Source: an uncultured Eubacteriales bacterium (GTDB lineage Bacteria > Bacillota > Clostridia > Lachnospirales > Lachnospiraceae). Taken from it: 64,000 nt of DNA. Position 1 is the stretch's first letter. Each line of letters begins with the position of its first letter. The position numbers and the translations under genes were made by a program. The notes under the pieces are model-generated. The model worked only from the letters and a program-made list of their open reading frames with translations. It ran no database searches and had not been told where the DNA came from. Shown one piece after another: positions 1-64,000 of the stretch. The stretch is taken from positions 33,106 to 97,105 of the forward strand of contig OMWV01000046.1 in assembly GCA_900314845.1 (NCBI GenBank), in the 5' to 3' direction.

Positions 1-1
1 T

Positions 2-775
2 GTCTATGCTATGGGAGGGAAGCCTAAGATCGCCCTCAACCTGGCAGCTTTCCCGAACTGCCTGGATCCGGCTATCCTTGCCGATATCCTGGCAGGCGGC
101 GCCGACAAGGTAAAAGAGGCCGGCGCGGTGCTTGCGGGCGGCCATTCGATCAGCAGCGACGAGCCCCTCTACGGGCTTGCCGTCACGGGCTTTGTAAACC
201 CGGCAGCCATGTGGAAAAACGCCGGAGCAAGGGCCGGGGACGCGCTGATCCTGACAAAGCAGATCGGCACAGGAGTTGTGAATACTGCTTTTAAGGGCGA
301 AGCAGCTTCCGACGCGTCGGAGGCAGAGGCCATCCATGTCATGAGATCACTGAATGCAAAGGCCAGGGATGTCCTGGCAGGGTTCTCTGTCCATGCCTGC
401 ACAGATATCACAGGCTTTGGGCTTATCGGCCACAGTCTTGAGATGGCAAGGGCAGGCGGGGTAACGCTGGAGATCCGGGCCAGATCTGTACCCCTGATCA
501 CGGGCGCGGCAGACTATGCCGAGGAGGGTTTTGTCCCTGCCGGCGCCTACAGGAACCGGGATTATATGCAGGACTGCGTAGATGAGGGAAAGATGAGCAG
601 GACGCTTACGGATCTGCTTTATGATCCTCAGACTTCCGGGGGTCTTCTCTTCGCGGTGAGCGATGAGGATGTCCCTGATATCATGCACGCCCTCGCGGGA
701 GCCGGTATGGAGACAAAGACGGCTCTTGTGGGTCATGCAGTCAAGGCCCAGACAAAAGCAATCAGGCTGCGCTGA
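2..775 (+). CDS. selD: Selenide, water dikinase SelD (5' end outside window)
   Basis: This is the C-terminal part of selenophosphate synthetase, which makes selenophosphate from selenide and ATP for selenocysteine (and selenouridine) synthesis. The frame is already open at the window edge and reads VYAMGGKP, a typical SelD segment, so the true start and the catalytic Cys/Sec loop lie upstream. Family hallmarks are the LAGGHS and PLYGLAVTG segments early on and the YDPQTSGGLL motif near the C-terminus. About 257 of the usual ~345 residues are present. It is followed by selA and selB on the same strand. The stop codon is part of a strong terminator-like hairpin. Confidence 0.97.
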   Translation, partial: VYAMGGKPKIALNLAAFPNCLDPAILADILAGGADKVKEAGAVLAGGHSISSDEPLYGLAVTGFVNPAAMWKNAGARAGDALILTKQIGTGVVNTAFKGEAASDASEAEAIHVMRSLNAKARDVLAGFSVHACTDITGFGLIGHSLEMARAGGVTLEIRARSVPLITGAADYAEEGFVPAGAYRNRDYMQDCVDEGKMSRTLTDLLYDPQTSGGLLFAVSDEDVPDIMHALAGAGMETKTALVGHAVKAQTKAIRLR

Positions 776-794
776 TCTTCAGTGCAGCCTTTTT
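764..794 (+). terminator. Terminator/attenuator hairpin overlapping selD stop
   Basis: A 12-bp stem (764-775 with 779-790, one G-U pair) with a 3-nt loop is followed by a run of five T. The selD stop codon TGA (773-775) forms the top of the left arm. It has the form of a Rho-independent terminator. Its place between two genes of one pathway suggests partial termination or attenuation before selA. I see no clear new promoter between it and selA. Confidence 0.8.
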
Positions 795-830
795 CGGTAG
801 ATAACAAAAAACCTTATCCAGGGAGGAAAT

Positions 831-2246
831 ATGGAGAAAAGACTCTTTTACAGAGAGATTCCCAAGGTAGACTCATTTCTGGAGACAGAAGAAATAAAAG
901 AGCTGATCCGGCTCTACGGCAGGGAACCTGTCACCCGGGCTGTGAGGGAGGAGGAAGCTCTTCTGAGGGATTTCATCTTTAGCAGCAGCAGGGAGGAAGA
1001 AATAAAGGAGAAGATCAGAAACTTCGGTCAGGCGGTCGGACAGAGGGTCCAGGCAGTATTTTCCCCGGACCTGCGCCGGGTGATCAATGCGACGGGCATT
1101 ATCCTGCACACGAATCTTGGCAGGGCACCGATCGGGGAAATGGCGGCAGACCACCTGCGGGATGTGATCACGGGCTACTGCAATCTTGAATATAACCTCA
1201 TGGAGGGCAGGCGGGGAGAGAGGTATTCCCATTTTGAGGCCCTTTTGTGCTCACTGACCGGGGCTGAGGCCGCCATGGCAGTCAACAATAACGCGGCGGC
1301 AGTCATGCTGGTCCTGAGCAGTCTGGCGAGGGGCGGAGACGTTGTCGTATCCAGGGGGGAGCTCGTGGAAATCGGGGGAAAGTTCCGTGTTCCCGAGGTC
1401 ATCTCCATGAGCGGGGCCCATCTTGTGGAAACAGGGACGACAAATAAGACCCATCTCTCAGATTATGAGAAGGCCGTAAGTGAGCAGACAAAAGCATTTC
1501 TCAAGGTCCACACAAGCAATTACAGGATCGTGGGCTTTTCGGAGCTTGTGGATGCCGGTCAGATCCGGGAGCTGGCCGAGCGCCTGGATATCCCGGTCGT
1601 AGAAGATCTTGGCAGCGGCAGCTTTGTCGACCTGCGGCCCTTTGGCTGTGAATATGAACCGACAGTCCAGGAAGAAATAAAAAAGGGAGTGGATCTGGTC
1701 TGCTTCAGCGGAGATAAGCTGCTTGGCGGCCCTCAGGCCGGCATTATAGCAGGCCGCAGGAAATATATAGACCTGATAAAGAAAAATCCTCTGACGAGGG
1801 CTCTGCGCATCGATAAGTTTACGGCGGCGGTCCTTGAGCAGACTCTGCTGGAATATCAGGCTCCCGGCAGGGCTTCTTCCCGGCTGCCTGTGCTGAGAAT
1901 GATAGAAGAGAGCAGAGAAAGCATAAAGAAGCGCGCGCAGCGGCTGGCGGACCTGCTTGCCCCGGCCGGGGCGTTTGCCCGGATAGAGTGCTGTCCCTCC
2001 CAGTCCCAGATCGGAGGGGGAGCCATGCCCCTGACAGACCTTAAGAGCATGGCTGTGACCATAAAACCTTCGAATATGAGTGCTGCCGGCTTTGAAAGAG
2101 AGCTTCGTGCTCTGCCTGTCCCTGTCATAGGCAGGATAAAGGATGACAGGATCTGGCTGGATGTGCGGACTATGGGAGATGAGGACATAAATGAAGCGGC
2201 AGAGCAGATCAATGATCTGCTTGCCCGGACAGGAGACAGGCCATGA
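831..2246 (+). CDS. selA: L-seryl-tRNA(Sec) selenium transferase
   Basis: The predicted PLP enzyme converts seryl-tRNA(Sec) to selenocysteinyl-tRNA(Sec) with selenophosphate. The length of 471 residues is normal for bacterial SelA. The PLP lysine is visible in SGDKLLGGPQAG (about Lys296), and the segment INATGIILHTNLGRAP is typical of the family. The ATG at 831 has a good ribosome site (GGGAGGAAA) directly upstream. Its 3' end overlaps selB by four bases (ATGA), so the two are translationally coupled. No tRNA-Sec gene is seen in the window. Confidence 0.97.
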   Translation: MEKRLFYREIPKVDSFLETEEIKELIRLYGREPVTRAVREEEALLRDFIFSSSREEEIKEKIRNFGQAVGQRVQAVFSPDLRRVINATGIILHTNLGRAPIGEMAADHLRDVITGYCNLEYNLMEGRRGERYSHFEALLCSLTGAEAAMAVNNNAAAVMLVLSSLARGGDVVVSRGELVEIGGKFRVPEVISMSGAHLVETGTTNKTHLSDYEKAVSEQTKAFLKVHTSNYRIVGFSELVDAGQIRELAERLDIPVVEDLGSGSFVDLRPFGCEYEPTVQEEIKKGVDLVCFSGDKLLGGPQAGIIAGRRKYIDLIKKNPLTRALRIDKFTAAVLEQTLLEYQAPGRASSRLPVLRMIEESRESIKKRAQRLADLLAPAGAFARIECCPSQSQIGGGAMPLTDLKSMAVTIKPSNMSAAGFERELRALPVPVIGRIKDDRIWLDVRTMGDEDINEAAEQINDLLARTGDRP

Positions 2247-4159
2247 AGCATTTTACTATCGGCACGGCAGGTCACATCGACCATGGCAAGACGGCACTTA
2301 TCAAGGCGCTGACAGGCCGTGATACGGATCGGTTAAAAGAGGAAAAAGAAAGAGGGATCACCACCGAGCTTGGGTTTACCTGGTTCGACACTTCTGACGG
2401 TGACCGCTGCGGCATCGTGGACGTTCCCGGCCATGAAAAATTCATCCGCCATATGGCGGCGGGAGCTGCCGGCATGGATCTTGTCCTTATGGTTGTGGCG
2501 GCTGACGAGGGCATGATGCCCCAGACCAGGGAGCATCTGGATATTCTGGAGCTTCTGGGCGTAAAAAAGACAATTCTTGTGATAAACAAATGCGACCTGG
2601 TGGACGAGGGCTGGCTGGAGCTTGTGAAGGAAGACCTGAAGGAGGAACTGAAGGGGACGATCATGGAAAATGCGCCGCAGGTCTGCGTTTCTGCCCTTAC
2701 AGGCCAGGGAATCGATGAGCTGAAGAGCCTGATCTCCAGGATGGTGAGAGAGGAGATGGAGCCGAGGGATGTGAACAGCATTCCCAGGCTCCCCATAGAC
2801 CGGGTCTTCACGCTCCCGGGATTCGGGACAATCGTTACGGGGACTCTGCTCTCGGGCATGATAGGTAAGGGGGATATCCTGCAGCTGTACCCGGAGGGCA
2901 GATCGTGCCGGGTCAGGAATATTCAGGTCCACGGAGAGAACCAGGACTTCTGCCAGGCCGGTCAGAGGAGCGCCCTGAACCTGGCGGATCTGTCGACAGA
3001 CCAGATCAGGAGAGGAGATGTCATTTCCCTGCCGGGGTGCATGAAGAACACAAGCCTTATTGATGTCAGGCTGGTCCTGCTTGGGGATTCCCAGCGGACC
3101 GTGATAAACCGGGAAAGACTGCATTTCTTTACCGGGACAGCGCATATCCTCTGCCGTGCCATTCTCCTGGACGCGAAAAAGCTGGAGCCGGGTCAGTCCT
3201 GCTTTGCCCAGCTGCTTCTGGAGGAGGAGACCGTAGTAAGAAGAGGAGATCGGTTTGTTGTCAGATTCTATTCTCCCCTTGAGACGATCGGTGGAGGCAT
3301 AGTCCTTGAACCTTTGCCGGCAGGGAGAAAAAAGCGTTTTGACCCGGATGCCGTAAAAGAACTTGTGAGGAAGGAGAAGGGGTCTCTGGCTGATGTGGTC
3401 GAGATGCGTGCAGAGGAGGCCGGTCTCAGGCTGATCAGCGTGTCAGAGATTGCCAGGGCGGCAGGGCGTACCTGTGAGGAGACAGCCCTTGCAGCCGAAA
3501 AGCTGGCTCAGGAGGGGAGTATATTCCTGTATGAGGCGAAGAATGATTCCTTTGTCTGGCACAGGGGCAGCATGGCTGCTCTGGCGGCTGCTCTGCGCCG
3601 GGATCTGGCAAAATACCATCAGGAGCATCCTTACAGGAGAGGCATGCCCAGGGCTCAGCTTAGGACCACATATATGAAGTCTGTGAAACTGAATCTGTTT
3701 GATCTGTGTATGGACACTCTGGCCCGGGAGGGCGTTATATGGCAGCCCGGTTCGGATATCGCGCTGGCGGGTTTTTGCATCCCTCAGGATGAGCTCAGAG
3801 AGGCCATAACAGGCAGGATCAGCAGTGCCCTTGAGGAGGCCGGCTTTAACTTTCTCAGGGTCTCTGAGATCGATCTGAAGGCCTTCCCGGCGGACGCGGT
3901 GCAGGATATCTTTCAGCTGATGGCAGAAGAAAATATCCTGGTCCGTATCTCTGAGGATGTCTATACCATGAGCCGCTTTGTTGAGGAAGCGAAAAAATTT
4001 GTCGAAGACCATTTTCAGAAGGAGGAGATCCTCACGATCGTTCAGCTGAGGGATCATTTCGGGACGAGCCGCAAATGCGCTAAGCTTCTGATCGCTTACT
4101 TTGACCAGATCAGGCTCACCCGCAAAGCGGGCGCGGAGACGGAAAGGGTCAGGGCCTAG
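2243..4159 (+). CDS. selB: Selenocysteine-specific elongation factor SelB
   Basis: This translational GTPase delivers Sec-tRNA(Sec) to UGA codons that carry a SECIS element. The GTPase motifs are clear: GTAGHIDHGKTAL near residues 6-18, VDVPGHEKF, and NKCD. EF-Tu-like beta-barrel domains follow. The C-terminal part (about residues 370-638) has the size and helical character of the winged-helix repeats that bind SECIS RNA. It has 638 residues, normal for the family. It is the last gene of the sel set; a separate promoter lies downstream. Confidence 0.97.
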   Translation: MKHFTIGTAGHIDHGKTALIKALTGRDTDRLKEEKERGITTELGFTWFDTSDGDRCGIVDVPGHEKFIRHMAAGAAGMDLVLMVVAADEGMMPQTREHLDILELLGVKKTILVINKCDLVDEGWLELVKEDLKEELKGTIMENAPQVCVSALTGQGIDELKSLISRMVREEMEPRDVNSIPRLPIDRVFTLPGFGTIVTGTLLSGMIGKGDILQLYPEGRSCRVRNIQVHGENQDFCQAGQRSALNLADLSTDQIRRGDVISLPGCMKNTSLIDVRLVLLGDSQRTVINRERLHFFTGTAHILCRAILLDAKKLEPGQSCFAQLLLEEETVVRRGDRFVVRFYSPLETIGGGIVLEPLPAGRKKRFDPDAVKELVRKEKGSLADVVEMRAEEAGLRLISVSEIARAAGRTCEETALAAEKLAQEGSIFLYEAKNDSFVWHRGSMAALAAALRRDLAKYHQEHPYRRGMPRAQLRTTYMKSVKLNLFDLCMDTLAREGVIWQPGSDIALAGFCIPQDELREAITGRISSALEEAGFNFLRVSEIDLKAFPADAVQDIFQLMAEENILVRISEDVYTMSRFVEEAKKFVEDHFQKEEILTIVQLRDHFGTSRKCAKLLIAYFDQIRLTRKAGAETERVRA

Positions 4160-4211
4160 CTGGCAAATGGGTTTCAGATCCCATAAACGGATGATCGCAT
4201 CCGGGCAAATA

Positions 4212-4220
4212 TGATATAAT
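4212..4220 (+). promoter_or_regulatory. Extended -10 promoter for the 4258 gene
   Basis: TGATATAAT is a perfect extended -10 element (TGnTATAAT). No good -35 is present 17 bp upstream. The start codon of the next gene is about 38 bp downstream, preceded by AAAAGGAG. This separates the two following genes from the sel operon. Confidence 0.65.
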
Positions 4221-4257
4221 AGCTGTAAACATTTTCTATAAAAAGGAGTTTTATATT

Positions 4258-4545
4258 ATGAGTAAATACGATGCAGAATTTCTTATAACTGTGAAGAGAA
4301 AGTTCGCGGACCCTTCCAGAGGGATAAAGACATTTGCCGACAAGTCCCAGAAGACGGATATTGAGGCAGACAGCGAGCAGGAAGCTCTTGATAAGGCTTT
4401 TGACTATGCTGTCATGGAGTGCCAGCAGATCACAGGCGTAACGCCCAACATAGACAAGCCCACGCGCGTCTGCTACGTGATCTATGAGAATGGAAGCAGC
4501 GTGGAATACTCCGATTTCACCGTGACAAAGAAAGAGGATCAGTGA
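4258..4545 (+). CDS. Small conserved-looking hypothetical protein (95 aa)
   Basis: I do not recognise this protein. It is 95 residues, soluble and charged, with no membrane segment or signal peptide and two lone cysteines. It starts MSKYDAEFLITVKRKF and ends with acidic and lysine-rich residues. The gene is well supported by an extended -10 promoter, a strong ribosome site (AAAAGGAGT) at 4241-4249, and tight linkage to the next gene (6 bp gap). The context gives no function; co-transcription with the ABC-class ATPase is likely. Confidence 0.8.
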   Translation: MSKYDAEFLITVKRKFADPSRGIKTFADKSQKTDIEADSEQEALDKAFDYAVMECQQITGVTPNIDKPTRVCYVIYENGSSVEYSDFTVTKKEDQ

Positions 4546-4551
4546 GCTTAG

Positions 4552-6279
4552 ATGAAAACACACAGTGAGCTCAGGTCGCTTTTAAGATCCATAGACCACA
4601 GGGGATATCCCGCCTATAAGAGCCTGAAGGGAACCTATGGCTTTCCGGGCTATCTGCTGGAGATCGTCCATGTGCAGGGAGATCCTTTTGCTTCTCCCTC
4701 GCAGCTGAGCATCCATATCAGGGGAAGTCAGACGGGAATCCCCTCAGCCTTCTATTCTGAGAGATGGAGAAAGAGAGCTCTGGAGGATCATCTGCTGCGT
4801 CTTTTTTCATCTGCCCTTGACAGATACTCTCATAAGGCGGGCGGATCGGGAAAGAGCGGTTTTTTGGGGACCAGCCGGCCGGGCCAGGAGATCCTTGAGA
4901 GGAGTGCCTGCCGGATCGATGAGACAAGCGGCGATATCAGCATGTGCTTTGAGGCGGGATTTCCCGCGGCAGGCCGCACAGTCCTGGCTGGGAATCTGGA
5001 GAAGATGCTGTTTACATTTCTGCCGGATGTCGTAAAGGGGACCCTGTATTATTCCAGCATAGACCAGGAAAGGCTGAAGGAGACGATAGAGCTTGCCGAC
5101 GATCAGAAATGTCTGCGGGACTTCATCACCCAAAATGGTTATATCGCATTTATTGCGGATGGATCGGTTCTTCCCCGGGAGAGCGGGATCTCTCAGCGTC
5201 CTCTGAAGGGGGCTGTTCGCTTCCGGTCTCCGGATTCCCTGCGTGTGGAGGCTGATCTGCCTCATGCCGGGAAAGTCAGCGGAATGGCCATAAGGCGCGG
5301 AATCACAGTGATAGCCGGGGGCGGTTACCACGGCAAGTCTACGGTCCTGGGAGCCCTGGAACGAGGCGTCTATGATCATATAGCAGGCGATGGCAGGGAG
5401 TATGTGGTCACAGATCAGACGGCGGTCAAGATCCGGGCGGAGGATGGCCGCAGCGTGAAAGGTACCGATATTTCTCTTTTTATCGGAGACCTTCCCGGAG
5501 GTACGGATACCAGGCGCTTTTGTACGGAGAATGCCAGCGGTTCTACCTCACAGGCCGCCGGGCTTGCTGAAGCCCTTGAGGCCGGGTCAAGGCTGCTTCT
5601 CATCGATGAGGATACAAGCGCCACGAACTTCATGGTAAGAGATGCCCTTATGCTGAGCGTGATCAGCCGTGATATGGAGCCGATCACCCCCCTGCTTGAG
5701 GTGGCCGGTGCCTTGAAAAAGAGCGGCATATCTATGATCCTGGCTGTGGGCAGCTCCGGTTCCTGGTTCTATCCGGCGGATACCATCCTGCAGATGGACA
5801 TGTGGCTTCCCTATGATATCACGGAGAAAGCCAGGAAGGCCGCTGAGAAGTTCGGAGAATTTAAGCCAGGACAGACAGATAAGGAGATATCAGCCGGCAG
5901 GAGAGTGCCTGCGCCGGCTGCTGCGGGCAGCGCCCGCGGCCGCTCAGAGCATGGAGACCGGAAGGGGCGGGTCAAGGTCCGGGTTAATGGCCTGGATTCC
6001 TTTTCCCTGGACAGAAGCGAAGTCGACATGCGGGCTGTTGAGCAGATCGTTGACAACGAACAGATGTACGCTCTTGCAAAAGTTCTTGTCTATGCCAGAG
6101 AGAAACTTATGGATGGGCGCCGCAGCCTGAGTCAGATAGCCGATGAGATAGAGAGGCTCATAGATGAGAAGGGCATCCAGGGACTTTGCGGGTCTGTTCC
6201 GGTATGCGGTCTTGCGCGTCCGAGACGGCAGGAGATCCTGGCGGCCATGAACAGGTGGAGAGGACTTAAGATTAAATAG
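4552..6279 (+). CDS. ABC-class ATPase of the COG3044 type
   Basis: A 575-residue protein resembling the 'predicted ATPase of the ABC class' family, single cytoplasmic proteins that are not transporters. A Walker A-like loop GGGYHGKSTVL lies at about residues 256-266 and the Walker B-type stretch LLLIDEDTSATNF at about 347-359. The FIGDLPGG segment and the Q/S-rich loop before Walker B are also typical. The C-terminal third has a low-complexity linker (about 445-475), then a helical domain. There are no membrane helices. The role of the family in bacteria is not established; a relative in trypanosomes binds RNA. It may form an operon with the 95-residue gene. Confidence 0.85.
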   Translation: MKTHSELRSLLRSIDHRGYPAYKSLKGTYGFPGYLLEIVHVQGDPFASPSQLSIHIRGSQTGIPSAFYSERWRKRALEDHLLRLFSSALDRYSHKAGGSGKSGFLGTSRPGQEILERSACRIDETSGDISMCFEAGFPAAGRTVLAGNLEKMLFTFLPDVVKGTLYYSSIDQERLKETIELADDQKCLRDFITQNGYIAFIADGSVLPRESGISQRPLKGAVRFRSPDSLRVEADLPHAGKVSGMAIRRGITVIAGGGYHGKSTVLGALERGVYDHIAGDGREYVVTDQTAVKIRAEDGRSVKGTDISLFIGDLPGGTDTRRFCTENASGSTSQAAGLAEALEAGSRLLLIDEDTSATNFMVRDALMLSVISRDMEPITPLLEVAGALKKSGISMILAVGSSGSWFYPADTILQMDMWLPYDITEKARKAAEKFGEFKPGQTDKEISAGRRVPAPAAAGSARGRSEHGDRKGRVKVRVNGLDSFSLDRSEVDMRAVEQIVDNEQMYALAKVLVYAREKLMDGRRSLSQIADEIERLIDEKGIQGLCGSVPVCGLARPRRQEILAAMNRWRGLKIK

Positions 6280-6281
6280 CA

Positions 6282-6340
6282 GAAAAAAATAAGGGATATT
6301 CACCCATCTGAAAACAGGTGGATGAATGTCCCTTGTTTTA
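6282..6340. terminator. Bidirectional Rho-independent terminator
   Basis: A long hairpin (about 6291-6334, arms AAGGGATATTCA and TGAATGTCCCTT plus an inner CCATCTG/CAGGTGG stem) has a T-rich run on its right and an A-run (6283-6289) on its left. It can end transcription of the ABC-class ATPase on the plus strand and of the zinc-ribbon gene on the minus strand. Confidence 0.85.
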
Positions 6341-6379
6341 TGCTGGTCAAATGTTCGAAAACTCAGAGGCCGGTATCTG

Positions 6380-7018
6380 TCAGGCCTGGTCCGGTCCTTT
6401 TTCCTCCTGATCTGTGTCAGCCTGAGGATCCGGGGCGGGATCTGCGTCCTGCTCAGGAGCACTCTGTGCTGGAGTTTCCTGCGTTTCAGTTTCTGGTGCG
6501 CTGTTCTGAGCCTCCTCCGGTTCAGCTTCCACAGCCTGGCCCTGAACTTCCTCAGTGCCTTCATCTGCCTGATCCGGCTCCTTTTCCTCTGTATCGAGTC
6601 TGGTTCCGCACTTTATACAGAAAATGCTGTCTGCGGGGATCTTGCTTCCGCAGTGAGGGCAGTATCTGTCTCCGGGTGTCTTATCAGAACCATCTGCATC
6701 AGGGGAAGCCTGCGTGCGGCCAGCTGTCTTAGCTGCCTCCCTTTCTGCCTTTATCCTGTCTATCTGCTGCTGAAGTTCTTCCATATGAGCAGCCAGTGAA
6801 TTGATCTCCTGGATCCTGCTGCCAAATTCTCCGGAAGCTTCCTCTCTGTGAGCCAGATAATATTCTTCTCCGATCTCTCTGTAGATCCTGTCTATTGATT
6901 TGCCGGAAGAGTTTATCTCGTTTGTAAGCTTCTGGATCTCCGCCATGCTTCTTGTTGCGTCTAAGGCATTAGAACTTACGTTTGAAAGTTTTTTCCCTAT
7001 CTGATCAAATATTGACAT
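6380..7018 (-). CDS. Zinc-ribbon protein with coiled-coil N-terminus
   Basis: A 212-residue protein. Residues 1-100 are predicted helical and coiled-coil-like. A zinc ribbon has Cys120, Cys123, Cys134 and Cys137 (CPHCG-x10-CIKCG). The tail (about 145-212) is extremely rich in Glu, Gln, Pro and Ala and looks disordered. Such zinc ribbons are common in Firmicute proteins of unknown role. The ATG at 7018 has an AGGAGGGG ribosome site. It is monocistronic between a terminator and the tRNA-Pro promoter. No function can be given. Confidence 0.85.
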   Translation of the reverse strand: MSIFDQIGKKLSNVSSNALDATRSMAEIQKLTNEINSSGKSIDRIYREIGEEYYLAHREEASGEFGSRIQEINSLAAHMEELQQQIDRIKAEREAAKTAGRTQASPDADGSDKTPGDRYCPHCGSKIPADSIFCIKCGTRLDTEEKEPDQADEGTEEVQGQAVEAEPEEAQNSAPETETQETPAQSAPEQDADPAPDPQADTDQEEKGPDQA

Positions 7019-7187
7019 ACGTTCGTCCCCTCCTGATAAAATATCTATCTAAAGCTTTTTGCAGGGTCTTGCATTAGACTAAGTATAACATATGCAGAGA
7101 AGGCATATTATTAAAAAAGAGTAAAAGTTCTATTATGAAGGCTCCCGGGCAGCCTTACAAATAATTACAAAAACTTTAGAAAAATAC

Positions 7188-7216
7188 TTGACAAAACGGA
7201 CTGTGAGTGGGATAAT
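7188..7216 (+). promoter_or_regulatory. Promoter of tRNA-Pro
   Basis: TTGACA (7188-7193), a 17-bp spacer and GATAAT (7211-7216) form a near-consensus housekeeping promoter. Transcription would start a few bases before the tRNA at 7229. Confidence 0.9.
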
Positions 7217-7228
7217 AGTTACTGTTGA

Positions 7229-7302
7229 CGGCGCGTGGCTCAGTTTGGTAGAGCACTACGTTAGGGACGTAGGGGCCGCTGGTTCAAATCCAGTCGCGCC
7301 GA
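7229..7302 (+). tRNA. tRNA-Pro (anticodon AGG)
   Basis: A full cloverleaf is visible. The acceptor CGGCGCG (7229-7235) pairs perfectly with CGCGCCG (7295-7301). The D-stem is GCTC/GAGC, the anticodon stem CTACG/CGTAG with 7-nt loop TTAGGGA, and the T-stem GCTGG/CCAGT with loop TTCAAAT. The anticodon at 7263-7265 is AGG, reading proline codons. The C1-G72 pair and G37 are typical of bacterial tRNA-Pro. CCA is not encoded. A34 is unusual, since bacterial tRNA-Pro usually has UGG or GGG. Confidence 0.93.
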
Positions 7303-7309
7303 CACGCAG

Positions 7310-7342
7310 GCTCCTGAAGTGAAAACTTCAGGAGCTTTTTTC
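7310..7342 (+). terminator. Terminator of tRNA-Pro
   Basis: An 11-bp perfect stem (GCTCCTGAAGT, GAAA loop, ACTTCAGGAGC, 7310-7335) followed by TTTTTT. Confidence 0.93.
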
Positions 7343-7428
7343 AGCTTTTTTATAGAACTGTTTTGAGATGTACAATTAGGATCAGAGAAACAAAAGATGC
7401 CGATCAGAATCAAAACAAAAAAATCTAT

Positions 7429-7463
7429 GACCGCCCGGAATGTGCCGGACGGTCAAATTTTTT
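7429..7463. terminator. Bidirectional terminator-like hairpin
   Basis: GACCG(C)CCGG and CCGG(A)CGGTC form a hairpin with a short loop (7429-7454). It is followed by a T-rich run (7458-7463) and preceded by an A-run. It is the second terminator after the tRNA and may insulate the recombinase gene. Confidence 0.65.
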
Positions 7464-7735
7464 AATAGCAATACAGATGGATTCTTCCTTTTGCCTCTCC
7501 ATAAATATCGAATCTAACAATGATTGGATTGAGTCTATAAAATAGCGTTATTAATATCCATATAAAATAGAATATCTAATAAACGATGGAGGGTTTTATC
7601 GACATAATTGACCATTTGCATTCCATATAAGACTATACAATAGATAAATGCATTCTATAAATTTTTTCAGAAATCAGCCTTTTCCGGAGAGCATGACCGA
7701 TGACTGTCTATTTGGGAGAGACCAGCAGTGACAAA

Positions 7736-7767
7736 TTATGTCGCAAAATCATTATTTTACGACATAA
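7736..7767. repeat. Inverted repeat upstream of the tyrosine recombinase
   Basis: TTATGTCGCAAAAT (7736-7749) and ATTTTACGACATAA (7754-7767) are reverse complements at 13 of 14 positions, with a 4-bp spacer. A third copy of the half-site core CGACATAA lies at 7600-7607. The right arm overlaps the expected -35 region of the recombinase promoter. It could be an operator or a recombinase binding site. There is no T-run, so it is not a terminator. Confidence 0.75.
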
Positions 7768-7780
7768 AATGACGGATTTA

Positions 7781-7789
7781 TGATATAAT
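7781..7789 (+). promoter_or_regulatory. Extended -10 promoter of the recombinase gene
   Basis: TGATATAAT matches TGnTATAAT exactly. The position 17 bp upstream (7761-7766, GACATA) is a poor -35 and lies inside the inverted repeat. The start codon is 44 bp downstream with ribosome site AAGGAG. Confidence 0.65.
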
Positions 7790-7833
7790 AGCCTTAGAGA
7801 TCCATTTTTCGGTCTGAATAAAGGAGAAAAAAT

Positions 7834-8886
7834 ATGGCTGAATTTTCATATAAAAAACAGACTGATCTGAAGAACATTGAAAAGATACGCGAGCATCTGA
7901 AAGAACTTCCGGCCTTTTGCATGGAATATTTCCGGTCGCTGGAGATCCGCAAAAGTTCGAATACCAGAAAAAATTATGCCTATGATCTGGGTGTTTTCTT
8001 TTATTTTCTAAAGACCAACAATCCGTATTTTGCGGATAAGGATATCACAAAGCTGCCAATCGAGGTTCTGGATATGATCACGCCCATGGATATTGAGGAA
8101 TATCTTTCTTTCCTGGAAGCTTATAAAAAGAACGGACGTTTGTATACCAACAAAGATGAGGGCAAGGCGCGAAAACTTTCATCGCTGACTTCATTTTATG
8201 ATTATTACTTCAAGCGTGGCTTGATAAAGACAAACCCCACCCGTATGGTCGATGTGCCTAAGATAAAGGGAAAGAATATCATCCGGCTTGAGCCTGGTGA
8301 GGTCGCTCAGCTGCTGGATGAGGCCGAATCCGGGGGAAAGCTCAGCGGTCGAGAGCTTGCCTTCCATGAGAAGACGAAATCAAGGGATATGGCTATCCTT
8401 ACCCTGCTGCTGGGAACAGGGATCCGTGTATCTGAGTGTGTCGGGCTGGACCTGGATGATGTTGATTTTGATAATCAGGCGATCAGGATCATTCGAAAAG
8501 GCGGGAATGAGGCTCTGGTGTATTTTGGAGATGAAGTAAGAGAAGCCCTTTTGGACTACATGAAAGGAGCCAGAAAAGAGGCCAATCCGGGCCAGGGCGA
8601 TGAGAATGCCCTCTTTATCTCCCTGAAGAATACCCGGATAACGCCCCGGTCTGTTGAGCGGCTGGTGAAAAAATATGCCCGCATGGTCACTACGGTTAAG
8701 AAAATTACGCCGCACAAGCTCAGGAGCACCTTCGGAACAGAGCTCTACCAGGAAACAGGTGATATCTATCTTGTCGCGGAAACTCTCGGCCACAAGGACG
8801 TCAACACCACAAAGAAGCACTATGCGGCCATAGATGAGAACAGACGGCGCAAGGCGGCAGATGTGATAAAGCTGAGAAAGGAATGA
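7834..8886 (+). CDS. Tyrosine recombinase (XerC/XerD-like)
   Basis: A 350-residue site-specific recombinase. It has an N-terminal core-binding SAM-like domain (about 25-140) and a C-terminal catalytic domain. All catalytic residues are visible: Arg198 (GTGIRVSE), Lys222 (IRKGG), His294 and Arg297 (HKLRSTF), His320 (LGHKD) and the nucleophile Tyr330 (KKHYAA). It is somewhat longer than E. coli XerC/XerD (~300). It follows a tRNA gene, but the flanking genes look core and no duplicated tRNA end is seen, so a housekeeping Xer role is as likely as an integrase role. Its stop codon directly abuts that of the convergent gene at 8887. Confidence 0.92.
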   Translation: MAEFSYKKQTDLKNIEKIREHLKELPAFCMEYFRSLEIRKSSNTRKNYAYDLGVFFYFLKTNNPYFADKDITKLPIEVLDMITPMDIEEYLSFLEAYKKNGRLYTNKDEGKARKLSSLTSFYDYYFKRGLIKTNPTRMVDVPKIKGKNIIRLEPGEVAQLLDEAESGGKLSGRELAFHEKTKSRDMAILTLLLGTGIRVSECVGLDLDDVDFDNQAIRIIRKGGNEALVYFGDEVREALLDYMKGARKEANPGQGDENALFISLKNTRITPRSVERLVKKYARMVTTVKKITPHKLRSTFGTELYQETGDIYLVAETLGHKDVNTTKKHYAAIDENRRRKAADVIKLRKE

Positions 8887-9804
8887 TCATCTCTTTCTCA
8901 GCTTTTCCAGCAGACCTGTAAAGTAGTCCGGCAGAGGCGCGGAAAACTCCACATACCTGCCTGTAGACGGGTGAATAAAGCCCAGAACCATGGCATGCAG
9001 CGCCTGCCCCTGGATGCCGAATCGGTCCTTTGAAGGGCCATATACGGTGTCTCCCACGAGGGGGTGGCCGATGGAGGCCATGTGAACGCGGATCTGGTGG
9101 GTGCGGCCGGTTTCCAGACTGCACTCTATGTAGGCACAGTCCTGAAAATGTTCCAGCACCTGAAAGTGAGTGACGGCTCGGCGCCCGTGTCTGGGGTGCA
9201 CGCACATTTTCTTGCGGTCATTGTCCATGCGGCCTATAGGGGCGTCAACCGTGCCGCTCTCCTGGCGGATATTGTTGTAGACGATGGCCCGGTACTTCCT
9301 GGTTATGCTGTGGCAGGCAAGCTGCTCGGCTATCTTGCGGTGAGCCATGTCGTTTTTGCACACAACGAGGACACCGCTGGTATCTTTGTCTATCCGGTGG
9401 ACGATCCCCGGGCGCAGGACCCCGTTTATTGTGGAAAGTTGATCTGCACAGTGATACATGACTGCATTGACCAGGGTGTCGGAATAGTGGCCGGGCGCCG
9501 GATGGACGACCATGCCCTTGGGCTTATTGACAATAAGGATATCCTTGTCCTCGTATATGATATCCAGGGGGATATCCTGGGGCAGGATGTCCAGACTGAC
9601 GGGATCGGGGATGTCCACATGGATCTGATCCCCGGATGCCACCTTATAGCTGACTTTCAAAGAGAGCCCGCCGCAGGTCACAGATCCGTCCCTGATCAGC
9701 TTCTGAATATAAGAACGGGACTGATCTTTTATCTGATCACTGAGATATCTGTCCAGACGCTGGCCCTCAGAGGAAGGATCAACGGAGAATGTCAGTTCGT
9801 TCAT
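8887..9804 (-). CDS. RluA/RluD-family pseudouridine synthase
   Basis: The product is predicted to convert uridine to pseudouridine in rRNA. It has 305 residues: an N-terminal S4 RNA-binding domain (about 15-75) and the catalytic domain with HRIDKDTSG, where Asp141 is the catalytic aspartate. It overlaps lspA by four bases (ATGA). The lspA-rluD pairing is common in Firmicutes and supports the RluD-like assignment (YlyB type in Bacillus). Confidence 0.93.
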   Translation of the reverse strand: MNELTFSVDPSSEGQRLDRYLSDQIKDQSRSYIQKLIRDGSVTCGGLSLKVSYKVASGDQIHVDIPDPVSLDILPQDIPLDIIYEDKDILIVNKPKGMVVHPAPGHYSDTLVNAVMYHCADQLSTINGVLRPGIVHRIDKDTSGVLVVCKNDMAHRKIAEQLACHSITRKYRAIVYNNIRQESGTVDAPIGRMDNDRKKMCVHPRHGRRAVTHFQVLEHFQDCAYIECSLETGRTHQIRVHMASIGHPLVGDTVYGPSKDRFGIQGQALHAMVLGFIHPSTGRYVEFSAPLPDYFTGLLEKLRKR

Positions 9805-10313
9805 TTTTCCCCTCCACGGAGCTTCCCTTTAGCGGAAATGGCGGCGAAATCTTCATCTTTGTAATGAAAAAGGATCAGAAGCACAAGTGCCGCCGCTGAA
9901 ACGGTGACGTAGATATCCGCCACATTGAAGATGGGGAAATTTATCAGTTCAAAATAGAAAAAATCTACGACGTAACCCTGAAAGACCCGGTCTATGAAAT
10001 TCCCCAGGGCCCCTGCTGTGATAAATACAGCCCCCAGCCGTAAGGGGAGCATCCTTCTGGTGTAGGGCAGACGGATATAGAAATATACGACGACAGCCAG
10101 TACGACGATCGTGAAGATCAGCAGAAAGGGGATCTTATTCTGCATCATGCCGAAGGCCGAACCTCTGTTCTCCAGATAGAGAAGGCGGAAAACGCCGGGG
10201 ACCAGGATCTTCCCCTGGGCAGACCCCTTTAAAAAGGCGCTGGCCAGGTGCTTTGTAAACTGGTCGGCCAGGACCAGGGCGATGACAGCAATGAGGGCTT
10301 TTATATATTTCAT
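9801..10313 (-). CDS. lspA: Lipoprotein signal peptidase
   Basis: Prolipoprotein signal peptidase II, an aspartic protease of the membrane that cleaves lipoprotein precursors. It has 170 residues and four hydrophobic segments. The conserved region GNFIDRVFQGYVVDFF carries the catalytic Asp pair. I start at 10313 because AAAGGA sits about 8 bases before this ATG. The ATG at 10334 lies inside the end of aroB and has no ribosome site. It overlaps the pseudouridine synthase start by 4 bp. Confidence 0.95.
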   Translation of the reverse strand: MKYIKALIAVIALVLADQFTKHLASAFLKGSAQGKILVPGVFRLLYLENRGSAFGMMQNKIPFLLIFTIVVLAVVVYFYIRLPYTRRMLPLRLGAVFITAGALGNFIDRVFQGYVVDFFYFELINFPIFNVADIYVTVSAAALVLLILFHYKDEDFAAISAKGKLRGGEK

Positions 10314-10327
10314 TATTTCAGTTCCTT

Positions 10328-11419
10328 TTAACATATGACAGACCGGGCAGCGGCCAGGATCTCTTCATCTCTTACATCCGTGCGGATCACAGCCCTGCCT
10401 ATGCCATCGAGAAGTATAAATTTCACATGGCCCTTTTCCATCTTTTTATCTGATTTTGAGGTTGCCAGGACTTCTTCCGGTGAGATGCCGGAGACAGTGA
10501 CAGGCAGGTCAAATGTCCGGATAGCTGTCAGGATATCGGAGAAATCTTCTTCCGAGATCATGCCCCTGTCCAGGGAGATCCTGGCTGCAGCTGCCATGCC
10601 GACTGCCACACACTCTCCGTGCAGCATGGAGAAGTTCATGAGCTTTTCTACAGCATGGCCTATCGTGTGGCCGAAGTTAAGGACAGCTCTCTCTCCCTTT
10701 TCTGTGGGGTCATTTTCAACGACCTGCTGTTTGATCTCATCGCTTCTCTTTATCATGGGAGTCATGACATGAGCTGAGCGGGAGCAGATCTCATCGGCAT
10801 TTTCTTTCAGCCATGAGAAGTAGGCTGCGTCGCGGATGAGGCCGTGTTTTATGATCTCCCCCATGCCGGATATATACTGGCGCTTTGTGAGGGTCAGCAG
10901 GGTCTGGCAGCTGGAATAGACCAGGGAAGGCTGGTGGAAGGCGCCGACCATGTTCTTGTAGGCGCGAAAATCTACACCGGTCTTACCTCCTATACTGCTG
11001 TCGACCTGGGCCAGCAGGCTTGTGGGGATCTGGATAAAACGGATGCCGCGAAGATATGTTGCCGCTGCGTAGCCTGTCAGGTCTCCGACGACCCCGCCGC
11101 CAAGGGCTGCGAGGAGATCGCCTCTCTCAAAATGCTGCCGGATGAGGTATTCATAAAGATCCTGTACGGTATCCAGGTTCTTGCTTTCTTCTCCTGCGGG
11201 AAATGTAAAGGCGCACACCCTGCTGCAGACTCCTTCCAGAATGTCTGAGATCTGCTCCCTGTAGTGAGGGCCCACATTGCTGTCTGTGACGATGCAGATC
11301 TTTCTGTCAGACACACCGAGTTCTTTCACAGACTGGGCCAGCTGGGCAAAACCGTCTGTAAGCACTATATCGTAGGCCTTTTTGCCTTCCCTGTGAATGC
11401 AAAGTTTTTCTGCTTCCAT
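10328..11419 (-). CDS. aroB: 3-dehydroquinate synthase
   Basis: The second shikimate-pathway enzyme, converting DAHP to 3-dehydroquinate with NAD and a divalent metal. It has 363 residues, normal for the family. Clear motifs are GGGVVGDLTGYAAATYLRG (NAD and substrate region), GEIIKHGLIRD and NFGHTIGHAVE (metal ligands). It is directly upstream of lspA with a tight junction. No other shikimate gene is nearby. Confidence 0.97.
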   Translation of the reverse strand: MEAEKLCIHREGKKAYDIVLTDGFAQLAQSVKELGVSDRKICIVTDSNVGPHYREQISDILEGVCSRVCAFTFPAGEESKNLDTVQDLYEYLIRQHFERGDLLAALGGGVVGDLTGYAAATYLRGIRFIQIPTSLLAQVDSSIGGKTGVDFRAYKNMVGAFHQPSLVYSSCQTLLTLTKRQYISGMGEIIKHGLIRDAAYFSWLKENADEICSRSAHVMTPMIKRSDEIKQQVVENDPTEKGERAVLNFGHTIGHAVEKLMNFSMLHGECVAVGMAAAARISLDRGMISEEDFSDILTAIRTFDLPVTVSGISPEEVLATSKSDKKMEKGHVKFILLDGIGRAVIRTDVRDEEILAAARSVIC

Positions 11420-11488
11420 ATTATTTTCTCCAACTTCTATAGATAGAAAAAGGATATTCTGTTAAGAAAAATCCCGATATATGATAAG

Positions 11489-11546
11489 GACGAACCGGGG
11501 TCTGTCATCAGCACCTGGGTGCCGGCAATAGACCGGATGGTTCGTC
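11489..11546 (-). other. Structured intergenic RNA element between divIVA and aroB
   Basis: Three nested helices can form on either strand: GACGAACC (11489-11496) with GGTTCGTC (11539-11546), GGTCT (11499-11503) with AGACC (11530-11534), and GCAC with GTGC (11511-11514, 11519-11522). On the minus strand it lies between the divIVA stop and the aroB start. It is not directly followed by a T-run, though ATTTTTC comes about 20 bases later. No known riboswitch class is recognised. Confidence 0.5.
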
Positions 11547-11576
11547 TCATTCCCTGTATCATTTTCTTCAGCCGTA

Positions 11577-12293
11577 TCAGCTGTCTTTCTCTTCGCCGTC
11601 TGTATCGCCTGAGATCTCTTCCTTCTGAATATCTTCTTCGCTCTCTTCTTTTTCAAAAATTTCTGAAAAATCCTTGATCATGGATTCATCTGTTGAGAGA
11701 GTCTCATCGAATTCTTCTTCCTGGTCTTCCGCTTTCTTCTGCTCTTCCGGCAGCGGCTGGGTGTTGACCGGCTCTGCCTGAAGCATCTGAGCGTGTTCGG
11801 AAGCGCTCTTCTCAAGCTCAGATATGTCATCTTTTACATTGCCGCCTACATCGAAAGCCTCTGAATCTATCATATCAAGCTGTGCCTTGGCCAGGGCTCT
11901 GCACTGGGCCCTGTAGCCCTCATACTGCTTGAGCAGATCCGAGAGCTGTACCTTGAGCTTTTCTATGTCGACCTTGGCGTCTGCCACGATGCTCTGTGCC
12001 TTGAGAACAGCTTCCTGCTCAATGACTGTGGCATTCTTCTTTGCACTGAGAACAGTTTCCTCGGCAGTCGTCTCCGCGAGGACGAGGGCCTTCTGGAGTG
12101 ACTTTTCTATATCGCGGTAGTGGTTCAGGCTTTCGTTCATGCCTGTGATCTTCTCTTTCAGAGAGATATTCTCTGTGTAGAGTGCCTCATAGTCAGCGGC
12201 CAGGGTCTGGAAAAAGCTGTCTACATCGGTCTTTGAATAACCCATACCGCTGCCCTTAAATGTTCTGCCCTGAATCTCTATAGGTGTCAGCAT
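11577..12293 (-). CDS. divIVA: DivIVA-domain cell division protein
   Basis: A 238-residue polar/septal scaffold protein. The N-terminus MLTPIEIQGRTFKGSGMGYS followed by TDVDSFF is the DivIVA membrane-binding and dimer segment. A long coiled coil follows (about 25-150), with a very acidic Glu/Ser/Asp-rich tail that is probably disordered. It lies downstream of sepF and yggS, the classical ylm/division neighbourhood of Firmicutes, although an S4-domain ylmH gene is missing here. Confidence 0.93.
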   Translation of the reverse strand: MLTPIEIQGRTFKGSGMGYSKTDVDSFFQTLAADYEALYTENISLKEKITGMNESLNHYRDIEKSLQKALVLAETTAEETVLSAKKNATVIEQEAVLKAQSIVADAKVDIEKLKVQLSDLLKQYEGYRAQCRALAKAQLDMIDSEAFDVGGNVKDDISELEKSASEHAQMLQAEPVNTQPLPEEQKKAEDQEEEFDETLSTDESMIKDFSEIFEKEESEEDIQKEEISGDTDGEEKDS

Positions 12294-12337
12294 ACGATAT
12301 ATACCTCCAATTTATATTGTCTGATCAAAAGAAAGAA

Positions 12338-12982
12338 TCAATCCTCGCCGTCAATATCGAAATCGTCGTCAAAACCGGGGACGGAAACGGGGGAACCTTC
12401 CGAATCGAGGAAATCCCCTGTGATGTCTATATCGTTCGGCGTGAATATGATAATGCTGTCAGATACCTGTCTGGCAGCTCCGTCAAGGGCATAACAGGAT
12501 CCGGATACAAAATCAATGATGCGCTGGGCCTCCTGAGTGCTGACAGCCTCGATATTGACGATGGCAGCCTTGTTATCGCGGATGATATCGCTGATCTCCT
12601 GGCATGATTCAAAGTCAACCGGCCTGGATACACACACTTCCATGGCTGGTATGCTGTTCCTGGAGGAAGCGTTCATCGGCACGATCTTGCTGCTTCGCCT
12701 GGGACGGGAGAAGAATCCGCCGGAATATGAGCTCTCGGGCTCTTCCTCGTAGCTGTCCTCCTCATCATCGTCAGAAATGTCGTCGTCTATATCGTCATAT
12801 GTCTGACGGGGAGCAGGCTTTGCCTTCTTCTTCGCGGACCGGGCGGGCTTTTTCCGGGAGACTTTTCTCTCAGAACGGGCAGCCGGCTCTTCGTCTTCTA
12901 TATCCTCGATGTCGCTGCCGCTTTCCATCTCTTCATCGTTCAGATGCATAATATCGAGCAATCTGTTCATTCCAATTCCCAT
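12338..12982 (-). CDS. sepF: Cell division protein SepF
   Basis: A septal protein that polymerises and anchors FtsZ. The C-terminal domain (about 110-195) contains EVCVSRPVDFESCQEISDII, AAIVNIEAVSTQEAQRIIDFVSG and SDSIIIFTPNDIDI, all typical of SepF. Between the short N-terminal segment and the domain is a long acidic and basic low-complexity linker (about 15-100), which makes it longer than B. subtilis SepF (214 versus ~150). AGGAG precedes the ATG at 12982. Confidence 0.93.
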   Translation of the reverse strand: MGIGMNRLLDIMHLNDEEMESGSDIEDIEDEEPAARSERKVSRKKPARSAKKKAKPAPRQTYDDIDDDISDDDEEDSYEEEPESSYSGGFFSRPRRSSKIVPMNASSRNSIPAMEVCVSRPVDFESCQEISDIIRDNKAAIVNIEAVSTQEAQRIIDFVSGSCYALDGAARQVSDSIIIFTPNDIDITGDFLDSEGSPVSVPGFDDDFDIDGED

Positions 12983-12996
12983 AAATCAAAATTCTC

Positions 12997-13689
12997 CTAT
13001 ATGTTATAATTACGGGCACCGAAAATACCTGTGCCTACTCTGACAAGAGTGGCTCCCTCTTCTATGGCTACCTCGTAATCTCCGGTCATACCCATGGATA
13101 ACTCGCTCATATCAACATTATCAATGTTTTTTGCACCTATGTCAACAGATAATTCTCTCAATTTTCTGAAGTAGATCCTGTTTGTCTCCGGGTCATCGGT
13201 AAAAGGAGCGATAGTCATAAGACCCCTGATATGTACATGGGGAAGAGGGGCGATCTCCCGGATCAGGCCCTCTGTTTCTTCCAGGCTTACACCGTATTTC
13301 GTATCCTCCTGCGCCGCGTTGACTTCTATGAGAATGTCTGCCGTGAGGCCGGCTTTAGCGAAATCCTTGTCTATTTCCTGGGCAAGCTTGAGGGAATCCA
13401 CAGAATGAATGAGTACGGTCTTGCCGGGAAGATATTTCACTTTATTTCTCTGAAGATGTCCGATCATATGCCAGCGCAGATTCCTGGGAAGGACTTCATA
13501 CTTCTGCGATAACTCCTGCACCTTGTTTTCCCCATAGTCGACGATGCCTGTTGTCATGACCTCTTCAATATCAGAGACAGGTTTTGTCTTGCTCACCGCA
13601 ACAAGCAATACACTGCTCCTGTCTCTTCCTGCCCTGCGGCAGGCTTCCTGAATACGGCGCTCTACATCTGCAACATTATCTGTCAGCAT
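12997..13689 (-). CDS. YggS/PLPBP-family PLP homeostasis protein
   Basis: A single-domain PLP-binding TIM-barrel protein (230 aa) involved in vitamin B6 and amino acid homeostasis, with no known catalytic turnover. The PLP lysine is Lys34 in VAVSKTKP. HMIGHLQRNK, HSVDSLKLAQEI and LSMGMTGDYEVAIEEGATLVRVGTGIFG (read in parts) are diagnostic. It is upstream of sepF, as in many Firmicutes. Confidence 0.96.
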   Translation of the reverse strand: MLTDNVADVERRIQEACRRAGRDRSSVLLVAVSKTKPVSDIEEVMTTGIVDYGENKVQELSQKYEVLPRNLRWHMIGHLQRNKVKYLPGKTVLIHSVDSLKLAQEIDKDFAKAGLTADILIEVNAAQEDTKYGVSLEETEGLIREIAPLPHVHIRGLMTIAPFTDDPETNRIYFRKLRELSVDIGAKNIDNVDMSELSMGMTGDYEVAIEEGATLVRVGTGIFGARNYNI

Positions 13690-13701
13690 GTTAATTACCT
13701 C

Positions 13702-15078
13702 CTAATAAACGACCTCGCCATCATGCGCATCCGAGCCATCCAGAAGAATCCGGTCGTAAAGAGATATCAGATTGGAGGATGCGTTTTCTATGATACAATA
13801 ATCTCCATATGTGTACAGGATCTTTATCGGGCAGAACTGGGTATAGCCGCGGTTGATATTATAGACTCCGTCCAGAGCTGCTGTTGAGCTGACGGAATAT
13901 GTCTTTCCTGTCTTATTGTTCACAAGAACGGTGCCGGAGGCCATATCATCGTGATCTACATAGCAGTAGTCATCGCTGGTCAGAACGACATCCGGTTTTA
14001 TGAATTCAGTTCCGGATCCGCCTTTTATGTAAAATCCTTTTTGATCAGAGCTGCTGTCTGTTACAAGATACTCGGAGGGGATCATGTAAAAATCTTTCTT
14101 GGCGATAGATTTTGCGGGAATCTTCATTCCGGAGAAGCTGTTCCAGACAAGATTGATGTCGACGTAGCGGTCATTGCAGAAAGTGTTCATGTAATCGTCT
14201 ATCGTTAAAGAGACATACTGCCTGCCCTTGTTCTTGAATATTTCAGCATCTGCCTGGGTGCTGAAGCCCTGACGGACAAATTCTACCTCGACGGGAACGC
14301 TCTGGTCTCCCGCCTTGTCTATCATCTTCTGCAGCCGCTCGAGCTGCTCTTCATCCGGTTCAATGATGATGCTCCATCTGTCGCTTTTTATGACTTTGAA
14401 GAGAGGGTCCGATGCCTTAACATAGGAGCCCGCCTCTGTCTGCTTTCGGCTGTAGGAGCCGGCTTTGCTGAAAGTTTCCTCTGTGATGCTCTTTTTGGAA
14501 GTTCCCTCAAGCCCGTCGACAGTATAACTGATGACGCCGCACGCATCGGCTGTGACAGCCTGATAGGAGGATGTCTTTCCGGCAGACGCGGTGCTGATAT
14601 CGTTTCGGCTTACCGCTCTGTTCACGATAGTGCTCATGTCATAGTCAAAGTCCTGTACCTGCGCATAATCGCTGTCGGAATAAGATTTCAGAAAATCAAG
14701 CATCTGTTCTCTGATATCGCTTCTATCCTCTTTCGTCAGGGTATAAGACGCAGATTTCTTTTTCCCTGCCTGAGCCTTGCTGATCAGGCAGACATTTTCA
14801 TTCCTGGCCGCTTTCTCGCCATTGTTCACATAAAAACTTATATATCCGTTCTCGGAGGACTTTACCTCCTTCTCGTCCCGGAGTATAAAACCGGTAAATC
14901 TGTCCCTGTCAACGATCTGCCCCTGCTCTACCTCAAAAAAAGAAACATGGCCGCGTGTCAGATAGAGAATAGAGTTCGCCGCCATATAGAAAAAGATCGC
15001 TGTAAAAACGATCACGCCTATGTTGACCCTGTGATGAACAGTTCCGGATCCGGTTCTTCTCTGAGGCGCATTGCTCAT
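13702..15078 (-). CDS. HlyD-like membrane protein in the sepF cluster
   Basis: A 458-residue protein with a basic N-terminus, one transmembrane helix (about residues 18-40, VNIGVIVFTAIFFYMAANS) and a large extracytoplasmic part. The region after the helix, with VEQGQIVDRDRFTGFILRDE and GYISFYVNNGEKAARNENVCLI, resembles the lipoyl-like hairpin of HlyD-type adaptors. No export ATPase is nearby. I start at 15078, where GGGAGC precedes the ATG; an upstream extension would run through a strong hairpin. The position beside yggS, sepF and divIVA suggests a role at the division site or envelope. Confidence 0.75.
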   Translation of the reverse strand: MSNAPQRRTGSGTVHHRVNIGVIVFTAIFFYMAANSILYLTRGHVSFFEVEQGQIVDRDRFTGFILRDEKEVKSSENGYISFYVNNGEKAARNENVCLISKAQAGKKKSASYTLTKEDRSDIREQMLDFLKSYSDSDYAQVQDFDYDMSTIVNRAVSRNDISTASAGKTSSYQAVTADACGVISYTVDGLEGTSKKSITEETFSKAGSYSRKQTEAGSYVKASDPLFKVIKSDRWSIIIEPDEEQLERLQKMIDKAGDQSVPVEVEFVRQGFSTQADAEIFKNKGRQYVSLTIDDYMNTFCNDRYVDINLVWNSFSGMKIPAKSIAKKDFYMIPSEYLVTDSSSDQKGFYIKGGSGTEFIKPDVVLTSDDYCYVDHDDMASGTVLVNNKTGKTYSVSSTAALDGVYNINRGYTQFCPIKILYTYGDYCIIENASSNLISLYDRILLDGSDAHDGEVVY

Positions 15079-15129
15079 GTAACCAGCTCCCACTAGCGCG
15101 GCTGAAGCAGCCGCAGGTGATATTTTTGC

Positions 15130-15186
15130 ATATAAGCCCGATTGCCTGTCACGCGAGATGCCGCAGACGTGCAATCGGGCTTATAT
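15130..15186. repeat. 16-bp perfect inverted repeat in the leader of the HlyD-like gene
   Basis: The arms at 15130-15145 and 15171-15186 (core AAGCCCGATTGC / GCAATCGGGCTT) are perfect complements with a 25-nt loop. On the minus strand it lies between the P-loop gene stop (15224) and the HlyD-like start (15078). No T-run follows on either side, so it is more likely an RNA-stability or regulatory hairpin than a terminator. Confidence 0.75.
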
Positions 15187-15223
15187 ACCGGATAATAGAT
15201 CAGATTAACTGATAGAGATCCTC

Positions 15224-15643
15224 TTATAATGAAATAACAATGTCCTTCTTGAAATCATCAGGTATGTTGTCAGCATCAACGGAAACACTGATCGTAAAGT
15301 TCACGTTGAAGCGCTCAGAAATATCTGCAAGCTTTGAAAGTACATATCCGATGTATTCGTCTGAAACGCTTCCGATCGTAAGGAAACTGTCAAGGAACAT
15401 ATCCTCAAGATCGTTGTCCTGAGAAATAAGGCCGCAGATGAATCCCAGAAAAGCGTCATATGTATCAATAGGATAGTCTCCGACATTGATCAGACGTATA
15501 CGGTTGCTGAGCTCGTACATGTGCTTATTATTCTTGTCAAGATAAACTACAGTGCCCTCAGCTGTCTTTACTGCCTCATTAGCCTTCTGAATGAGAAACT
15601 TAGTCTTCCCCTTACCTTTTACACCTGATATTATCTGTATCAT
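15224..15643 (-). CDS. Small P-loop protein, function unknown
   Basis: A 139-residue protein starting MIQIISGVKGKGKTKFLI. The GVKGKGKT segment is a Walker A-like phosphate-binding loop. VVYLDKNNKHMYEL and the acidic middle follow, but no standard Walker B or ABC signature is obvious. It is shorter than most P-loop ATPases. The ATG at 15643 has a strong AGGAGGAG ribosome site, so the longer frame from 15673 is not used. It is upstream of the HlyD-like gene. I cannot give a function. Confidence 0.75.
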   Translation of the reverse strand: MIQIISGVKGKGKTKFLIQKANEAVKTAEGTVVYLDKNNKHMYELSNRIRLINVGDYPIDTYDAFLGFICGLISQDNDLEDMFLDSFLTIGSVSDEYIGYVLSKLADISERFNVNFTISVSVDADNIPDDFKKDIVISL

Positions 15644-15795
15644 TGTGATCTCCTCCTGTTGATGATATATCAATCTGAGTGCCCGTCAGACATCTCAGCT
15701 GATTTCCTCATAAATGTAAAATCTGTCGAAAATACATCCCCGCAGACTTTCGTATTTAATATAATTATATTATGAATCCTCTTAAAAAACAATGT

Positions 15796-16761
15796 TTATT
15801 TACCAATATTGGATAATAAATTTGTCATGCTTTCATAAAGGGTACTCTTGTCCGGACTGCCCAGCAGCACGCTGATATAGCCCTTGCCGCTGTCATCCTG
15901 CGCGTAGAGTATGAGGCACAGACCTGCTTTGTCTGTCGTTCCCGTCTTGCCGCCCACGACGGTCACGCCCTTCGGGGGCTGGGCCTCACCCGTTTTGTAA
16001 TGGTTCGTGCTGGCGTAATACTGGGTGATCTCTTTGCCGTCCCTCTTAAAATGCGCTGTATACCCCTTCTGGGATATGGCATCCCTGAACAGGTCGTACC
16101 CCAGGCATTCTCTGAATATAAGATACAGATCATAGGCACTGGAGTAATGATCCGCTTCATCCAGACCGTTGGGGGTCACGAAATTCGTCTGTGTCGCTCC
16201 GAGACGGGAAGCCTCCTGATTCATCTTTTTGCAGAATGAGGGAATATCTCCCCCGCTCACGACAGACGCGACCGCGTTGGCCGCGTCATTGCCCGAATAG
16301 ATCAGCATGCAGTATAAAAGCGTTCTGAGCGTGATCACATCACCTGCTTTGAAGCCGCATACCTGGGCATCCGCCACAGATACGCTGATATCATCTCCGA
16401 GTGTGTATTCCTTATCAAGGTCTGTACCTGACTTCAGGGCAATGAGTGCAGTCAGGATCTTTGTGAGACTTGCCGGCGGCATGGTCTTGTAGATCTCACT
16501 GGCCGCCAGCACTTTGCCGTCATCTGTTCCCGTGAGAAAGATCTCTGTGGCGTCTATATCGGACAGCTTCTTTTTTGTGTCAGCAGATGCCGCCTGGTCT
16601 ACAGAGACTACAGCCAGATCCGATGAAAAGCCGTCTGCCCTGTCTGCCGGGATCATGGCTGCCGGGTCTATATCCTCCTTGGCATTCGTGTAGGGCATAA
16701 GGATCTGGCCGCTGCCGGAACTGCATCCGGCACATCCGGCAGCTATGGCTGCCGCAAGCAA
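15796..16761 (-). CDS. D-alanyl-D-alanine carboxypeptidase (S11), lipoprotein-like
   Basis: A penicillin-binding DD-carboxypeptidase of the DacA/DacF type that trims peptidoglycan stem peptides. From the TTG at 16761, the SxxK motif is Ser98-Leu-Thr-Lys101, SGN is at 156-158 and KTGT lies in VGGKTGTTD. The N-terminus is hydrophobic and reaches AIAAGC-AGC, which looks like a lipobox. No ATG exists upstream in frame. KRILGL precedes the TTG, so a CTG at 16770 is possible and would give basic residues only if the start is further upstream; the exact start is unsure. It is the last gene of the rod-shape block. Confidence 0.88.
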   Translation of the reverse strand: MLAAAIAAGCAGCSSGSGQILMPYTNAKEDIDPAAMIPADRADGFSSDLAVVSVDQAASADTKKKLSDIDATEIFLTGTDDGKVLAASEIYKTMPPASLTKILTALIALKSGTDLDKEYTLGDDISVSVADAQVCGFKAGDVITLRTLLYCMLIYSGNDAANAVASVVSGGDIPSFCKKMNQEASRLGATQTNFVTPNGLDEADHYSSAYDLYLIFRECLGYDLFRDAISQKGYTAHFKRDGKEITQYYASTNHYKTGEAQPPKGVTVVGGKTGTTDKAGLCLILYAQDDSGKGYISVLLGSPDKSTLYESMTNLLSNIGK

Positions 16762-16795
16762 AAGCCCCAGGATCCTTTTCCCCCTTCTATGTGAA

Positions 16796-17191
16796 TTATT
16801 TATAAAATTCCCTCCATTCCAGATCGCCTCTGTCCAGGGCCTTTATCAGGAGCTCTGCCGTGGCAAGATTCGTCGCGATAGGGATATTGTGCATATCACA
16901 CAGGCTGACGATCGTATAGGCGTCAGGTTCGTAAGATTTGGGAGAATAAGGATCCCGCAGGAAGATCACCAGATCGATGTTGTTATTCTCTATCTGGGCT
17001 CCCAGCTGCTGATCGCCTCCCAGACGTCCGGCCAGGAACTTGTGTATGTTAAGGTTTGTGACCTCTTCCACCAGTCTGCCGGTGGTACCGGTCGCATACA
17101 GTTCGTTTTTATTCAAAATGCCTCTATACGCTATGCAGAAATTCTGCATGAGTATCTTCTTTGTGTCATGCGCTACCAGCCCAATCTTCAT
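16796..17191 (-). CDS. mgsA: Methylglyoxal synthase
   Basis: Converts dihydroxyacetone phosphate to methylglyoxal and phosphate. It has 131 residues, with VAHDTKK at the N-terminus, ATGTTGRL, and the AGRLGGDQQLGA phosphate/catalytic region, all diagnostic. It is located 3 bp after rodA, a linkage often seen in clostridia, and is probably co-transcribed with the rod-shape genes. Confidence 0.97.
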   Translation of the reverse strand: MKIGLVAHDTKKILMQNFCIAYRGILNKNELYATGTTGRLVEEVTNLNIHKFLAGRLGGDQQLGAQIENNNIDLVIFLRDPYSPKSYEPDAYTIVSLCDMHNIPIATNLATAELLIKALDRGDLEWREFYK

Positions 17192-17194
17192 ATT

Positions 17195-18349
17195 TTACCT
17201 CCTGTTCCTTTGCAAACCCACATTTAACACTAAACCAATACATATGAAATTGCTCAGCAGAGAACTCAGGCCGTAGCTTACAAACGGAAGCGGAAGCCCC
17301 GTGTTTGGGATCAGGCCTGTCGCGACGCCGATATTAACAAATGACTGGAATGAAATGATTCCGGCTGTTCCCGCAGCGATCATTCTGCCCCTTATATCTC
17401 TGGCGTTTGCCGCGATCTTCAGGCATTCTATCACTATGAGCAAAAGCAGACCGATCACAAGGCAGCAGCCGAGGAAGCCCAATTCCTCTCCTACGACCGC
17501 GAATATGAAATCCGTCTGCGGCTCTGAGATAAAATTGCCGCCCTTCACGGATGTGAAGGTGTTGTTGTTGAGTCCCTTGCCGGTAAGCATGCCGGACCCG
17601 ATCGCCATGATGGAGTTGTACTGCTGATTTCCTGTGGTCAGCAGGAACTTGGACGGGTGCAGGAAACTCATGATCCTGTTCAACTGGTAACCTCTGAGCA
17701 ATATCTGAAAAGGCTGCTGTACATACCATATGATAAATGCCCCTAAGGGTATGCCGACAGCCATTATGATACCGATGACCCGGAAGCTGAGGCCTCCGGC
17801 AAATATCAGCACCGCGAACAGGAAGAGCAGTACCAGCGTGGTCGAAAGATCAGGCTCTATCATTACCAGAAACATAGGTATGGCATAGAGGAAGAATATT
17901 CTGATCAGAGTGCTGAACCTGTCCAAACGGTTTTTCTGTTCGCTGATGATGTAGGCGAAAATAACGACCAGCAGGGCCTTGCACAGCTCAGAGGGCTGAA
18001 ATGTTCCCATAGAGCCGAGCCTGAACCACCTTTTTGCGCCGTTTACGTTGTATCCGACAAGCCGTACAGCGACAAGCATCAGTATATTTATAGAATACAA
18101 AACCCAGGAGATTTTTGCAATATAATTATAGTCCAGCAGAGAAATAATCACCATTATGATCGAGCTTCCGATCAGTCCCACGATCTGTTTGGTGATAAAT
18201 CCGTCCGCGGCTGAGCCTATGACCAGGACCCCGATGATACTCAGGGCGATCACATAGATCAGCAGCCGGATATCATACATTCTGAAATTATATTTTCTGA
18301 TCCTGCTGGATAAAGGGGACCTCTTGTTATATTTCATTTTGTCTATCAC
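17195..18349 (-). CDS. rodA: SEDS peptidoglycan polymerase RodA
   Basis: A multi-pass (about 10 helices) SEDS-family glycosyltransferase that polymerises peptidoglycan with PBP2 in cell elongation. It has 384 residues. Conserved stretches are GAKRWF, QPSELCKAL, EPDLSTTLVL, FISEPQTDFIFAVVGEELGFLG and GLPLPFVSYG near the end. It directly follows the PBP2 gene and precedes mgsA. Confidence 0.96.
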   Translation of the reverse strand: MIDKMKYNKRSPLSSRIRKYNFRMYDIRLLIYVIALSIIGVLVIGSAADGFITKQIVGLIGSSIIMVIISLLDYNYIAKISWVLYSINILMLVAVRLVGYNVNGAKRWFRLGSMGTFQPSELCKALLVVIFAYIISEQKNRLDRFSTLIRIFFLYAIPMFLVMIEPDLSTTLVLLFLFAVLIFAGGLSFRVIGIIMAVGIPLGAFIIWYVQQPFQILLRGYQLNRIMSFLHPSKFLLTTGNQQYNSIMAIGSGMLTGKGLNNNTFTSVKGGNFISEPQTDFIFAVVGEELGFLGCCLVIGLLLLIVIECLKIAANARDIRGRMIAAGTAGIISFQSFVNIGVATGLIPNTGLPLPFVSYGLSSLLSNFICIGLVLNVGLQRNRR

Positions 18350-18360
18350 TCCAGAACAAA

Positions 18361-21177
18361 TTAATCGGACTGCGTGCTGATATCAGGTATATTGGCAGTT
18401 CTCACACTGGAATCTGTTTCTGATGACACATCTTCTGAACTGTCATTCTTTTTCCTGTTCACGGGCACATTGAAGTATGTGCACATGAGATCGGCGTAAA
18501 GATCCAAAACCTTGGAGGAACCGTATCCGTTGGGTATGATGATCACAGCCGACACCTCAGGATCCTTGTAGGGGGCATAGCCGATGAAAAGCGCATGGTT
18601 TGGCTCATCTTCCGACTGCTGGGCAGTTCCGGACTTGCCTGCCATGGTAACGCCCAGGCCGGACATCTTTGTGCTGTAATCCGAGACATTTACCACATCG
18701 TACATGCCCTGGTGGATCGTGTTCCAGGTACTCTTCTTAATATTAATCTTCTTGTCAATTACTGTATCACATTTGTCAAGGACTTTGCCGTCGTGATCTG
18801 TTATCTTGCTCAGGAGGGAAAGTTTGTATACATCTCCCGAATTCGCAAGGGCTGTCACATATCGGCTCAGCTCGGCTGCCGTAAAGTTATTCGTTCCCTG
18901 GCCGATCGCGGAGCGGACAGCACTCTCGTCTGATATCCTGGGGCTGGTCTCTGCCAGTTCCAGGCCGGAAACGCTGTCCAGACCATACATGGCAGCATAT
19001 TTTGCCAGCCGCTTCAGTCCCAGGGAGTCGCTGAATTTTCCCTTGCTTGTCGTTGCCAGCCTGTATCCCACCTCGTAGAAGAAGTAGTTGCAGGAATACA
19101 TGATAGCCTGGGTCACATTGATATCTCCGTGGCCGCCCTTATTCCAGCAGGAGGCGTGGGGAGTGACCTTTGTGTATTCTACATTATCGTAAATATAGGT
19201 ATCATTTGTTATGACTCCTTCTTCCAGGCCAGCTGTTGTTGACACGAGCTTAAAAGTGGAGCCCGGCGCCAGAGCCTGCATCGTGACCTTGTTGTAGAGA
19301 GGAAGAGATTTATCTTCCAGAAGCTTTGCATAATATTCCGAATCGTTCATTTTGTTGGCGTCATAGCCCGGATAAGATACAAGAGCCTTCACTTTGCCGG
19401 TCTTGACATCCGTAACGATATAGGAGCCGGAACAGGGTTTAAGCCCCAACATGGCAGGGGTGATCTCCATATAGTAGACCTTCCGGTACATAAAACTGTA
19501 GGCCGAAAGGCTGCCGGAGACAAGCTTTCTGTAATCGGAATCCTTTTCAAGCACTCCCTGGTCATAGAGGAGAAGGCAGATCTCTTCCCCTGTGATCTCC
19601 TTGTTTTTCAGCATATAGTAATAGGCTTCCTTCTCGAAATCATTGTAGGAGGGAAGGTTTTCATTGATATAGGAGACCATAGCCTGGTATATCTCGTCTG
19701 TACCCAGATAGTCTGACGAGACGTTCAGGTAAGACAGGTCGACGAGGTTGCGGCTTATCATATAGTTTAAAAATGTATAAAGGCTGATATCGCCATCGTT
19801 CCAGCTCTTGAGCCGGGCATCGTCACTGCCCAGTTTTGATGTGTTTACCACACCGTCTCCCACCAGCATATCGTAGGCCATCTCTATGTAAGATTTCTCT
19901 TCGCTGTCAAGGGATTTTTTCTTTTTGTTCATGGCGTCTGAGATCTTGCGGGAAACACTTGTCTCATAATTGAGATACTTCTTGTAGAAGGCTTTCTCTC
20001 CTTTTGAGGCATCCTCCGATTCCAGATGCTTGAGATCTATCACATTATTGTCAATCAGGGCATAGTAAAAATCTCCCGAATTGATATAGAGCTCGTCGTT
20101 TTTTGTGCCGACTGTTCCCTCTCTCATATAGGCCAGCAGGATGCCGGCGATCCGCTCCTCCAGCATATCGTAGGCCTGTTTTGTGAAGTCTGCGTCTATG
20201 GACAGGTAGACGTCCTTGCCGGGAACGGGGTCTACGGTATCGGCAGTCTCGAGTACTTTTCCCATATTGTTTACATACAGGGTCTGCGAGCCCTTTGTCC
20301 CCTTGAGCGTATCCTCGTAGTTGGCCTCTATCCCGGACTTGCCGATCTCATCGTTCTGTGAATAATCTGTCTTTCCGTCTTCTTGATATTTGGCCAGCTC
20401 ATCTTCGGAGATGTTTCCGATATAGCCTGTGATATCAGAAAAATACTTGCTGTCCGTGTAGACTCTCTTATAGCCCTGATCAATGGAGACGCCGGGCAGA
20501 CTGTCCTGATTCTCCTTGACAGCAGCGACAAGTTTGTCGCTGGCGTCGGAGACCACGGTGACAGCCAGATACTGTGCGTATCGCTTCATGAAAATGTCGT
20601 AGCGGACAGAGAGGATGTCGAGGATCCTCTGAGTGTCATAGGCGGCGGTATCCAGATCGAACATATCGCTGCCGCAGAGATAGTCATATACTTCCTGGGC
20701 GTCTGCGCTCTTTTGCTCGTCATCCAGTTCCTGGGTGCTGTAGATATCTTTTTTGAAACGGACAATGGCAGGCGCGGATCCATTGAATTCTATCTTTCCC
20801 TCTTTGTTCAGCTGAAGGGGGATGTCATAGGTCATCTCATCGCCGGAAGCCTGGATATAATCTATCAGTTTTGAGATCATGGCATTGCGGTCTTTATTCT
20901 TCTGAGATGAGCTGCTGTCTTCTATTGTCACGGTGTAGCAGACTTTGTCATAGGCAAGAGCCGTACCGCTGCTGTCGTATATTGTTCCTCTTGGAGCTGC
21001 CAGCTCCACTTTTTTCTGTATTCTGTATGTAAACTTCTCCAGATAATCCTGGCCGTTCACTATCTGCAGATTGTACAGTCTGACGATCAGGGTCAGAAAT
21101 AATGCTGAAAATATTACTCCCAGGATAAATATCCGGGAACGGATGATATTCAGCAGATCTTCCAGAAAATTTTTCAA
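18361..21177 (-). CDS. Penicillin-binding protein 2 (MrdA-like)
   Basis: A class B transpeptidase for cell elongation, with one N-terminal membrane helix (about 15-37), a dimerisation domain starting at RGTIYDSSG, and a transpeptidase domain. The motifs are GSTFK (Ser about 640), YSCN (about 692-695) and KSGT (about 848). At 938 residues it is about 250-300 longer than typical PBP2. The extra sequence lies mainly between about 330 and 570, before the transpeptidase domain, and is helical and charged. The C-terminal tail is Ser/Asp-rich. The neighbours mreD and rodA support the elongation role. Confidence 0.94.
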   Translation of the reverse strand: MKNFLEDLLNIIRSRIFILGVIFSALFLTLIVRLYNLQIVNGQDYLEKFTYRIQKKVELAAPRGTIYDSSGTALAYDKVCYTVTIEDSSSSQKNKDRNAMISKLIDYIQASGDEMTYDIPLQLNKEGKIEFNGSAPAIVRFKKDIYSTQELDDEQKSADAQEVYDYLCGSDMFDLDTAAYDTQRILDILSVRYDIFMKRYAQYLAVTVVSDASDKLVAAVKENQDSLPGVSIDQGYKRVYTDSKYFSDITGYIGNISEDELAKYQEDGKTDYSQNDEIGKSGIEANYEDTLKGTKGSQTLYVNNMGKVLETADTVDPVPGKDVYLSIDADFTKQAYDMLEERIAGILLAYMREGTVGTKNDELYINSGDFYYALIDNNVIDLKHLESEDASKGEKAFYKKYLNYETSVSRKISDAMNKKKKSLDSEEKSYIEMAYDMLVGDGVVNTSKLGSDDARLKSWNDGDISLYTFLNYMISRNLVDLSYLNVSSDYLGTDEIYQAMVSYINENLPSYNDFEKEAYYYMLKNKEITGEEICLLLYDQGVLEKDSDYRKLVSGSLSAYSFMYRKVYYMEITPAMLGLKPCSGSYIVTDVKTGKVKALVSYPGYDANKMNDSEYYAKLLEDKSLPLYNKVTMQALAPGSTFKLVSTTAGLEEGVITNDTYIYDNVEYTKVTPHASCWNKGGHGDINVTQAIMYSCNYFFYEVGYRLATTSKGKFSDSLGLKRLAKYAAMYGLDSVSGLELAETSPRISDESAVRSAIGQGTNNFTAAELSRYVTALANSGDVYKLSLLSKITDHDGKVLDKCDTVIDKKINIKKSTWNTIHQGMYDVVNVSDYSTKMSGLGVTMAGKSGTAQQSEDEPNHALFIGYAPYKDPEVSAVIIIPNGYGSSKVLDLYADLMCTYFNVPVNRKKNDSSEDVSSETDSSVRTANIPDISTQSD

Positions 21178-21199
21178 ACTTATTCACTCTCCATGAAAA

Positions 21200-21700
21200 T
21201 CAGTTCTTTTCTTTGTCAAGTCTCACTGCGATCAGCAGGATCAGCCGGTAGAGAAAAACAGCCAGTATCACTGTGTAGACAGTCTCCGGCAGGATGATTC
21301 TGCCCAGGTAAAAAAGAAAGTCCAGCCGCCCTCTTATCAGAAATCCAAAAAGATACATATAGATTCCGTAAGCGATGTCGGACGCGCCGATGATCAGTAT
21401 GGGGTATGTGATATCTTCTCTGTAAAATATCCTGTTTGTTTTGCCTGCCGCATAGCCGATGATAAGGAAGCCCAGGGCATACATACCGGTTACCGGTCCG
21501 TAGGTGACGTCCAGAAGCAGACCGCAGATAAATCCTGCCAGGCATCCGTCCAGACTGCCCTCTATGATGGCGATAGAGGCAGTGAAGATCACGAGCAGAT
21601 TGGGCACCACGTCAGCGATCCGGAAATGGGAAAGGAGGGAACTCTGCAGCAGAAAAAGGATAAGAGCTGATACGATGTAAAAAAAGATCCTCTTTTTCAT
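21200..21700 (-). CDS. mreD: Rod shape-determining protein MreD
   Basis: A small polytopic membrane protein (166 aa, about 5 helices) of the elongasome. The sequence is weakly conserved, as usual for MreD, but GFICGLLLDVTYGPVTGMYALGF is a typical internal segment when read in parts. It is placed between mreC and PBP2, which fixes the assignment. Confidence 0.92.
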   Translation of the reverse strand: MKKRIFFYIVSALILFLLQSSLLSHFRIADVVPNLLVIFTASIAIIEGSLDGCLAGFICGLLLDVTYGPVTGMYALGFLIIGYAAGKTNRIFYREDITYPILIIGASDIAYGIYMYLFGFLIRGRLDFLFYLGRIILPETVYTVILAVFLYRLILLIAVRLDKEKN

Positions 21701-21703
21701 CTC

Positions 21704-22615
21704 TTATTTCTCCGTCTGTTTCTCTTCTCCGGATGAAGAAGAACCGCCGCTGCTCTGCTGCTTTTCCCCGGATCTGTTCAGATCGGATCTCAGGTCCTCT
21801 ATCACCATGACTGTGGACAGGTGTTCAAAGTCAACGACAGGTGTGAGCTTGGCGTGGAAACTCAGATCCTTTTCATCCGTTGTGATCTCGCTGATATATC
21901 CGATCAGTATGCCGGGCAGATATTTATCACTGATATAGGAAGTGACAACTTCATCTCCCTCGACCACGGAAGTGTCGTCTGATATCATCTCTACATTCAG
22001 GAGCCCCTTGTTGATCAGCTTTAAGTCTCCCTCAACGATACAGTTGTCATAATTTTTGCTGATCATGGCGCTCACGCTGCTTGTATCGTCTATGATGCTG
22101 CGCACGACGGAAGAAGCAGGTCCGACCTTCGTAACGATCCCCACGAGACCGTCATCAGCGACAACATTCATATTGACTTTTATCCCGTCACTGCTGCCCT
22201 TGTTTATGGTGAAGCTGCTGTACCAGTTGCCAGGATCCTTGCCTATGATCCTTGCCCCGGTCATCTTGTAGCCGGGATATTTTTCAGAGAGACCGGTGAG
22301 TTTCAGAAGATCATCGTAATCAGCCAGATTCTGCTGCATGGAAGTGATCTGGGACTGAAGGTCATCTACCTTGGAACGCAGACTGTCATTCTCAGATTCG
22401 AGCATAGCCTTGTCTTTTCTCTTCTCAGAGGCTGAGGAGGCAAGCCCTCCTATAGCGTTTATCCCGCTCTGCATAGGCCGCAGGATCAGGCTCACTGCCC
22501 GGCCTCCGCCGCTGAAATTGTTCCCTGAGGCGCTTGCTGCTATCAGGGCGACACAGATGACAATCAGGACGATGAATACGATTCTTGGCCTTTTCCTATT
22601 GTTTCTGTTCATCAT
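21704..22615 (-). CDS. mreC: Rod shape-determining protein MreC
   Basis: A bitopic membrane protein (303 aa) that scaffolds the elongasome outside the membrane. It has one N-terminal helix (about 10-30), a coiled coil (about 65-110) and the paired beta-barrel domain with ARIIGKDPGNWYSSFTINKG and VGIVTKVGPASSVVRSIID. The C-terminus is a Ser/Glu-rich tail. It lies 6 bp after mreB. Confidence 0.96.
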   Translation of the reverse strand: MMNRNNRKRPRIVFIVLIVICVALIAASASGNNFSGGGRAVSLILRPMQSGINAIGGLASSASEKRKDKAMLESENDSLRSKVDDLQSQITSMQQNLADYDDLLKLTGLSEKYPGYKMTGARIIGKDPGNWYSSFTINKGSSDGIKVNMNVVADDGLVGIVTKVGPASSVVRSIIDDTSSVSAMISKNYDNCIVEGDLKLINKGLLNVEMISDDTSVVEGDEVVTSYISDKYLPGILIGYISEITTDEKDLSFHAKLTPVVDFEHLSTVMVIEDLRSDLNRSGEKQQSSGGSSSSGEEKQTEK

Positions 22616-22621
22616 ATACCT

Positions 22622-23644
22622 CTAATCGTATGTTGCGTCGCGCATGGAGAACAGAAGTTCTCTGTAGGCGGCTGGTTTCTGCATGATCCTGGCGATTCCC
22701 CGGATCGCGCTGTCAGAAGGACTCTTGGAAAATGTTACCGGTATATGCAGGATGGATTCAAAAAGCTCAGGCAGCTTGGGGATCATGGACGTCCCGCCTG
22801 TAAAATAAATCCCGCCGCGCGTGATCGCGTCCGCCTGGGAAGGGGGAACTTTTCCGATCATGTTGTGGATCGTCTGGACTACATGGATAAAATATGTCTT
22901 CATAGCCTCGAAGACTACAGTAACGGAGACATCCGCACTTGCCGGAAGCCCGGTGATCAGATCTCTGCCGTATATCCTGACGCTGCGCTTTGAATCAGGG
23001 ATGGCGTTGCCCAGCTCAAACTTCAGATACTCGGCCGTCTTCTCCCCTATGAGCAGATTGTTTTCATTTTTTACCGCGCGCAGGATCGTCTCGTTTATCG
23101 TCAGACCGCCTTCTTTGAGAAGGGTGCTGACCGCGATGCCGTTCATCATCATGATGGTGATCTCTGTGGAACCGGCCCCCATATCCACGGTCATGACAGG
23201 ATCCTGGCCGGTAAAAGGAAGATTCTCTCCAATGGCGACGGCAATAGGCCTCTCTACCAGAAAGACATTGTGGGTGTTGAAGGCGGAGTGCATGATCAGG
23301 TTAAAGCAGGCCCGCTTTTCCACCTCGGTGATGTCTGTGGGAACGGCGATGTAAAAATGATTGTTCCGAAAGAAACCGGACACATTGCTGTTCTTGCGCA
23401 GCAGCATCTCCATGCCCTTGCCAAGAAGGTCGACGTCCGCAATGACACCGGACATGACAGGCCTTGAGATCTTTATATTCTTCGGCGTTCTCTCATACAT
23501 CTCATATGCCGCGTCGCCCGCCGCTATCACATTTTTTTTCTGAACGGCTATGAGGTTCTTCTCATTTACAATAAGACCCCGCCCGAGCTGACAGATTCTC
23601 AGGTTCATGGTTCCGGGATCGAGTCCAAACTTTCTGCTGGCCAA
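22622..23644 (-). CDS. mreB: Actin-like cell-shape protein MreB/Mbl
   Basis: A bacterial actin that directs lateral wall synthesis. It has 340 residues, with phosphate loop 1 as DPGTMNLRI, DMGAGSTEITIM as phosphate loop 2, and GGIYFTGGTSMIPKLPE as the adenosine loop. The usual nucleotide segment DLGTAN is DPGTMN here. It is the first gene of the mreBCD-PBP2-rodA run, just downstream of radC. Confidence 0.95.
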   Translation of the reverse strand: MASRKFGLDPGTMNLRICQLGRGLIVNEKNLIAVQKKNVIAAGDAAYEMYERTPKNIKISRPVMSGVIADVDLLGKGMEMLLRKNSNVSGFFRNNHFYIAVPTDITEVEKRACFNLIMHSAFNTHNVFLVERPIAVAIGENLPFTGQDPVMTVDMGAGSTEITIMMMNGIAVSTLLKEGGLTINETILRAVKNENNLLIGEKTAEYLKFELGNAIPDSKRSVRIYGRDLITGLPASADVSVTVVFEAMKTYFIHVVQTIHNMIGKVPPSQADAITRGGIYFTGGTSMIPKLPELFESILHIPVTFSKSPSDSAIRGIARIMQKPAAYRELLFSMRDATYD

Positions 23645-23684
23645 AAAAGTGTCCCCCTATCGAAAGAGCCTGGCAGCGGACAGC

Positions 23685-24398
23685 TCAGATATAACCGGCC
23701 TCCCGCAGGCTCAGATAATTCATATTTCCAATGATCAGATGATCAAAAAGTTCTATTCCCAGAAGTTTTCCCGCTTCACACACCCGCCGGGTAGATTCTA
23801 TGTCCTGCCGGCTGGGAGTCAGGCTTCCGCTGGGATGGTTGTGCACGAGGATAATGCTGACGGCGCCGCCCCTGAGAGCGCAGATGAAGATATCACGCGG
23901 ATCGATCAGGGATGCGTTTACTGTCCCGACAGTCAGGCGCTGTTCTCCTATGAGCGCCCCTCCCGTGTCTAGCATCATGATGTGGAGCTCTTCCTGAGTC
24001 AGCCCCCGCATGGAAGTCATATAATAGCTGGCTGCCTTTGACGGGCTTTCCAGGATCTGGCCCCGGCTGAAGGGGATGCGGGATATTCTTCCTGCCAGTT
24101 CGCAGACCGCTTCTATCTGGATGGCCTTGACCCGGCCTATCCCGCTGATCTTCTTCAGAGAATCGGCTCTGAGCCGGACAAGTCCCTCGAGCCCGGGATA
24201 GCGTTCATCTATATTCAGGAGGGCGTAGGCCGTGTCTATCGCCTTCCTGCCCTGGGCGCCTGAGCGGATGATTATCGCAAGAAGCTCAGCGTCCGACAGG
24301 GCCCCGGCTCCGTACTTCTCCAGCCTCTCGTAGGGTCTCTCCTCTTTCGGGAGATCCTTCATGGTAAGTGCCTGTGTGTTCTTAATATTCTGCGGCAT
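23685..24398 (-). CDS. radC: RadC-like JAB-domain protein
   Basis: A 237-residue protein with an N-terminal helix-hairpin-helix part (about 40-100) and a JAB/MPN metalloprotease-like domain. The metal motif is VHNHPSG...D (His-x-His and a downstream Asp). The family was once called a DNA repair protein, but its role is uncertain. I start at 24398 (MPQNIKNTQ), where CGGAG precedes the ATG; the frame is open further upstream without a ribosome site. radC beside mreB is a widely conserved pair. Confidence 0.93.
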   Translation of the reverse strand: MPQNIKNTQALTMKDLPKEERPYERLEKYGAGALSDAELLAIIIRSGAQGRKAIDTAYALLNIDERYPGLEGLVRLRADSLKKISGIGRVKAIQIEAVCELAGRISRIPFSRGQILESPSKAASYYMTSMRGLTQEELHIMMLDTGGALIGEQRLTVGTVNASLIDPRDIFICALRGGAVSIILVHNHPSGSLTPSRQDIESTRRVCEAGKLLGIELFDHLIIGNMNYLSLREAGYI

Positions 24399-24447
24399 AT
24401 TCTTTCTCCGTTTCCGGCAATGGAGCAGCTGAAAATGAAGAGTTCGA

Positions 24448-24464
24448 GGCCTGAAGATCAGGCC
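24448..24464. repeat. Short perfect hairpin upstream of radC
   Basis: GGCCTGA and TCAGGCC (7-bp stem, 3-nt loop) lie between the gene at 24519 and radC. No T-run follows on the minus strand. It may affect RNA stability or partial termination. Confidence 0.4.
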
Positions 24465-24518
24465 CCGGCCACACGTTAAAATGATTTTATCACAAAAGCC
24501 ATGGATTGTATACCGCAA

Positions 24519-25820
24519 CTATTGCAGGTCTTTGACGATCCCTGCGTCCACAAGAGACTGGAGGGATCTCATGATGCCGTAACGGCCGTGGTCCCAGGTG
24601 AGTCCGCCCTGGAAATAGGCTGCGTAAGGAGGCCTCAGAGGACCGTCAGCGCTCAGCTCGATGGATGAGCCTGATATAAAGGCGCCTGCCGCCATGATGA
24701 CATCACAGTCATAGCCCGGCATGGGCCAGGGTTCCGGTGTCAGGTAGCTGTCTACGGGGGCGGCAGCCTGGATCCCCTTGCAGAAGGCGATAAGAGCCTG
24801 AGGAGACTTAAGCAAAACGGCCTGGATGATATCATAGCGGGGCTCGCTCGCACTGGGCACAACGGTAAATCCGAGCCTTTCATAGATATTTGCCGCGTAG
24901 ACGGCAGATTTCAGGGCACCGGCGCTTACCTGGGGAGCCAGGAAAAGGCCCTGGTAGAGCAGGCGGTTCTGGCCGAAGTTTGCCCCAACTTCCTTGCCCA
25001 GGCCCGGAGTGGTCAGGCGGCAGGCAGCATTTTCCACGCAATCTTTTGTGCCGGCTATATAGCCGCCGCTTGCGGCAAGACCACCGCCCGGATTCTTTAT
25101 CAGGGAGCCGACGCACATGTCTGCTCCCACGTCAGACGGCTCTATTTCTTCTATAAATTCTCCATAACAGTTGTCCACCATGCAGATGACGTCAGGTTTT
25201 ATATCCTTCACAAATGAGATCAGCCGGCCGATCTGTTCCACGGAAAATGTGGGCCGGGGCAGATAGCCCTTCGACCTCTGGATCGTGACAAGGCGTGTCC
25301 GGTCATTTATGGCATTTTTAATGGCATCGTAATCGAAACTGTAGTCCTCCTTCAGTTCCACCTGCCGGTAAGTGACGCCGTATTCTGCCAGGGATCCTCT
25401 CTCCGGGCGGATGCCGATCACGCCCTGCAGGGTGTCGTAGGGAGCGCCCACAGGTGAGAGGAGCTCGTCTCCCGGCCTCAGATTTCCGGAAAGAGCGGTG
25501 GAGAGGGCGTGGGTCCCGCATGTGATCTGTGGTCTGACAAGGGCATCTTCTGTGTGGAAAACGTCCGCGTATACCTTTTCCAGGGTATCTCTTCCGTCGT
25601 CATTGTAGCCGTAGCCTGTGGATGTCATGAAATGAGACTCACTCACCCTGTTCTTCTGCATGGCAGACAGGATTTTCAGCTGATTATACTCTGCCGTGCT
25701 GTCTATATCCTTAAATCTTTCCGCCAAAGAATCTTCCACATCCGCGCAGAAGTCAAATACCTGGGAGCTGATGCCCATGGAAAGATACATTTCCTTTTTA
25801 TCCGGTCTTATTGTGCTCAT
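24519..25820 (-). CDS. Methionine gamma-lyase-like PLP protein (YnbB/COG4100)
   Basis: A fold-type I PLP enzyme of 433 residues, often annotated as 'aluminium resistance protein' or 'methionine gamma-lyase family'. The PLP lysine is in TIQRSKGYLPRPTF, the Asp in CMVDNCYGEF, and GGGLAASGGYIAGTKD is diagnostic. The real substrate is not established. It overlaps miaA by four bases, the same order as in other Firmicutes (mutS-mutL-miaA-ynbB). Confidence 0.92.
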   Translation of the reverse strand: MSTIRPDKKEMYLSMGISSQVFDFCADVEDSLAERFKDIDSTAEYNQLKILSAMQKNRVSESHFMTSTGYGYNDDGRDTLEKVYADVFHTEDALVRPQITCGTHALSTALSGNLRPGDELLSPVGAPYDTLQGVIGIRPERGSLAEYGVTYRQVELKEDYSFDYDAIKNAINDRTRLVTIQRSKGYLPRPTFSVEQIGRLISFVKDIKPDVICMVDNCYGEFIEEIEPSDVGADMCVGSLIKNPGGGLAASGGYIAGTKDCVENAACRLTTPGLGKEVGANFGQNRLLYQGLFLAPQVSAGALKSAVYAANIYERLGFTVVPSASEPRYDIIQAVLLKSPQALIAFCKGIQAAAPVDSYLTPEPWPMPGYDCDVIMAAGAFISGSSIELSADGPLRPPYAAYFQGGLTWDHGRYGIMRSLQSLVDAGIVKDLQ

Positions 25821-26800
25821 CTATATTCCTTTCTGTCAACTGTTTCTATGATATTCTTCTCTTTGAGGATCCGGCACATCCTGTCCAGGATCTCCTGCTG
25901 ACCGCTGTACTGATCCAGATCGATCCACTCGATGTCCTTCTCCCGCCTGAACCATGTCAGCTGTCTTTTTGCGAAATGTCTTGTGTCGGTCTTTATCCGG
26001 CAGACAGCCTCCTGAAGCGTGATCCTGCCGTCTAAATACTCCAGCATTTCCTTGTATCCTATGCCCTGCATGGACACAAGGCCGGGTCCGTACCCAGCCT
26101 CCTTCAGGCGCCGGACTTCTTCTTCCAGGCCGTCAGCCATCATGGCGTCCACTCTCTCTTCTATCCGCCGGTAGAGCTCGTCCCTTTTCATGGTCAGGAC
26201 AAAATAGGCGTAATTGTAGGGGGAAGGGCGCAGGGACTCCACTTTGTTGTGCTCGGATATCCTTTGCCCGGTCTGCCGGTAAAATTCCAGGGCTCTTATG
26301 ACTCTCTTTACATTATTTTCATGGATCTGGCGGGCTGACTCGGGATCGCGCTCCTGCAAAAGCCTGTGAAGTCTTGCCGGTCCGTCTGTCTCTTTCGAAA
26401 TCTCCCAGAGCTTATCCCGGTAGGCTTCATCTGTCTGCACAGGGGTGAAACGGATATCCCGCAGAAGGGCCTGGATGTAAAATCCTGTTCCCCCGGCGGC
26501 GATCGGTATGCGGCCTCTTTCCAGGATGCCGGCGGCAGCCCTGTCCGCTTTTTCCTTAAAGAGGACGACATTGTAAGGCTCATCCGGCTCAAGCTCATCT
26601 ATCAGATGATGGGGGATGCCCTGCATTTCCTCTGCCGTCGTCTTTGCTGTTCCGATATCCATGCCCTTGTAGATCTGCATAGAGTCGGCGCTTATCACTT
26701 CCCCGCCTATGCGCCGGGCAAGGGAGACAGCCAGGGCGCTTTTCCCCGATGCGGTCGGTCCGCCTATGATAATGAGAGGTTTTTTCTTTTCTTCGCTCAT
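25817..26800 (-). CDS. miaA: tRNA dimethylallyltransferase
   Basis: Adds the isopentenyl group to A37 of tRNAs reading UNN codons; MiaB (33886-35484) then adds methylthio. It has 327 residues, with Walker A GGPTASGKSAL, SADSMQIYKGMDIGTAK and the DVHxxNxxR-type region (here HENNVKRVIRALEF). Its start overlaps the mutL stop by one base (TAATG). Confidence 0.97.
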   Translation of the reverse strand: MSEEKKKPLIIIGGPTASGKSALAVSLARRIGGEVISADSMQIYKGMDIGTAKTTAEEMQGIPHHLIDELEPDEPYNVVLFKEKADRAAAGILERGRIPIAAGGTGFYIQALLRDIRFTPVQTDEAYRDKLWEISKETDGPARLHRLLQERDPESARQIHENNVKRVIRALEFYRQTGQRISEHNKVESLRPSPYNYAYFVLTMKRDELYRRIEERVDAMMADGLEEEVRRLKEAGYGPGLVSMQGIGYKEMLEYLDGRITLQEAVCRIKTDTRHFAKRQLTWFRREKDIEWIDLDQYSGQQEILDRMCRILKEKNIIETVDRKEYR

Positions 26801-28722
26801 TAGTCCTGAATCCTCTTAAAGCGTTTGTCCAGTTCGTATCTGGAAAATGAGATGATCGTCGGCCTTCCGTGGGGGCAGTTATAGGGATCCTCGCACTCGG
26901 TCAGCTGGTCTATGAGGGCCAGGGCTTCCTGGGGTGATATCCTGCTGTTTCCCTTGACAGCTGCCTTGCAGGCCATGGAGGCTATGCGCCATGTCATGGC
27001 ACTGCCCTCTATATTGCCGCTCTCCTGCGTGAGATTGTCAAGGATCTCTATGAAGAGGTCTTTTGCGTTCATGCCGAACAGATAGACAGGCACCCCGTAT
27101 ATGGCGTACTGGTCTCCCCCGAAGGGTTCTATCTCGAAACAGAGTTCTTGAAAGTAGTCTTTGTATTTTTCCGCCAGAGCCTGTTCTATAGGCGTCAGAG
27201 TGATGACGGCGGGGGGCGCCAGCTGCTGGACGGCCAGGGTATTTTTCTGAAAATCCCTGCGGATCTTCTCGAATAAGACCTTTTCGTGGGCGGCATGCTG
27301 GTCCATGACATAGAGTTTCCCGTCAAATTCTATCATCCAGTATGTGCCAAAGACCTGGCCGATCAGGCGGTAGAGGCCTCTGGAGCTTTTATCCAGGAGT
27401 TTTCTCTTTCCCGGCGGGGCTGCCGGCTCCTCTTTTTTCTCCTGAGGAGCGGGGACTGTCAGCCTCTCCTGGCTGAAGTTCTCCCTCCAGGGGTGTTTTT
27501 CTTCTCTTATCTGAGAGCCTTCCCTCTTAAGATCTTTCTTTTCAGGGCTTTCCTGGTATGAGCAGGTCTGGGCTCCCTGGCGTGATGCCGGCTTTTTGCC
27601 GGAAAAGGCAGGGGGCTCGCTCCTGCCCTTGCCCATCATGGCCAGCCTTTTCAGCTCGAAGGGTTCCGGAGAAGGAACATTTTCCGCTTTTTTGGGACTG
27701 CCTTCCCTGCTCATGGAGGCAGCAGGAGTCAGCTCCCTCCCCTGCAGGATGCCGCGCACGGTTTCAAAGACCTGGCTGTAGACAGCTTCGTTCTCATCAA
27801 ACTTTATCTCCATTTTCCGGGGGTGGACATTGACGTCCGTCAGCTCGGGTTCCATCTGGATGTGGAGGGCAGTAAAGGGGAATCTGTGGATCATGACAAA
27901 TGTTTTGTAAGCGTCCTCTATTGCCTTTGTTATAACGGCACTCTTTATATAGCGGCCGTTTATGAAATAATTCTCCCAGCTTCTGTTCCCTCGGGAGAGA
28001 ATGGGTTTTCCGATATATCCGCTTATCCTCATCAGAGGGGTCTGCCGCTCAGCCTCCAGCAGGTGGAGGCTGACATCTCTGCCGTATATCTGGTAAATGA
28101 TATCGCGCAGTTTGCTGTTGCCGGATGTGTGAAGCCTTGTCTGGCCATTAGATATCAATTTAAAGGAAATATCCGGCCGGGACAGGGCAAGCCGGCCGAC
28201 AAGGTCAGCGCAGCCGGAGCCTTCCGCAGCCGGGGACTTGAGGAATTTTTTCCTGGCCGGCGTATTGAAAAAGAGATTGCGGACGATGATCGTTGTGCCC
28301 TCCGGACAGCCGACATCTTCCAGCAGATGTTTTACCCCGCCCTCTGCCAGATATCTGACACCGACGATATCAAGCCGGGTCTTGCTGATCAGTTCTATCT
28401 GGCTGACTGCCGCTATGCTGGAGAGAGCTTCTCCGCGAAAGCCCAGACTGCCCACGGTGACAAGGTCCATGGCATTTTTTATCTTGCTCGTGGCGTGCCT
28501 TTTGAAAGCATCCTCTATATCGTCCCGGTCTATCCCGCTTCCGTTGTCTGTGACCCGGATCATATCGATTCCGCCTCCGGCTATCTCGACTGTTACAGCC
28601 GTGGCATGGGCATCTATGGCGTTCTCCACAAGCTCTTTGACAACGGAGGCCGGTCTTTCTACAACTTCACCGGCAGCGATCGCGTTTATCGTCGCTGAAT
28701 CCAGAAGATTTATATTCTTCAA
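26800..28722 (-). CDS. mutL: DNA mismatch repair protein MutL
   Basis: A mismatch-repair endonuclease/coordinator of 640 residues. The GHKL ATPase motifs are ENAIDAHAT, DNGSGID and GFRGEALSS. A variable, charged linker spans about 340-450. The C-terminal domain has DQHAAHEKVLFE, the metal-binding endonuclease motif of non-E. coli MutL, plus CPHGRPT near the end. So nicking is intrinsic and no MutH is needed. It follows mutS by 18 bp. Confidence 0.97.
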   Translation of the reverse strand: MKNINLLDSATINAIAAGEVVERPASVVKELVENAIDAHATAVTVEIAGGGIDMIRVTDNGSGIDRDDIEDAFKRHATSKIKNAMDLVTVGSLGFRGEALSSIAAVSQIELISKTRLDIVGVRYLAEGGVKHLLEDVGCPEGTTIIVRNLFFNTPARKKFLKSPAAEGSGCADLVGRLALSRPDISFKLISNGQTRLHTSGNSKLRDIIYQIYGRDVSLHLLEAERQTPLMRISGYIGKPILSRGNRSWENYFINGRYIKSAVITKAIEDAYKTFVMIHRFPFTALHIQMEPELTDVNVHPRKMEIKFDENEAVYSQVFETVRGILQGRELTPAASMSREGSPKKAENVPSPEPFELKRLAMMGKGRSEPPAFSGKKPASRQGAQTCSYQESPEKKDLKREGSQIREEKHPWRENFSQERLTVPAPQEKKEEPAAPPGKRKLLDKSSRGLYRLIGQVFGTYWMIEFDGKLYVMDQHAAHEKVLFEKIRRDFQKNTLAVQQLAPPAVITLTPIEQALAEKYKDYFQELCFEIEPFGGDQYAIYGVPVYLFGMNAKDLFIEILDNLTQESGNIEGSAMTWRIASMACKAAVKGNSRISPQEALALIDQLTECEDPYNCPHGRPTIISFSRYELDKRFKRIQD

Positions 28723-28740
28723 TTAAATCACCTGATCCCT

Positions 28741-31398
28741 TTACTTTTTTACTTCCCTCTGCAGGCGGTCCAGCTCATTTAAGGCCTGGAGGGGCGTCAT
28801 ATTCGAGAGGTCGAGTCCGGCGATCTCCTTAAGGACCGGATGGGTCTCGGGCATAAAGTCAAACATGTTCATCTGCCTCTGCGTCTTCTCTTCGGTCAGA
28901 GCCTGACTGCCGGCTTTTGCCTTTCCCTTTCTGGCATTTCCTGCTGCCTCTATATCGCGCACGGACTTTGTGATATCCTTTTCCAGCAGCTGGTCTACGA
29001 TCTCCTTAGCCCGGTCTATGACGAGTTCAGGGACTCCGGCAAGCCGGGCTACTTGGATGCCATAGCTCTTATCGGCTCCGCCGGGGATGATCTTTCGCAG
29101 AAAAATGATGTCATCGCCCTGCTCTCTTACGGCGATGCAGTAATTGTTTACGCTGTCCAGCTTCCCTTCCAGCTCTGTGAGCTCATGATAGTGGGTGGCA
29201 AAGAGGGTTTTGGCCCCCAAGAGCTTTTGGTCAGCGATATATTCCACGACGGCCCAGGCGATGGACAGGCCGTCGAATGTGCTCGTTCCCCTGCCGATCT
29301 CATCCAGGATGAGGAGGCTTTTTGACGTGGCATTTCTCAGGATATTGGCCACCTCTGTCATCTCAACCATAAATGTTGACTGACCGCTGGCCAGGTCATC
29401 CGAGGCCCCGACTCTTGTGAATATCCTGTCAACGATCCCGATATCCGCCCTGGCGGCGGGCACAAAGCTTCCGATCTGGGCCATGAGCACGATGAGGGCG
29501 CTCTGGCGCATATAGGTCGATTTCCCGGCCATGTTGGGGCCGGTGATGATGGAGATCCTGTGATTTTTATTGTCAAGATATGTGTCATTTTCAATGAACA
29601 TCTGATTCAGGTTCATGCGTTCTATGACCGGATGGCGGCCCCCCTGGATATCTATGACTCCCCTGGTATTGATCTGGGGCCTCACATAGGAATTCTCCTG
29701 GGCGACGTGGGCCAGGGAGCAGATGACATCGAGTGCGGCAATGGACCTGGCGCTTTTCTGGATCCGCAGCATCTGAGCGGATATCTGATCTCTTACCTGA
29801 CAGAAGAGGTCGTATTCCAGGGAGGACAGCTTATCCTCCGCTCCCAGGATCATATCTTCCAGTTCCTTAAGCTCGGGTGTGATATAGCGCTCGGCATTTG
29901 CCAGGGTCTGCTTGCGCGTCCAGTCGGCGGGAACCTTGTCCTTGAAGGAATTTGTCACCTCCAGATAATAGCCGAAGACCTTGTTGTAGCGGATCCTCAG
30001 GTTCTTGATCCCTGTTGCCTCGCGCTCCTTTGTCTCCAGGTCGGCCAGCCACTGTTTTCCGTTTGTCTGAGCCCCACGCAGCCTGTCGACGTCTTCGTTA
30101 AAGCCTTCCTTTATGATGCCTCCCTCCCGGATGGTCAGGGGTGGGTCATCTATGACAGATCTTTCTATCAGGCCGCACAGGTCCTCCAGAGGATCCATAT
30201 CGCTGCAGATCTCCTGCAGGCCGGCGCTCTTAAAATTCTGGATGAGGGTCAGGATGGGCGGGAGCATGGAGATGGATGTCTTAAAGGCAATCAGGTCTCT
30301 GGGGTTGGCTGTATGATAGCTGATCTTTGTGACAAGCCGCTCCATATCGTAGATGGCGCTCATATACTCCCGCAGTTCCTCCCGGGTGATCATATCCGAA
30401 TAAAGTTCCTGGACAGCGTTCTGGCGTTTTATGATGCGCTTTTTCTCGATCAGAGGCTGTTCCAGCCAGCTTCTGAGCATGCGGGCGCCCATGGCTGTTT
30501 TTGTTTTATCCAGTACCCAGAGCAGGGTTCCTTTTTTCTGTTTTTCCCTCAGGGTCTGCGTCAGTTCCAGATTCCTCCTGGTGGCTATGTCCAGGATCAT
30601 ATAGCCGCCGCTGTGGTAGGGGACGATCTTTGTCAGGTTGGACAGACTGTTTTTCTGGGTCTCATACAGATAGAGAAGAAGAGCCCCGCAGGCAGTCTGG
30701 GAGGTGGGAAATGAGCTCAGCCCCAGGCCTTCCAGGCTTTTTACGTGAAAATGCTCTTTCATCCGCTGGGAGCTGATCTCCTCGTCCATATACCAGCTCT
30801 CCAGCTGTGTGACCATAAGATTCAGCCTTTCCCTGAAATCGGTCAGATCGGCTCCGCTCATGACAAATGCATCGTTTACAAGGAGCTCTGAGGGAGAGAA
30901 ACGGAATATTTCATCATAGAGCTCCCGCGTCCCTGTCACTTCTGTCGTGTAGAAGTCGCCGGTTGAGATATCCGCGATGGCCAGTCCGAACCGACCGCCG
31001 GAATAGATGGCGCACATGATATAGTTGTTGCGCCCTTCGTCCAGGGCCTGATTGTCTATATTCGTTCCGGGCGTGACGATCCGGATGACATCTCTTTTTA
31101 CTAGTCCCTTGGCCAGTTTTGGATCTTCCAGCTGTTCACAGATGGCTACCTTATAGCCCCTGGTCACCAGGCGGTTTATGTAGGAATCAGCGGCATGGTA
31201 GGGAATCCCGCACATGGGTGCTCTCTCCTCCTGGCCGCAGCTCTTGCCGGTCAGGGTCAGCTCGAGTTCCCGGGACACCGTTTTGGCGTCTTCAAAGAAC
31301 ATCTCATAGAAATCTCCCAGGCGGTAAAAAAGGATGCAGTCCTGGTACTGTGCTTTTGTCGCAAGGTACTGCTGCATCATGGGTGTGTATTCAGACAT
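28741..31398 (-). CDS. mutS: DNA mismatch repair protein MutS
   Basis: The mismatch sensor ATPase of 885 residues. The mismatch-reading FYE motif is in RLGDFYEMFFEDA (about 26-38), Walker A is GPNMAGKSTYMRQ, Walker B LLILDEIGRGTSTFDG, and TLFATHYHEL follows. The start has GGAGG about 8 bases upstream and its own promoter. It heads the mutS-mutL-miaA-ynbB operon. Confidence 0.98.
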   Translation of the reverse strand: MSEYTPMMQQYLATKAQYQDCILFYRLGDFYEMFFEDAKTVSRELELTLTGKSCGQEERAPMCGIPYHAADSYINRLVTRGYKVAICEQLEDPKLAKGLVKRDVIRIVTPGTNIDNQALDEGRNNYIMCAIYSGGRFGLAIADISTGDFYTTEVTGTRELYDEIFRFSPSELLVNDAFVMSGADLTDFRERLNLMVTQLESWYMDEEISSQRMKEHFHVKSLEGLGLSSFPTSQTACGALLLYLYETQKNSLSNLTKIVPYHSGGYMILDIATRRNLELTQTLREKQKKGTLLWVLDKTKTAMGARMLRSWLEQPLIEKKRIIKRQNAVQELYSDMITREELREYMSAIYDMERLVTKISYHTANPRDLIAFKTSISMLPPILTLIQNFKSAGLQEICSDMDPLEDLCGLIERSVIDDPPLTIREGGIIKEGFNEDVDRLRGAQTNGKQWLADLETKEREATGIKNLRIRYNKVFGYYLEVTNSFKDKVPADWTRKQTLANAERYITPELKELEDMILGAEDKLSSLEYDLFCQVRDQISAQMLRIQKSARSIAALDVICSLAHVAQENSYVRPQINTRGVIDIQGGRHPVIERMNLNQMFIENDTYLDNKNHRISIITGPNMAGKSTYMRQSALIVLMAQIGSFVPAARADIGIVDRIFTRVGASDDLASGQSTFMVEMTEVANILRNATSKSLLILDEIGRGTSTFDGLSIAWAVVEYIADQKLLGAKTLFATHYHELTELEGKLDSVNNYCIAVREQGDDIIFLRKIIPGGADKSYGIQVARLAGVPELVIDRAKEIVDQLLEKDITKSVRDIEAAGNARKGKAKAGSQALTEEKTQRQMNMFDFMPETHPVLKEIAGLDLSNMTPLQALNELDRLQREVKK

Positions 31399-31446
31399 GT
31401 ATAACCTCCGTACAGACAGGATGTGCCTGCCGCATCACTTCACCTG

Positions 31447-31475
31447 TTTATACCATATTTTATAGAGTTATACAA
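31447..31475 (-). promoter_or_regulatory. Promoter of mutS
   Basis: On the minus strand TTGTAT (31475-31470), 17 bp and TATAAA (31452-31447) form a reasonable housekeeping promoter. It is about 50 bp before the mutS start and just after the glnN terminator. Confidence 0.65.
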
Positions 31476-31516
31476 GGAAAAAAGCCCCCATGCGGCTTTT
31501 GTGTCTGACATGGGGG
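31476..31516 (-). terminator. Terminator of glnN
   Basis: On the minus strand CCCCCATG (31516-31509) pairs with CATGGGGG (31492-31485), followed by CTTTTTTCC. A typical intrinsic terminator about 30 bp after the glnN stop. Confidence 0.9.
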
Positions 31517-31544
31517 TAAAAAATAAGGGAAGGTATCAGTAATG

Positions 31545-33656
31545 TTATACGTTGAAGAGGAGGTCTGCGTATGTAGGGAAAGGCCACAGATCCTTGTCTA
31601 CAAGGGTCTCAAGCTTATCAGCAGGTGTCCTTACTGCTGCAAACTTTGCAAATACCTCATCTCTGTAAGCCTTAGCCTGCTCCTTGGGATCTGCGATAAC
31701 GACTGCCTTGTCCGTAGACTTCTCCAGATCCTCAACAGCGGCTGTCATAGCGGACAGAGCGTCTGTCATCTCTTTCAGGAGTTTCTCCTGGACGGAAGCG
31801 TCAGCGCCTACCTGCTTGAGAGAGAATACGGAGTCAGCCAGCTCTGTTGTGGCAGCGATGACAGCAGGGATGATCTGCTTCTTGGCCATATCGATCATAG
31901 TCCTGGACTCGATATTGATCGCCTTGGAGTAGTTCTCATATCCTACTTCCTCACGTGCCTGCAGTTCTACCTGGCTGAATACGCCGTGCTTTTCAAAAAC
32001 TTCAACTACCTTGGGATCGCTGAGTACGGAGAAAGCATCTACGGTGTTCCTGATGTTGGGAAGACCACGGCGCTCTGCCTCCTTGACCCATTCATCAGAG
32101 TAGCCGTCCCCGTTGAAGATGATCCTGGTATGAGCAGATGCCCACTTCTTGATCAGATCATGGCAGGCAGCATCGAAATCGTCTGCTGCTTCAAGGATAT
32201 CGGCTGCCTGGGACAGAGTCTCGGCGATGATCGTATTGAGAACAATGTTGGGGTCTGCGATAGACTGGGCAGATCCTACCATACGGAACTCAAACTTGTT
32301 TCCTGTAAATGCGAAGGGTGATGTTCTGTTTCTGTCCGTTGCGTCCTTTGAGAAGGTAGGAACGGTTGAAACGCCTGTATCAAGGCTGCTTCCGGATATG
32401 GAGTGTGTTGCGTCTCCTGTCTCGACAAGCTGTGCGAGCACATCATCGAGCTGATCGCCCAAGAATACGGAGATGATAGCCGGAGGTGCCTCGTTGGCTC
32501 CCAGTCTGTGGTCGTTGCCGGGTGAAGCCGCGGAGCAGCGAAGGAGCGGCGCATAGTCATCTATTGCCTTGAGAATGGCAGTAAGTATAAGAAGGAACTG
32601 CTTATTCTCATGAGGAGTTTCGCCGGGATCAAGAAGGTTCTTGCCCTTGTCAGTGCTCATGGACCAGTTATTGTGCTTGCCGGAACCATTGATGCCGTCG
32701 AAAGGCTTCTCATGGAGCAGGCATACAAGATTGTGCCTGAGAGCGACCTTCTGCATGATCTCCATGACCAGCTGATTGTGGTCTGTGGCAATGTTCGTCG
32801 TGTCATAGATGGGAGCAAGCTCATGCTGGCTGGGAGCGACCTCATTGTGCTGGGTCTTGGCCTTAATGCCCAGTTTCCACAGCTCTTTGTTGAGGTCTGT
32901 CATGTAATCAAATACTCTTTCCTTTATGGAACCGAAGTAGTGGTCATCAAGCTCCTGGCCCTTGGGTGCGGGTGCTCCGAAAAGGGTACGGCCCGCGAAG
33001 ATCAGGTCTTCTCTCTGATTATAGGTATCACGGTCTACCAGGAAATATTCCTGCTCAGGGCCTACGGATGTTGTTACCTTTGTGGACTCTGTATCTCCGA
33101 AGAGTCTTACGATACGAAGAGCCTGCTTGCTGAGAGCCTCCATGGAACGAAGAAGAGGTGTCTTCTTATCCAGAGCCTCGCCGTTATATGAGCAGAATAC
33201 TGTAGGAATGCACAGAACGGAAGCACCGGAGGGATATTCACGCACGAAGGCAGGTGATGTGCAGTCCCATGCTGTATAGCCTCTCGCCTCACAGGTAGCG
33301 CGGATGCCGCCGGAAGGGAATGATGAGCCGTCGGGCTCTCCCTTTATCAGTTCCTTACCGGAAAATGAAAGCAGGATGGAACCGTCAGCCTGGGGGTTGA
33401 TAAATGCATCATGTTTTTCTGCAGTGATGCCTGTGAGCGGCTGGAACCAGTGTGTAAAATGAGTTGCACCCTTCTCCAGTGCCCATTCCTTCATCTCATG
33501 TGCGATGATCTCTGCGTCATGGGGGTCAAGATCCTTGCCTTCGAGTAAGCTTGCCTTAAATTCGGCATAGATCTTCTTCGGCAGGCGCTGCTTCATCGTC
33601 GCGTCATCGAAAACATCGGACGCAAAGATCTCGGCTACGTTAATTTTTTCCGACAT
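31545..33656 (-). CDS. glnN: Glutamine synthetase type III
   Basis: ATP-dependent synthesis of glutamine from glutamate and ammonia. The length of 703 residues and the sequences [58 protein letters not shown] and [15 protein letters not shown] identify the large type III family common in Bacteroidetes and clostridia. It is monocistronic, with a terminator before (33732-33763) and after (31476-31516). The gene splits the usual miaB-mutS neighbourhood. Confidence 0.97.
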
Positions 33657-33731
33657 ACGATTACCTCTTTTCTGTCATATTTACCGCTCAGCGGACTATG
33701 ATGATCATTATTGGTTTGTGTTAAAAAGCAG

Positions 33732-33763
33732 AAAAGGCGCTCTCATCTTATGAGAACGCCTTT
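33732..33763 (-). terminator. Terminator after miaB
   Basis: A 13-bp stem (AAAGGCGTTCTCA with TGAGAGCGCCTTT, one G-U pair) and a 5-nt loop, followed by TTTTC and a further TTTTT, on the minus strand. It lies between the miaB stop and glnN. It could also act as a leader attenuator for glnN if transcription starts upstream of it. Confidence 0.85.
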
Positions 33764-33885
33764 GCTCTAAATCATCTTCTACCTAATAATAGCATAATAG
33801 GGGGAAAATGCAAGAGCATTTTTCAGATATGAGTAAATTTGTAAGAATTTCCCAGAAACGCGGGCAAAAATACTCCCACTTTCTG

Positions 33886-35484
33886 CTATTTTTTTACTAT
33901 TTCCCCGGTGTAGTAAAAGCCGTGACACTCTGTCAGCTTAACCGGGCAGATGCTTCCAATCAGATCCGCGCTGCCTTTGAAATGGACAAGGATGTTGCTG
34001 TCAAGCCTTCCTGTGACCATGGAAGGGTCGTGATCGTTTATGCTTTCCACAAGGACAGGAAGAGTCCTTCCCTGAAATCTGGATACTGCCTGGGCAGATT
34101 TTTCCTGGACAAGGGCAAGCAGCCGGTCAAAGCGGTCGTGGATCACCGGGTCCGGCACCTGATCTTTATAGGAAGCGGCAGGCGTCCCGCTCCTTTTGGA
34201 GTAGATAAATGTGAAGGCGCTGTCAAAGCCGACTCTGTCTACCACATCAAGGGTTTCCTGAAAATCTTCTTCTGTCTCGCCGGGAAAACCTACGATGATA
34301 TCTGTTGTGATGGATATGTCAGGACAGGCAGCCCTTATCCGCTCTGTCAGGGCAAGATACCGGTCCTTTGTATATTTTCTGTTCATCTTCGCCAGTACCC
34401 GGCTGCTGCCGGACTGCAGGGGAAGGTGGATGTGGCTGCAGATCTTTTTTGACTGACTCATGACCTGGATGAGGTCATCAGACAGGTCTTTGGGATGGGA
34501 TGTCATAAAACGGATCCTCTTAAGGCCGTCTATCTTCTCCACCTCTCTTAAAAGGTCGGCAAAGCTTACAGGCTCAGCCAGTCCCTTCCCGTAGGAGTTG
34601 ACATTCTGGCCCAGAAGCATGACCTCCACGACTCCGTCGGCCACGGCCCGTTCGATCTCCCGCAGGATCGCTTTCGGGTCCCTGCTTCTCTCCCGCCCCC
34701 GGACATAGGGGACGATGCAGTAGCTGCAGAAATTATCGCATCCAAATGTGATGTTGATACCGGTCTTGAAAGGGTATTTCCTGTCGACAGGAAGATCCTC
34801 CACTACCATGTCCGTGTCCTTCCAGATATCTATGACGGGCTCATTCCGGGAAATATGGCTGAAGATCAGTTCTGCCAGGCGGAATATGTTATGGGTCCCG
34901 AATATGATATCTACATGGCGGTAGGAGCTTTTTATCTTTTCTACTGCCTGATCTTCCTGCATCATGCAGCCGCAGACAGCCAGGATCATGTCCGGCCGCT
35001 TTTTCCTGATATGCTTCATCTGCCCAAGCCGGCCGTAGACGCGCAGATCGGCGTTCTCTCTTACGGTGCAGGTGTTGTAGATGACAAAGTCGGCATCCTC
35101 GGAATCCGTCATGGCATAGCCGATATTTTCCAGGATCCCTTCCAGCTTTTCACTGTCTCTGGCGTTCATCTGGCAGCCGTATGTGACAACGCAGGCAGTC
35201 AGAAGGCGGCCATCCCGCGCGATCTTTTTTTTCATTTTTTCATGCAGCAGGGCCATAAAATGGTACTGGCGGGCAGGCTCCTTCTCAGGCAGAGGAGCGC
35301 TGATATCCAGAGCCTCCAGATGGCTGTCGCAGCATTTTATGGTCAGGCCTTCCGGTTCCTGCCTTAAGAATACATCTTCCTGGTACTTCTCGTAGAGATC
35401 CTGTGCCTTGGAAAGCGCCGTATCTATCCTGCTGCTGCCCTCGTATTCCCTGCCGCCGCAGATCAGTTTATATGTGTGTTCCAT
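33886..35484 (-). CDS. miaB: tRNA-2-methylthio-N6-dimethylallyladenosine synthase MiaB
   Basis: A radical-SAM methylthiotransferase acting on i6A37 of tRNA. The auxiliary-cluster cysteines are in TYGCQMN, YNTCTVREN and VCGCMM. The SAM cluster is in CDNFCSYCIVPYVRGRE, with a C-terminal TRAM domain. Unusually there are about 95 residues before the first domain (normal start would be close to residue 75-90). This extension is small, charged and unrecognised; a shorter start near MALLHEKMKKK is possible. The 35484 start has only a distant GGGGAG. Confidence 0.95.
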   Translation of the reverse strand: MEHTYKLICGGREYEGSSRIDTALSKAQDLYEKYQEDVFLRQEPEGLTIKCCDSHLEALDISAPLPEKEPARQYHFMALLHEKMKKKIARDGRLLTACVVTYGCQMNARDSEKLEGILENIGYAMTDSEDADFVIYNTCTVRENADLRVYGRLGQMKHIRKKRPDMILAVCGCMMQEDQAVEKIKSSYRHVDIIFGTHNIFRLAELIFSHISRNEPVIDIWKDTDMVVEDLPVDRKYPFKTGINITFGCDNFCSYCIVPYVRGRERSRDPKAILREIERAVADGVVEVMLLGQNVNSYGKGLAEPVSFADLLREVEKIDGLKRIRFMTSHPKDLSDDLIQVMSQSKKICSHIHLPLQSGSSRVLAKMNRKYTKDRYLALTERIRAACPDISITTDIIVGFPGETEEDFQETLDVVDRVGFDSAFTFIYSKRSGTPAASYKDQVPDPVIHDRFDRLLALVQEKSAQAVSRFQGRTLPVLVESINDHDPSMVTGRLDSNILVHFKGSADLIGSICPVKLTECHGFYYTGEIVKK

Positions 35485-35513
35485 GTGTCTGTTTTATTCT
35501 CCCCGGGGATGCG

Positions 35514-37634
35514 CTAATCTTCTTTTGTCTCAAGTTCCTGAAGGGCGTGGTCGTCGGACTGTAATTCGAAGAAGGCATCGTTTCTGTTTTTCGCGTCGAA
35601 CTGATAATTGTACTCCAGCATGTGGTAGGTATTCACCTTTTCGTAGTAAGGAGAGAGTTTGTCCGTCCTCTTGTAGTACTTCCCGTCGCTTCCGATATAA
35701 CCGTGCTTTGTAAATACAGGCACATCTTTTCTCATGTCGTTGAGGTATTTCTGATAGGCTGTCTGAGGCAGGCCTGCCAGCTTCATCACGGCTGAGCTGA
35801 GATAGTTTATGCTGATATCTTTATACTCTTTATTATATTTTCCGTCCGGGTTTATGTCGTAATTGGCCCAGATCACGAAGGGAGTCTGATAGTGCTGGAA
35901 TATGTCCAGACCCTTGAGCTGGGATGACTTTTTCCCATAAAGCTTATCATAAAAATGATTATGCAGATTGGGCCTGTGGTCGCCAAACATTACGATGATG
36001 GTGGGCCGTTTTACCTTTGAGAAATAAGCGGTCAGTTTTTCGAAGGCTTTGTCTGTATAATTCGTCAGGTTTATATAGCGCTTAAAGGCGGCATCGTCCG
36101 CGAAGAGGCCGCTCACGCTGATATTCTGCTTGAAATTGTCAAAATCCTGGTCGAAACCGCCGTGGTTCTGCATGGTCACATTGAAGAGGTAAAATGGCTT
36201 ATCAGGATCTTTTCCCTGCTCCTCCTCATACATATTTTCTATCCATCTGAAATCCGCATCGTCGGAGATATAGTCTCTGACGAAGTCAGAGTCTGTCGTC
36301 TTTCCCTCTATGCTCTCTATGGAGATAAAGTTCTTAAATCCCAGATTAGGATAGGCCCTGGGCCTGCTGTAGCCGTTTGCCTTGTAGGGATGGAAGGCAT
36401 TGTCCCCGGTAAAGCCCATGTCTCTCATGTTCCAGGTAATGGAAGGCTGAGGAGATCTTACATAGAGGGCATAGGGCACGGCGCTGCCGGGAAGGAAGGC
36501 TGTGGAATTGCCCGTCTGGAATTCGTATTCTGTGTTGGCCGTACGACCTCCGAAAACGTCGACAGAAAGATTTCCCCGGATGGCCTGGCTGCTCTTTTCC
36601 AGACTGTGCAGATACTTTAGGGGGTCCTCGCTGAGCTCTACGTTGTCGTAGCCTGTGAAATCAGAAAGGCTCTCATTCATGACGACGATGACATTGGGAT
36701 ACTCTGACGGATCGGCAGAGACAGGGTCGCTGCTATATCCTGACCTGTCCATGACGAGCTGGGCGTATTCCGGACTGTAGCCGTCGGGTTTATCCTGTTT
36801 CATATAGTAGAAGCCGCGGATAAAGTTCAGGGCTTCCCCGTTCCGCCTGTAGTAGGCATAAGGGTCAAAGACTCTGACCTTTATCCCGATATGGTTGGGC
36901 CATTCGGACAGGGTGAATATGTATCCCGTGCAGAATACGAAGACAAGAGCCGGTATGGCAAGATAGAGCCTTTTGAGCCCTTTCTTATAGGGAATGTCTT
37001 CGGGAAGCCAGAGCAGAAAAGAGCCGAAGGAAAATCCGACGAACAGTCCGGCAAACATGCAGCGGTTGATATCGAATGTGTAATCCCCTGCTACATTCAG
37101 GGCCGTTCCGACAACGAAAATATCAGCCGCGTTGATCGGCTCTCCTCTGAATTCATAGATGAAGTAATTGAGTATGCCGAATCCCACAAGGATACAGTAT
37201 GTGACAAAAAGGCTCTTCTTCACTTTGTTTGTTATCACATAAAATATCAGAAAGATGCAGAATATCAGCAGCAGGTTGATGACGATCCGGTACATGGGCT
37301 TCTTCCAGAAGTAGAATTTCATCACGAATTCACCCATGGCATATGTCAGGCATATGCCTGCAGCGATAAGAGGGATGTTGAGGAAATAGTGCAGATTCCT
37401 GTCTATCTTTCTCCACTTAAAGCAGGGAAGGAATATCATGATGAGAGATGTTCCGAATATGAGTATCAGCCATTTTTTCGCGATATATGTGCCTGTGGCA
37501 GTCGTATGGACATACCAGGGAACATTGGCGAGAAAAATTACAGCGAGTATCAGATAACCGGCCAGCCGGAGAAAGAATAAGACCTTTTCTCTCCGACTGG
37601 TCAGATGAAGCTTTTCTAACATATAACCCCCCAC
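35514..37634 (-). CDS. LtaS-like lipoteichoic acid synthase family protein
   Basis: A 706-residue polytopic membrane protein with an extracellular sulfatase-fold domain, predicted to transfer glycerol phosphate from phosphatidylglycerol. About five N-terminal helices precede the domain. NVIVVMNESLSDFTGYDN is the metal site strand, GGRTANTEYEFQTGN carries the predicted catalytic Thr, and IIVMFGDHRPNL is the second metal motif. It could be an LTA synthase or a related phosphoglycerol transferase. It is 30 bp after the miaB start, and argF lies upstream in transcription order. Confidence 0.9.
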   Translation of the reverse strand: MGGYMLEKLHLTSRREKVLFFLRLAGYLILAVIFLANVPWYVHTTATGTYIAKKWLILIFGTSLIMIFLPCFKWRKIDRNLHYFLNIPLIAAGICLTYAMGEFVMKFYFWKKPMYRIVINLLLIFCIFLIFYVITNKVKKSLFVTYCILVGFGILNYFIYEFRGEPINAADIFVVGTALNVAGDYTFDINRCMFAGLFVGFSFGSFLLWLPEDIPYKKGLKRLYLAIPALVFVFCTGYIFTLSEWPNHIGIKVRVFDPYAYYRRNGEALNFIRGFYYMKQDKPDGYSPEYAQLVMDRSGYSSDPVSADPSEYPNVIVVMNESLSDFTGYDNVELSEDPLKYLHSLEKSSQAIRGNLSVDVFGGRTANTEYEFQTGNSTAFLPGSAVPYALYVRSPQPSITWNMRDMGFTGDNAFHPYKANGYSRPRAYPNLGFKNFISIESIEGKTTDSDFVRDYISDDADFRWIENMYEEEQGKDPDKPFYLFNVTMQNHGGFDQDFDNFKQNISVSGLFADDAAFKRYINLTNYTDKAFEKLTAYFSKVKRPTIIVMFGDHRPNLHNHFYDKLYGKKSSQLKGLDIFQHYQTPFVIWANYDINPDGKYNKEYKDISINYLSSAVMKLAGLPQTAYQKYLNDMRKDVPVFTKHGYIGSDGKYYKRTDKLSPYYEKVNTYHMLEYNYQFDAKNRNDAFFELQSDDHALQELETKED

Positions 37635-37641
37635 TTAGATG

Positions 37642-38625
37642 TTAAAGAGTAGCATTCATGACAGCTTTTATCGTATGCATGCGGTTTTCCGCTTCGTCAA
37701 AGACGACAGAACGGGCGGATTCGAAAACTTCGTCCGTTACTTCCAGTTCATTGAGGCCGAATTTCTCGGATATCTGTTTGCCTGTCGTTGTGTTCAGGTC
37801 ATGAAAAGCGGGCAGGCAGTGCATAAATACAGCGTCTTTTCCGGCCTTTTCCATCAGAGCTGCATTTACCTGGTAGGGAAGAAGATCATGGATCCTCTCT
37901 TCCCAGATCTGGTCCGGCTCTCCCATGGATACCCAGACATCCGTGTATACGACGTCAGCGTCCTTCACACCCTGATCCGTGTCCTCTGTCAGGGTCACGG
38001 AACCGCCGGACTGCAGGCAGAGTTTTTTGCACTCTTCTACGATCTCGGGATCCGGGAAATATTTTCTGCAGGTGCAGGCTGTAAAATGCATGCCCAGTTT
38101 TGAGCACAGGACCATAAGGGAGTTGCCCATATTGTACCTGGCATCACCCATATAGGTCAGACGGATGCCCTTTATCCTGTCGAATTTCTCTCGGATGGTG
38201 AGGGCATCTGCAAGAACCTGGGTCGGATGGAACTGGTTCGTGAGCCCGTTCCAGACAGGAACGTCTGCATACCGGGCGATTTCCTCGACGATAGACTGAT
38301 CAAAGCCCCTGTATTCTATTCCGTCATAGAGCCTGCCGAGAACTCGGGCTGTATCGGCTATGCTCTCTTTCTTGCCGATCTGAGAAGCGGAAGGGTCAAG
38401 AAATGTGGTATGCATGCCCAGATCATTTGCGGCGACCTCGAAGGAACACCGGGTACGGGTGCTTGTCTTCTCAAAAATGAGGGCGATATTCTTGCCCGGG
38501 TGGTAGAGGGTGGCCTCTCCTCTCTTCTTTTTTGCCTTCAGGTCGGCAGCCATATCGATGAGATAAAGGATCTCATCGGGAGTAAAATCAAAAAGTTTCA
38601 GCAGGTCTTTTCCTTTTAAGTCCAT
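37642..38625 (-). CDS. argF: Ornithine carbamoyltransferase
   Basis: Forms citrulline from ornithine and carbamoyl phosphate, for arginine synthesis or catabolism. It has 327 residues. STRTRCSFE is the carbamoyl-phosphate loop, FHPTQVLAD is conserved, and HCLPAFH is the ornithine-binding Cys region. I start at 38625, where AGAGGG precedes the ATG; the longer frame overlaps pepD. No other arg gene is in the window. Confidence 0.96.
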   Translation of the reverse strand: MDLKGKDLLKLFDFTPDEILYLIDMAADLKAKKKRGEATLYHPGKNIALIFEKTSTRTRCSFEVAANDLGMHTTFLDPSASQIGKKESIADTARVLGRLYDGIEYRGFDQSIVEEIARYADVPVWNGLTNQFHPTQVLADALTIREKFDRIKGIRLTYMGDARYNMGNSLMVLCSKLGMHFTACTCRKYFPDPEIVEECKKLCLQSGGSVTLTEDTDQGVKDADVVYTDVWVSMGEPDQIWEERIHDLLPYQVNAALMEKAGKDAVFMHCLPAFHDLNTTTGKQISEKFGLNELEVTDEVFESARSVVFDEAENRMHTIKAVMNATL

Positions 38626-38648
38626 ATTTTCCCTCTTATCTCCGCGGA

Positions 38649-40109
38649 TCATCCGCAGTATTTTCCAAATTCTTTCAGTACATGAAGGACAAGTTCATAT
38701 GTCCTGGCGACAGATGCTGTGTCCAGGCTTTCCTTTGTTGTGTGGATGTCTAAGATATCCGGCCCTATGCTGACCATGTCAAGACCGGGCATCTTTTTGC
38801 CCAGGATACCGCACTCAAGACCGGCGTGAATGGTCTCGACGGCAGGCTTTTTGCCATTCTGCTTTTCATAAAGGTCCGCTATGAGGGCACAGAGCCTGGA
38901 ATCCGGGTTATAAGGCCATTCGGGATAATCCCCGGCAATGGTGACAGTCCCGCCCAGCCTTTTGGCCAGATGTGTCAGCCTGTCAAGAAGAAGTTTTTTC
39001 CTCGAAGCGACACAGCTCCTTACGGACCAGGTAAGGCAAACGCTCTTTTCTGAGCTTTTGAGGATGCCCAGATTAAGAGATGTCTCCACGAGCCCTTTCA
39101 TATCCATGCTCATGGCCTGAACACCATAAGGCGCTTCAAAAAGCAGGCTTATGATATTTTCAAGAGTTTTCCCCTTGATGACAGGGCAGGCAGCCTCTCC
39201 CAGATCCTCTGCTTTTATGCGGATGCCGGGATCCTGGACCCTGTACTCGTTTTGTATGGTCTTTTCAAATGCGCTGACGCAGTCCATGGCAGCTGTCAGA
39301 TCTTCCGGCCGGATCAGGAGCTGGGCTTTGCATCCATCCGCTATGGCATTGTCCTTCTCGCCGCCGGCCATATCGATGAGGGCGAAGGGAAGGATCCTTT
39401 CAAGCTCAAAAAGGAGCCTGCCCAGCAGTACGTTGGCGTTTGCTCTTTCCTTGTCTATCTCGGAGCCGGAATGGCCTCCTGTAAGACCGCTTATATCAAG
39501 AAAAAGTTTTCTGCCCTGCTCACTCTCTCTTTCTGCCGGAATGGTGCAGGTAAGAGCAGCCCCGCCGGCGCAGCCGACTGTCAGGATCCCCTCCGCTTCC
39601 GAGTCAAGATTCAGAAGGGCGGATGCCTTAAGATCTGACGTATCAAGGGCCAGGGCTCCGTCCATGCCCACTTCCTCCTGGGTCGTGAAAACTACTTCGA
39701 GCGGGGGATGGGCTATGGTATCATCCTCCAGCAGGGCAAGTCCCATTGCCACGGCAATCCCGTCGTCTCCCCCCAGTGACGTATGGTCTGCGTGGATGAA
39801 ACCATCTTCCACCATCAGGCGGATGGCCTCCTTCTCAAGATCGATATCTGTGCCGGGATCTTTTACGCATACCATATCCATATGCCCCTGCAGCATGAGA
39901 ACGGGGGACGGCCCGTATCCCTCGGATGCCGGCTTCTTTATCACGACGTTGAGAGTCTCATCCTGGCGGACTTCAAGATCCAGGGAACGGGCGACGTCCA
40001 CGATATAGTCGCTGATCCCCTGAACATTGTAAGAACCGTGGGGGATACCGCAGATCTTCTCAAAATAGTAAAATACTCTCTCAGGCTTAAGCCCTTCCAA
40101 AACTCCCAT
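38649..40109 (-). CDS. pepD: Aminoacyl-histidine dipeptidase (PepD)
   Basis: An M20-family metallopeptidase that cleaves dipeptides such as Xaa-His. It has 486 residues. The dizinc ligands are in LQGHMDMVCVKDP, GGDDGIAVAMG and TTQEEVGMDG, with the C-terminal IHAGLECG. A lid domain interrupts the catalytic domain. It directly precedes argF. Confidence 0.94.
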   Translation of the reverse strand: MGVLEGLKPERVFYYFEKICGIPHGSYNVQGISDYIVDVARSLDLEVRQDETLNVVIKKPASEGYGPSPVLMLQGHMDMVCVKDPGTDIDLEKEAIRLMVEDGFIHADHTSLGGDDGIAVAMGLALLEDDTIAHPPLEVVFTTQEEVGMDGALALDTSDLKASALLNLDSEAEGILTVGCAGGAALTCTIPAERESEQGRKLFLDISGLTGGHSGSEIDKERANANVLLGRLLFELERILPFALIDMAGGEKDNAIADGCKAQLLIRPEDLTAAMDCVSAFEKTIQNEYRVQDPGIRIKAEDLGEAACPVIKGKTLENIISLLFEAPYGVQAMSMDMKGLVETSLNLGILKSSEKSVCLTWSVRSCVASRKKLLLDRLTHLAKRLGGTVTIAGDYPEWPYNPDSRLCALIADLYEKQNGKKPAVETIHAGLECGILGKKMPGLDMVSIGPDILDIHTTKESLDTASVARTYELVLHVLKEFGKYCG

Positions 40110-40127
40110 GAAACTGTGACTCCTTTA

Positions 40128-41492
40128 TTAATTTTTAAAGCTGTGCACAGGGGCAGGTATCCTTCCGCCTCTGTTTATGAAGTTTTCACAGCCGAATTCA
40201 TTCACCTTCATAACAGGCGCATGTCCCAGCAGTCCTCCGAACTCCACGGTATCACCGACCTTTTTTCCCCAGGCGGGGATGACCCTGACTGCGGTCGTTT
40301 TCTGATTGACCATTCCTATAGCAGCTTCGTCGGCAATGATCCCGGATATGGTCGATGCCGTTGTGCCGCCCGGTATGGCGATCATATCAAGACCTACGGA
40401 GCAGACACAGGTCATTGCTTCCAGTTTTTCTATTGTGAGCGCTCCTGCCTCCACGGCATCTATCATGCCCTGATCTTCCGATACGGGGATAAATGCTCCG
40501 GAAAGTCCCCCTACATAGGAGGAAGCCATGATACCGCCCTTTTTGACCTGATCGTTGAGCAGGGCAAGGGCTGCAGTGGTGCCGGGCGCCCCGGCATACT
40601 CCACGCCGATCTCCTGCAGGATATCTGCCACGCTGTCCCCGATAGCCGGTGTCGGCGCCAGGGAAAGATCTATGATCCCGAAAGGGACGCCCAGCCTTGA
40701 GGATGCCTCGCGGGCAACAAGCTGGCCGACCCGGGTTATCTTGAATGCCGTCTTTTTTATGGTCTCGCACAGGACGTCAAAGCCCTGGCCGCGGACAGTC
40801 TCCAGAGCCCTTTTTACAACACCGGGGCCGCTGACTCCCACGCTGATCACGCTCTCGCCCTCTGTCACGCCGTGGAAAGCCCCTGCCATGAAAGGATTGT
40901 CATCAGGGGCATTGCAGAATACGACAAGCTTTGCGCAGGCTATGCCGCACTGGTCCTTTGTAAGATAAGCCGCTTCTTTTACTTTTTCTCCCAGAAGCTT
41001 GACGGCGTCCATGTCTATGCCGGTCCTTGTGGATCCCACGTTTACAGAACTGCAGACAAGCTCTGTCGATGCCAGCGCCTGGGGTATGGATTCTATTAAA
41101 AGGCGGTCAGCCTTCGTCATGCCCTTGGATACGAGGGCGGAATAACCTCCCAGGAAATTCACTCCCACGGTGTGCGCCGCCTTGTCCAGTGTCTGTGCGA
41201 TCTTTATGAAATCTTCAGGCTGACGGCAGCAGCTGCCGCCGACAAGGGCTATGGGCGTGACGGATATTCTCTTGTTGACTATGGGGATACCGTATTCCAG
41301 CTCGATGTCCTGACCGGTCTTGACCAGGTTCTCAGCCTTTTTTGTGATCTTATCGTAGATCCGGCTGCACACGGTGTCTACATTCTCGTGGCAGCAGTCC
41401 AGCAGGCTGATCCCCATGGTGATGGTGCGCACATCGAGGTTGGACTCCTCTATCATCTTGTTTGTCTCACTGACCTCATATATGTTGATCAT
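40128..41492 (-). CDS. UPF0210 (PFL family, DUF711) protein
   Basis: A 454-residue protein of a conserved family with structural similarity to pyruvate formate-lyase barrels but no known reaction. [32 protein letters not shown] and [23 protein letters not shown] are family hallmarks. It follows an ACT-domain gene, the usual pair for this family, which suggests amino-acid-responsive metabolism. Confidence 0.94.
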
Positions 41493-41513
41493 ATTGTGTC
41501 CCCCGCTCGCTTT

Positions 41514-41786
41514 TTATATTCTGTGCATTACATCGAAGATGTCTTCATGCTGCATCTTGATCTGGACGCCCAGGTCATCGCCGATTTTTGCCAGATCAGC
41601 TGCCAGCAGGGCGAAATCCCTGTCCGCCTTATTGGCGTCGGCTATCATCATCATATGAAAATATCCCTGAATGATAGACTGATCTATATCAAGGATATTG
41701 ATATTGTGCTGAGAGAGGAATGTGCAGACAGCTGCGATGATCCCGACTCTGTCCTTGCCTATTACTGTGATAATTGTTTTTTTCAT
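41514..41786 (-). CDS. ACT-domain protein (UPF0237)
   Basis: A stand-alone ACT domain of 90 residues: KKTIITVIGKDRVGIIAAV is the first beta strand and loop. Such domains bind amino acids, and this one is predicted to regulate or accompany the downstream UPF0210 protein. Confidence 0.95.
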   Translation of the reverse strand: MKKTIITVIGKDRVGIIAAVCTFLSQHNINILDIDQSIIQGYFHMMMIADANKADRDFALLAADLAKIGDDLGVQIKMQHEDIFDVMHRI

Positions 41787-41813
41787 TATTTTTCACTCCG
41801 CTGTGTTGAAAGG

Positions 41814-41860
41814 CGCAGCAGCTGCCTGGCCGGCAGGGACCGGGGGCGGAAGATGCTGCG
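41814..41860. repeat. Nested intercistronic hairpin
   Basis: CGCAGCA (41814-41820) pairs with TGCTGCG (41854-41860), and CTGCC/GGCAG (41822-41836) forms an inner hairpin. It lies between the metallo-hydrolase stop and the ACT gene. No T-run follows, so it is not a standard terminator. Confidence 0.45.
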
Positions 41861-41867
41861 GATGCTT

Positions 41868-42665
41868 TTAGTCAATAGAAAATGTCTCTGAGGCTTTGTC
41901 CCTCGGCGCGACACTGAGGCTGAAATTTATGTCTCTCTTGTCATGATCCCGAAAAAGTTCGGCCCTGACCGTTTCCAGTGCCAGATCTGGGAAGTTGTTT
42001 TCCTTGCTCAGGTGGCCCAGGATCACGTTGTGCAGTCTGCTGTTGTTTAAAGAGCCTATGAGGCGGGCAGACATCTCATTGCTCAGATGACCGTAATTGC
42101 CTGCTATCCTGACCTTGAGGGGATAGGGATAAGGGCCGGTCTCCAGCATGCCTGTGTCATGATTAGCTTCCACGTAGAGCAGATCGCAGCCGCCAAGGGA
42201 CTGGGTGATGTAATCATCAAACCTGCCCAGATCCGTGACGGTCCCGATCCTTCTTCTGCCGTCATCTACCCTGTAGCAGACAGGATCCCGCGCGTCGTGG
42301 GAAACAGATATAGGATGTATCTGAAGATCCTCCACGGAAAAATCCTGGTCCGCCTTTACAGGATGAAAAAGGGAGGGGTCTATTTTTCCCAGGGAGCTCA
42401 TCCGGCTGATCTCCATCAGAGTCCCTTTCGTCGCGTATATGGGAACATGGTACTTTCTTGACCAGACTCCGATCCCCTTTACGTGATCGGAGTGCTCGTG
42501 CGTGATCAGCACGGCATCTATATCTGAGCCTGTAAGTCCCAGCCCCGAGAGCCCCTCCTCTATTTTTTTCTTGCTGATGCCTGCGTCTATCAGGATATTT
42601 GTGCTGCCGCTTCCTATATAGAGGCAGTTGCCGCTGCTGCCGCTCGCAATCGATGCAAAGCGCAT
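41868..42665 (-). CDS. MBL-fold metallo-hydrolase (WalJ/YycJ-like)
   Basis: A 265-residue metallo-beta-lactamase-fold hydrolase. ASGSSGNCLYIG at the N-terminus and THEHSDHVKGIGVW (metal site) match the YycJ/WalJ type, whose members are proposed 5' exonucleases linked to mismatch repair or wall control. No walKR genes are nearby. I start at 42665, with AAAGGATG eight bases upstream; two further in-frame ATGs (42674, 42686) are possible and overlap the upstream gene. Confidence 0.9.
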   Translation of the reverse strand: MRFASIASGSSGNCLYIGSGSTNILIDAGISKKKIEEGLSGLGLTGSDIDAVLITHEHSDHVKGIGVWSRKYHVPIYATKGTLMEISRMSSLGKIDPSLFHPVKADQDFSVEDLQIHPISVSHDARDPVCYRVDDGRRRIGTVTDLGRFDDYITQSLGGCDLLYVEANHDTGMLETGPYPYPLKVRIAGNYGHLSNEMSARLIGSLNNSRLHNVILGHLSKENNFPDLALETVRAELFRDHDKRDINFSLSVAPRDKASETFSID

Positions 42666-42678
42666 ATGCTTCATCCTT

Positions 42679-42960
42679 TCAGACATGCTTTATTTCTTTA
42701 TTGATGGTGTCCTCTCCCACGATCTCCAGTCCGAATATGACTCTGAGGGAACCGGATCCATAGGAGAGCGGCCATACGTGTGACTTGGCATAGGCGTCTG
42801 TCACAGGCTCTCTTCTGCCTTCGTCTATCGCTTCCTGATAGGATCTGTGTCCGTCGCAAGATTTATATTTGTACCAGTGTCCGTCCATATCCTTGACAAA
42901 TATCATGTCGGGGTCTGACGGGATCGTTCCCGCGTCAAGAACCTGTACCAGCTTTACCAT
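42679..42960 (-). CDS. Hypothetical protein (93 aa)
   Basis: A small soluble protein with no recognised family. It is rich in charged and aromatic residues (DMDGHWYKYKS). It has a good ribosome site (GGAGG) and its own promoter, and its stop region overlaps possible starts of the metallo-hydrolase. No signal peptide or membrane segment. Confidence 0.75.
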   Translation of the reverse strand: MVKLVQVLDAGTIPSDPDMIFVKDMDGHWYKYKSCDGHRSYQEAIDEGRREPVTDAYAKSHVWPLSYGSGSLRVIFGLEIVGEDTINKEIKHV

Positions 42961-42988
42961 ATGAAAACCTCCTTGGATACAACTGCTT

Positions 42989-43016
42989 ATTGTATCATAT
43001 ATCGCTATTTCTGTAA
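42989..43016 (-). promoter_or_regulatory. Promoter of the 93-aa gene and metallo-hydrolase
   Basis: On the minus strand TTACAG (43016-43011), 16 bp and an extended -10, TGATACAAT (hexamer 42994-42989). The start codon at 42960 lies about 28 bp downstream. Confidence 0.6.
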
Positions 43017-43021
43017 CATTT

Positions 43022-43708
43022 TTATTCGTTCAGCGCATAAAAAGTTGTGCCGTCTATGGTCTTATAACTTACAGCCTGGGAAAAGTCAACACCGCTTGTC
43101 ATATTAAAATAGAGATAATCTCCTATCACATCAGCTCCGTGGAGGGCATCCATGACTGCCCTTCTGCAGGCACTGCCTTCTCCGCTTGCCATCACCCGGT
43201 CCATAAATCCGTTGACTGCCGGAGGGAACTGCCCGGGGTCGTAGAGGACTCCTTCCAGTGTGTTGGGAAATTTCTTGCTTCTGATCCTGTTTATGATGAC
43301 CTGAGCTACCCCGACCTGTGATTCATAGCTTTCGTTTCCTGCCTCACAGTACACTTCACTGGCAAACATATAGATCTCATCTTCCGTCATATCGACAAGT
43401 AGGGCAGAGTCATCGGTATCCGTGCTGCCGGTCTCCTTTTCTTTCTTAGCTGCCTTTGCAGCCTTGAGAACCTGGGGCGCCTTGTAAAGATCATCGTCTG
43501 TGTTTATCTCAACGTACCGGCTGGCGCTTGATACGATCCTGCCGGGGATATCTGCCTTCGGCCCCTGCACTTTTACAGAGGGTGTGCTGCCTTCGGTCTC
43601 ATCCTGAGCCATGGCCGAAAATGCTGCAGTTACTGCCAGGACCATGCAGAGCAGGGCGGGGAACAGACGGCCGGAAATGCCGTGTCTTACAAACCAGTCT
43701 TTCTTCAT
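43022..43708 (-). CDS. Secreted SleB/CwlJ-like cell wall hydrolase
   Basis: A 228-residue exported protein. Residues 1-34 form a signal peptide (basic start, hydrophobic core, FSAMAQ-DE cleavage). The Hydrolase_2 domain occupies about 120-228: FASEVYCEAGNESYESQVGVAQVIINRI contains the catalytic Glu, and YDPGQFPPAVNG is typical. Such domains act as lytic transglycosylases, in spores or in vegetative wall turnover. Which role applies here is unclear. Confidence 0.9.
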   Translation of the reverse strand: MKKDWFVRHGISGRLFPALLCMVLAVTAAFSAMAQDETEGSTPSVKVQGPKADIPGRIVSSASRYVEINTDDDLYKAPQVLKAAKAAKKEKETGSTDTDDSALLVDMTEDEIYMFASEVYCEAGNESYESQVGVAQVIINRIRSKKFPNTLEGVLYDPGQFPPAVNGFMDRVMASGEGSACRRAVMDALHGADVIGDYLYFNMTSGVDFSQAVSYKTIDGTTFYALNE

Positions 43709-43789
43709 CGATTCACCTCTTTAATTCAGACTATCTTTTTATTATATATCAATTTCAGCATATTTAACAGATGAAAATGAATCTGCGCT

Positions 43790-44386
43790 TCAGCCCAGTT
43801 TCTTCTTAAGCTGGAGGCGGACATGGTCCAGACTGGTATTATTTTCTATGACGAATCGGCATTTTTGCGTAAAATACTCATCGGGTCTCTGATTTTTCAT
43901 GACAGCGTCCACCTTCTCATCGGAATAGCCGCGGGTAACTTTCATGCGCTCCCTGCGGATAGCCGGGTCTGTATATACATACCAGAATTCATCACAGATA
44001 TCCTCGTAGCCGCAGTCCAGCAGGATGGCCGACTCCAGGGCCGCGAAGGAGTATTTTCCGGATGCCGCTGCTTCTTTTATCAGTCTTTCTATCTCCTTGC
44101 GGACATAGGGGTGGGTCATGCTGTTTAAGGCTTCCAGCTCTTTTTTGTTATGAAAAACCGCCTCTGCCAGTCTTTTCCTGTCTATCTCACCGTCCGGTCC
44201 CAGGATCTGCCTGCCGAAATGATCTACGATCAGGTCGTAGCTGGCACCGCCCTTGAGTGTGAGAGAGCGGGCCAGGTCATCTGATATGATCACAAATGCT
44301 CCGAATTCATCCCTGAGCATCTTCATGACTTCAGATTTGCCTGTTCCGGCTCCTCCGGTGACTCCGTATACTTTAAAATCTTTCAT
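43790..44386 (-). CDS. coaE: Dephospho-CoA kinase
   Basis: The last step of coenzyme A synthesis. It has 198 residues, with P-loop GVTGGAGTGKSEV, DDLARSLT and HPYVRKEIE typical of CoaE. It follows polA by 16 bp, the usual polA-coaE pair. Confidence 0.96.
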   Translation of the reverse strand: MKDFKVYGVTGGAGTGKSEVMKMLRDEFGAFVIISDDLARSLTLKGGASYDLIVDHFGRQILGPDGEIDRKRLAEAVFHNKKELEALNSMTHPYVRKEIERLIKEAAASGKYSFAALESAILLDCGYEDICDEFWYVYTDPAIRRERMKVTRGYSDEKVDAVMKNQRPDEYFTQKCRFVIENNTSLDHVRLQLKKKLG

Positions 44387-44402
44387 TTCTGCACCTTCTT
44401 TT

Positions 44403-47072
44403 TTATTTCAGCTCATACCAGCTGCTGCCCACGTTCATATCCACCACCAGAGGGACAGACAGGGCCGTCGCGCCGCACATTTCCTCGTTTAATATTTTCT
44501 TTACCTCTTCTGCTTCCTGGGGAGGGGCTTCTATGAGAAGTTCATCGTGGATCTGCAGGATGAGATGGGCTTTCAGTTTCTCTGCCTTGAGCCGGCGGCT
44601 GACCTTGATCATGGCTATCTTTATGATGTCGGCAGCCGTTCCCTGTATGGGGGAGTTCATGGCCACTCTCTCGCCGAAGTTCCTCTGTGCGAAGTTCCTG
44701 GATCTCAGTTCCGGTATCGGGCGGATCCTCCCGTAGAGGGTGCGGGAAAATCCTTTTTCCTTTGCCTCTTCTACGCACCTGTCCAGGAAGGTCTTTATTC
44801 CCGGATATGTTTCAAAATACTGCCGGATGTATTCCTGGGCTTCTTTGCGGCTTATGTCCAGATCCTGGCTCAAGCCGAAGGAACTGATCCCGTACACGAT
44901 CCCGAAGTTGACCGCCTTGGCGCTGCGCCTGAGCGCAGGTGTGACCTGGTCAAAGGGAACGTGAAATACTTTAGAAGCTGTGATCCTGTGGATATCTTCG
45001 TCCTGCCGGTAGGCATCTATGAGATTTTCATCTCCGGCCATATGAGCCAGGACCCGGAGTTCTATCTGGGAATAGTCCGCATTGATGAAAACTTTTCCTT
45101 CTTCGGGTACAAATACCTTGCGGATGAGCCTTCCAAGCTCTTCACGGACAGGGATATTCTGAAGGTTGGGATCCGTACAGCTCAGTCTTCCTGTTGCCGT
45201 TATCGTCTGGTTGAAATTGCAGTGGATCTTCTGATCTTCCGGACGGATAAATGAAGCCAGGCCGTCTGCGTATGTTGATTTTAGCTTTGTCAGCTGGCGG
45301 TATTCCAGGATCATGCCGATGATGGGATCCCTGCCCCGGAGTTTTTCCAGGACATCGGCCGATGTGGAGTATCCGGTCTTTGTTTTTTTTGCGGAGGGCA
45401 GATTCATCTTTTCAAAGAGGATGTGCCCCAGCTGTTTAGGTGAGTTGATATTGAAGATCTCTCCTGCCAGGTCGTATATGTTTTGTTCCAGTTCGTCTAT
45501 CCTTCCTGTCAGGCGCCTGCCGTAATCCTCCAGCTCTTTTCTCTCCACCCGGATCCCCCAGTGTTCCATATCGTGCAGGACGTATACGACAGGCATCTCT
45601 ATGTCCGCAAAGAGCCGGTCCATCCCCTCTTCCTTCAGCCTTTGCATCAGGACAGAGGAAGCCATTACGGGCACGCTTACCTTCATCCCTATATAGCTGA
45701 GTACCTTTTCTCTGTCCTCTTCCCATTCCTCGGAGAGACTTTTTTTCTTCATCAGGTCGGCTCTGGAAGGAAGGGTCTTTTCCAGGTAATTCTGGGAAAT
45801 GCTGTCGTAGTGATAGTCATCTGCCAGGGGGTTGAGCAGGTAGGCTGCCGTCATGGAGTCATAGACCCTGTCCTCCTCAGTCAGTTTCAGCCACTGAAGC
45901 TGTCCCTTCAGGTCATCAGTCCAGGCAGCGTCTGCCAGGGATATGAGTGCGCTCACAAGGTCCGCCAGGTCATCCCGGCTGATCCCATCCTGTACAGGTA
46001 TGAAGCAGGAAGCAGGCGAGGATGGGGTCTTTTCCTCATCCTCCGGCATGGTCAGTGCCAGTCCCTCAAAGTCTTCTTCCTTAAAATACTGGAATCCCAG
46101 GCTGCTTCCTTTTGCGGCAGCCATCAACCTGTCTTTCAGCCGGCAAAAATCATCCGGGCTGTCCACAAGCTGGGCATTTTCGCAGGCAGTGCCTTCCTGA
46201 GAGGGAATGTCATCGAATCTTTTGAGGATATTTTTCAGTTCCAGCTTTTTTAACAGCTCATAGGATGTCTCGTTCATCATATCATGCAGGGATGCGTCCG
46301 CCGGATCAAAATCAAGAGGGCAGTCTGTCCTTATCGTGGCCAGAGTCTTGGAAAAGCTGGCCTGATCAAAGAACTTTACGATATTCTCCGAGGCTTTTTT
46401 CGGTTTTATCTCAGCCGCATGTTCGCGGGCCGTATCAATATCGTGCCAGGCGCTGATGATCTTGGAGGCAGTCTTCTCTCCTATGCCCGGGACACCGGGG
46501 ATATTGTCCGAGCTGTCTCCCATCAGGGCTTTCATGTCTATAAATTCTGTCGGTGTGACATTGTACCTGGCCATGACGTCGGCGGCATGATAATTTTCAA
46601 CTTCCGTCCCGTTCATCCGGGTCTTTGGAATGCGGATCATGATTTTATCTGTTGCCAGCTGCAGCAGATCCCTGTCACCGGATATGATGGAAACGTCCCA
46701 TCCCATATTTTCATAGATCCGGCTCAGGGTGCCGAGAATATCATCCGCTTCATATCCTGCCTTTTCTACTGTCTTTATGTTCATGGCGCCCAGCAGGTCC
46801 TTGAGGACAGGCACCTGCTCTCTCAGCTCATCAGCCATGGGCTTTCTTGTGCCCTTGTATTCCTTATACATCTCGTGCCGGAACGTGGGGGCATGTACGT
46901 CGAAGGCAACGACCAGACCATCCGGCTTTTCCTCATCAAGGATCTTGAACATGATGTTCAGAAAGCCATAGATGGCGTTTGTGTGAAGGCCCTGGGCATT
47001 CGTAAGAGGGGGGATGCCGAAATAGGCCCGGTTGAGGATGCTGTGTCCATCTATCATAACGATTTTATTCAT
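44403..47072 (-). CDS. polA: DNA polymerase I
   Basis: Repair and Okazaki-fragment polymerase of 889 residues. The N-terminal 5' nuclease is complete (AFDVHAPTFRHE, EADDILGTL, SGDRDLLQLA, GDSSDNIPGVPGIGEKTA). The 3'-5' exonuclease domain looks inactive: the usual DxE motif is replaced by LGFQYFKEEDFEGLAL. Polymerase motif A is DYSQIELRVLAH, motif B RRSAKAVNFGIVYG and motif C QIHDELLIEAP. This matches Bacillus/clostridial Pol I without proofreading. Confidence 0.97.
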   Translation of the reverse strand: MNKIVMIDGHSILNRAYFGIPPLTNAQGLHTNAIYGFLNIMFKILDEEKPDGLVVAFDVHAPTFRHEMYKEYKGTRKPMADELREQVPVLKDLLGAMNIKTVEKAGYEADDILGTLSRIYENMGWDVSIISGDRDLLQLATDKIMIRIPKTRMNGTEVENYHAADVMARYNVTPTEFIDMKALMGDSSDNIPGVPGIGEKTASKIISAWHDIDTAREHAAEIKPKKASENIVKFFDQASFSKTLATIRTDCPLDFDPADASLHDMMNETSYELLKKLELKNILKRFDDIPSQEGTACENAQLVDSPDDFCRLKDRLMAAAKGSSLGFQYFKEEDFEGLALTMPEDEEKTPSSPASCFIPVQDGISRDDLADLVSALISLADAAWTDDLKGQLQWLKLTEEDRVYDSMTAAYLLNPLADDYHYDSISQNYLEKTLPSRADLMKKKSLSEEWEEDREKVLSYIGMKVSVPVMASSVLMQRLKEEGMDRLFADIEMPVVYVLHDMEHWGIRVERKELEDYGRRLTGRIDELEQNIYDLAGEIFNINSPKQLGHILFEKMNLPSAKKTKTGYSTSADVLEKLRGRDPIIGMILEYRQLTKLKSTYADGLASFIRPEDQKIHCNFNQTITATGRLSCTDPNLQNIPVREELGRLIRKVFVPEEGKVFINADYSQIELRVLAHMAGDENLIDAYRQDEDIHRITASKVFHVPFDQVTPALRRSAKAVNFGIVYGISSFGLSQDLDISRKEAQEYIRQYFETYPGIKTFLDRCVEEAKEKGFSRTLYGRIRPIPELRSRNFAQRNFGERVAMNSPIQGTAADIIKIAMIKVSRRLKAEKLKAHLILQIHDELLIEAPPQEAEEVKKILNEEMCGATALSVPLVVDMNVGSSWYELK

Positions 47073-47269
47073 AACAAGTCTCCGTTTCTGTGGATACTGA
47101 CTTTATTTGGATTTATTATAAATTATTTTGATGGCTTTGTCACTATCAGCCAGGTGCCTGGGAAGCAGTCTCTCTATCAAATTGTCAGGATCTCTATTGA
47201 CCAAAGCCGAATTCAGATGTATAGTAAATATACCACGCAAACATTCTATCTTTTTTGGAGATCTGTCTT

Positions 47270-48130
47270 ATGACCGCTGTTCATCTGTATGGCTACCTGC
47301 ATGTGCATATCGGGCTTTTTGCAAATACTATCAACTTTGGCCCGCAATATGACTCTGTAAATATCGGGGAGTCTCTTATTCAGTTCATCTACAGCGATAT
47401 TGCTGGTCTGCGAAAGCGCGGCAGCTGCAGTGAGGAGGATTTTCATTCTATTCATCCATACTTTGCCTGCTGTGATCCTCGCTGGAGGGGTGAGTTTATC
47501 AGGTCTGTGAATGAGCATAAGGTAGATTCTTCTTTTTATTCAATAGAGGATCTTCTCAAACTCCAGAAAAAGTATAGAGACCTTCTGATCAGTATGTACA
47601 GTTCATCTTCTGAGAATGATGCCCGGAAGCTCAGCAGGATCTTATCGGAGAATGATGCAGCCCGGTCTCTGACCTGTTATAGTTTATGCAATTTCGGATC
47701 TTCTTCAGATGGCAGGATCTGTCTGGATTACTTCGTTTCTTCTTTTGAGGAAGTCCTTTTTCTTGAACTGACGGAGATGCTGCGCAGAAATGTCCGTGCT
47801 GTGGAATGCAAGAACTGCGGCCGCCTCTTTATTCCCAGGCGCATAAATTCAGAATATTGCCACAGAGTCTATACATCTGACGGGAAGACCTGCGCGGAGA
47901 TCGGTTATACTCAGACTTTTAACAGGAACGTGAAAAATGATGAACTGCTGATGGCCTACACAAAGGCCTATAAGGCTCATTACGCCAGAATGACAAAGCC
48001 CCGCAAGAGGGTGAAAAATATGACCCGAGAGGAGTTTGGCGCCTGGTATAAAGAAGCTAAGGAGAAACTGAATCAGGCAAGGGCAGGGCTCTTAGACGCC
48101 GAGGAATACAAAGCCTGGTTAAAGATCTGA
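47270..48130 (+). CDS. DUF6076-like zinc-finger protein
   Basis: A 286-residue protein of unknown role. A C-terminal zinc finger has Cys180, Cys183, Cys197 and Cys208 (VECKNCGRLFIPRRINSEYC). The last third is basic and helical. The N-terminal part has no recognised motif. I choose the ATG at 47270, with TTGGAG nine bases before it; the frame can begin at TTG 47255. It is isolated on the plus strand between polA and the redox cluster, with a bidirectional terminator after it. It resembles uncharacterised proteins found patchily in clostridia. Confidence 0.8.
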   Translation: MTAVHLYGYLHVHIGLFANTINFGPQYDSVNIGESLIQFIYSDIAGLRKRGSCSEEDFHSIHPYFACCDPRWRGEFIRSVNEHKVDSSFYSIEDLLKLQKKYRDLLISMYSSSSENDARKLSRILSENDAARSLTCYSLCNFGSSSDGRICLDYFVSSFEEVLFLELTEMLRRNVRAVECKNCGRLFIPRRINSEYCHRVYTSDGKTCAEIGYTQTFNRNVKNDELLMAYTKAYKAHYARMTKPRKRVKNMTREEFGAWYKEAKEKLNQARAGLLDAEEYKAWLKI

Positions 48131-48208
48131 TGCTGGTTAAAGATCTGATGACTGAAGCGCCGGGCGGGGCAGATAGATTTTGTGGATCAATCAGACTGAC
48201 AAAGGAAA

Positions 48209-48242
48209 GGCCGGTATATCTGATCGCTCAGATATACCGGCC
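48209..48242. terminator. Bidirectional terminator between the DUF6076-like gene and fixX
   Basis: A 15-bp perfect stem (GGCCGGTATATCTGA / TCAGATATACCGGCC) with a TCGC loop. It is followed by TGATATTTTG on the plus strand and TTTCCTTTG on the minus strand. The T-runs are imperfect but the stem is very strong. It ends the lut-men-fix operon and the plus-strand gene. Confidence 0.85.
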
Positions 48243-48298
48243 TGATATTTTGTTCAGGCTGTCAGGCCGCATCCGGCCAGACAGGCAGAGGTATTAAA

Positions 48299-48583
48299 TT
48301 AACCCTGACGGTAGAATACACCCTTTGTACCCATAGGATAGTTCCAGCCCTTTACGATCTTGTCGTGAGAAAGGACTCTGCAGGTGCCGCATTCAAGACA
48401 TCCGAGGTGGCTGAATGAGAACTGTCCGTCTTCATACTTATAGCACTCAGCGGGGCAAGCAAGAACAAGCTTGCGGATCTCCGCTTCGTCCGTTGTTTCT
48501 TTATCCACATCAATGTGAGAATTCTCTTCGTCTGTGTGGAATAAATCTAATGCGAGCTTATCCTCGATAGTCATTTTCTTCAT
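48299..48583 (-). CDS. fixX: FixX-like ferredoxin
   Basis: A small ferredoxin-like protein (94 aa) that partners FixC. Conserved cysteines are in LVLACPAECYKYEDGQ and HLGCLECGTCRVL, typical of FixX/ETF:quinone oxidoreductase iron-sulfur domains. I start at 48583 (MKKMTIED), one base after the fixC stop. It is the last gene of the cluster. Confidence 0.92.
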   Translation of the reverse strand: MKKMTIEDKLALDLFHTDEENSHIDVDKETTDEAEIRKLVLACPAECYKYEDGQFSFSHLGCLECGTCRVLSHDKIVKGWNYPMGTKGVFYRQG

Positions 48584-48584
48584 C

Positions 48585-49880
48585 TTAGAACGCCTCCAAT
48601 ACATCACTAATCATGTTAACAAGATCTGTAGCAGTGGTATGCTCAGCAAGGGAGTTGATAATGTACATTACAATACCGCGGTCAGGCTGGCCGTCAACCG
48701 TGAAGAGCTTAGCAGCAATGTCATCAACCATCTCAGGCAGGTTAGTGAACATTTCACGGCGTGTAAGCAATGTCGGGAATCCCTTAGCGGAATCAAGATC
48801 GCGCTTGATGAAGCTGTCATTGATCAGCTGTTCATAGTATGAAAGTGCAGCTGCGCTGAAGTTGCCATATGTGTTTGCTCTGATAACAGTCTCAGCAGCA
48901 AGACGACCGGACTCGATAGCGAAATCCATACCGCGTACTGTGAAGCCGAGGTTTATGCAGAAACCAGCAGCATCGCCTGTAACAAGAACGCCGTCACCGT
49001 AAAGCTTCGGAACCATATGGATGCCTTCCTCAGGTACCAGATGAGCAGAATACTCGATAACTTCGCCGCCCTCAAGGAGAGGAGCAATTGCCGGATGATT
49101 AGCAAATCTGTCAACCATCTTGGGAACAGATACATCTGTATAACCGATATCGCAAAGTGTTGCACAGACACCTAATGATACAGTGTCCTTATTTGTATAG
49201 AGGAATCCGCCGCCGAAAGCGCCTGTTGTAGGATCGCCGTCAACCATCATGGATGCGCCCTCACCGCTCTTGAGGCCGAAACGCTCGTTAATAACTTCTT
49301 CGCTGAGCTTGATAACTTCCTTAGCGCCAACAGCAACCTGTGAAGGCTCGAGTTCCTTCTTAAGTCCAAGCTTCTGAGCAAGGAGAGAGTTAACGCCGTC
49401 AGCAAGGATAACTACATCAGCGTAGAGCTCGTCTTCTCCGGCCTGGATACCAACAACCTTGCCATCCTCAACGATACAATCATCAACACGGATACCGGGG
49501 ATGATCTCAGCTCCGGCTTCCTCAGCTTTCTCTGCGAGCCAGCTGTCAAACTTTGCACGAAGTACTGTATAGGATGCATTCTCAGGCTTGCTGCTGAGCT
49601 TGTCAGAAGCATAGGTTACATTGAGGGCACCGGTCTCTGTCATAAGAGAGATCATTTCCTTGGTAACCTTTCTCTCGATGGGAGCTTCCTCAGCAAAATT
49701 GGGGATGATCTTCTCAAGGCTGTGTCCATAGAGACGGCCGCCAGTTACGTTCTTCATACCGCACTCATCGCCGCGCTCAATAACGAGAACGTCAAGTCCT
49801 GCTTTTGCAAGAACGATGGATGCTGAAAGGCCTGCGAGTCCTCCACCAACGATTATGGCGTTAAATTTGTCTTCGCTCAT
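48585..49880 (-). CDS. fixC: FixC-like FAD-dependent oxidoreductase
   Basis: A 431-residue flavoprotein related to ETF:quinone oxidoreductase, passing electrons from an ETF (FixAB/EtfAB) to a quinone or ferredoxin. The dinucleotide motif GGGLAGLSASIVLAKAG is at the N-terminus, and LVTGDAAGFCINLGFTVRGMD is the second FAD site. It forms a pair with fixX. Neither fixA nor fixB (etfBA) is in the window, so the electron donor must be encoded elsewhere. Upstream are menG, menA and a prenyl synthase, which suggests a quinone acceptor. Confidence 0.94.
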   Translation of the reverse strand: MSEDKFNAIIVGGGLAGLSASIVLAKAGLDVLVIERGDECGMKNVTGGRLYGHSLEKIIPNFAEEAPIERKVTKEMISLMTETGALNVTYASDKLSSKPENASYTVLRAKFDSWLAEKAEEAGAEIIPGIRVDDCIVEDGKVVGIQAGEDELYADVVILADGVNSLLAQKLGLKKELEPSQVAVGAKEVIKLSEEVINERFGLKSGEGASMMVDGDPTTGAFGGGFLYTNKDTVSLGVCATLCDIGYTDVSVPKMVDRFANHPAIAPLLEGGEVIEYSAHLVPEEGIHMVPKLYGDGVLVTGDAAGFCINLGFTVRGMDFAIESGRLAAETVIRANTYGNFSAAALSYYEQLINDSFIKRDLDSAKGFPTLLTRREMFTNLPEMVDDIAAKLFTVDGQPDRGIVMYIINSLAEHTTATDLVNMISDVLEAF

Positions 49881-49921
49881 AATATTTCCTCCTAGTTAAT
49901 CTCTGTCAATCAGTTGTTTTC

Positions 49922-50632
49922 TCAGGCCACCGGCTTGCTTCCCCATACCATGGAGCATGCACCGAACATTCTGTCACGGCTGCCGATATTCCTGAGACCG
50001 CCCTTGTGGTAAAGTTTCTCCAGCTCTCTCCTGCTCAGGAAATGCTGGGTAGATTTCCACAACCATCGGTATTCACGAGTGTGACTTTTTCCGCCGCCTA
50101 TTAGAGGCATGATATCGCGGAAATATAACCTGTAGAAGGGAAGCACAAATCTGTTTTCGGGTACAAACGAATCCAGACAGTATATAGATCCGCCCTTCTT
50201 CACTACCCTCATCATTTCTGTGACAACCTGCTGATAATCTGCTGTATTCCTCAGCCCGAATGAAATGCTTACTGCCGCAAACGTATCGTCCGGCCATGGC
50301 AGATGCATAGCATCGGCCTTTGTCCATCGAATATTCTTCAGTCCCCTGCCCTTATTCCTGGCTAATTTAAGCATAGAGACCGAAAAGTCAGCTCCTGTTA
50401 CCCTGAGATCAGGGCGTCTGCGAGCGGATGCGATTGCAATATCGCCCGTACCGCAGCACAGATCAAGGATCCTTTCTCCGGATGGAATATCCGCAGTCAG
50501 GTCATTTATCAGCATTTTCTTCCAGTATCTCTGAAACCCAAGGCTGATGCGGCGGTTTGCCTTATCATACCCTGAAGAAATACTTTCAAATACGCTGTGT
50601 ACGTATTCTTCTTTAGTGACACCATGTATCAT
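49922..50632 (-). CDS. menG: Demethylmenaquinone methyltransferase (MenG/UbiE)
   Basis: A SAM-dependent C-methyltransferase of 236 residues. ERILDLCCGTGDIAIASARR is the SAM-binding motif I, AVSISFGLRN the UbiE-specific segment, and the N-terminus VFESISSGYDKANR is diagnostic. It would convert demethylmenaquinone to menaquinone. It is directly downstream of menA. Confidence 0.93.
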   Translation of the reverse strand: MIHGVTKEEYVHSVFESISSGYDKANRRISLGFQRYWKKMLINDLTADIPSGERILDLCCGTGDIAIASARRRPDLRVTGADFSVSMLKLARNKGRGLKNIRWTKADAMHLPWPDDTFAAVSISFGLRNTADYQQVVTEMMRVVKKGGSIYCLDSFVPENRFVLPFYRLYFRDIMPLIGGGKSHTREYRWLWKSTQHFLSRRELEKLYHKGGLRNIGSRDRMFGACSMVWGSKPVA

Positions 50633-50633
50633 A

Positions 50634-51566
50634 CTACCCGAATAAACCTCTCAGACAAAGCCCGAAAGCAAGAGATAAAATGTAAGCTCCGTTCCCGGAC
50701 ATGTTTGCCGCTGCAACTGTCTTCATAAGCCGGATCCTTCCTTCCGGCATCAGATCCGCTTTGAATAGATATATGAACTTTCTTCCGGCTGCCGCTGCGA
50801 AAACAGGGGCACAGATCAAACCGGAAGCACCTGTCAGGATAACAGGCAGCACAAGAAGCAGTACAGCCCATATTATCACAAGTGTATGATAGACGGCTCT
50901 TGTACGATTCCTTCCCAGGTAGGTAGTCAGCGTACGCCTGCCGGATTTCAGATCCTTCTCAATGTCACTTCCATTATTGCTCATCATGATCAGTGCGATG
51001 CCGATCATGAGCGGCAATGCCCAGAAGAGAACTTCTGCATGGATTCGATTATCTGATATTGCTGCTATTCCCAGAGGAATAAGCCCGCCCATCACAAAAC
51101 CCGATACAAATTCTCCAATAGGCAGATAAGATATTGGCAGCGGCCCTCCCGAATAAAGTACAACCGCAAGTCCGCCTGCAATACCTATCAGTATGGGTGT
51201 AAACCCTGCCGGAAGGCTGGCACATATCCCAAGCAGGGCACCAGCTGCAAGATATGCTGTCCCCAGGATCAACGCATGCGCAGGATTCACATTGGCGTAT
51301 ACCAGTGTCGCATCACTGACTTCAACATTATCCTCTGCGCTGTCATTGCCATGAACAAAATCAATATAATCATTCAGGGTGTTTACAGAAGACTGCATCA
51401 GGATACATGCAGCAAATACTGCTATATTCTGCAATATATTCAGATGCAGACCACAGACAGCACAATACAATTCTCCAAACAAGGCCGGACAGATCGATGC
51501 CGCCCATGTATGCGGCGCTGCCAGCTGCAATGCAAGCCTTGGGGACAGCCTGTTATATGTATTCAT
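50634..51566 (-). CDS. menA: UbiA-family prenyltransferase (MenA-like)
   Basis: A polytopic membrane enzyme (310 aa, about 8-9 helices) that attaches a polyprenyl tail to an aromatic acceptor, probably 1,4-dihydroxy-2-naphthoate. The two Asp-rich sites are NDYIDFVHGND and SDIEKD. It is followed by menG and preceded by a polyprenyl synthase, forming a tail-synthesis and attachment cassette. The naphthoate genes (menF, D, C, E, B) are not in the window. Confidence 0.88.
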   Translation of the reverse strand: MNTYNRLSPRLALQLAAPHTWAASICPALFGELYCAVCGLHLNILQNIAVFAACILMQSSVNTLNDYIDFVHGNDSAEDNVEVSDATLVYANVNPAHALILGTAYLAAGALLGICASLPAGFTPILIGIAGGLAVVLYSGGPLPISYLPIGEFVSGFVMGGLIPLGIAAISDNRIHAEVLFWALPLMIGIALIMMSNNGSDIEKDLKSGRRTLTTYLGRNRTRAVYHTLVIIWAVLLLVLPVILTGASGLICAPVFAAAAGRKFIYLFKADLMPEGRIRLMKTVAAANMSGNGAYILSLAFGLCLRGLFG

Positions 51567-51567
51567 A

Positions 51568-52605
51568 TTAGATGTACAATAGTTTCAAGATGTTGCGGAA
51601 TACCTGTACCGCTGCGCAGTAATCCAAACTGCCCAGGATACTGAGACATCTCTGACTCATTCTGCGGATCTCCCGTACTGTTGCATCTGTTCCGCCGTAA
51701 CGGACTACAGCTTCTTCCATGCGAGCGATATCACTGTCACTGATCCTGTGTTTTGAATTCTCTTGTATGATCGGCAGCAGTACCTTTCTGCCCTCAGGAT
51801 CTTTAAGAGTCATCAGAACAGGCATGGTATAGATACCATCTCTGAAATCCTTATGAGTTTCCTTGCCTATCTGAGCCTCATCGGATGTAAAATCAAGCAG
51901 GTCATCTCGCAGCTGGAACATAGTTCCCAGACATTCGCCGAAAGCTGAAAGCTTTGATACAGTCTCCTTTGAACATCCCATTTCAGAAGCGCCTAATTGG
52001 CATGCCGCTTTAAATAGTGCTGTAGTCTTTCCCTGAATATTCCACAGGTAATCATCTGTTGACACATCTTCCCGATAGCGGCACATAGCCTGTCCGATCT
52101 CGCCCTCGCACATATGCTCAATGGTTTGAGATAAAACAGCAGCTGCTTCATTCATATTTTCCCTGGCGAGCGTGTAATTAATCCTGCAGATAATAAAATC
52201 ACCTGCATATACGGCAGCATCTTTGCCATATTTACTCTGCACAGATCTCTCGCCCCGCCTGAAAGGCGCGTCATCGACGATATCGTCATGTATGAGGGAC
52301 GCTAGATGCGTCAACTCGATCATTGCAGCCAACTTGAATAATTTATCTTTTTTTACCTCATAGAAGGGGCCAAATGAACCACTCAACAGCACAAGCCGGG
52401 GCCGGATCATCTTGCCGGCCGTGCTGAACGCATCATCCAGTACTGCTCCGACTTGTGTGCCGTTAAGTGAGTGCGATGCAATGAGCTGCATTTCTTTTTT
52501 AACCTGCTCGAGATCGCTCCCGAGCAGGCTCTCAAAATCCCTGACATCGGATATTGAGATATTATTTTCTCGCATATCTGCAGAAACAATAGACTGTTCT
52601 GGCAT
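51568..52605 (-). CDS. Trans-polyprenyl diphosphate synthase
   Basis: A chain-elongating prenyl synthase of 345 residues, probably making the C30-C45 tail of the quinone. The first Asp-rich motif is LIHDDIVDDAPFRRG, the second LRDDLLDF. It has a normal ribosome site (CGGAG) and sits 1 bp before menA. Chain length cannot be told from sequence by eye. Confidence 0.92.
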   Translation of the reverse strand: MPEQSIVSADMRENNISISDVRDFESLLGSDLEQVKKEMQLIASHSLNGTQVGAVLDDAFSTAGKMIRPRLVLLSGSFGPFYEVKKDKLFKLAAMIELTHLASLIHDDIVDDAPFRRGERSVQSKYGKDAAVYAGDFIICRINYTLARENMNEAAAVLSQTIEHMCEGEIGQAMCRYREDVSTDDYLWNIQGKTTALFKAACQLGASEMGCSKETVSKLSAFGECLGTMFQLRDDLLDFTSDEAQIGKETHKDFRDGIYTMPVLMTLKDPEGRKVLLPIIQENSKHRISDSDIARMEEAVVRYGGTDATVREIRRMSQRCLSILGSLDYCAAVQVFRNILKLLYI

Positions 52606-52635
52606 GTTTAATTCTCCGGAATCTTTTGAATTGGA

Positions 52636-54816
52636 TCAGATAAGTCCTCTCTTCTCAGCAATAACTTCTGCTGTATGCTTTACAGTTATAGGCAGATCTG
52701 CTGCATCAAGACCACCCCTGATCTGCATCATACATCCAGGACAATCAACTACAACATAGTCAGCGCCGGTATCTTTGATATTGTTGATCTTCTTCTCAAG
52801 GATCTTCTGAGAGATCTCAGGATACTGGATGCAGTAAGCACCACCGAAACCACAGCAGTTGTCGTGTTCGAACATCTCTGTGAGTTCAACGCCGTTTGTA
52901 TGAGTGAGGAGTTCTCTCTGCTCCTGGCTGACACCGAGTGCTCTGTTAAGGTGGCAGGAATCATGGTAAGTGATCTTCATCGGCTTATCATCGCCAGAAT
53001 CCTGAAGACCGCCAAGCATGTAGAACAGCTTGCAGAAATCATAGGACTTATCACTTAATTCTTTAGCCTTAGCATACTCCTCTGTGCCTTCATCAAAGAA
53101 TGTTGCATATTTGCGGAGCTCTTCTGTACATGAAGGGCAGGCAGATACGATATAATCGTAATCTTCTGCATGCATAGCCTCGATGTTGTTGATAGCCGCG
53201 TTGACTGCATTCTCGGGATCGCCCATTGTAATTGCCGGGCTTCCGCAGCAGCCCTGATCCATAGGCATGTCAACAAGATAGCCGATGGAGTTCAGATCAA
53301 GGACAACATCCCTGGCGATATCTGTGTATACGAAATCAAGCAGACATCCTGCAAAGAGAGCGATCTTTCCTTTCGGGTTCGGAACATTCTGAACGATCGT
53401 CGGGAATATATCTCTGAACGGTACAGGAGCAACAGTAGGAAGGCTTCTGCCAACTGTAAGGTTCGAAAGGAACATAGGCAGATGACGGATCATAGGAGCA
53501 CCCTTTGAGAAAGGCTGCTGAGCTACGGAAGCGATCCTCAGCATGGAATGGAAAAGCTTTCTGTTGTTGACAGTCTCAATGGCGAATCTCTGAACGGAAT
53601 CAGGATTAGCCTTTGCTTTCCTGTTGCGGAGAGTCATGATCATCTCGGGGATCTGCATGCCGACAGGACATACATCCTTACATCTTCCGCACTGCAGACA
53701 GATATTCTGAATAGCATCCGCACGTACAGGGTCGATGAGGAACTGTGTCAGCATAACGCCGATGCCGCCGCCGTAAACTCGAGAACCGAATGCGTGTCCG
53801 CCGACGAGAGCGAATGCAGGGCACATATCCTGGCAGCCGCCGCATCTGATGCAGTTGAATACCTGACGGAAATCGGGATCTGCAAGGATGGAACGACGTT
53901 CCGGTGTATCAAGAATGACGATCTGGAATTCCTTATCAGCCTTCTCATCCGTCTCTTTGTTCATTACAACCTGGTTCGTGCCGGTGTACATGGAAAGATA
54001 AGCGGTAATCCTCTGGCCCGTGCCGTTACGAGGAAGAACTCTGAAGACATATTCAGCATCCTTAAATCTTCTTACAAATTTTTCAATACCGAAGAGATAA
54101 AGGTGATGGGTAGGAAGGGTAGCGACCATACGGCCGTTGCCTTCGTTCGTCATTGTACAAACTGTACCTGTCTCAGCAATCGCACAGTTGCATCCGGAGA
54201 AGCCGATATCGCATCTGATGAACTTATCACGCATGATCTTACGTGCTTCTTTTGTCTCGTCATCGATGGTATGTGATACTTCATGTTTCTGGAAATCTGT
54301 AAAAAGATCACCTACCTGATCTCTGTTGAGATACAGAGCAGGCAGAACCAGATGCATCGGTGTGTTGTGATCAAGCTGAAGGATGAAATCACCGAGGTCG
54401 GCGCCGAATACGTCGATTCCATGCTCTTCAAGGACTTCATTCATCTGCAGCTCTTCTGAAGCCATAGACTTTGATTTTACAACAAGCTTTGCGTTTCTGT
54501 CTGTACAGAACTTAAGGATAAAATCCATTGCCTCTTTGTTGGATTTTGCTCTGAAGACTTTTGCACCTCTTGCTGTAGCGTTCTTTGTGAACATTTCAAT
54601 CATTTCGTCTACATGATTGGCTGCGTCTTCCTTTGCTGCAACAAGGTTTTCCTTGTTTGCCTCAAAGTCGATACCGATATTAGCCTTTGCACGCTTAGCA
54701 GGATAATCCGCGCACATTTTGCCAAGGGTCTTGTTGAGAGTAACATTGGCAAGAGCGATCTTTACTTCATTATTTAATTTGTCATTCGCTTTTTTTAATT
54801 CTTCCTGAGTAGCCAT
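52636..54816 (-). CDS. LutB-LutA fusion (LUD, 2x[4Fe-4S], CCG domains)
   Basis: A 726-residue fusion of two lactate-utilisation-type proteins. The N-terminal LUD domain (about 1-300) is followed by two [4Fe-4S] motifs (CIRCGGCQDMCPAF about 320, CLQCGRCKDVCPVG about 370). Two CCG domains follow (GCCGSP about 523, NCCGFGG about 653) like LutA/GlpC/HdrB. It is predicted to be part of an oxidase/reductase complex acting on lactate or a related hydroxy acid. It is immediately downstream of lutC. I start at 54816 (MATQEEL). Confidence 0.9.
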   Translation of the reverse strand: MATQEELKKANDKLNNEVKIALANVTLNKTLGKMCADYPAKRAKANIGIDFEANKENLVAAKEDAANHVDEMIEMFTKNATARGAKVFRAKSNKEAMDFILKFCTDRNAKLVVKSKSMASEELQMNEVLEEHGIDVFGADLGDFILQLDHNTPMHLVLPALYLNRDQVGDLFTDFQKHEVSHTIDDETKEARKIMRDKFIRCDIGFSGCNCAIAETGTVCTMTNEGNGRMVATLPTHHLYLFGIEKFVRRFKDAEYVFRVLPRNGTGQRITAYLSMYTGTNQVVMNKETDEKADKEFQIVILDTPERRSILADPDFRQVFNCIRCGGCQDMCPAFALVGGHAFGSRVYGGGIGVMLTQFLIDPVRADAIQNICLQCGRCKDVCPVGMQIPEMIMTLRNRKAKANPDSVQRFAIETVNNRKLFHSMLRIASVAQQPFSKGAPMIRHLPMFLSNLTVGRSLPTVAPVPFRDIFPTIVQNVPNPKGKIALFAGCLLDFVYTDIARDVVLDLNSIGYLVDMPMDQGCCGSPAITMGDPENAVNAAINNIEAMHAEDYDYIVSACPSCTEELRKYATFFDEGTEEYAKAKELSDKSYDFCKLFYMLGGLQDSGDDKPMKITYHDSCHLNRALGVSQEQRELLTHTNGVELTEMFEHDNCCGFGGAYCIQYPEISQKILEKKINNIKDTGADYVVVDCPGCMMQIRGGLDAADLPITVKHTAEVIAEKRGLI

Positions 54817-54839
54817 TATTTTGCCTCCTTCCTTTCTGA

Positions 54840-55394
54840 TCACTCATCTTCTACGACGATTGCCGTGAGATTAAGAGGACCATGAACGCCTACTACAGAT
54901 ACCATCTCGATATCAGATGTACGGCTGGGACCGGTGACTATACCTATGAAATTAGGATGTTCCGGGAGAGCTCCAATAGTATCGAAGAAGTCACTCCACT
55001 CAGAAATTACATTCGAACCCTTTACTACGCATACCATAAGCTCTGACAGACATGCGACGATACGGCGATCAACGTCTGTTCCTGTCTGAACGATAGAACC
55101 GAGGTCGGCGATAGCGTACTGTGATTCTGTTACTCCGCCTTTAGCAGTTTCCTGATTAAGACGTATGTGATCTGTGTACGTCTTGATTCCTGCCTCTTCC
55201 ATTGCCTTGCCAACTCCTGCTTCCTTCAGAAGAGGCGTCTCTGCGAGACAGGCATCCGTATAACCATAATCGTCCTTAAGTGCTTTGACTACTGTTTTAG
55301 CAAGGTCTGCTTTCGATGTACGATAACACTTTCCGGCAACAGCCTCAAGTGCGGATTTAAACCGATCGTACACTTCATCTTTAATCATACTCAT
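54840..55394 (-). CDS. lutC: LUD-domain protein LutC
   Basis: A 184-residue LUD-domain protein, the third component of LutABC-type lactate utilisation. The segment ESQYAIADLGSIVQTGTDVDRR and FIGIVTGPSRTSDIEMVSVVGVHGP are diagnostic when read in parts. It is the first gene of the operon. AAAGGAG precedes the ATG. Confidence 0.9.
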   Translation of the reverse strand: MSMIKDEVYDRFKSALEAVAGKCYRTSKADLAKTVVKALKDDYGYTDACLAETPLLKEAGVGKAMEEAGIKTYTDHIRLNQETAKGGVTESQYAIADLGSIVQTGTDVDRRIVACLSELMVCVVKGSNVISEWSDFFDTIGALPEHPNFIGIVTGPSRTSDIEMVSVVGVHGPLNLTAIVVEDE

Positions 55395-55531
55395 TGCTAC
55401 ACTCCTTTCGTTTTGTTAGTAGTCCAGAACGCAACACGACAGGAGAAGACACCGACTGCCCTATCCTGTCCTTAACTGCCATTGACCATTATGGATTGTG
55501 CAAATAGCACAAATTTTTTAACACAACTTCT
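55395..55531 (-). promoter_or_regulatory. Long 5' leader of the lutC operon with two hairpins
   Basis: About 135 nt lie between the predicted start point and lutC. TTGTGC/GCACAA (55496-55512, loop 5) forms the first hairpin in transcription order and ACAGGA/TCCTGT (55439-55469) the second. On the plus strand the first is followed by ATTTTTT. No known riboswitch class is recognised. Confidence 0.45.
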
Positions 55532-55537
55532 GCTTTA

Positions 55538-55565
55538 ATTATAAATTATCAAGGCACATTTGCAA
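55538..55565 (-). promoter_or_regulatory. Promoter of the lut-men-fix operon
   Basis: On the minus strand TTGCAA (55565-55560), 16 bp and TATAAT (55543-55538). The C6G6 palindrome ends one base before the -35. Confidence 0.7.
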
Positions 55566-55566
55566 G

Positions 55567-55578
55567 CCCCCCGGGGGG
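55567..55578. promoter_or_regulatory. CCCCCCGGGGGG palindrome, candidate CsoR-family operator
   Basis: A perfect 12-bp GC palindrome with an AT-rich flank (ATATAT) on one side, directly next to the -35 of the lutC promoter. CsoR/RcnR/CstR proteins bind GC-tract palindromes with A/T flanks, and such a regulator is encoded at 58125-58397. The link is inference. Confidence 0.55.
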
Positions 55579-55592
55579 ATATATTGTCTGCT

Positions 55593-56759
55593 TTATAAAA
55601 GATAAACTTTTAACAAACCGTTTTTATATTCAAAATGATCAAGATTTCGCTCCTTTACGTTTTCGGGTATCTGAAATCTTCTCCTCTCATTTCTGATCGT
55701 CAGCAGTATGTCACCTTCCATCTGGCCGACGGAAATCTCCTCTTTTTTCGTGAAGGGCAGTTCAATGTTCATCACCGTATGTCCATCTTCTTCTGCAACA
55801 GAGAATATATTTTCCTTCACAAAAATATCTTCCAGGTTCTCGTCGCCGTAGACTTCATCTGCGGCTGCTCTGAGTGAATCCAGACCTCTCAGCTCGTGAT
55901 CCTTTAAATACATCTTGAATATTTTTACCCCGGGAAAACTCTCCTGGGCAAGTTTCATGTTATCTGCCTGGGTTTTTGTCCAGCTGCTGAAATAGCCCGA
56001 CATTGCATCTTCGGGATAGATTCTGTTTATGATCACCGCGTCGACGTTGAAGTCATACATATGCATCCACGTATAATTGCGTCTTGCCTCTTCGAGGACG
56101 ATCCTTTCCGTCGTCGTCACGATCCGTATGCTTGTGATCTCCGGATCGCTGAGGATCTTCTGGAGTTTCATCAATCTGTCATTCAATTTGCCAAAATCCC
56201 TGAACACCTTATCTGAAGGTTTGGGCACGTTTGTTTTCAGGCTGACTGCTATGCCTGCGGTAAATGTAAATGCTCTGACTACAGGGAGAAGGCGTTTTAC
56301 CATCTGGCCGAGGCGCTCGGGGAAACGGAGCAGAGCCAGTGTTTCGCCCGTAGGGGCACAGTCTATGATCAGATCATCGCATGCGTCATCCGTATATGCG
56401 TCCAGGATCTTAAGCATGGCAAAAAGTTCATCAAGAGTAGGTACAGCCAGTGCCTCGTCGACTTCTATGCTGTCATCACTGTGTTTATTTTTGTTTATGA
56501 TCGTCTTGATATATTCCTGAAGGCTCCCCCAGGCTTTTTTTGTTTCCAGTGTCGTGTCTATTTCAAGAGCCTGCAGATTATCACAGATCTGCCTGGGCTC
56601 GTCATTCAGCTTTACATCAAATGAGTCTCCGAGACTGTGAGCCTGATCCGTGCTCATGATAAGAACTTTTCTTCCCTTTGAAGCCAGCTTGCAGGCTGCG
56701 GCGGCAGCCATACTTGTTTTGCCGACGCCGCCTTTGCCTGTATAAATGATTATTCTCAT
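55593..56759 (-). CDS. ArsA/Get3-family ATPase with HSP20-like C-terminus (second copy)
   Basis: A 388-residue deviant-Walker ATPase. GKGGVGKTSMAAA is the P-loop with the signature Lys, DQAHSLGDSFD is switch I, and DLIIDCAPTGETLALLRFP covers switch II. The C-terminal about 85 residues resemble the small-heat-shock-like domain found on many bacterial ArsA proteins. The paired cysteines that bind arsenite in classic ArsA are not seen, so a chaperone/targeting role (Get3d-like) fits better than arsenite export. No arsB is nearby. It overlaps the first copy by 4 bp. Confidence 0.88.
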   Translation of the reverse strand: MRIIIYTGKGGVGKTSMAAAAACKLASKGRKVLIMSTDQAHSLGDSFDVKLNDEPRQICDNLQALEIDTTLETKKAWGSLQEYIKTIINKNKHSDDSIEVDEALAVPTLDELFAMLKILDAYTDDACDDLIIDCAPTGETLALLRFPERLGQMVKRLLPVVRAFTFTAGIAVSLKTNVPKPSDKVFRDFGKLNDRLMKLQKILSDPEITSIRIVTTTERIVLEEARRNYTWMHMYDFNVDAVIINRIYPEDAMSGYFSSWTKTQADNMKLAQESFPGVKIFKMYLKDHELRGLDSLRAAADEVYGDENLEDIFVKENIFSVAEEDGHTVMNIELPFTKKEEISVGQMEGDILLTIRNERRRFQIPENVKERNLDHFEYKNGLLKVYLL

Positions 56760-57952
56760 ATCCTGAATCCCTCTTTTCCTGCAGAAAGTATTATATTCAA
56801 TTTGCCGTCTTTATATTCAGTATCTTTAACTATGCTCCCCGTGAGGGTGTAAGGGAGGGGAATGACACGGTTCTGTTTTCCGGCCCGGACAGATATATCC
56901 ATATCATGTCCTGTTACTTCTATCTCATCTTTATCAATAAAGGGAATGGAAAGACTCAGACAGTAGTCATCTCCCTGCCTGGTGTATGTTTCGGTCTCCC
57001 CTGTGTTTCGTACGGAAAAGATATCTTTCAGGTTCGTATCCTGAAAATTCTCTCTACAGAATTCCCGCAATGCATCAAGACCTCTGACCTCTTTTGGATA
57101 CCATCTGAGTTTCATCATTGGAATTCCTGTAAATACATTTTCCAGTTCCGTTATATAATTATTCTGAATGTTATACCATTTCATAAAGAAGTCATTATCT
57201 TCAAGTCTGGGGATGATACGGTTAACGTATATGCCGTCGACATGGTAATGGTAAAGATTCAGATACATATAGCTTCTCTTTGTTTCCTCTACCACCATCT
57301 TTTCAGGAGTACATACGATGCGGATCGACGTTTTATCTCTATCCTTGAGAAGGTTCTGCACCTTCATCAGAGAAAGATAGATCCGCTGTGTATCATTCAT
57401 CGCGTCTTGGTCCGGCATCTCAACTTTCATAAAAGTCTTCGTGATGGGAGAAAGAATTCTAAAGGCTACTTTGCCTACAGGGAAAAGCTTCTCCATATAC
57501 CAGGAAAGAAGCTCGGGAAGCTTGAGCATAGATAATGTCTCTCCTGTCGGGGCACAGTCAACGATGATCCTGTCATAATTGCCTTCTTCATCCAGCTGAG
57601 TGATCTTCATCAGGGAGAAAAGACTTTCCAGACCGGGAACTACGGTAAACTGATCCTGCTCGCTGGGCTTTACACCGGCCGAATTCAGGATGCCCTGCCA
57701 GGAATTCATGAAATCAGGGAAATCATGCTGCATGATCAGATCCGGATCCAGCTCTACTGCGTCAAGATAATCGCCTGCATGTACGATTTCGCTTCCGACA
57801 TTCATCTCAAAAAAATCCCCGAGATTGTGAGCCATGTCAGTGCTCACAAGCAGAGTCTTTTTTCCTTCAGAAGCAGATGCAAGGGCGTGAGCTGATGAGA
57901 TCATAGTCTTGCCAACTCCACCTTTGCCAGTAAAAATGATAATTCTGCTCAT
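56756..57952 (-). CDS. ArsA/Get3-family ATPase with HSP20-like C-terminus (first copy)
   Basis: A 398-residue homologue of the downstream gene with the same order: P-loop GKGGVGKTMISSA, STDMAHNLGDFFE, DCAPTGETLSMLKLPELL, and a beta-rich C-terminal domain (CLSLSIPFIDKDEIEVTGHDMDI, read in parts) of the HSP20-like kind. The two copies are clearly diverged, so they may form a heterodimer. The 170-bp upstream region holds two inverted repeats and probably the operon promoter. Confidence 0.88.
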   Translation of the reverse strand: MSRIIIFTGKGGVGKTMISSAHALASASEGKKTLLVSTDMAHNLGDFFEMNVGSEIVHAGDYLDAVELDPDLIMQHDFPDFMNSWQGILNSAGVKPSEQDQFTVVPGLESLFSLMKITQLDEEGNYDRIIVDCAPTGETLSMLKLPELLSWYMEKLFPVGKVAFRILSPITKTFMKVEMPDQDAMNDTQRIYLSLMKVQNLLKDRDKTSIRIVCTPEKMVVEETKRSYMYLNLYHYHVDGIYVNRIIPRLEDNDFFMKWYNIQNNYITELENVFTGIPMMKLRWYPKEVRGLDALREFCRENFQDTNLKDIFSVRNTGETETYTRQGDDYCLSLSIPFIDKDEIEVTGHDMDISVRAGKQNRVIPLPYTLTGSIVKDTEYKDGKLNIILSAGKEGFRI

Positions 57953-57979
57953 ATTTTCACCACCATAAAGAAAACAATA

Positions 57980-58004
57980 TGGGATTCATGTTAAATAAAT
58001 CCCA
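57980..58004. repeat. Inverted repeat in the ArsA leader
   Basis: TGGGATT (57980-57986) and AATCCCA (57998-58004) with an 11-bp AT-rich spacer, 28 bp before the first ArsA start. On the minus strand it is followed by ATATTGTTTTC, so it could be a weak terminator/attenuator or an operator. Confidence 0.5.
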
Positions 58005-58037
58005 CAAATAATACTAGATTATCAGAGGTCAGATTTT

Positions 58038-58064
58038 AGGGGAAACTGTATATTATGTTCCCCT
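58038..58064. promoter_or_regulatory. Inverted repeat AGGGGAA-N13-TTCCCCT, candidate operator
   Basis: Perfect 7-bp arms (58038-58044 and 58058-58064) flank an AT-rich centre (TGTATATTATG) that could hold a -10 element on the minus strand. The arms are G- and C-tracts. The position between the regulator gene and the ArsA pair fits an operator. Confidence 0.5.
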
Positions 58065-58124
58065 CCTGAAAGTTGATAAAAAAATAACAACTCGGACTAC
58101 CTGCTTCAGGTCCTGAAAAGAGAC

Positions 58125-58397
58125 TTATTTAACAAATTTATCGATCGCATCATCCAGATGTCTGACAGCGTCTTCATTATTCTCATTAAGGGCATCGTCA
58201 ATACACCGTCTGAGATAATCCTTCAGGATAAGCCTTTCCGTACTTGTTATTGCTGATCGGACCGCTCCCAGCTGGATCAGCACATCATTAAAATCCCGGC
58301 CGTCGTCTATCATTCTTCTGACAGCCTGCAGATGACCGGATACCTTTGCCAGTCGATTCATCACTGCTCTTTTCTTTTCGTCACTGTAATTTGGCAC
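58125..58397 (-). CDS. CsoR/RcnR-family (DUF156) repressor with altered ligand site
   Basis: A 90-residue all-helical regulator of the metal/persulfide-sensing family (KRAVMNRLAKVSGHLQAVRRMI). Numbering matches M. tuberculosis CsoR, where copper is bound by Cys36, His61 and Cys65. Here these are Phe36, Tyr61 and Cys65, so it probably does not sense copper in the usual way. It starts with GTG (58397) after AAGGAG. It lies between the amylase gene and the ArsA pair. Confidence 0.88.
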   Translation of the reverse strand: MPNYSDEKKRAVMNRLAKVSGHLQAVRRMIDDGRDFNDVLIQLGAVRSAITSTERLILKDYLRRCIDDALNENNEDAVRHLDDAIDKFVK

Positions 58398-58433
58398 AGT
58401 AGCACTCTCCTTATTCCGGTTCTGGAATATTGT

Positions 58434-59732
58434 TTAAACATGTTCCGGCCGGATGACCATGGCGCTGTATGCCGGAAGTTCAAGCCCCCCGCCAAAGTCA
58501 ATATTTGTCTGATGAAGAAGATCCTGGCCACACCCGCTGCGCGCGTTGAAATCGGCGTGGTACGCAGCGTCATCTGCATTGATGCAGATGATCAGGCGGT
58601 CGCCCTCTCCTTCCCGTTCGTATATGCACTGTCTGTTAGTCAGCAGAAGGGTCCGGAAAGATCCGTGGCGCAGTGCCGGGGAAGCTGCGCGGATCCGGGT
58701 AAGAACTGCGATAAGATCCGTCAGCTGGTTCCACTGCGGGTGGTCAAAGAATGGACGAAGCTCGTGGTCTCCAAACTTTTTCACGCCTTCTGCTGCCCAT
58801 TCACTGCCATAATAAACAGACGGAAGTCCTGGGATAGTAAAAAGCATTGCGTATAGAAGGGGCAGATGCTCTTTTCTGTTTACGGTACTTGCTATCCTGC
58901 TTACGTCATGGTTATCCAGGAAATTGTACATATATATGTTCTGGTAGATTCCCTGCTGTCTGAGGACGGAATGAATGATCTCAAACAGATTCATACTGTT
59001 GAAAGCTGAATATAATCCCTTGTAGCAGTCATAATTTGTTGCGCTCTGGCACATATCAGGACCGCAGATGTCATTGTAGTTTCCGCCGATCTTCTCTCCG
59101 AGGAGGAGGAAATCATCATTCTGTCCGCGGGTAGATGCGCGAAGACGTTTGATAAATTCCCTGTCCAGGCAATAAGCGGCATCCAGTCTCAGACCATCGA
59201 TCGAGAATTCACTGCGCCAGAAGCTGACACAGTCAAGCAGATAAGAGATAACTTCTTCATTCTGCAGATTAAGTTTTACCAGGTCATAACAATTTTCCCA
59301 GCCTTCATACCAGAGCCCGTCGCCGTACGCATCGTCCGAGTCAAAATTTATATGGAACCAGTTATGATAAGGGGAATTCTGTCTGTGCTCAAGTACATGA
59401 CGAAATGCCCAGAATCCACGCCCTGTATGATTGAACACTCCGTCAAGAATGACTTTGATCCCTGCCTCGTGAAATGCCCTGCACACATCAGAAAAATCTT
59501 CATTTGTACCTAATCGCCTGTCAATGACCCTCAGATCTCGTGTGTCATAGCCATGTTTGTCTGATTCAAAAACGGGATTGAAAAGTACAGCTCCTATTCC
59601 AAGTCTTTTCAGGTGAGGAATCCAGTCTATAACTTTTAGAATCCTGTGTTCAAGCAGACCGTCATTCTCATATGGAGCACCACAAAGCCCCAGTGGATAT
59701 ATCTGATAAATGCTGTTATTGTCTGTCCACAT
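58434..59732 (-). CDS. GH13 alpha-amylase family protein
   Basis: An intracellular glycoside hydrolase of family 13 (432 aa) without a signal peptide. The catalytic triad is visible: Asp184 (DGLRLDAAY), Glu213 (LLGEKIGG) and Asp276 (FLDNHDVSR). GVFNHTGRGFWAF is conserved region I. It would act on malto-oligosaccharides or related alpha-glucans. It has its own promoter, divergent from tRNA-Leu, and ends 36 bp before the regulator gene, so read-through is possible. Confidence 0.93.
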   Translation of the reverse strand: MWTDNNSIYQIYPLGLCGAPYENDGLLEHRILKVIDWIPHLKRLGIGAVLFNPVFESDKHGYDTRDLRVIDRRLGTNEDFSDVCRAFHEAGIKVILDGVFNHTGRGFWAFRHVLEHRQNSPYHNWFHINFDSDDAYGDGLWYEGWENCYDLVKLNLQNEEVISYLLDCVSFWRSEFSIDGLRLDAAYCLDREFIKRLRASTRGQNDDFLLLGEKIGGNYNDICGPDMCQSATNYDCYKGLYSAFNSMNLFEIIHSVLRQQGIYQNIYMYNFLDNHDVSRIASTVNRKEHLPLLYAMLFTIPGLPSVYYGSEWAAEGVKKFGDHELRPFFDHPQWNQLTDLIAVLTRIRAASPALRHGSFRTLLLTNRQCIYEREGEGDRLIICINADDAAYHADFNARSGCGQDLLHQTNIDFGGGLELPAYSAMVIRPEHV

Positions 59733-59751
59733 AAATGGTCACCTCTTATAA

Positions 59752-59780
59752 ATTATATCCTAATTGCCGAAGACTGTCTA
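59752..59780 (-). promoter_or_regulatory. Promoter of the amylase gene
   Basis: On the minus strand TAGACA (59780-59775), 17 bp and TATAAT (59757-59752). It is back-to-back with the tRNA-Leu promoter. The start point would be about 13 bases before the ATG. Confidence 0.65.
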
Positions 59781-59783
59781 TTA

Positions 59784-59812
59784 TTGACACTGATGCGTCG
59801 TTTTGTTATAAT
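59784..59812 (+). promoter_or_regulatory. Promoter of tRNA-Leu
   Basis: TTGACA (59784-59789), 17 bp and TATAAT (59807-59812): a full-consensus promoter 13 bases before the tRNA. Confidence 0.93.
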
Positions 59813-59824
59813 AGGTCAGAAAAC

Positions 59825-59907
59825 GCCGGCATGTCGGAATGGCAGACGAGGCAGACTCAAAATCTGTTGTGTTCACGCACGTGTGGGTTCAAGTCCCACT
59901 GCCGGCA
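59825..59907 (+). tRNA. tRNA-Leu (anticodon CAA)
   Basis: The acceptor GCCGGCA (59825-59831) pairs with TGCCGGC (59900-59906). The anticodon stem is GCAGA/TCTGT with loop CTCAAAA, and the anticodon at 59858-59860 is CAA (UUG codons). A long class II variable arm and T-stem GTGGG/CCCAC are present. No CCA is encoded. Confidence 0.95.
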
Positions 59908-59915
59908 TAGTTTTG

Positions 59916-59954
59916 AAAAGGCATTGTCCGCTTTTTTATAGACAATGCCTTTTT
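59916..59954. terminator. Bidirectional terminator of tRNA-Leu and mtnA
   Basis: The arms AAAAGGCATTGTC (59916-59928) and GACAATGCCTTTT (59941-59953) with a 12-nt loop, and T-runs in both directions. It serves the tRNA (plus) and mtnA (minus). Confidence 0.92.
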
Positions 59955-59969
59955 CTTCGTGTATGGAAT

Positions 59970-61070
59970 CTATTTTTGCTTTAATTTTTCTGCTTCTTCC
60001 TTTTTCCTCATGATCTCTTTCAAAGATTGAGTGTAGGGCGCCCTTGCAATGCCGTATTCTGTAACGATAGCTGCGATCAGATTATTATCTGTAACATCGA
60101 AAGCTGGGTTGTATACTTTGATGCCTTCCGGAGCCATTCTTCGTTTGTACCACATTTCCGTTACTTCTTCGGCAGGCCGCTGCTCTATATTAATCTGTTC
60201 TCCGGTAGGAGTATTCATATCTATAGTAGACGTCGGCGCACAGATATATACAGGAACATTGTAGTATTTTGCAACTGCTGCTACAACTGAAGTCCCGATC
60301 TTGTTGGCAGCATCTCCGTTGGCGGCAACTCTGTCACACCCTACGAAAACTGCGTTGACCCAGCCTTTTTTCATAACAGATGCAGACATATTGTCACAGA
60401 TAAGCGTTACATCGAGCCCGGAATCCATGAGTTCATATGCTGTAAGTCTTGCTCCCTGGAGCAGGGGTCTTGTTTCATCAGCAAAAATATGAAAATTGTA
60501 TCCGCGTTCATAACCAAGATACATCGGGGCGGTAGCTGTGCCATATTTTGATGTAGCCAACTGACCGGCGTTGCAGTGGGTCAGGAGTCCATCGCCGGGT
60601 TTTACGAGAGACAGACCATATTCACCGATCCGGCGGCATGTCTCTATGTCCTCTTCCTGGATGGCAGCTGATTCCTTATGGAGAAGTTCTATGATCTCCT
60701 TTACGGGCAGATCCTTATGTGAAGTAACCACTCTCTCCATCCTGTTCAATGCCCATGAAAGGTTAACAGCTGTAGGTCTGGAGGAGTTCAGATAGTCTTT
60801 TGCCTTTCGGAAGAGCAAAAGGAACTCGTCATAGCTTTCCGTTGAAAAACTCTTGGCAGCAAGGTATATGCCGTATCCTGCAGCTACCCCTATAGCCGGT
60901 GCCCCTCTTACCTGAAGTTTATAGATCGCTTCCCAGATCTCTTCCTGTGTTTTCAGATGAAGGATCTCTGTATTATAGGGAAGCTGGGTCTGATCAATGA
61001 TTACAAGTGCGCTGTCTTCATCGTCGAGCGCAACTGTGTCATAATCAAGAATATGTTTTTTCTCACTCAT
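59970..61070 (-). CDS. mtnA: S-methyl-5-thioribose-1-phosphate isomerase
   Basis: An aldose-ketose isomerase of the methionine salvage (or 5-deoxyribose/DHAP shunt) pathway. It has 366 residues, with VRGAPAIGVAAGYG near residues 50-65, THCNAGQLATSKYGTA (catalytic Cys), ADETRPLLQGARLTAYEL and GCDRVAANGDAANKIGT. No other salvage gene is in the window. AAGGAT precedes the ATG. Confidence 0.95.
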   Translation of the reverse strand: MSEKKHILDYDTVALDDEDSALVIIDQTQLPYNTEILHLKTQEEIWEAIYKLQVRGAPAIGVAAGYGIYLAAKSFSTESYDEFLLLFRKAKDYLNSSRPTAVNLSWALNRMERVVTSHKDLPVKEIIELLHKESAAIQEEDIETCRRIGEYGLSLVKPGDGLLTHCNAGQLATSKYGTATAPMYLGYERGYNFHIFADETRPLLQGARLTAYELMDSGLDVTLICDNMSASVMKKGWVNAVFVGCDRVAANGDAANKIGTSVVAAVAKYYNVPVYICAPTSTIDMNTPTGEQINIEQRPAEEVTEMWYKRRMAPEGIKVYNPAFDVTDNNLIAAIVTEYGIARAPYTQSLKEIMRKKEEAEKLKQK

Positions 61071-61108
61071 GCGATTTATCCTTCCGTAAAATTTATTTGA
61101 TTCTTAAA

Positions 61109-61117
61109 AGTATACCA
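61109..61117 (-). promoter_or_regulatory. Possible promoter of mtnA
   Basis: An extended -10 (TGGTATACT on the minus strand, hexamer 61114-61109) lies about 40 bp before the mtnA start. No good -35 is present. Confidence 0.45.
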
Positions 61118-61189
61118 TAAATTATGAAGAAAAAACAGGCGGCAGAGTGAATGAAGTACACAGCATATTCCGGAAACTATAGAGACAAT

Positions 61190-61537
61190 TCACCTGGCAG
61201 ATGCGATAATGCCAGGCTGTTCATCTGTCTGAACAGGTATAGCGATCAGGTCTCCGGGATGTATCAGAGATTTCTTCATTCTGTTTACACGCATTACATC
61301 CTTTACATAATCTCTGCAGTCAGAATAATTGCCGCTCATATGATCCTGGGCTATGCTCCATATCGTATCGCCGTCCTGTACGACATATGTAGAGTACCGG
61401 ATATTTTCTGCCGCTTCTGATCTGGTACGTACGGATCCAAGGATCAGCAGAGTGACCGCGGCTGCGGTCAGGAGCATGGCGGAAAGAATAAAAGAAATAT
61501 GTTTTATTGAGATTTTCTTACAGGTACTATCTTTCAA
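61190..61537 (-). CDS. LysM protein, YneA-like cell division inhibitor
   Basis: A 115-residue protein with one N-terminal membrane helix (about 13-35) and a C-terminal LysM domain (YVVQDGDTIWSIAQDHM to GDLIAIP). Its divergent position next to lexA, with LexA boxes between them, matches YneA-type SOS division inhibitors. The ribosome site AAGGAG is nine bases before a TTG (61537), which I take as the start. The ATG at 61546 directly abuts the AAGGAG and is unlikely. Confidence 0.82.
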   Translation of the reverse strand: MKDSTCKKISIKHISFILSAMLLTAAAVTLLILGSVRTRSEAAENIRYSTYVVQDGDTIWSIAQDHMSGNYSDCRDYVKDVMRVNRMKKSLIHPGDLIAIPVQTDEQPGIIASAR

Positions 61538-61568
61538 CTCAGACATCTCCTTAGCAAAAATTTGTTCG

Positions 61569-61582
61569 CGAACGTTCGTTCT
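61569..61582. promoter_or_regulatory. LexA box 1
   Basis: CGAACGTTCGTTCT matches CGAAC-N4-GTTCG at 9 of 10 fixed positions. It is nearest to the LysM gene. Confidence 0.7.
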
Positions 61583-61599
61583 GATGCCTTGAATTATAC

Positions 61600-61613
61600 C
61601 GAACAAAAGTTCC
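61600..61613. promoter_or_regulatory. LexA box 2
   Basis: CGAACAAAAGTTCC matches CGAAC-N4-GTTCG at 9 of 10 fixed positions. It lies between the two divergent genes. Confidence 0.85.
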
Positions 61614-61640
61614 CAGGTCAATAGGTTTTTGCAAAAAAAT

Positions 61641-61654
61641 CAAACAAATGTTTG
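61641..61654. promoter_or_regulatory. LexA box 3 overlapping the lexA -35
   Basis: CAAACAAATGTTTG is a symmetric variant (8 of 10 fixed positions) that overlaps the -35 of the lexA promoter, as expected for autorepression. Confidence 0.75.
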
Positions 61655-61683
61655 CAAATGTCTGTTCGGTATGATATCATACC
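61652..61683 (+). promoter_or_regulatory. lexA promoter with 16-bp palindrome over the -10
   Basis: TTGCAA (61652-61657), 17 bp and an extended -10 TGATATCAT (hexamer 61675-61680). GGTATGATATCATACC (61668-61683) is a perfect palindrome centred on the -10. It is unlike a LexA box and may bind another regulator. Confidence 0.65.
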
Positions 61684-61738
61684 TGTAAATATAAAATAGA
61701 GATCATGCAAAGAGATTTACATACAGTGGAGGTTATTT

Positions 61739-62356
61739 ATGGCTGACAGGGATTTGAATGAGAGGCAGAAGAGCATTCTGGAATTTATCAGAGATCAGTT
61801 GCAGACAAGAGGCTATCCGCCTTCAGTCAGAGAGATCTGCAAGGCGGTCGGACTGAAGTCAACTTCATCCGTGCATGCACATCTTGAAACACTGGAGAAA
61901 AAGGGATATATCCATCGCGATCCGGCTAAGTCCCGTACAATAGAACTTACAGATGATGTATTTGGCATTTCCAGAAGGGAAGTCGTGAATATCCCTGTCG
62001 TAGGTACAGTTACAGCAGGTGAACCCATACTGGCTGTTGAGAATATCACAGGCTACTATCCTGTCCCTGCTGATATGCTCCCGAATTCAGAACTTTTTAT
62101 GCTGAAAGTCCGGGGCGACAGTATGGTAAACGCGGGAATATTAAGCGGAGATAACGTTATTATCCAGAAGCAGCCGACTGCTCATAACGGTGAGATCGTA
62201 TGTGCGCTTATTGAAGATTCCGCTACGATAAAGACTTTCTATAAAGAAGATGGTCATTATCGCCTTCAGCCCCAGAACGATGCCTATGAACCTATTATTA
62301 CCTCGCATTGCGATATTCTGGGGAAAGTCATAGGCCTTATCAGAACTGATATGTGA
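61739..62356 (+). CDS. lexA: SOS repressor LexA
   Basis: The self-cleaving SOS repressor, 205 residues. It has an N-terminal winged helix (about 1-70), the cleavage site Ala93-Gly94 (TVTAGEP), and catalytic Ser128 (GDSMV) and Lys165 (SATIKTF). GGAGG precedes the ATG. Three LexA boxes upstream support autoregulation and control of the divergent LysM gene. Confidence 0.97.
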   Translation: MADRDLNERQKSILEFIRDQLQTRGYPPSVREICKAVGLKSTSSVHAHLETLEKKGYIHRDPAKSRTIELTDDVFGISRREVVNIPVVGTVTAGEPILAVENITGYYPVPADMLPNSELFMLKVRGDSMVNAGILSGDNVIIQKQPTAHNGEIVCALIEDSATIKTFYKEDGHYRLQPQNDAYEPIITSHCDILGKVIGLIRTDM

Positions 62357-62382
62357 ATACGAAAGATATATGCTGTACGCAA

Positions 62383-62430
62383 AAGTCCTCTCCGGCTTTC
62401 AGTGCGATCACCGGGAGGGCTTTTTTATTT
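62383..62430 (+). terminator. Terminator of lexA
   Basis: AGTCCTCTCCGG pairs with CCGGGAGGGCTT (G-U pairs allowed), followed by TTTTTTATTT. It lies 27 bp after the lexA stop. Confidence 0.85.
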
Positions 62431-62493
62431 ATGACTATATTTTATTGTTTTGATTTTCCTGATGTCATTGCCGGCTGGCAGTCAGCGGCAGAC

Positions 62494-62850
62494 TTACTCT
62501 GTGAACTCTGAGACGTCTATATCCTTTCCGTCCCGCCATATGCGCTCAAGATCATAGAATATTCTGGATTCCTCTGAGAAAATATGGATAATGATATCTC
62601 CGTAATCCATGAGGATCCAGCTGGCGCTGTTGTAGCCCTCAATCTGCCTGGGTTCATACCCGGCTCTGCCAAGAGTTTCTTCTACACTGTCAGAGAGTGC
62701 TTTTATCTGTCGCGGATTGCTTCCGCTGGCTATTAAAAAATAATCTGCTATAACAGATACGCTGCGGATATCTATGACGCGAATATCTCCCGCTTTTCTG
62801 TCCTGAAGCGCCTTTACGGCCAGTTTCGTCATATTCTTTGATTCATCCAT
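62494..62850 (-). CDS. rsfS: Ribosomal silencing factor RsfS
   Basis: A DUF143/RsfS protein (118 aa) that binds uL14 and blocks subunit joining in starvation. DIRVIDIRSVSVIADYFLIASG and SWILMDYGDIIIHIFSEESRIFYDLERIW (read in parts) are diagnostic. AAGGAG precedes the ATG. No nadD/yqeK genes are nearby, although they would lie upstream in many Firmicutes. Confidence 0.96.
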   Translation of the reverse strand: MDESKNMTKLAVKALQDRKAGDIRVIDIRSVSVIADYFLIASGSNPRQIKALSDSVEETLGRAGYEPRQIEGYNSASWILMDYGDIIIHIFSEESRIFYDLERIWRDGKDIDVSEFTE

Positions 62851-63015
62851 ATGTACAGCTCTCCTTTTTCATTTTGTTCGGGGAATTGTTTTCTGCCTGC
62901 TCTGTTAGAATTCTATTTCGATTTTACCCTATTCACAATATAAAATCAATTCATTCAAAAAATACCGGACATTCTTTGCTGACATTTTGTGTCGAAATTT
63001 GTCGAACGATGATGA

Positions 63016-63043
63016 TTGAAATTCATATCGGGCTGTTTATAAT
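63016..63043 (+). promoter_or_regulatory. Promoter of comM
   Basis: TTGAAA (63016-63021), 16 bp and TATAAT (63038-63043), about 30 bp before the start at 63075. Confidence 0.75.
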
Positions 63044-63074
63044 AGATTCTATCAGACAGGAAGGAGACAAACGA

Positions 63075-63740
63075 ATGTTCAGCAAAACGCTCAGTGCTGT
63101 ACTGAGGGGGATAGACAGCCAGATCATACAGGCAGAGGCAGATGTCAGCCGCGGTCTCCCCTATTTTGAACTTGTAGGTTATCTTTCTGGTGAAGTAAAA
63201 GAAGCCAGAGAACGGGTAAAGACTGCGATAAGCAATTCAGGATATATGCTGGATCCCAGAAGGATAATTGTGAATCTTTCCCCCGCGGATATCAGAAAAT
63301 CAGGAACGTCTTATGATCTTGCGATCGCCTGTGCGGTCTTATGTTCCTATGGGTTTATTCCCTGTTCTTCTCTTGAGGATACGCTCATTCTTGGCGAACT
63401 GAGCTTAAGCGGATCTGTTCGCAGTATAAATGGTGTACTTTCTGCTGTGCTGATGGCCAGGGAAAAGAAACTCAGAAGATGCATTGTCCCGGAGCCGAAT
63501 GCATTTGAGGGTGCAGCTGTTGAAGGAATTGACGTGTACGGAGTCAGCTCTCTTCAGCAGACACTGGAATTTCTGAAAGGAAATATGAATATTAAGCCGG
63601 TTTCTGCCCGTGAAGTCCCCTCGGGCGCGGATCAGGAGGAAGTCCCGGATTATGCGGATATTCATGGTCAGCACCTTCTCAAGAGGAGCATGGAGATCGC
63701 AGCTGCCGGTCTGCATAATATTCTCAAACTTCCCACTTGA
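63075..63740 (+). pseudogene. ComM/YifB Mg-chelatase-like protein, truncated before the P-loop
   Basis: The N-terminal domain of a YifB/ComM AAA+ protein (branch migration in natural transformation in Gram-negatives). Clear homology runs from MFSKTLSAVLRGID through NLSPADIRKSGTSYDLAIA to HGQHLLKRSMEIAAAGLHNIL. The family normally continues with GPPGSGKTM, but here LHNIL is followed by KLPT and a stop. So 221 of about 500 residues remain and the whole ATPase part is missing. The sequence from about 63725 does not continue the gene, so an insertion has most likely split it. AAGGAG precedes the start. Confidence 0.88.
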
Positions 63741-63801
63741 AAAATGCTGTAACAGCCGATGGTTTCTTGCTCAACAGGTGATTTTTTGAAACTTGACAGC
63801 A

Positions 63802-63999
63802 TTATGCAGCTTTATCACTTGTTAGAAACAAATTTAGGAAGTCGTGGAACAGGTTCTGTATAAACTCGGGCTGTGTCGAAAACCAGTTCTCCAGGTCGCT
63901 ACGCATCTTTTCGGAGATCTGAATGGAGACATCACCTGTTCTGACCCCCTCGATCAGCATTGCCGTAAGATGGTCAATCGACTGCTTCAGGGAAATATC
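63802..63999 (-). CDS. Unidentified protein, C-terminal 65 residues (cut by window edge)
   Basis: An open minus-strand frame enters from the window edge and ends with TAA at 63802. It reads DISLKQSIDHLTAMLIEG and on to FHDFLNLFLTSDKAA. I do not recognise it. Its place right after the break in comM suggests an element-borne gene such as a transposase. After its stop, AATGCTGT/ACAGCATT (63803-63796 with 63750-63743) plus T5 may form a weak terminator with a long loop. Confidence 0.6.
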   Translation of the reverse strand, partial: DISLKQSIDHLTAMLIEGVRTGDVSIQISEKMRSDLENWFSTQPEFIQNLFHDFLNLFLTSDKAA

Positions 64000-64000
64000 C

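Follow-up and report, generated by a model that had tools for sequence, protein, structure and literature searches.

Gene content of the locus

The window analysed here is a stretch of 64,000 nucleotides from an uncultured member of the Lachnospiraceae. Between positions 48299 and 55394 it carries, in the order of reading, genes for LdhG, LdhH, a polyprenyl diphosphate synthase, a MenA-like prenyltransferase, MenG, FixC and FixX, all open, all on the minus strand and separated by gaps of 1 to 41 bases (Table 1). Profile searches combined with the open reading frames of the window confirmed this set as it had been listed in a first-pass annotation of the same DNA. LdhH starts with an ATG at 54816, the GTG-started frame beginning at 54843, and FixX with an ATG at 48583, the GTG start at 48607 overlapping FixC.

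Table 1. Features of the locus and its upstream neighbours (positions in the window)
Feature	Position	Strand	Evidence
Terminator-like hairpin, 16 pairs, 3' of fixX	48208..48243	-	hairpin scan
FixX, ferredoxin-like subunit, 94 aa	48299..48583	-	NF011993, 79 bits, below cut-off 166
FixC, ETF:quinone oxidoreductase flavoprotein, 431 aa	48585..49880	-	PRK10015, 516 bits, cut-off 466
Second sigma-70-like site, immediately 5' of fixC	49881..49909	-	TTGACA-17-AATATT, 10/12; consensus match only
MenG/UbiE methyltransferase, 236 aa	49922..50632	-	TIGR01934, 229.7 bits, cut-off 158.35
MenA-like UbiA prenyltransferase, 310 aa	50634..51566	-	PF01040, 99 bits
Long-chain polyprenyl diphosphate synthase, 345 aa	51568..52605	-	PF00348, 206 bits
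LdhH (LutB-LutA fusion), 726 aa	52636..54816	-	LUD domain, two 4Fe-4S sites, two CCG domains
LdhG (LldG/LutC-like), LUD-domain subunit, 184 aa	54840..55394	-	PF02589, 72.9 bits
Sigma-70-like promoter, front of ldhG	55538..55565	-	TTGCAA-16-TATAAT, 10/12 matches; consensus match only
Candidate operator, perfect palindrome CCCCCCGGGGGG, adjoining the -35 box	55567..55578		sole site in window
ArsA/Get3-like ATPase 1, HSP20-like tail	55593..56759	-	PF02374, 246 bits; PF17886, 46 bits
ArsA/Get3-like ATPase 2, HSP20-like tail	56756..57952	-	PF02374, 255 bits; PF17886, 52.5 bits

The putative promoter of ldhG and the site before fixC share the best promoter-like score, and such matches overall are not above those in shuffled sequences (21 versus 17.4). 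The site before fixC marks a possible second start within the seven-gene set, that is, a separate fixCX unit. Terminator-like matches numbered 16 versus 7.0 in shuffles, some weaker ones lying within the seven-gene set. For the palindrome, 0.15 sites would be expected in the window with up to one mismatch allowed; it was not seen by eye upstream of ldhG in the relatives' loci, and a search for shared operators across other loci found none. The seven genes are predicted to be transcribed together as a conserved operon.

The two ArsA/Get3-like ATPases were found on 22 and 24 of the 34 related loci described below, respectively, versus 0 of 46 others for either. The pair was rejected as a quinone-specific part, since 13 of 16 ArsA-bearing genomes of the family have no MenA match (both at E <= 1e-30), and in all 11 readable loci of these 13 it follows, by eye, a small regulator-like reading frame: the pair is often linked to the module without being exclusive to it. 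A CsoR-like repressor (58125-58397) was rejected as a module part because no homologue occurred in the 81 loci scanned.

Conservation of the gene order

A retrieval anchored on MenA yielded 80 loci out of 173 MenA relatives. In 34 of them MenA is immediately preceded by LdhH; these are called module loci here, and as they are defined by LdhH, the LdhH linkage itself is no independent count. A survey of the gene order in other genomes had been proposed with the first-pass annotation, and in these 34 of 80 loci the order is conserved. MenG, FixC and FixX follow wherever the contig continues (33, 32 and 30 of the 34, with one, two and four misses, respectively, all at contig ends). LdhG lies upstream in 30, the four misses again being contig ends, and the polyprenyl synthase sits between LdhH and MenA in 22. 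Among the remaining 46 MenA loci FixC was found in two. A MenA tree placed the window and all 34 module loci in a single clade of 36 rows (support 99/97). Ordinary co-occurrence was rejected on the strength of these 34 loci, their one MenA clade and the FixC count. Within the same clade, locus L086 has MenA-MenG followed by 10 kb of downstream sequence without FixC or FixX, its upstream side being cut off.

The records of this clade bear six Bacillota family names, taken from record titles, and many of the loci are contigs of metagenome-assembled genomes. In a sample of the order, MenA was detected at E <= 1e-10 in 27 of 344 genomes; 18 loci from the 26 other MenA genomes included the module once (G302) and lacked it 17 times. 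In a sample of the family, six of 299 genomes had MenA at E <= 1e-30, and among the five examined the module was present in the window's genome, G438 and G302 and absent from G418 and G395. The module recurs in several families of fermenters from gut and rumen, with the gene order much alike; cultured species among them are Frisingicoccus caecimuris (DSM 28559) and Megasphaera cerevisiae (DSM 20462).

The predicted lactate dehydrogenase subunits

LdhH scores above the curated cut-off of NF045670 (914.5 versus 800 bits), and its 18 cysteines, eight of the Fer4 type and ten in the CCG part, are invariant in all 31 sequences long enough to align. A separate LUD subunit, LdhG, adjoins it. What was first described as a lutBA fusion with lutC is the LdhH/LdhG (LldH/LldG) form known from Desulfovibrio vulgaris. 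By family, LdhGH would be a lactate dehydrogenase of the quinone type. A lactate permease was found in 33 of 35 module genomes, which were picked because the module was present, versus four of 14 controls. The permease, the LdhH family and an LctD gene that shares the run with the module at two loci support the link to lactate that had been suggested earlier. The order of events suggested with it, from lactate through an ETF to a quinone, was changed: because LdhGH itself is quinone-type by family, no ETF is required between lactate and quinone.

Predicted quinone-finishing genes and the probable source of the ring

Both Asp-rich motifs of the polyprenyl synthase are conserved in 23 of 23 aligned sequences. 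The MenA-like protein passes the Pfam UbiA model and lies below every MenA equivalog cut-off (best, the NCBIfam DHNA polyprenyltransferase model, 148.4 versus 277), so its substrate is not certain and 1,4-dihydroxy-2-naphthoate (DHNA) is the presumed one. MenG is slightly below its best equivalog (206.6 versus 216).

The search for genes of the early steps covered MenD and the MqnA/D family. No MenD exceeded the cut-off in any of the 35 module genomes (best 75.9 versus 244.2 bits), weak, unclassified sub-cut-off matches occurring in 34 of them, and seven of 14 controls passed. The MqnA/D family (PF02621) had no match in 34 of the 35, the window's genome included, and a match in one. The early quinone genes, already noted as missing near the operon, were thus not found in the window's genome beyond the window either, as far as MenD and MqnA/D are concerned. 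Given these results, the cell probably completes its quinone from scavenged DHNA, the ring being taken up and not self-made.

FixCX and its possible ETF partners

FixC lies below the FixC-named model PRK10157 (493.5 versus 610) and just above the cut-off for the quinone-binding domain of ETF-QO (ETFQO_UQ-bd, PF21162; 28.6 versus 27.7). Its closest solved structure is the Thermotoga EtfC (7koe_C, 284 bits). In FixX, Cys43, 62, 65 and 68 are conserved in all 31 aligned sequences. It appears more likely that FixCX connects the quinone with an ETF and enoyl-CoA reductases, whichever way the electrons run.

The operon in the window holds no FixAB/EtfAB, and no FixAB adjoins FixCX in the module loci. 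As had been proposed, an ETF is encoded elsewhere: four EtfB/EtfA pairs lie in the window's genome, outside the window. Among the module loci, of which 24 extend 1.5 kb or more upstream of LdhG, EtfBA lies upstream in three and a Bcd-like gene in four, and one or the other adjoins the module in only four of the 34. Two of these loci, L089 and L114, have the order LctD-EtfB-EtfA-Bcd-LdhG-LdhH-PrenS-MenA-MenG-FixC. In the window's genome an LctD-ACD-EtfB-EtfA run lies on a different contig behind Rnf, the latter recognised by eye, with no permease seen beside the run.

EtfB proteins were classed at the position of Gly123 of A. fermentans, where a small residue denotes a bifurcating ETF (PMC12630350). 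The EtfB of L089 and L114 has Tyr at this site, where bifurcating ETFs have Gly. In the window's genome Gly was found on contigs C37, C2 and C32, the C37 protein being closest to A. fermentans EtfB, and Val in the LctD-linked EtfB on C63. Locus L111 carries a Gly-type, bifurcating-looking EtfBA upstream of the module, and in locus L145 FixC-FixX-EtfB-EtfA lie together, with EtfB again of the Gly type.

A proposed electron route and its alternatives

The reading that we favour, with a probability of about one half, is that the operon oxidises L-lactate onto (demethyl)menaquinone finished from scavenged DHNA, from which electrons pass through FixCX to an ETF encoded elsewhere and on to an enoyl-CoA reductase. 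LdhGH would, judging by its family, convert L-lactate to pyruvate and reduce the quinone, which the polyprenyl synthase, MenA and MenG would have made from imported DHNA. FixCX, by its family and its quinone-binding domain, would exchange electrons between quinol and EtfAB. Gene neighbourhoods and the published enzymology of F. nucleatum suggest that EtfAB in turn would serve an acyl-CoA dehydrogenase of the butyryl- or acryloyl-CoA type and may also accept electrons of D-lactate from LctD. The quinone would then act as a closed membrane shuttle without a terminal oxidase instead of opening a respiratory chain. With potentials of -190 mV for lactate, -74 mV for menaquinone and -10 mV for crotonyl-CoA (PMC12630350, PMC12051018), such a shuttle would be downhill overall; with the F. 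nucleatum ETF at -70 and -122 mV (PMC12630350), the step from quinol to ETF would be nearly level and reverse flow could occur. That the shuttle is closed and that DHNA supplied by neighbours sets the guild's butyrate or propionate yield from L-lactate is a tentative idea, against which we would rather bet. Several observations count against the shuttle: EtfBA or Bcd is rarely beside the module, one of the four cases (L111) being of the Gly type; L086 is without FixC and FixX over its 10 kb; one genome has an MqnA/D-family match; MenA is below its cut-offs; the promoter-like site before fixC would allow fixCX to be a unit of its own; and molybdopterin oxidoreductases occur in some module genomes.

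The kinship of FixC with Thermotoga EtfC, the Gly-type EtfB proteins of C37, L111 and L145 and the presence of Rnf would all fit a different scheme, in which FixCX joins a bifurcating EtfAB as an EtfABCX-type complex and menaquinol from lactate together with reduced ferredoxin reduces NAD, in effect a confurcating lactate dehydrogenase in two pieces. The separation of FixCX from any FixAB in the module loci, the Tyr in the upstream EtfB of L089 and L114 and the Val in the LctD-linked EtfB of the window's genome argue against this scheme, which we hold to be unlikely. Alternatively, quinol might feed anaerobic respiration or extracellular electron transfer by way of FMN_bind proteins, which are predicted to be flavinylated, or of molybdopterin reductases in certain species. 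In the window's genome, the only one searched for them, FMN_bind proteins were found on C52 (157, 387 and 525 aa) and on C57, while C24 encodes a Fer4_5/FMN_bind polyferredoxin-type protein that we take to be NosR-like; these could drain quinol, a point against the shuttle. Molybdopterin oxidoreductases were detected in nine of the 17 module genomes tested, and gut strains with incomplete menaquinone pathways and terminal reductases have been described (PMC5738691). Against respiration stands the absence of a molybdopterin oxidoreductase from the window's genome and of cytochrome bd from all 35 module genomes, on which a respiratory chain with the latter was rejected. A fumarate- or urocanate-type reductase in the window's genome was likewise rejected because its two strongest FAD_binding_2 matches are NadB and AprA, the classification covering these two, with the window's FixC among the 15 weaker matches. 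Moreover, FixCX adjoins the module genes and no terminal reductase does in the loci whose neighbours were read by eye. Respiration or extracellular electron transfer is rated as improbable.

Two further readings concern single genes. FixC directly follows menG and matches TIGR02032 (117.5 bits) and MenJ (51 bits), both below cut-off, as might a prenyl-chain reductase of the MenJ/geranylgeranyl-reductase type in an operon for quinone biosynthesis plus lactate dehydrogenase. The much higher scores with FixC-type models (516 and 493 bits), the PF21162 match and FixX as the next gene in all but the truncated loci led to its rejection as a very improbable function. Finally, the main role of the quinone could be to accept electrons from biosynthetic dehydrogenases, NadB for example, with the linkage to lactate genes incidental. 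The window's genome does encode a NadB (542 bits against a cut-off of 472); it sits on a separate contig, C63, and LdhH precedes MenA in 34 of 80 loci, with FixC then present wherever the contig continues. We give this explanation hardly any credence.

Relation to known systems

LdhGH resembles LdhGH/LldGH of Desulfovibrio vulgaris (DVU3032-3033, luo operon; PMC4481167), a LUD subunit with a LUD/4Fe-4S/CCG fusion. The luo operon of this sulfate respirer contains a permease, Pta, Ack and D-LDH (PMC4481167), whereas the present one, in fermenters, contains quinone-finishing genes and FixCX. Lactate is also coupled to ETF and butyryl-CoA dehydrogenase by the lct cluster (LctD-EtfBA-Bcd) of Lachnospiraceae and Fusobacterium (PMC8914356, PMC11406415, PMC12630350), which adjoins the module only in L089 and L114. 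That cluster differs in using D-lactate and a flavin dehydrogenase and, in the accessible parts of these papers, has no LdhGH; neither PMC8914356 nor PMC12630350 uses the word "menaquinone" in its main text, and "FixC" is likewise absent from that of PMC12630350.

FixC and FixX are homologous to EtfC and EtfX of the FixABCX/EtfABCX complexes (7koe; PMC5861303, PMC10734219). Unlike these, the operon is without FixAB/EtfAB and its partner ETF would lie elsewhere, in two relatives as a canonical-looking and not a bifurcating one. Lactate, an ETF-quinone enzyme and menaquinone are combined in one scheme for Moorella thermoacetica (PMC12051018), a cytochrome- and quinone-containing acetogen that differs in its NAD-dependent LDH with NADH as donor; the accessible portion of that paper describes no operon joining the respective genes. 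Quinone-scavenging gut bacteria likewise have an incomplete menaquinone pathway and obtain DHNA or menaquinone from neighbours, but were reported together with terminal reductases (PMC5738691), and the word "lactate" is absent from the main text of that source. For deep-sea Chloroflexi, quinone use was inferred from the DHNA-to-menaquinone genes menA and ubiE/menG alone, in genomes that also encode lactate dehydrogenase, EtfAB and Rnf (PMC5736913). These are single-cell genomes for which lactate is discussed in terms of a confurcating Ldh-EtfAB, and the accessible text describes no such gene cluster (PMC5736913). The component parts are already known; literature searches aimed at their combination found no description of the seven-gene set.

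Fermentation by clostridia is generally regarded as doing without quinones. A coupling through the membrane and menaquinone was once considered for the reduction of crotonyl-CoA, and C. kluyveri was stated in the available part of the same source to have neither an ETF:quinone oxidoreductase nor menaquinone genes (PMC5861303). The guild of fermenters described here carries both of these missing items, in one conserved order with a predicted L-lactate dehydrogenase. If the proposed route is true, DHNA from other microbes would control the removal of L-lactate and the formation of butyrate or propionate by these bacteria.

The quinone module and its surroundings

The first-pass annotation had described seven genes as one compact operon, and all seven are indeed open, tightly packed and on a single strand (see table). 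Protein families were assigned by Pfam and NCBIfam model searches. LdhG is a LUD protein of 184 aa, and LdhH, which combines LUD, 4Fe-4S and double-CCG parts, scores 914.5 bits (cut-off 800) with the curated model of the quinone-type L-lactate dehydrogenase. A polyprenyl diphosphate synthase is third, followed by a MenA-like protein of the UbiA family, which stays under all curated MenA cut-offs, and by MenG, which passes that of the MenG/UbiE subfamily. FixC passes one FixC-type subfamily cut-off and that of the Pfam ETF-QO quinone-binding domain and fails PRK10157; the FixX-like ferredoxin is under its family cut-off.

Two promoter-like sites, of a kind not in excess of shuffled sequence in the window, tie for best (10/12, consensus match only), one before ldhG and one directly before fixC; given the latter, a separate start for a predicted fixCX unit is conceivable. 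3' of fixX, 16 pairs form a terminator-like hairpin followed by a T-rich tail (consensus match only). The perfect palindrome CCCCCCGGGGGG adjoins the -35 box ahead of ldhG and is a candidate operator in the window's lineage only. By eye, an inverted repeat, GTTAG-N6-CTAAC, was seen 5' of ldhG in two other loci (L083 and L094), and selD-selA-selB-like genes in the window, which suggest selenocysteine use.

Two ArsA/Get3-like ATPases with HSP20-like tails precede ldhG in the window and at the locus L079; in L087 they are encoded divergently upstream. Downstream of MenA, one is present in 22 and the other in 20 of the 34 module loci described below; the pair is missing in L078, L088 and L108, although the contigs have room, and in all 46 of the other MenA loci. 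It was rejected as a core part of the module because it also occurs alone: among 299 genomes of the family, 16 carry the first ATPase at E ≤ 1e-30, 13 of them without a MenA match. Such module-free pairs form a stand-alone cassette (L204–L208, L210–L215); in all 11 loci that could be read (by eye), the pair is preceded by a small regulator-like ORF of some 160–175 aa. As Get3d has a hydrophobic chamber (PMC10248533, available sections), the pair may be a helper for membrane targeting or hydrophobic cargo.

Upstream of the pair in the window lies a CsoR/RcnR-family repressor gene (PF02583), with a homologue in none of the 81 loci scanned. By eye, its product seems to lack two residues that we take to be the usual metal ligands.

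Features of the window and of related loci
Feature	Locus	Coordinates	Strand
Seven-gene module	window	48299-55394	minus
Palindrome	window	55567-55578	
CsoR/RcnR-family gene	window	58125-58397	
selD-selA-selB-like genes	window	11-4159	
MenA-MenG, clade exception	L086	258-1869	
MenA-MenG near lactate-permease-like ORF	L097	8039-11591	
MenA-MenG near lactate-permease-like ORF	L102	5341-10746	
Different quinone cluster	L142	3482-11665	
Different quinone cluster	L216	1076-10372	
Different quinone cluster	L217	8226-17622	
AprA-like gene beside CysD/CysN-like genes, own genome	L027	7488-12157	
FMN_bind proteins/NosR-like polyferredoxin	L174	8358-11781	
FMN_bind proteins/NosR-like polyferredoxin	L177	3918-5333	
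FMN_bind proteins/NosR-like polyferredoxin	L176	8672-9802	
FixC-FixX-EtfB-EtfA and EtfBA-MenA-MenG-polyprenyl synthase, Hungatella MAG	L145	1134-12544	

Conservation of the module

A sample of 344 genomes of the window's order, the window's included, contained MenA at E ≤ 1e-10 in 27. A close relative (53 % identity) was seen only in genome G302, the others being at 26–38 %; among the 18 loci fetched, the full seven-gene set in the window's order is present in G302 and in none of the other 17. When named genomes were scanned with an 18-row MenA alignment, 173 relatives were obtained and 80 of them retained. LdhH (>45 % identity, same strand, within 4 kb upstream of MenA) is linked in 34 of these 80; the gene order, for which the first-pass annotation had proposed a survey, is kept in other genomes. 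These 34 loci contain LdhG (30), MenG (33), FixC (32) and FixX (30), all absences falling at contig ends; the 46 remaining loci contain FixC in 2, FixX in 1 and MenG in 18. In 22 of the 34, the polyprenyl synthase gene separates LdhH from MenA; in the other 12 it is missing from this interval, which is fully on the contig.

In a tree of 81 MenA proteins, all 35 LdhH-linked ones, including the window's, fall within one 36-row clade (support 99/97). The contig of L086, the sole other row, starts 258 bases upstream of MenA, so that LdhH cannot be judged; its MenG is present but followed by 10 kb with neither FixC nor FixX, which makes it an exception within the clade. Among the names borne by the clade's records are Lachnospiraceae, Oscillospiraceae, Clostridiaceae, Eubacteriaceae (Pseudoramibacter), Filifactoraceae (E. 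yurii) and Veillonellaceae (Megasphaera). The seven-gene set is a conserved module. It is rare within the window's own family, where MenA at E ≤ 1e-30 was found in 6 of 299 genomes; five of the six were looked at, three with the module (the window, L203 and L060) and two without.

Lactate and the probable source of the quinone

The LdhGH pair shares the layout of Desulfovibrio vulgaris DVU3032-3033, deletion of which slowed growth on L-lactate (PMC4481167, available sections). LdhH keeps each of its 18 cluster cysteines in the 31 sequences of alignable length, and a lactate permease is present in 33 of 35 module genomes versus 4 of 14 controls. In two loci, the gene run that contains the module begins further upstream and includes LctD, which serves as D-lactate dehydrogenase in lct clusters. 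A second lactate-quinone arrangement lies just outside the MenA module clade: in L097 and L102, MenA-MenG without LdhH adjoins a lactate-permease-like ORF (by eye), with LctD also nearby in L102.

The naphthoate and futalosine routes, proposed in the first-pass annotation for a genome search, were covered through MenD and the MqnA/MqnD family (PF02621). MenD passed its cut-off in 7 of 14 controls and in none of the 35 module genomes (best 75.9 bits vs 244.2); weak matches in 34 of these are probably other thiamine-diphosphate enzymes. PF02621 is missing in 34 of the 35, and in the window's own genome. The pathway as found therefore begins at 1,4-dihydroxy-2-naphthoate (DHNA), which we infer to be the MenA substrate, and module-bearing cells probably do not make the quinone ring themselves. 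Gut bacteria depending on the DHNA or menaquinone of neighbours have been described (PMC5738691, in the text available).

The proposed electron exit

An ETF encoded elsewhere had been predicted, and the own genome carries four EtfB/EtfA pairs, none next to the predicted operon. One (L024) lies behind Rnf (by eye), accompanied by LctD and by an acyl-CoA dehydrogenase that scores best with the acryloyl-CoA reductase model (511 bits, below the cut-off of 640). Among the 34 module loci, 24 of which offer at least 1.5 kb ahead of LdhG, EtfBA lies upstream in 3 and a butyryl-CoA-dehydrogenase-like gene in 4; L089 and L114 have the order LctD-EtfB-EtfA-Bcd-LdhG-LdhH-PrenS (polyprenyl synthase)-MenA-MenG-FixC. 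In two Hungatella MAGs (L145 and L151), another EtfBA immediately precedes MenA-MenG-polyprenyl synthase; L145 also has FixC-FixX-EtfB-EtfA.

At EtfB position 123 (A. fermentans numbering), bifurcating ETFs have Gly and canonical ones tend to a bulkier residue; in F. nucleatum, a canonical ETF was shown to pass D-lactate electrons directly to Bcd (PMC12630350, available sections). In the matching column, L089 and L114 have Tyr and the own pair on contig C63 has Val; Gly occupies it in L111 and in the own pairs on C37, C2 and C32. By this residue, the module-nearest ETF looks canonical in two relatives and bifurcating in a third. Set beside the D-lactate route of F. nucleatum, the module looks like an L-lactate branch into the same ETF via a quinone, in which electrons would pass from LdhGH to (demethyl)menaquinone and through FixCX and ETF to an enoyl-CoA reductase. 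The potentials (lactate -190, menaquinone -74, crotonyl-CoA -10 mV) allow the overall flow to crotonyl-CoA. With ETF potentials of -70 and -122 mV the quinol-ETF step is almost level, and the quinone may therefore have a buffering role as well.

Quinol could instead be drained outward, which would count against this L-lactate branch into ETF: the own genome (L174, L176 and L177) encodes FMN_bind proteins on two contigs, C52 and C57, and on C24 a NosR-like polyferredoxin that also has FMN_bind, candidates for flavin-based extracellular electron transfer. As to other exits, cytochrome bd is present in 0 of 35 module genomes; of the 17 of these tested for molybdopterin oxidoreductases, 9 have such enzymes, and the window's genome has none. 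That genome gives 17 FAD_binding_2 matches: NadB and an AprA-like protein stand out as strong, and FixC is among the 15 others. The AprA-like protein, an adenylylsulfate reductase by family (L027; 863.8 bits against a cut-off of 557), is encoded beside CysD/CysN-like genes (by eye).

Relation to described systems

A different Lachnospiraceae quinone cluster was seen by eye, with weak LdhH matches, in L142, L216 and L217; it comprises a polyprenyl synthase, HdrABC/MvhD-like proteins and an NAD/FAD oxidoreductase, then MenA-MenG. In deep-sea Chloroflexi, quinone use was inferred from menA and ubiE/menG alone and, unlike here, the available sections report no comparable gene cluster (PMC5736913). 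Those of four lactate-cluster papers (PMC8914356, PMC11406415, PMC12630350, PMC13411273) contain no quinone-FixCX branch in Lachnospiraceae. Text searches of the open PubMed Central library turned up each part, and no description of the whole set was seen among the results. The enzymes are thus known and their conserved combination was not found described there; this combination carries a testable ecological consequence.
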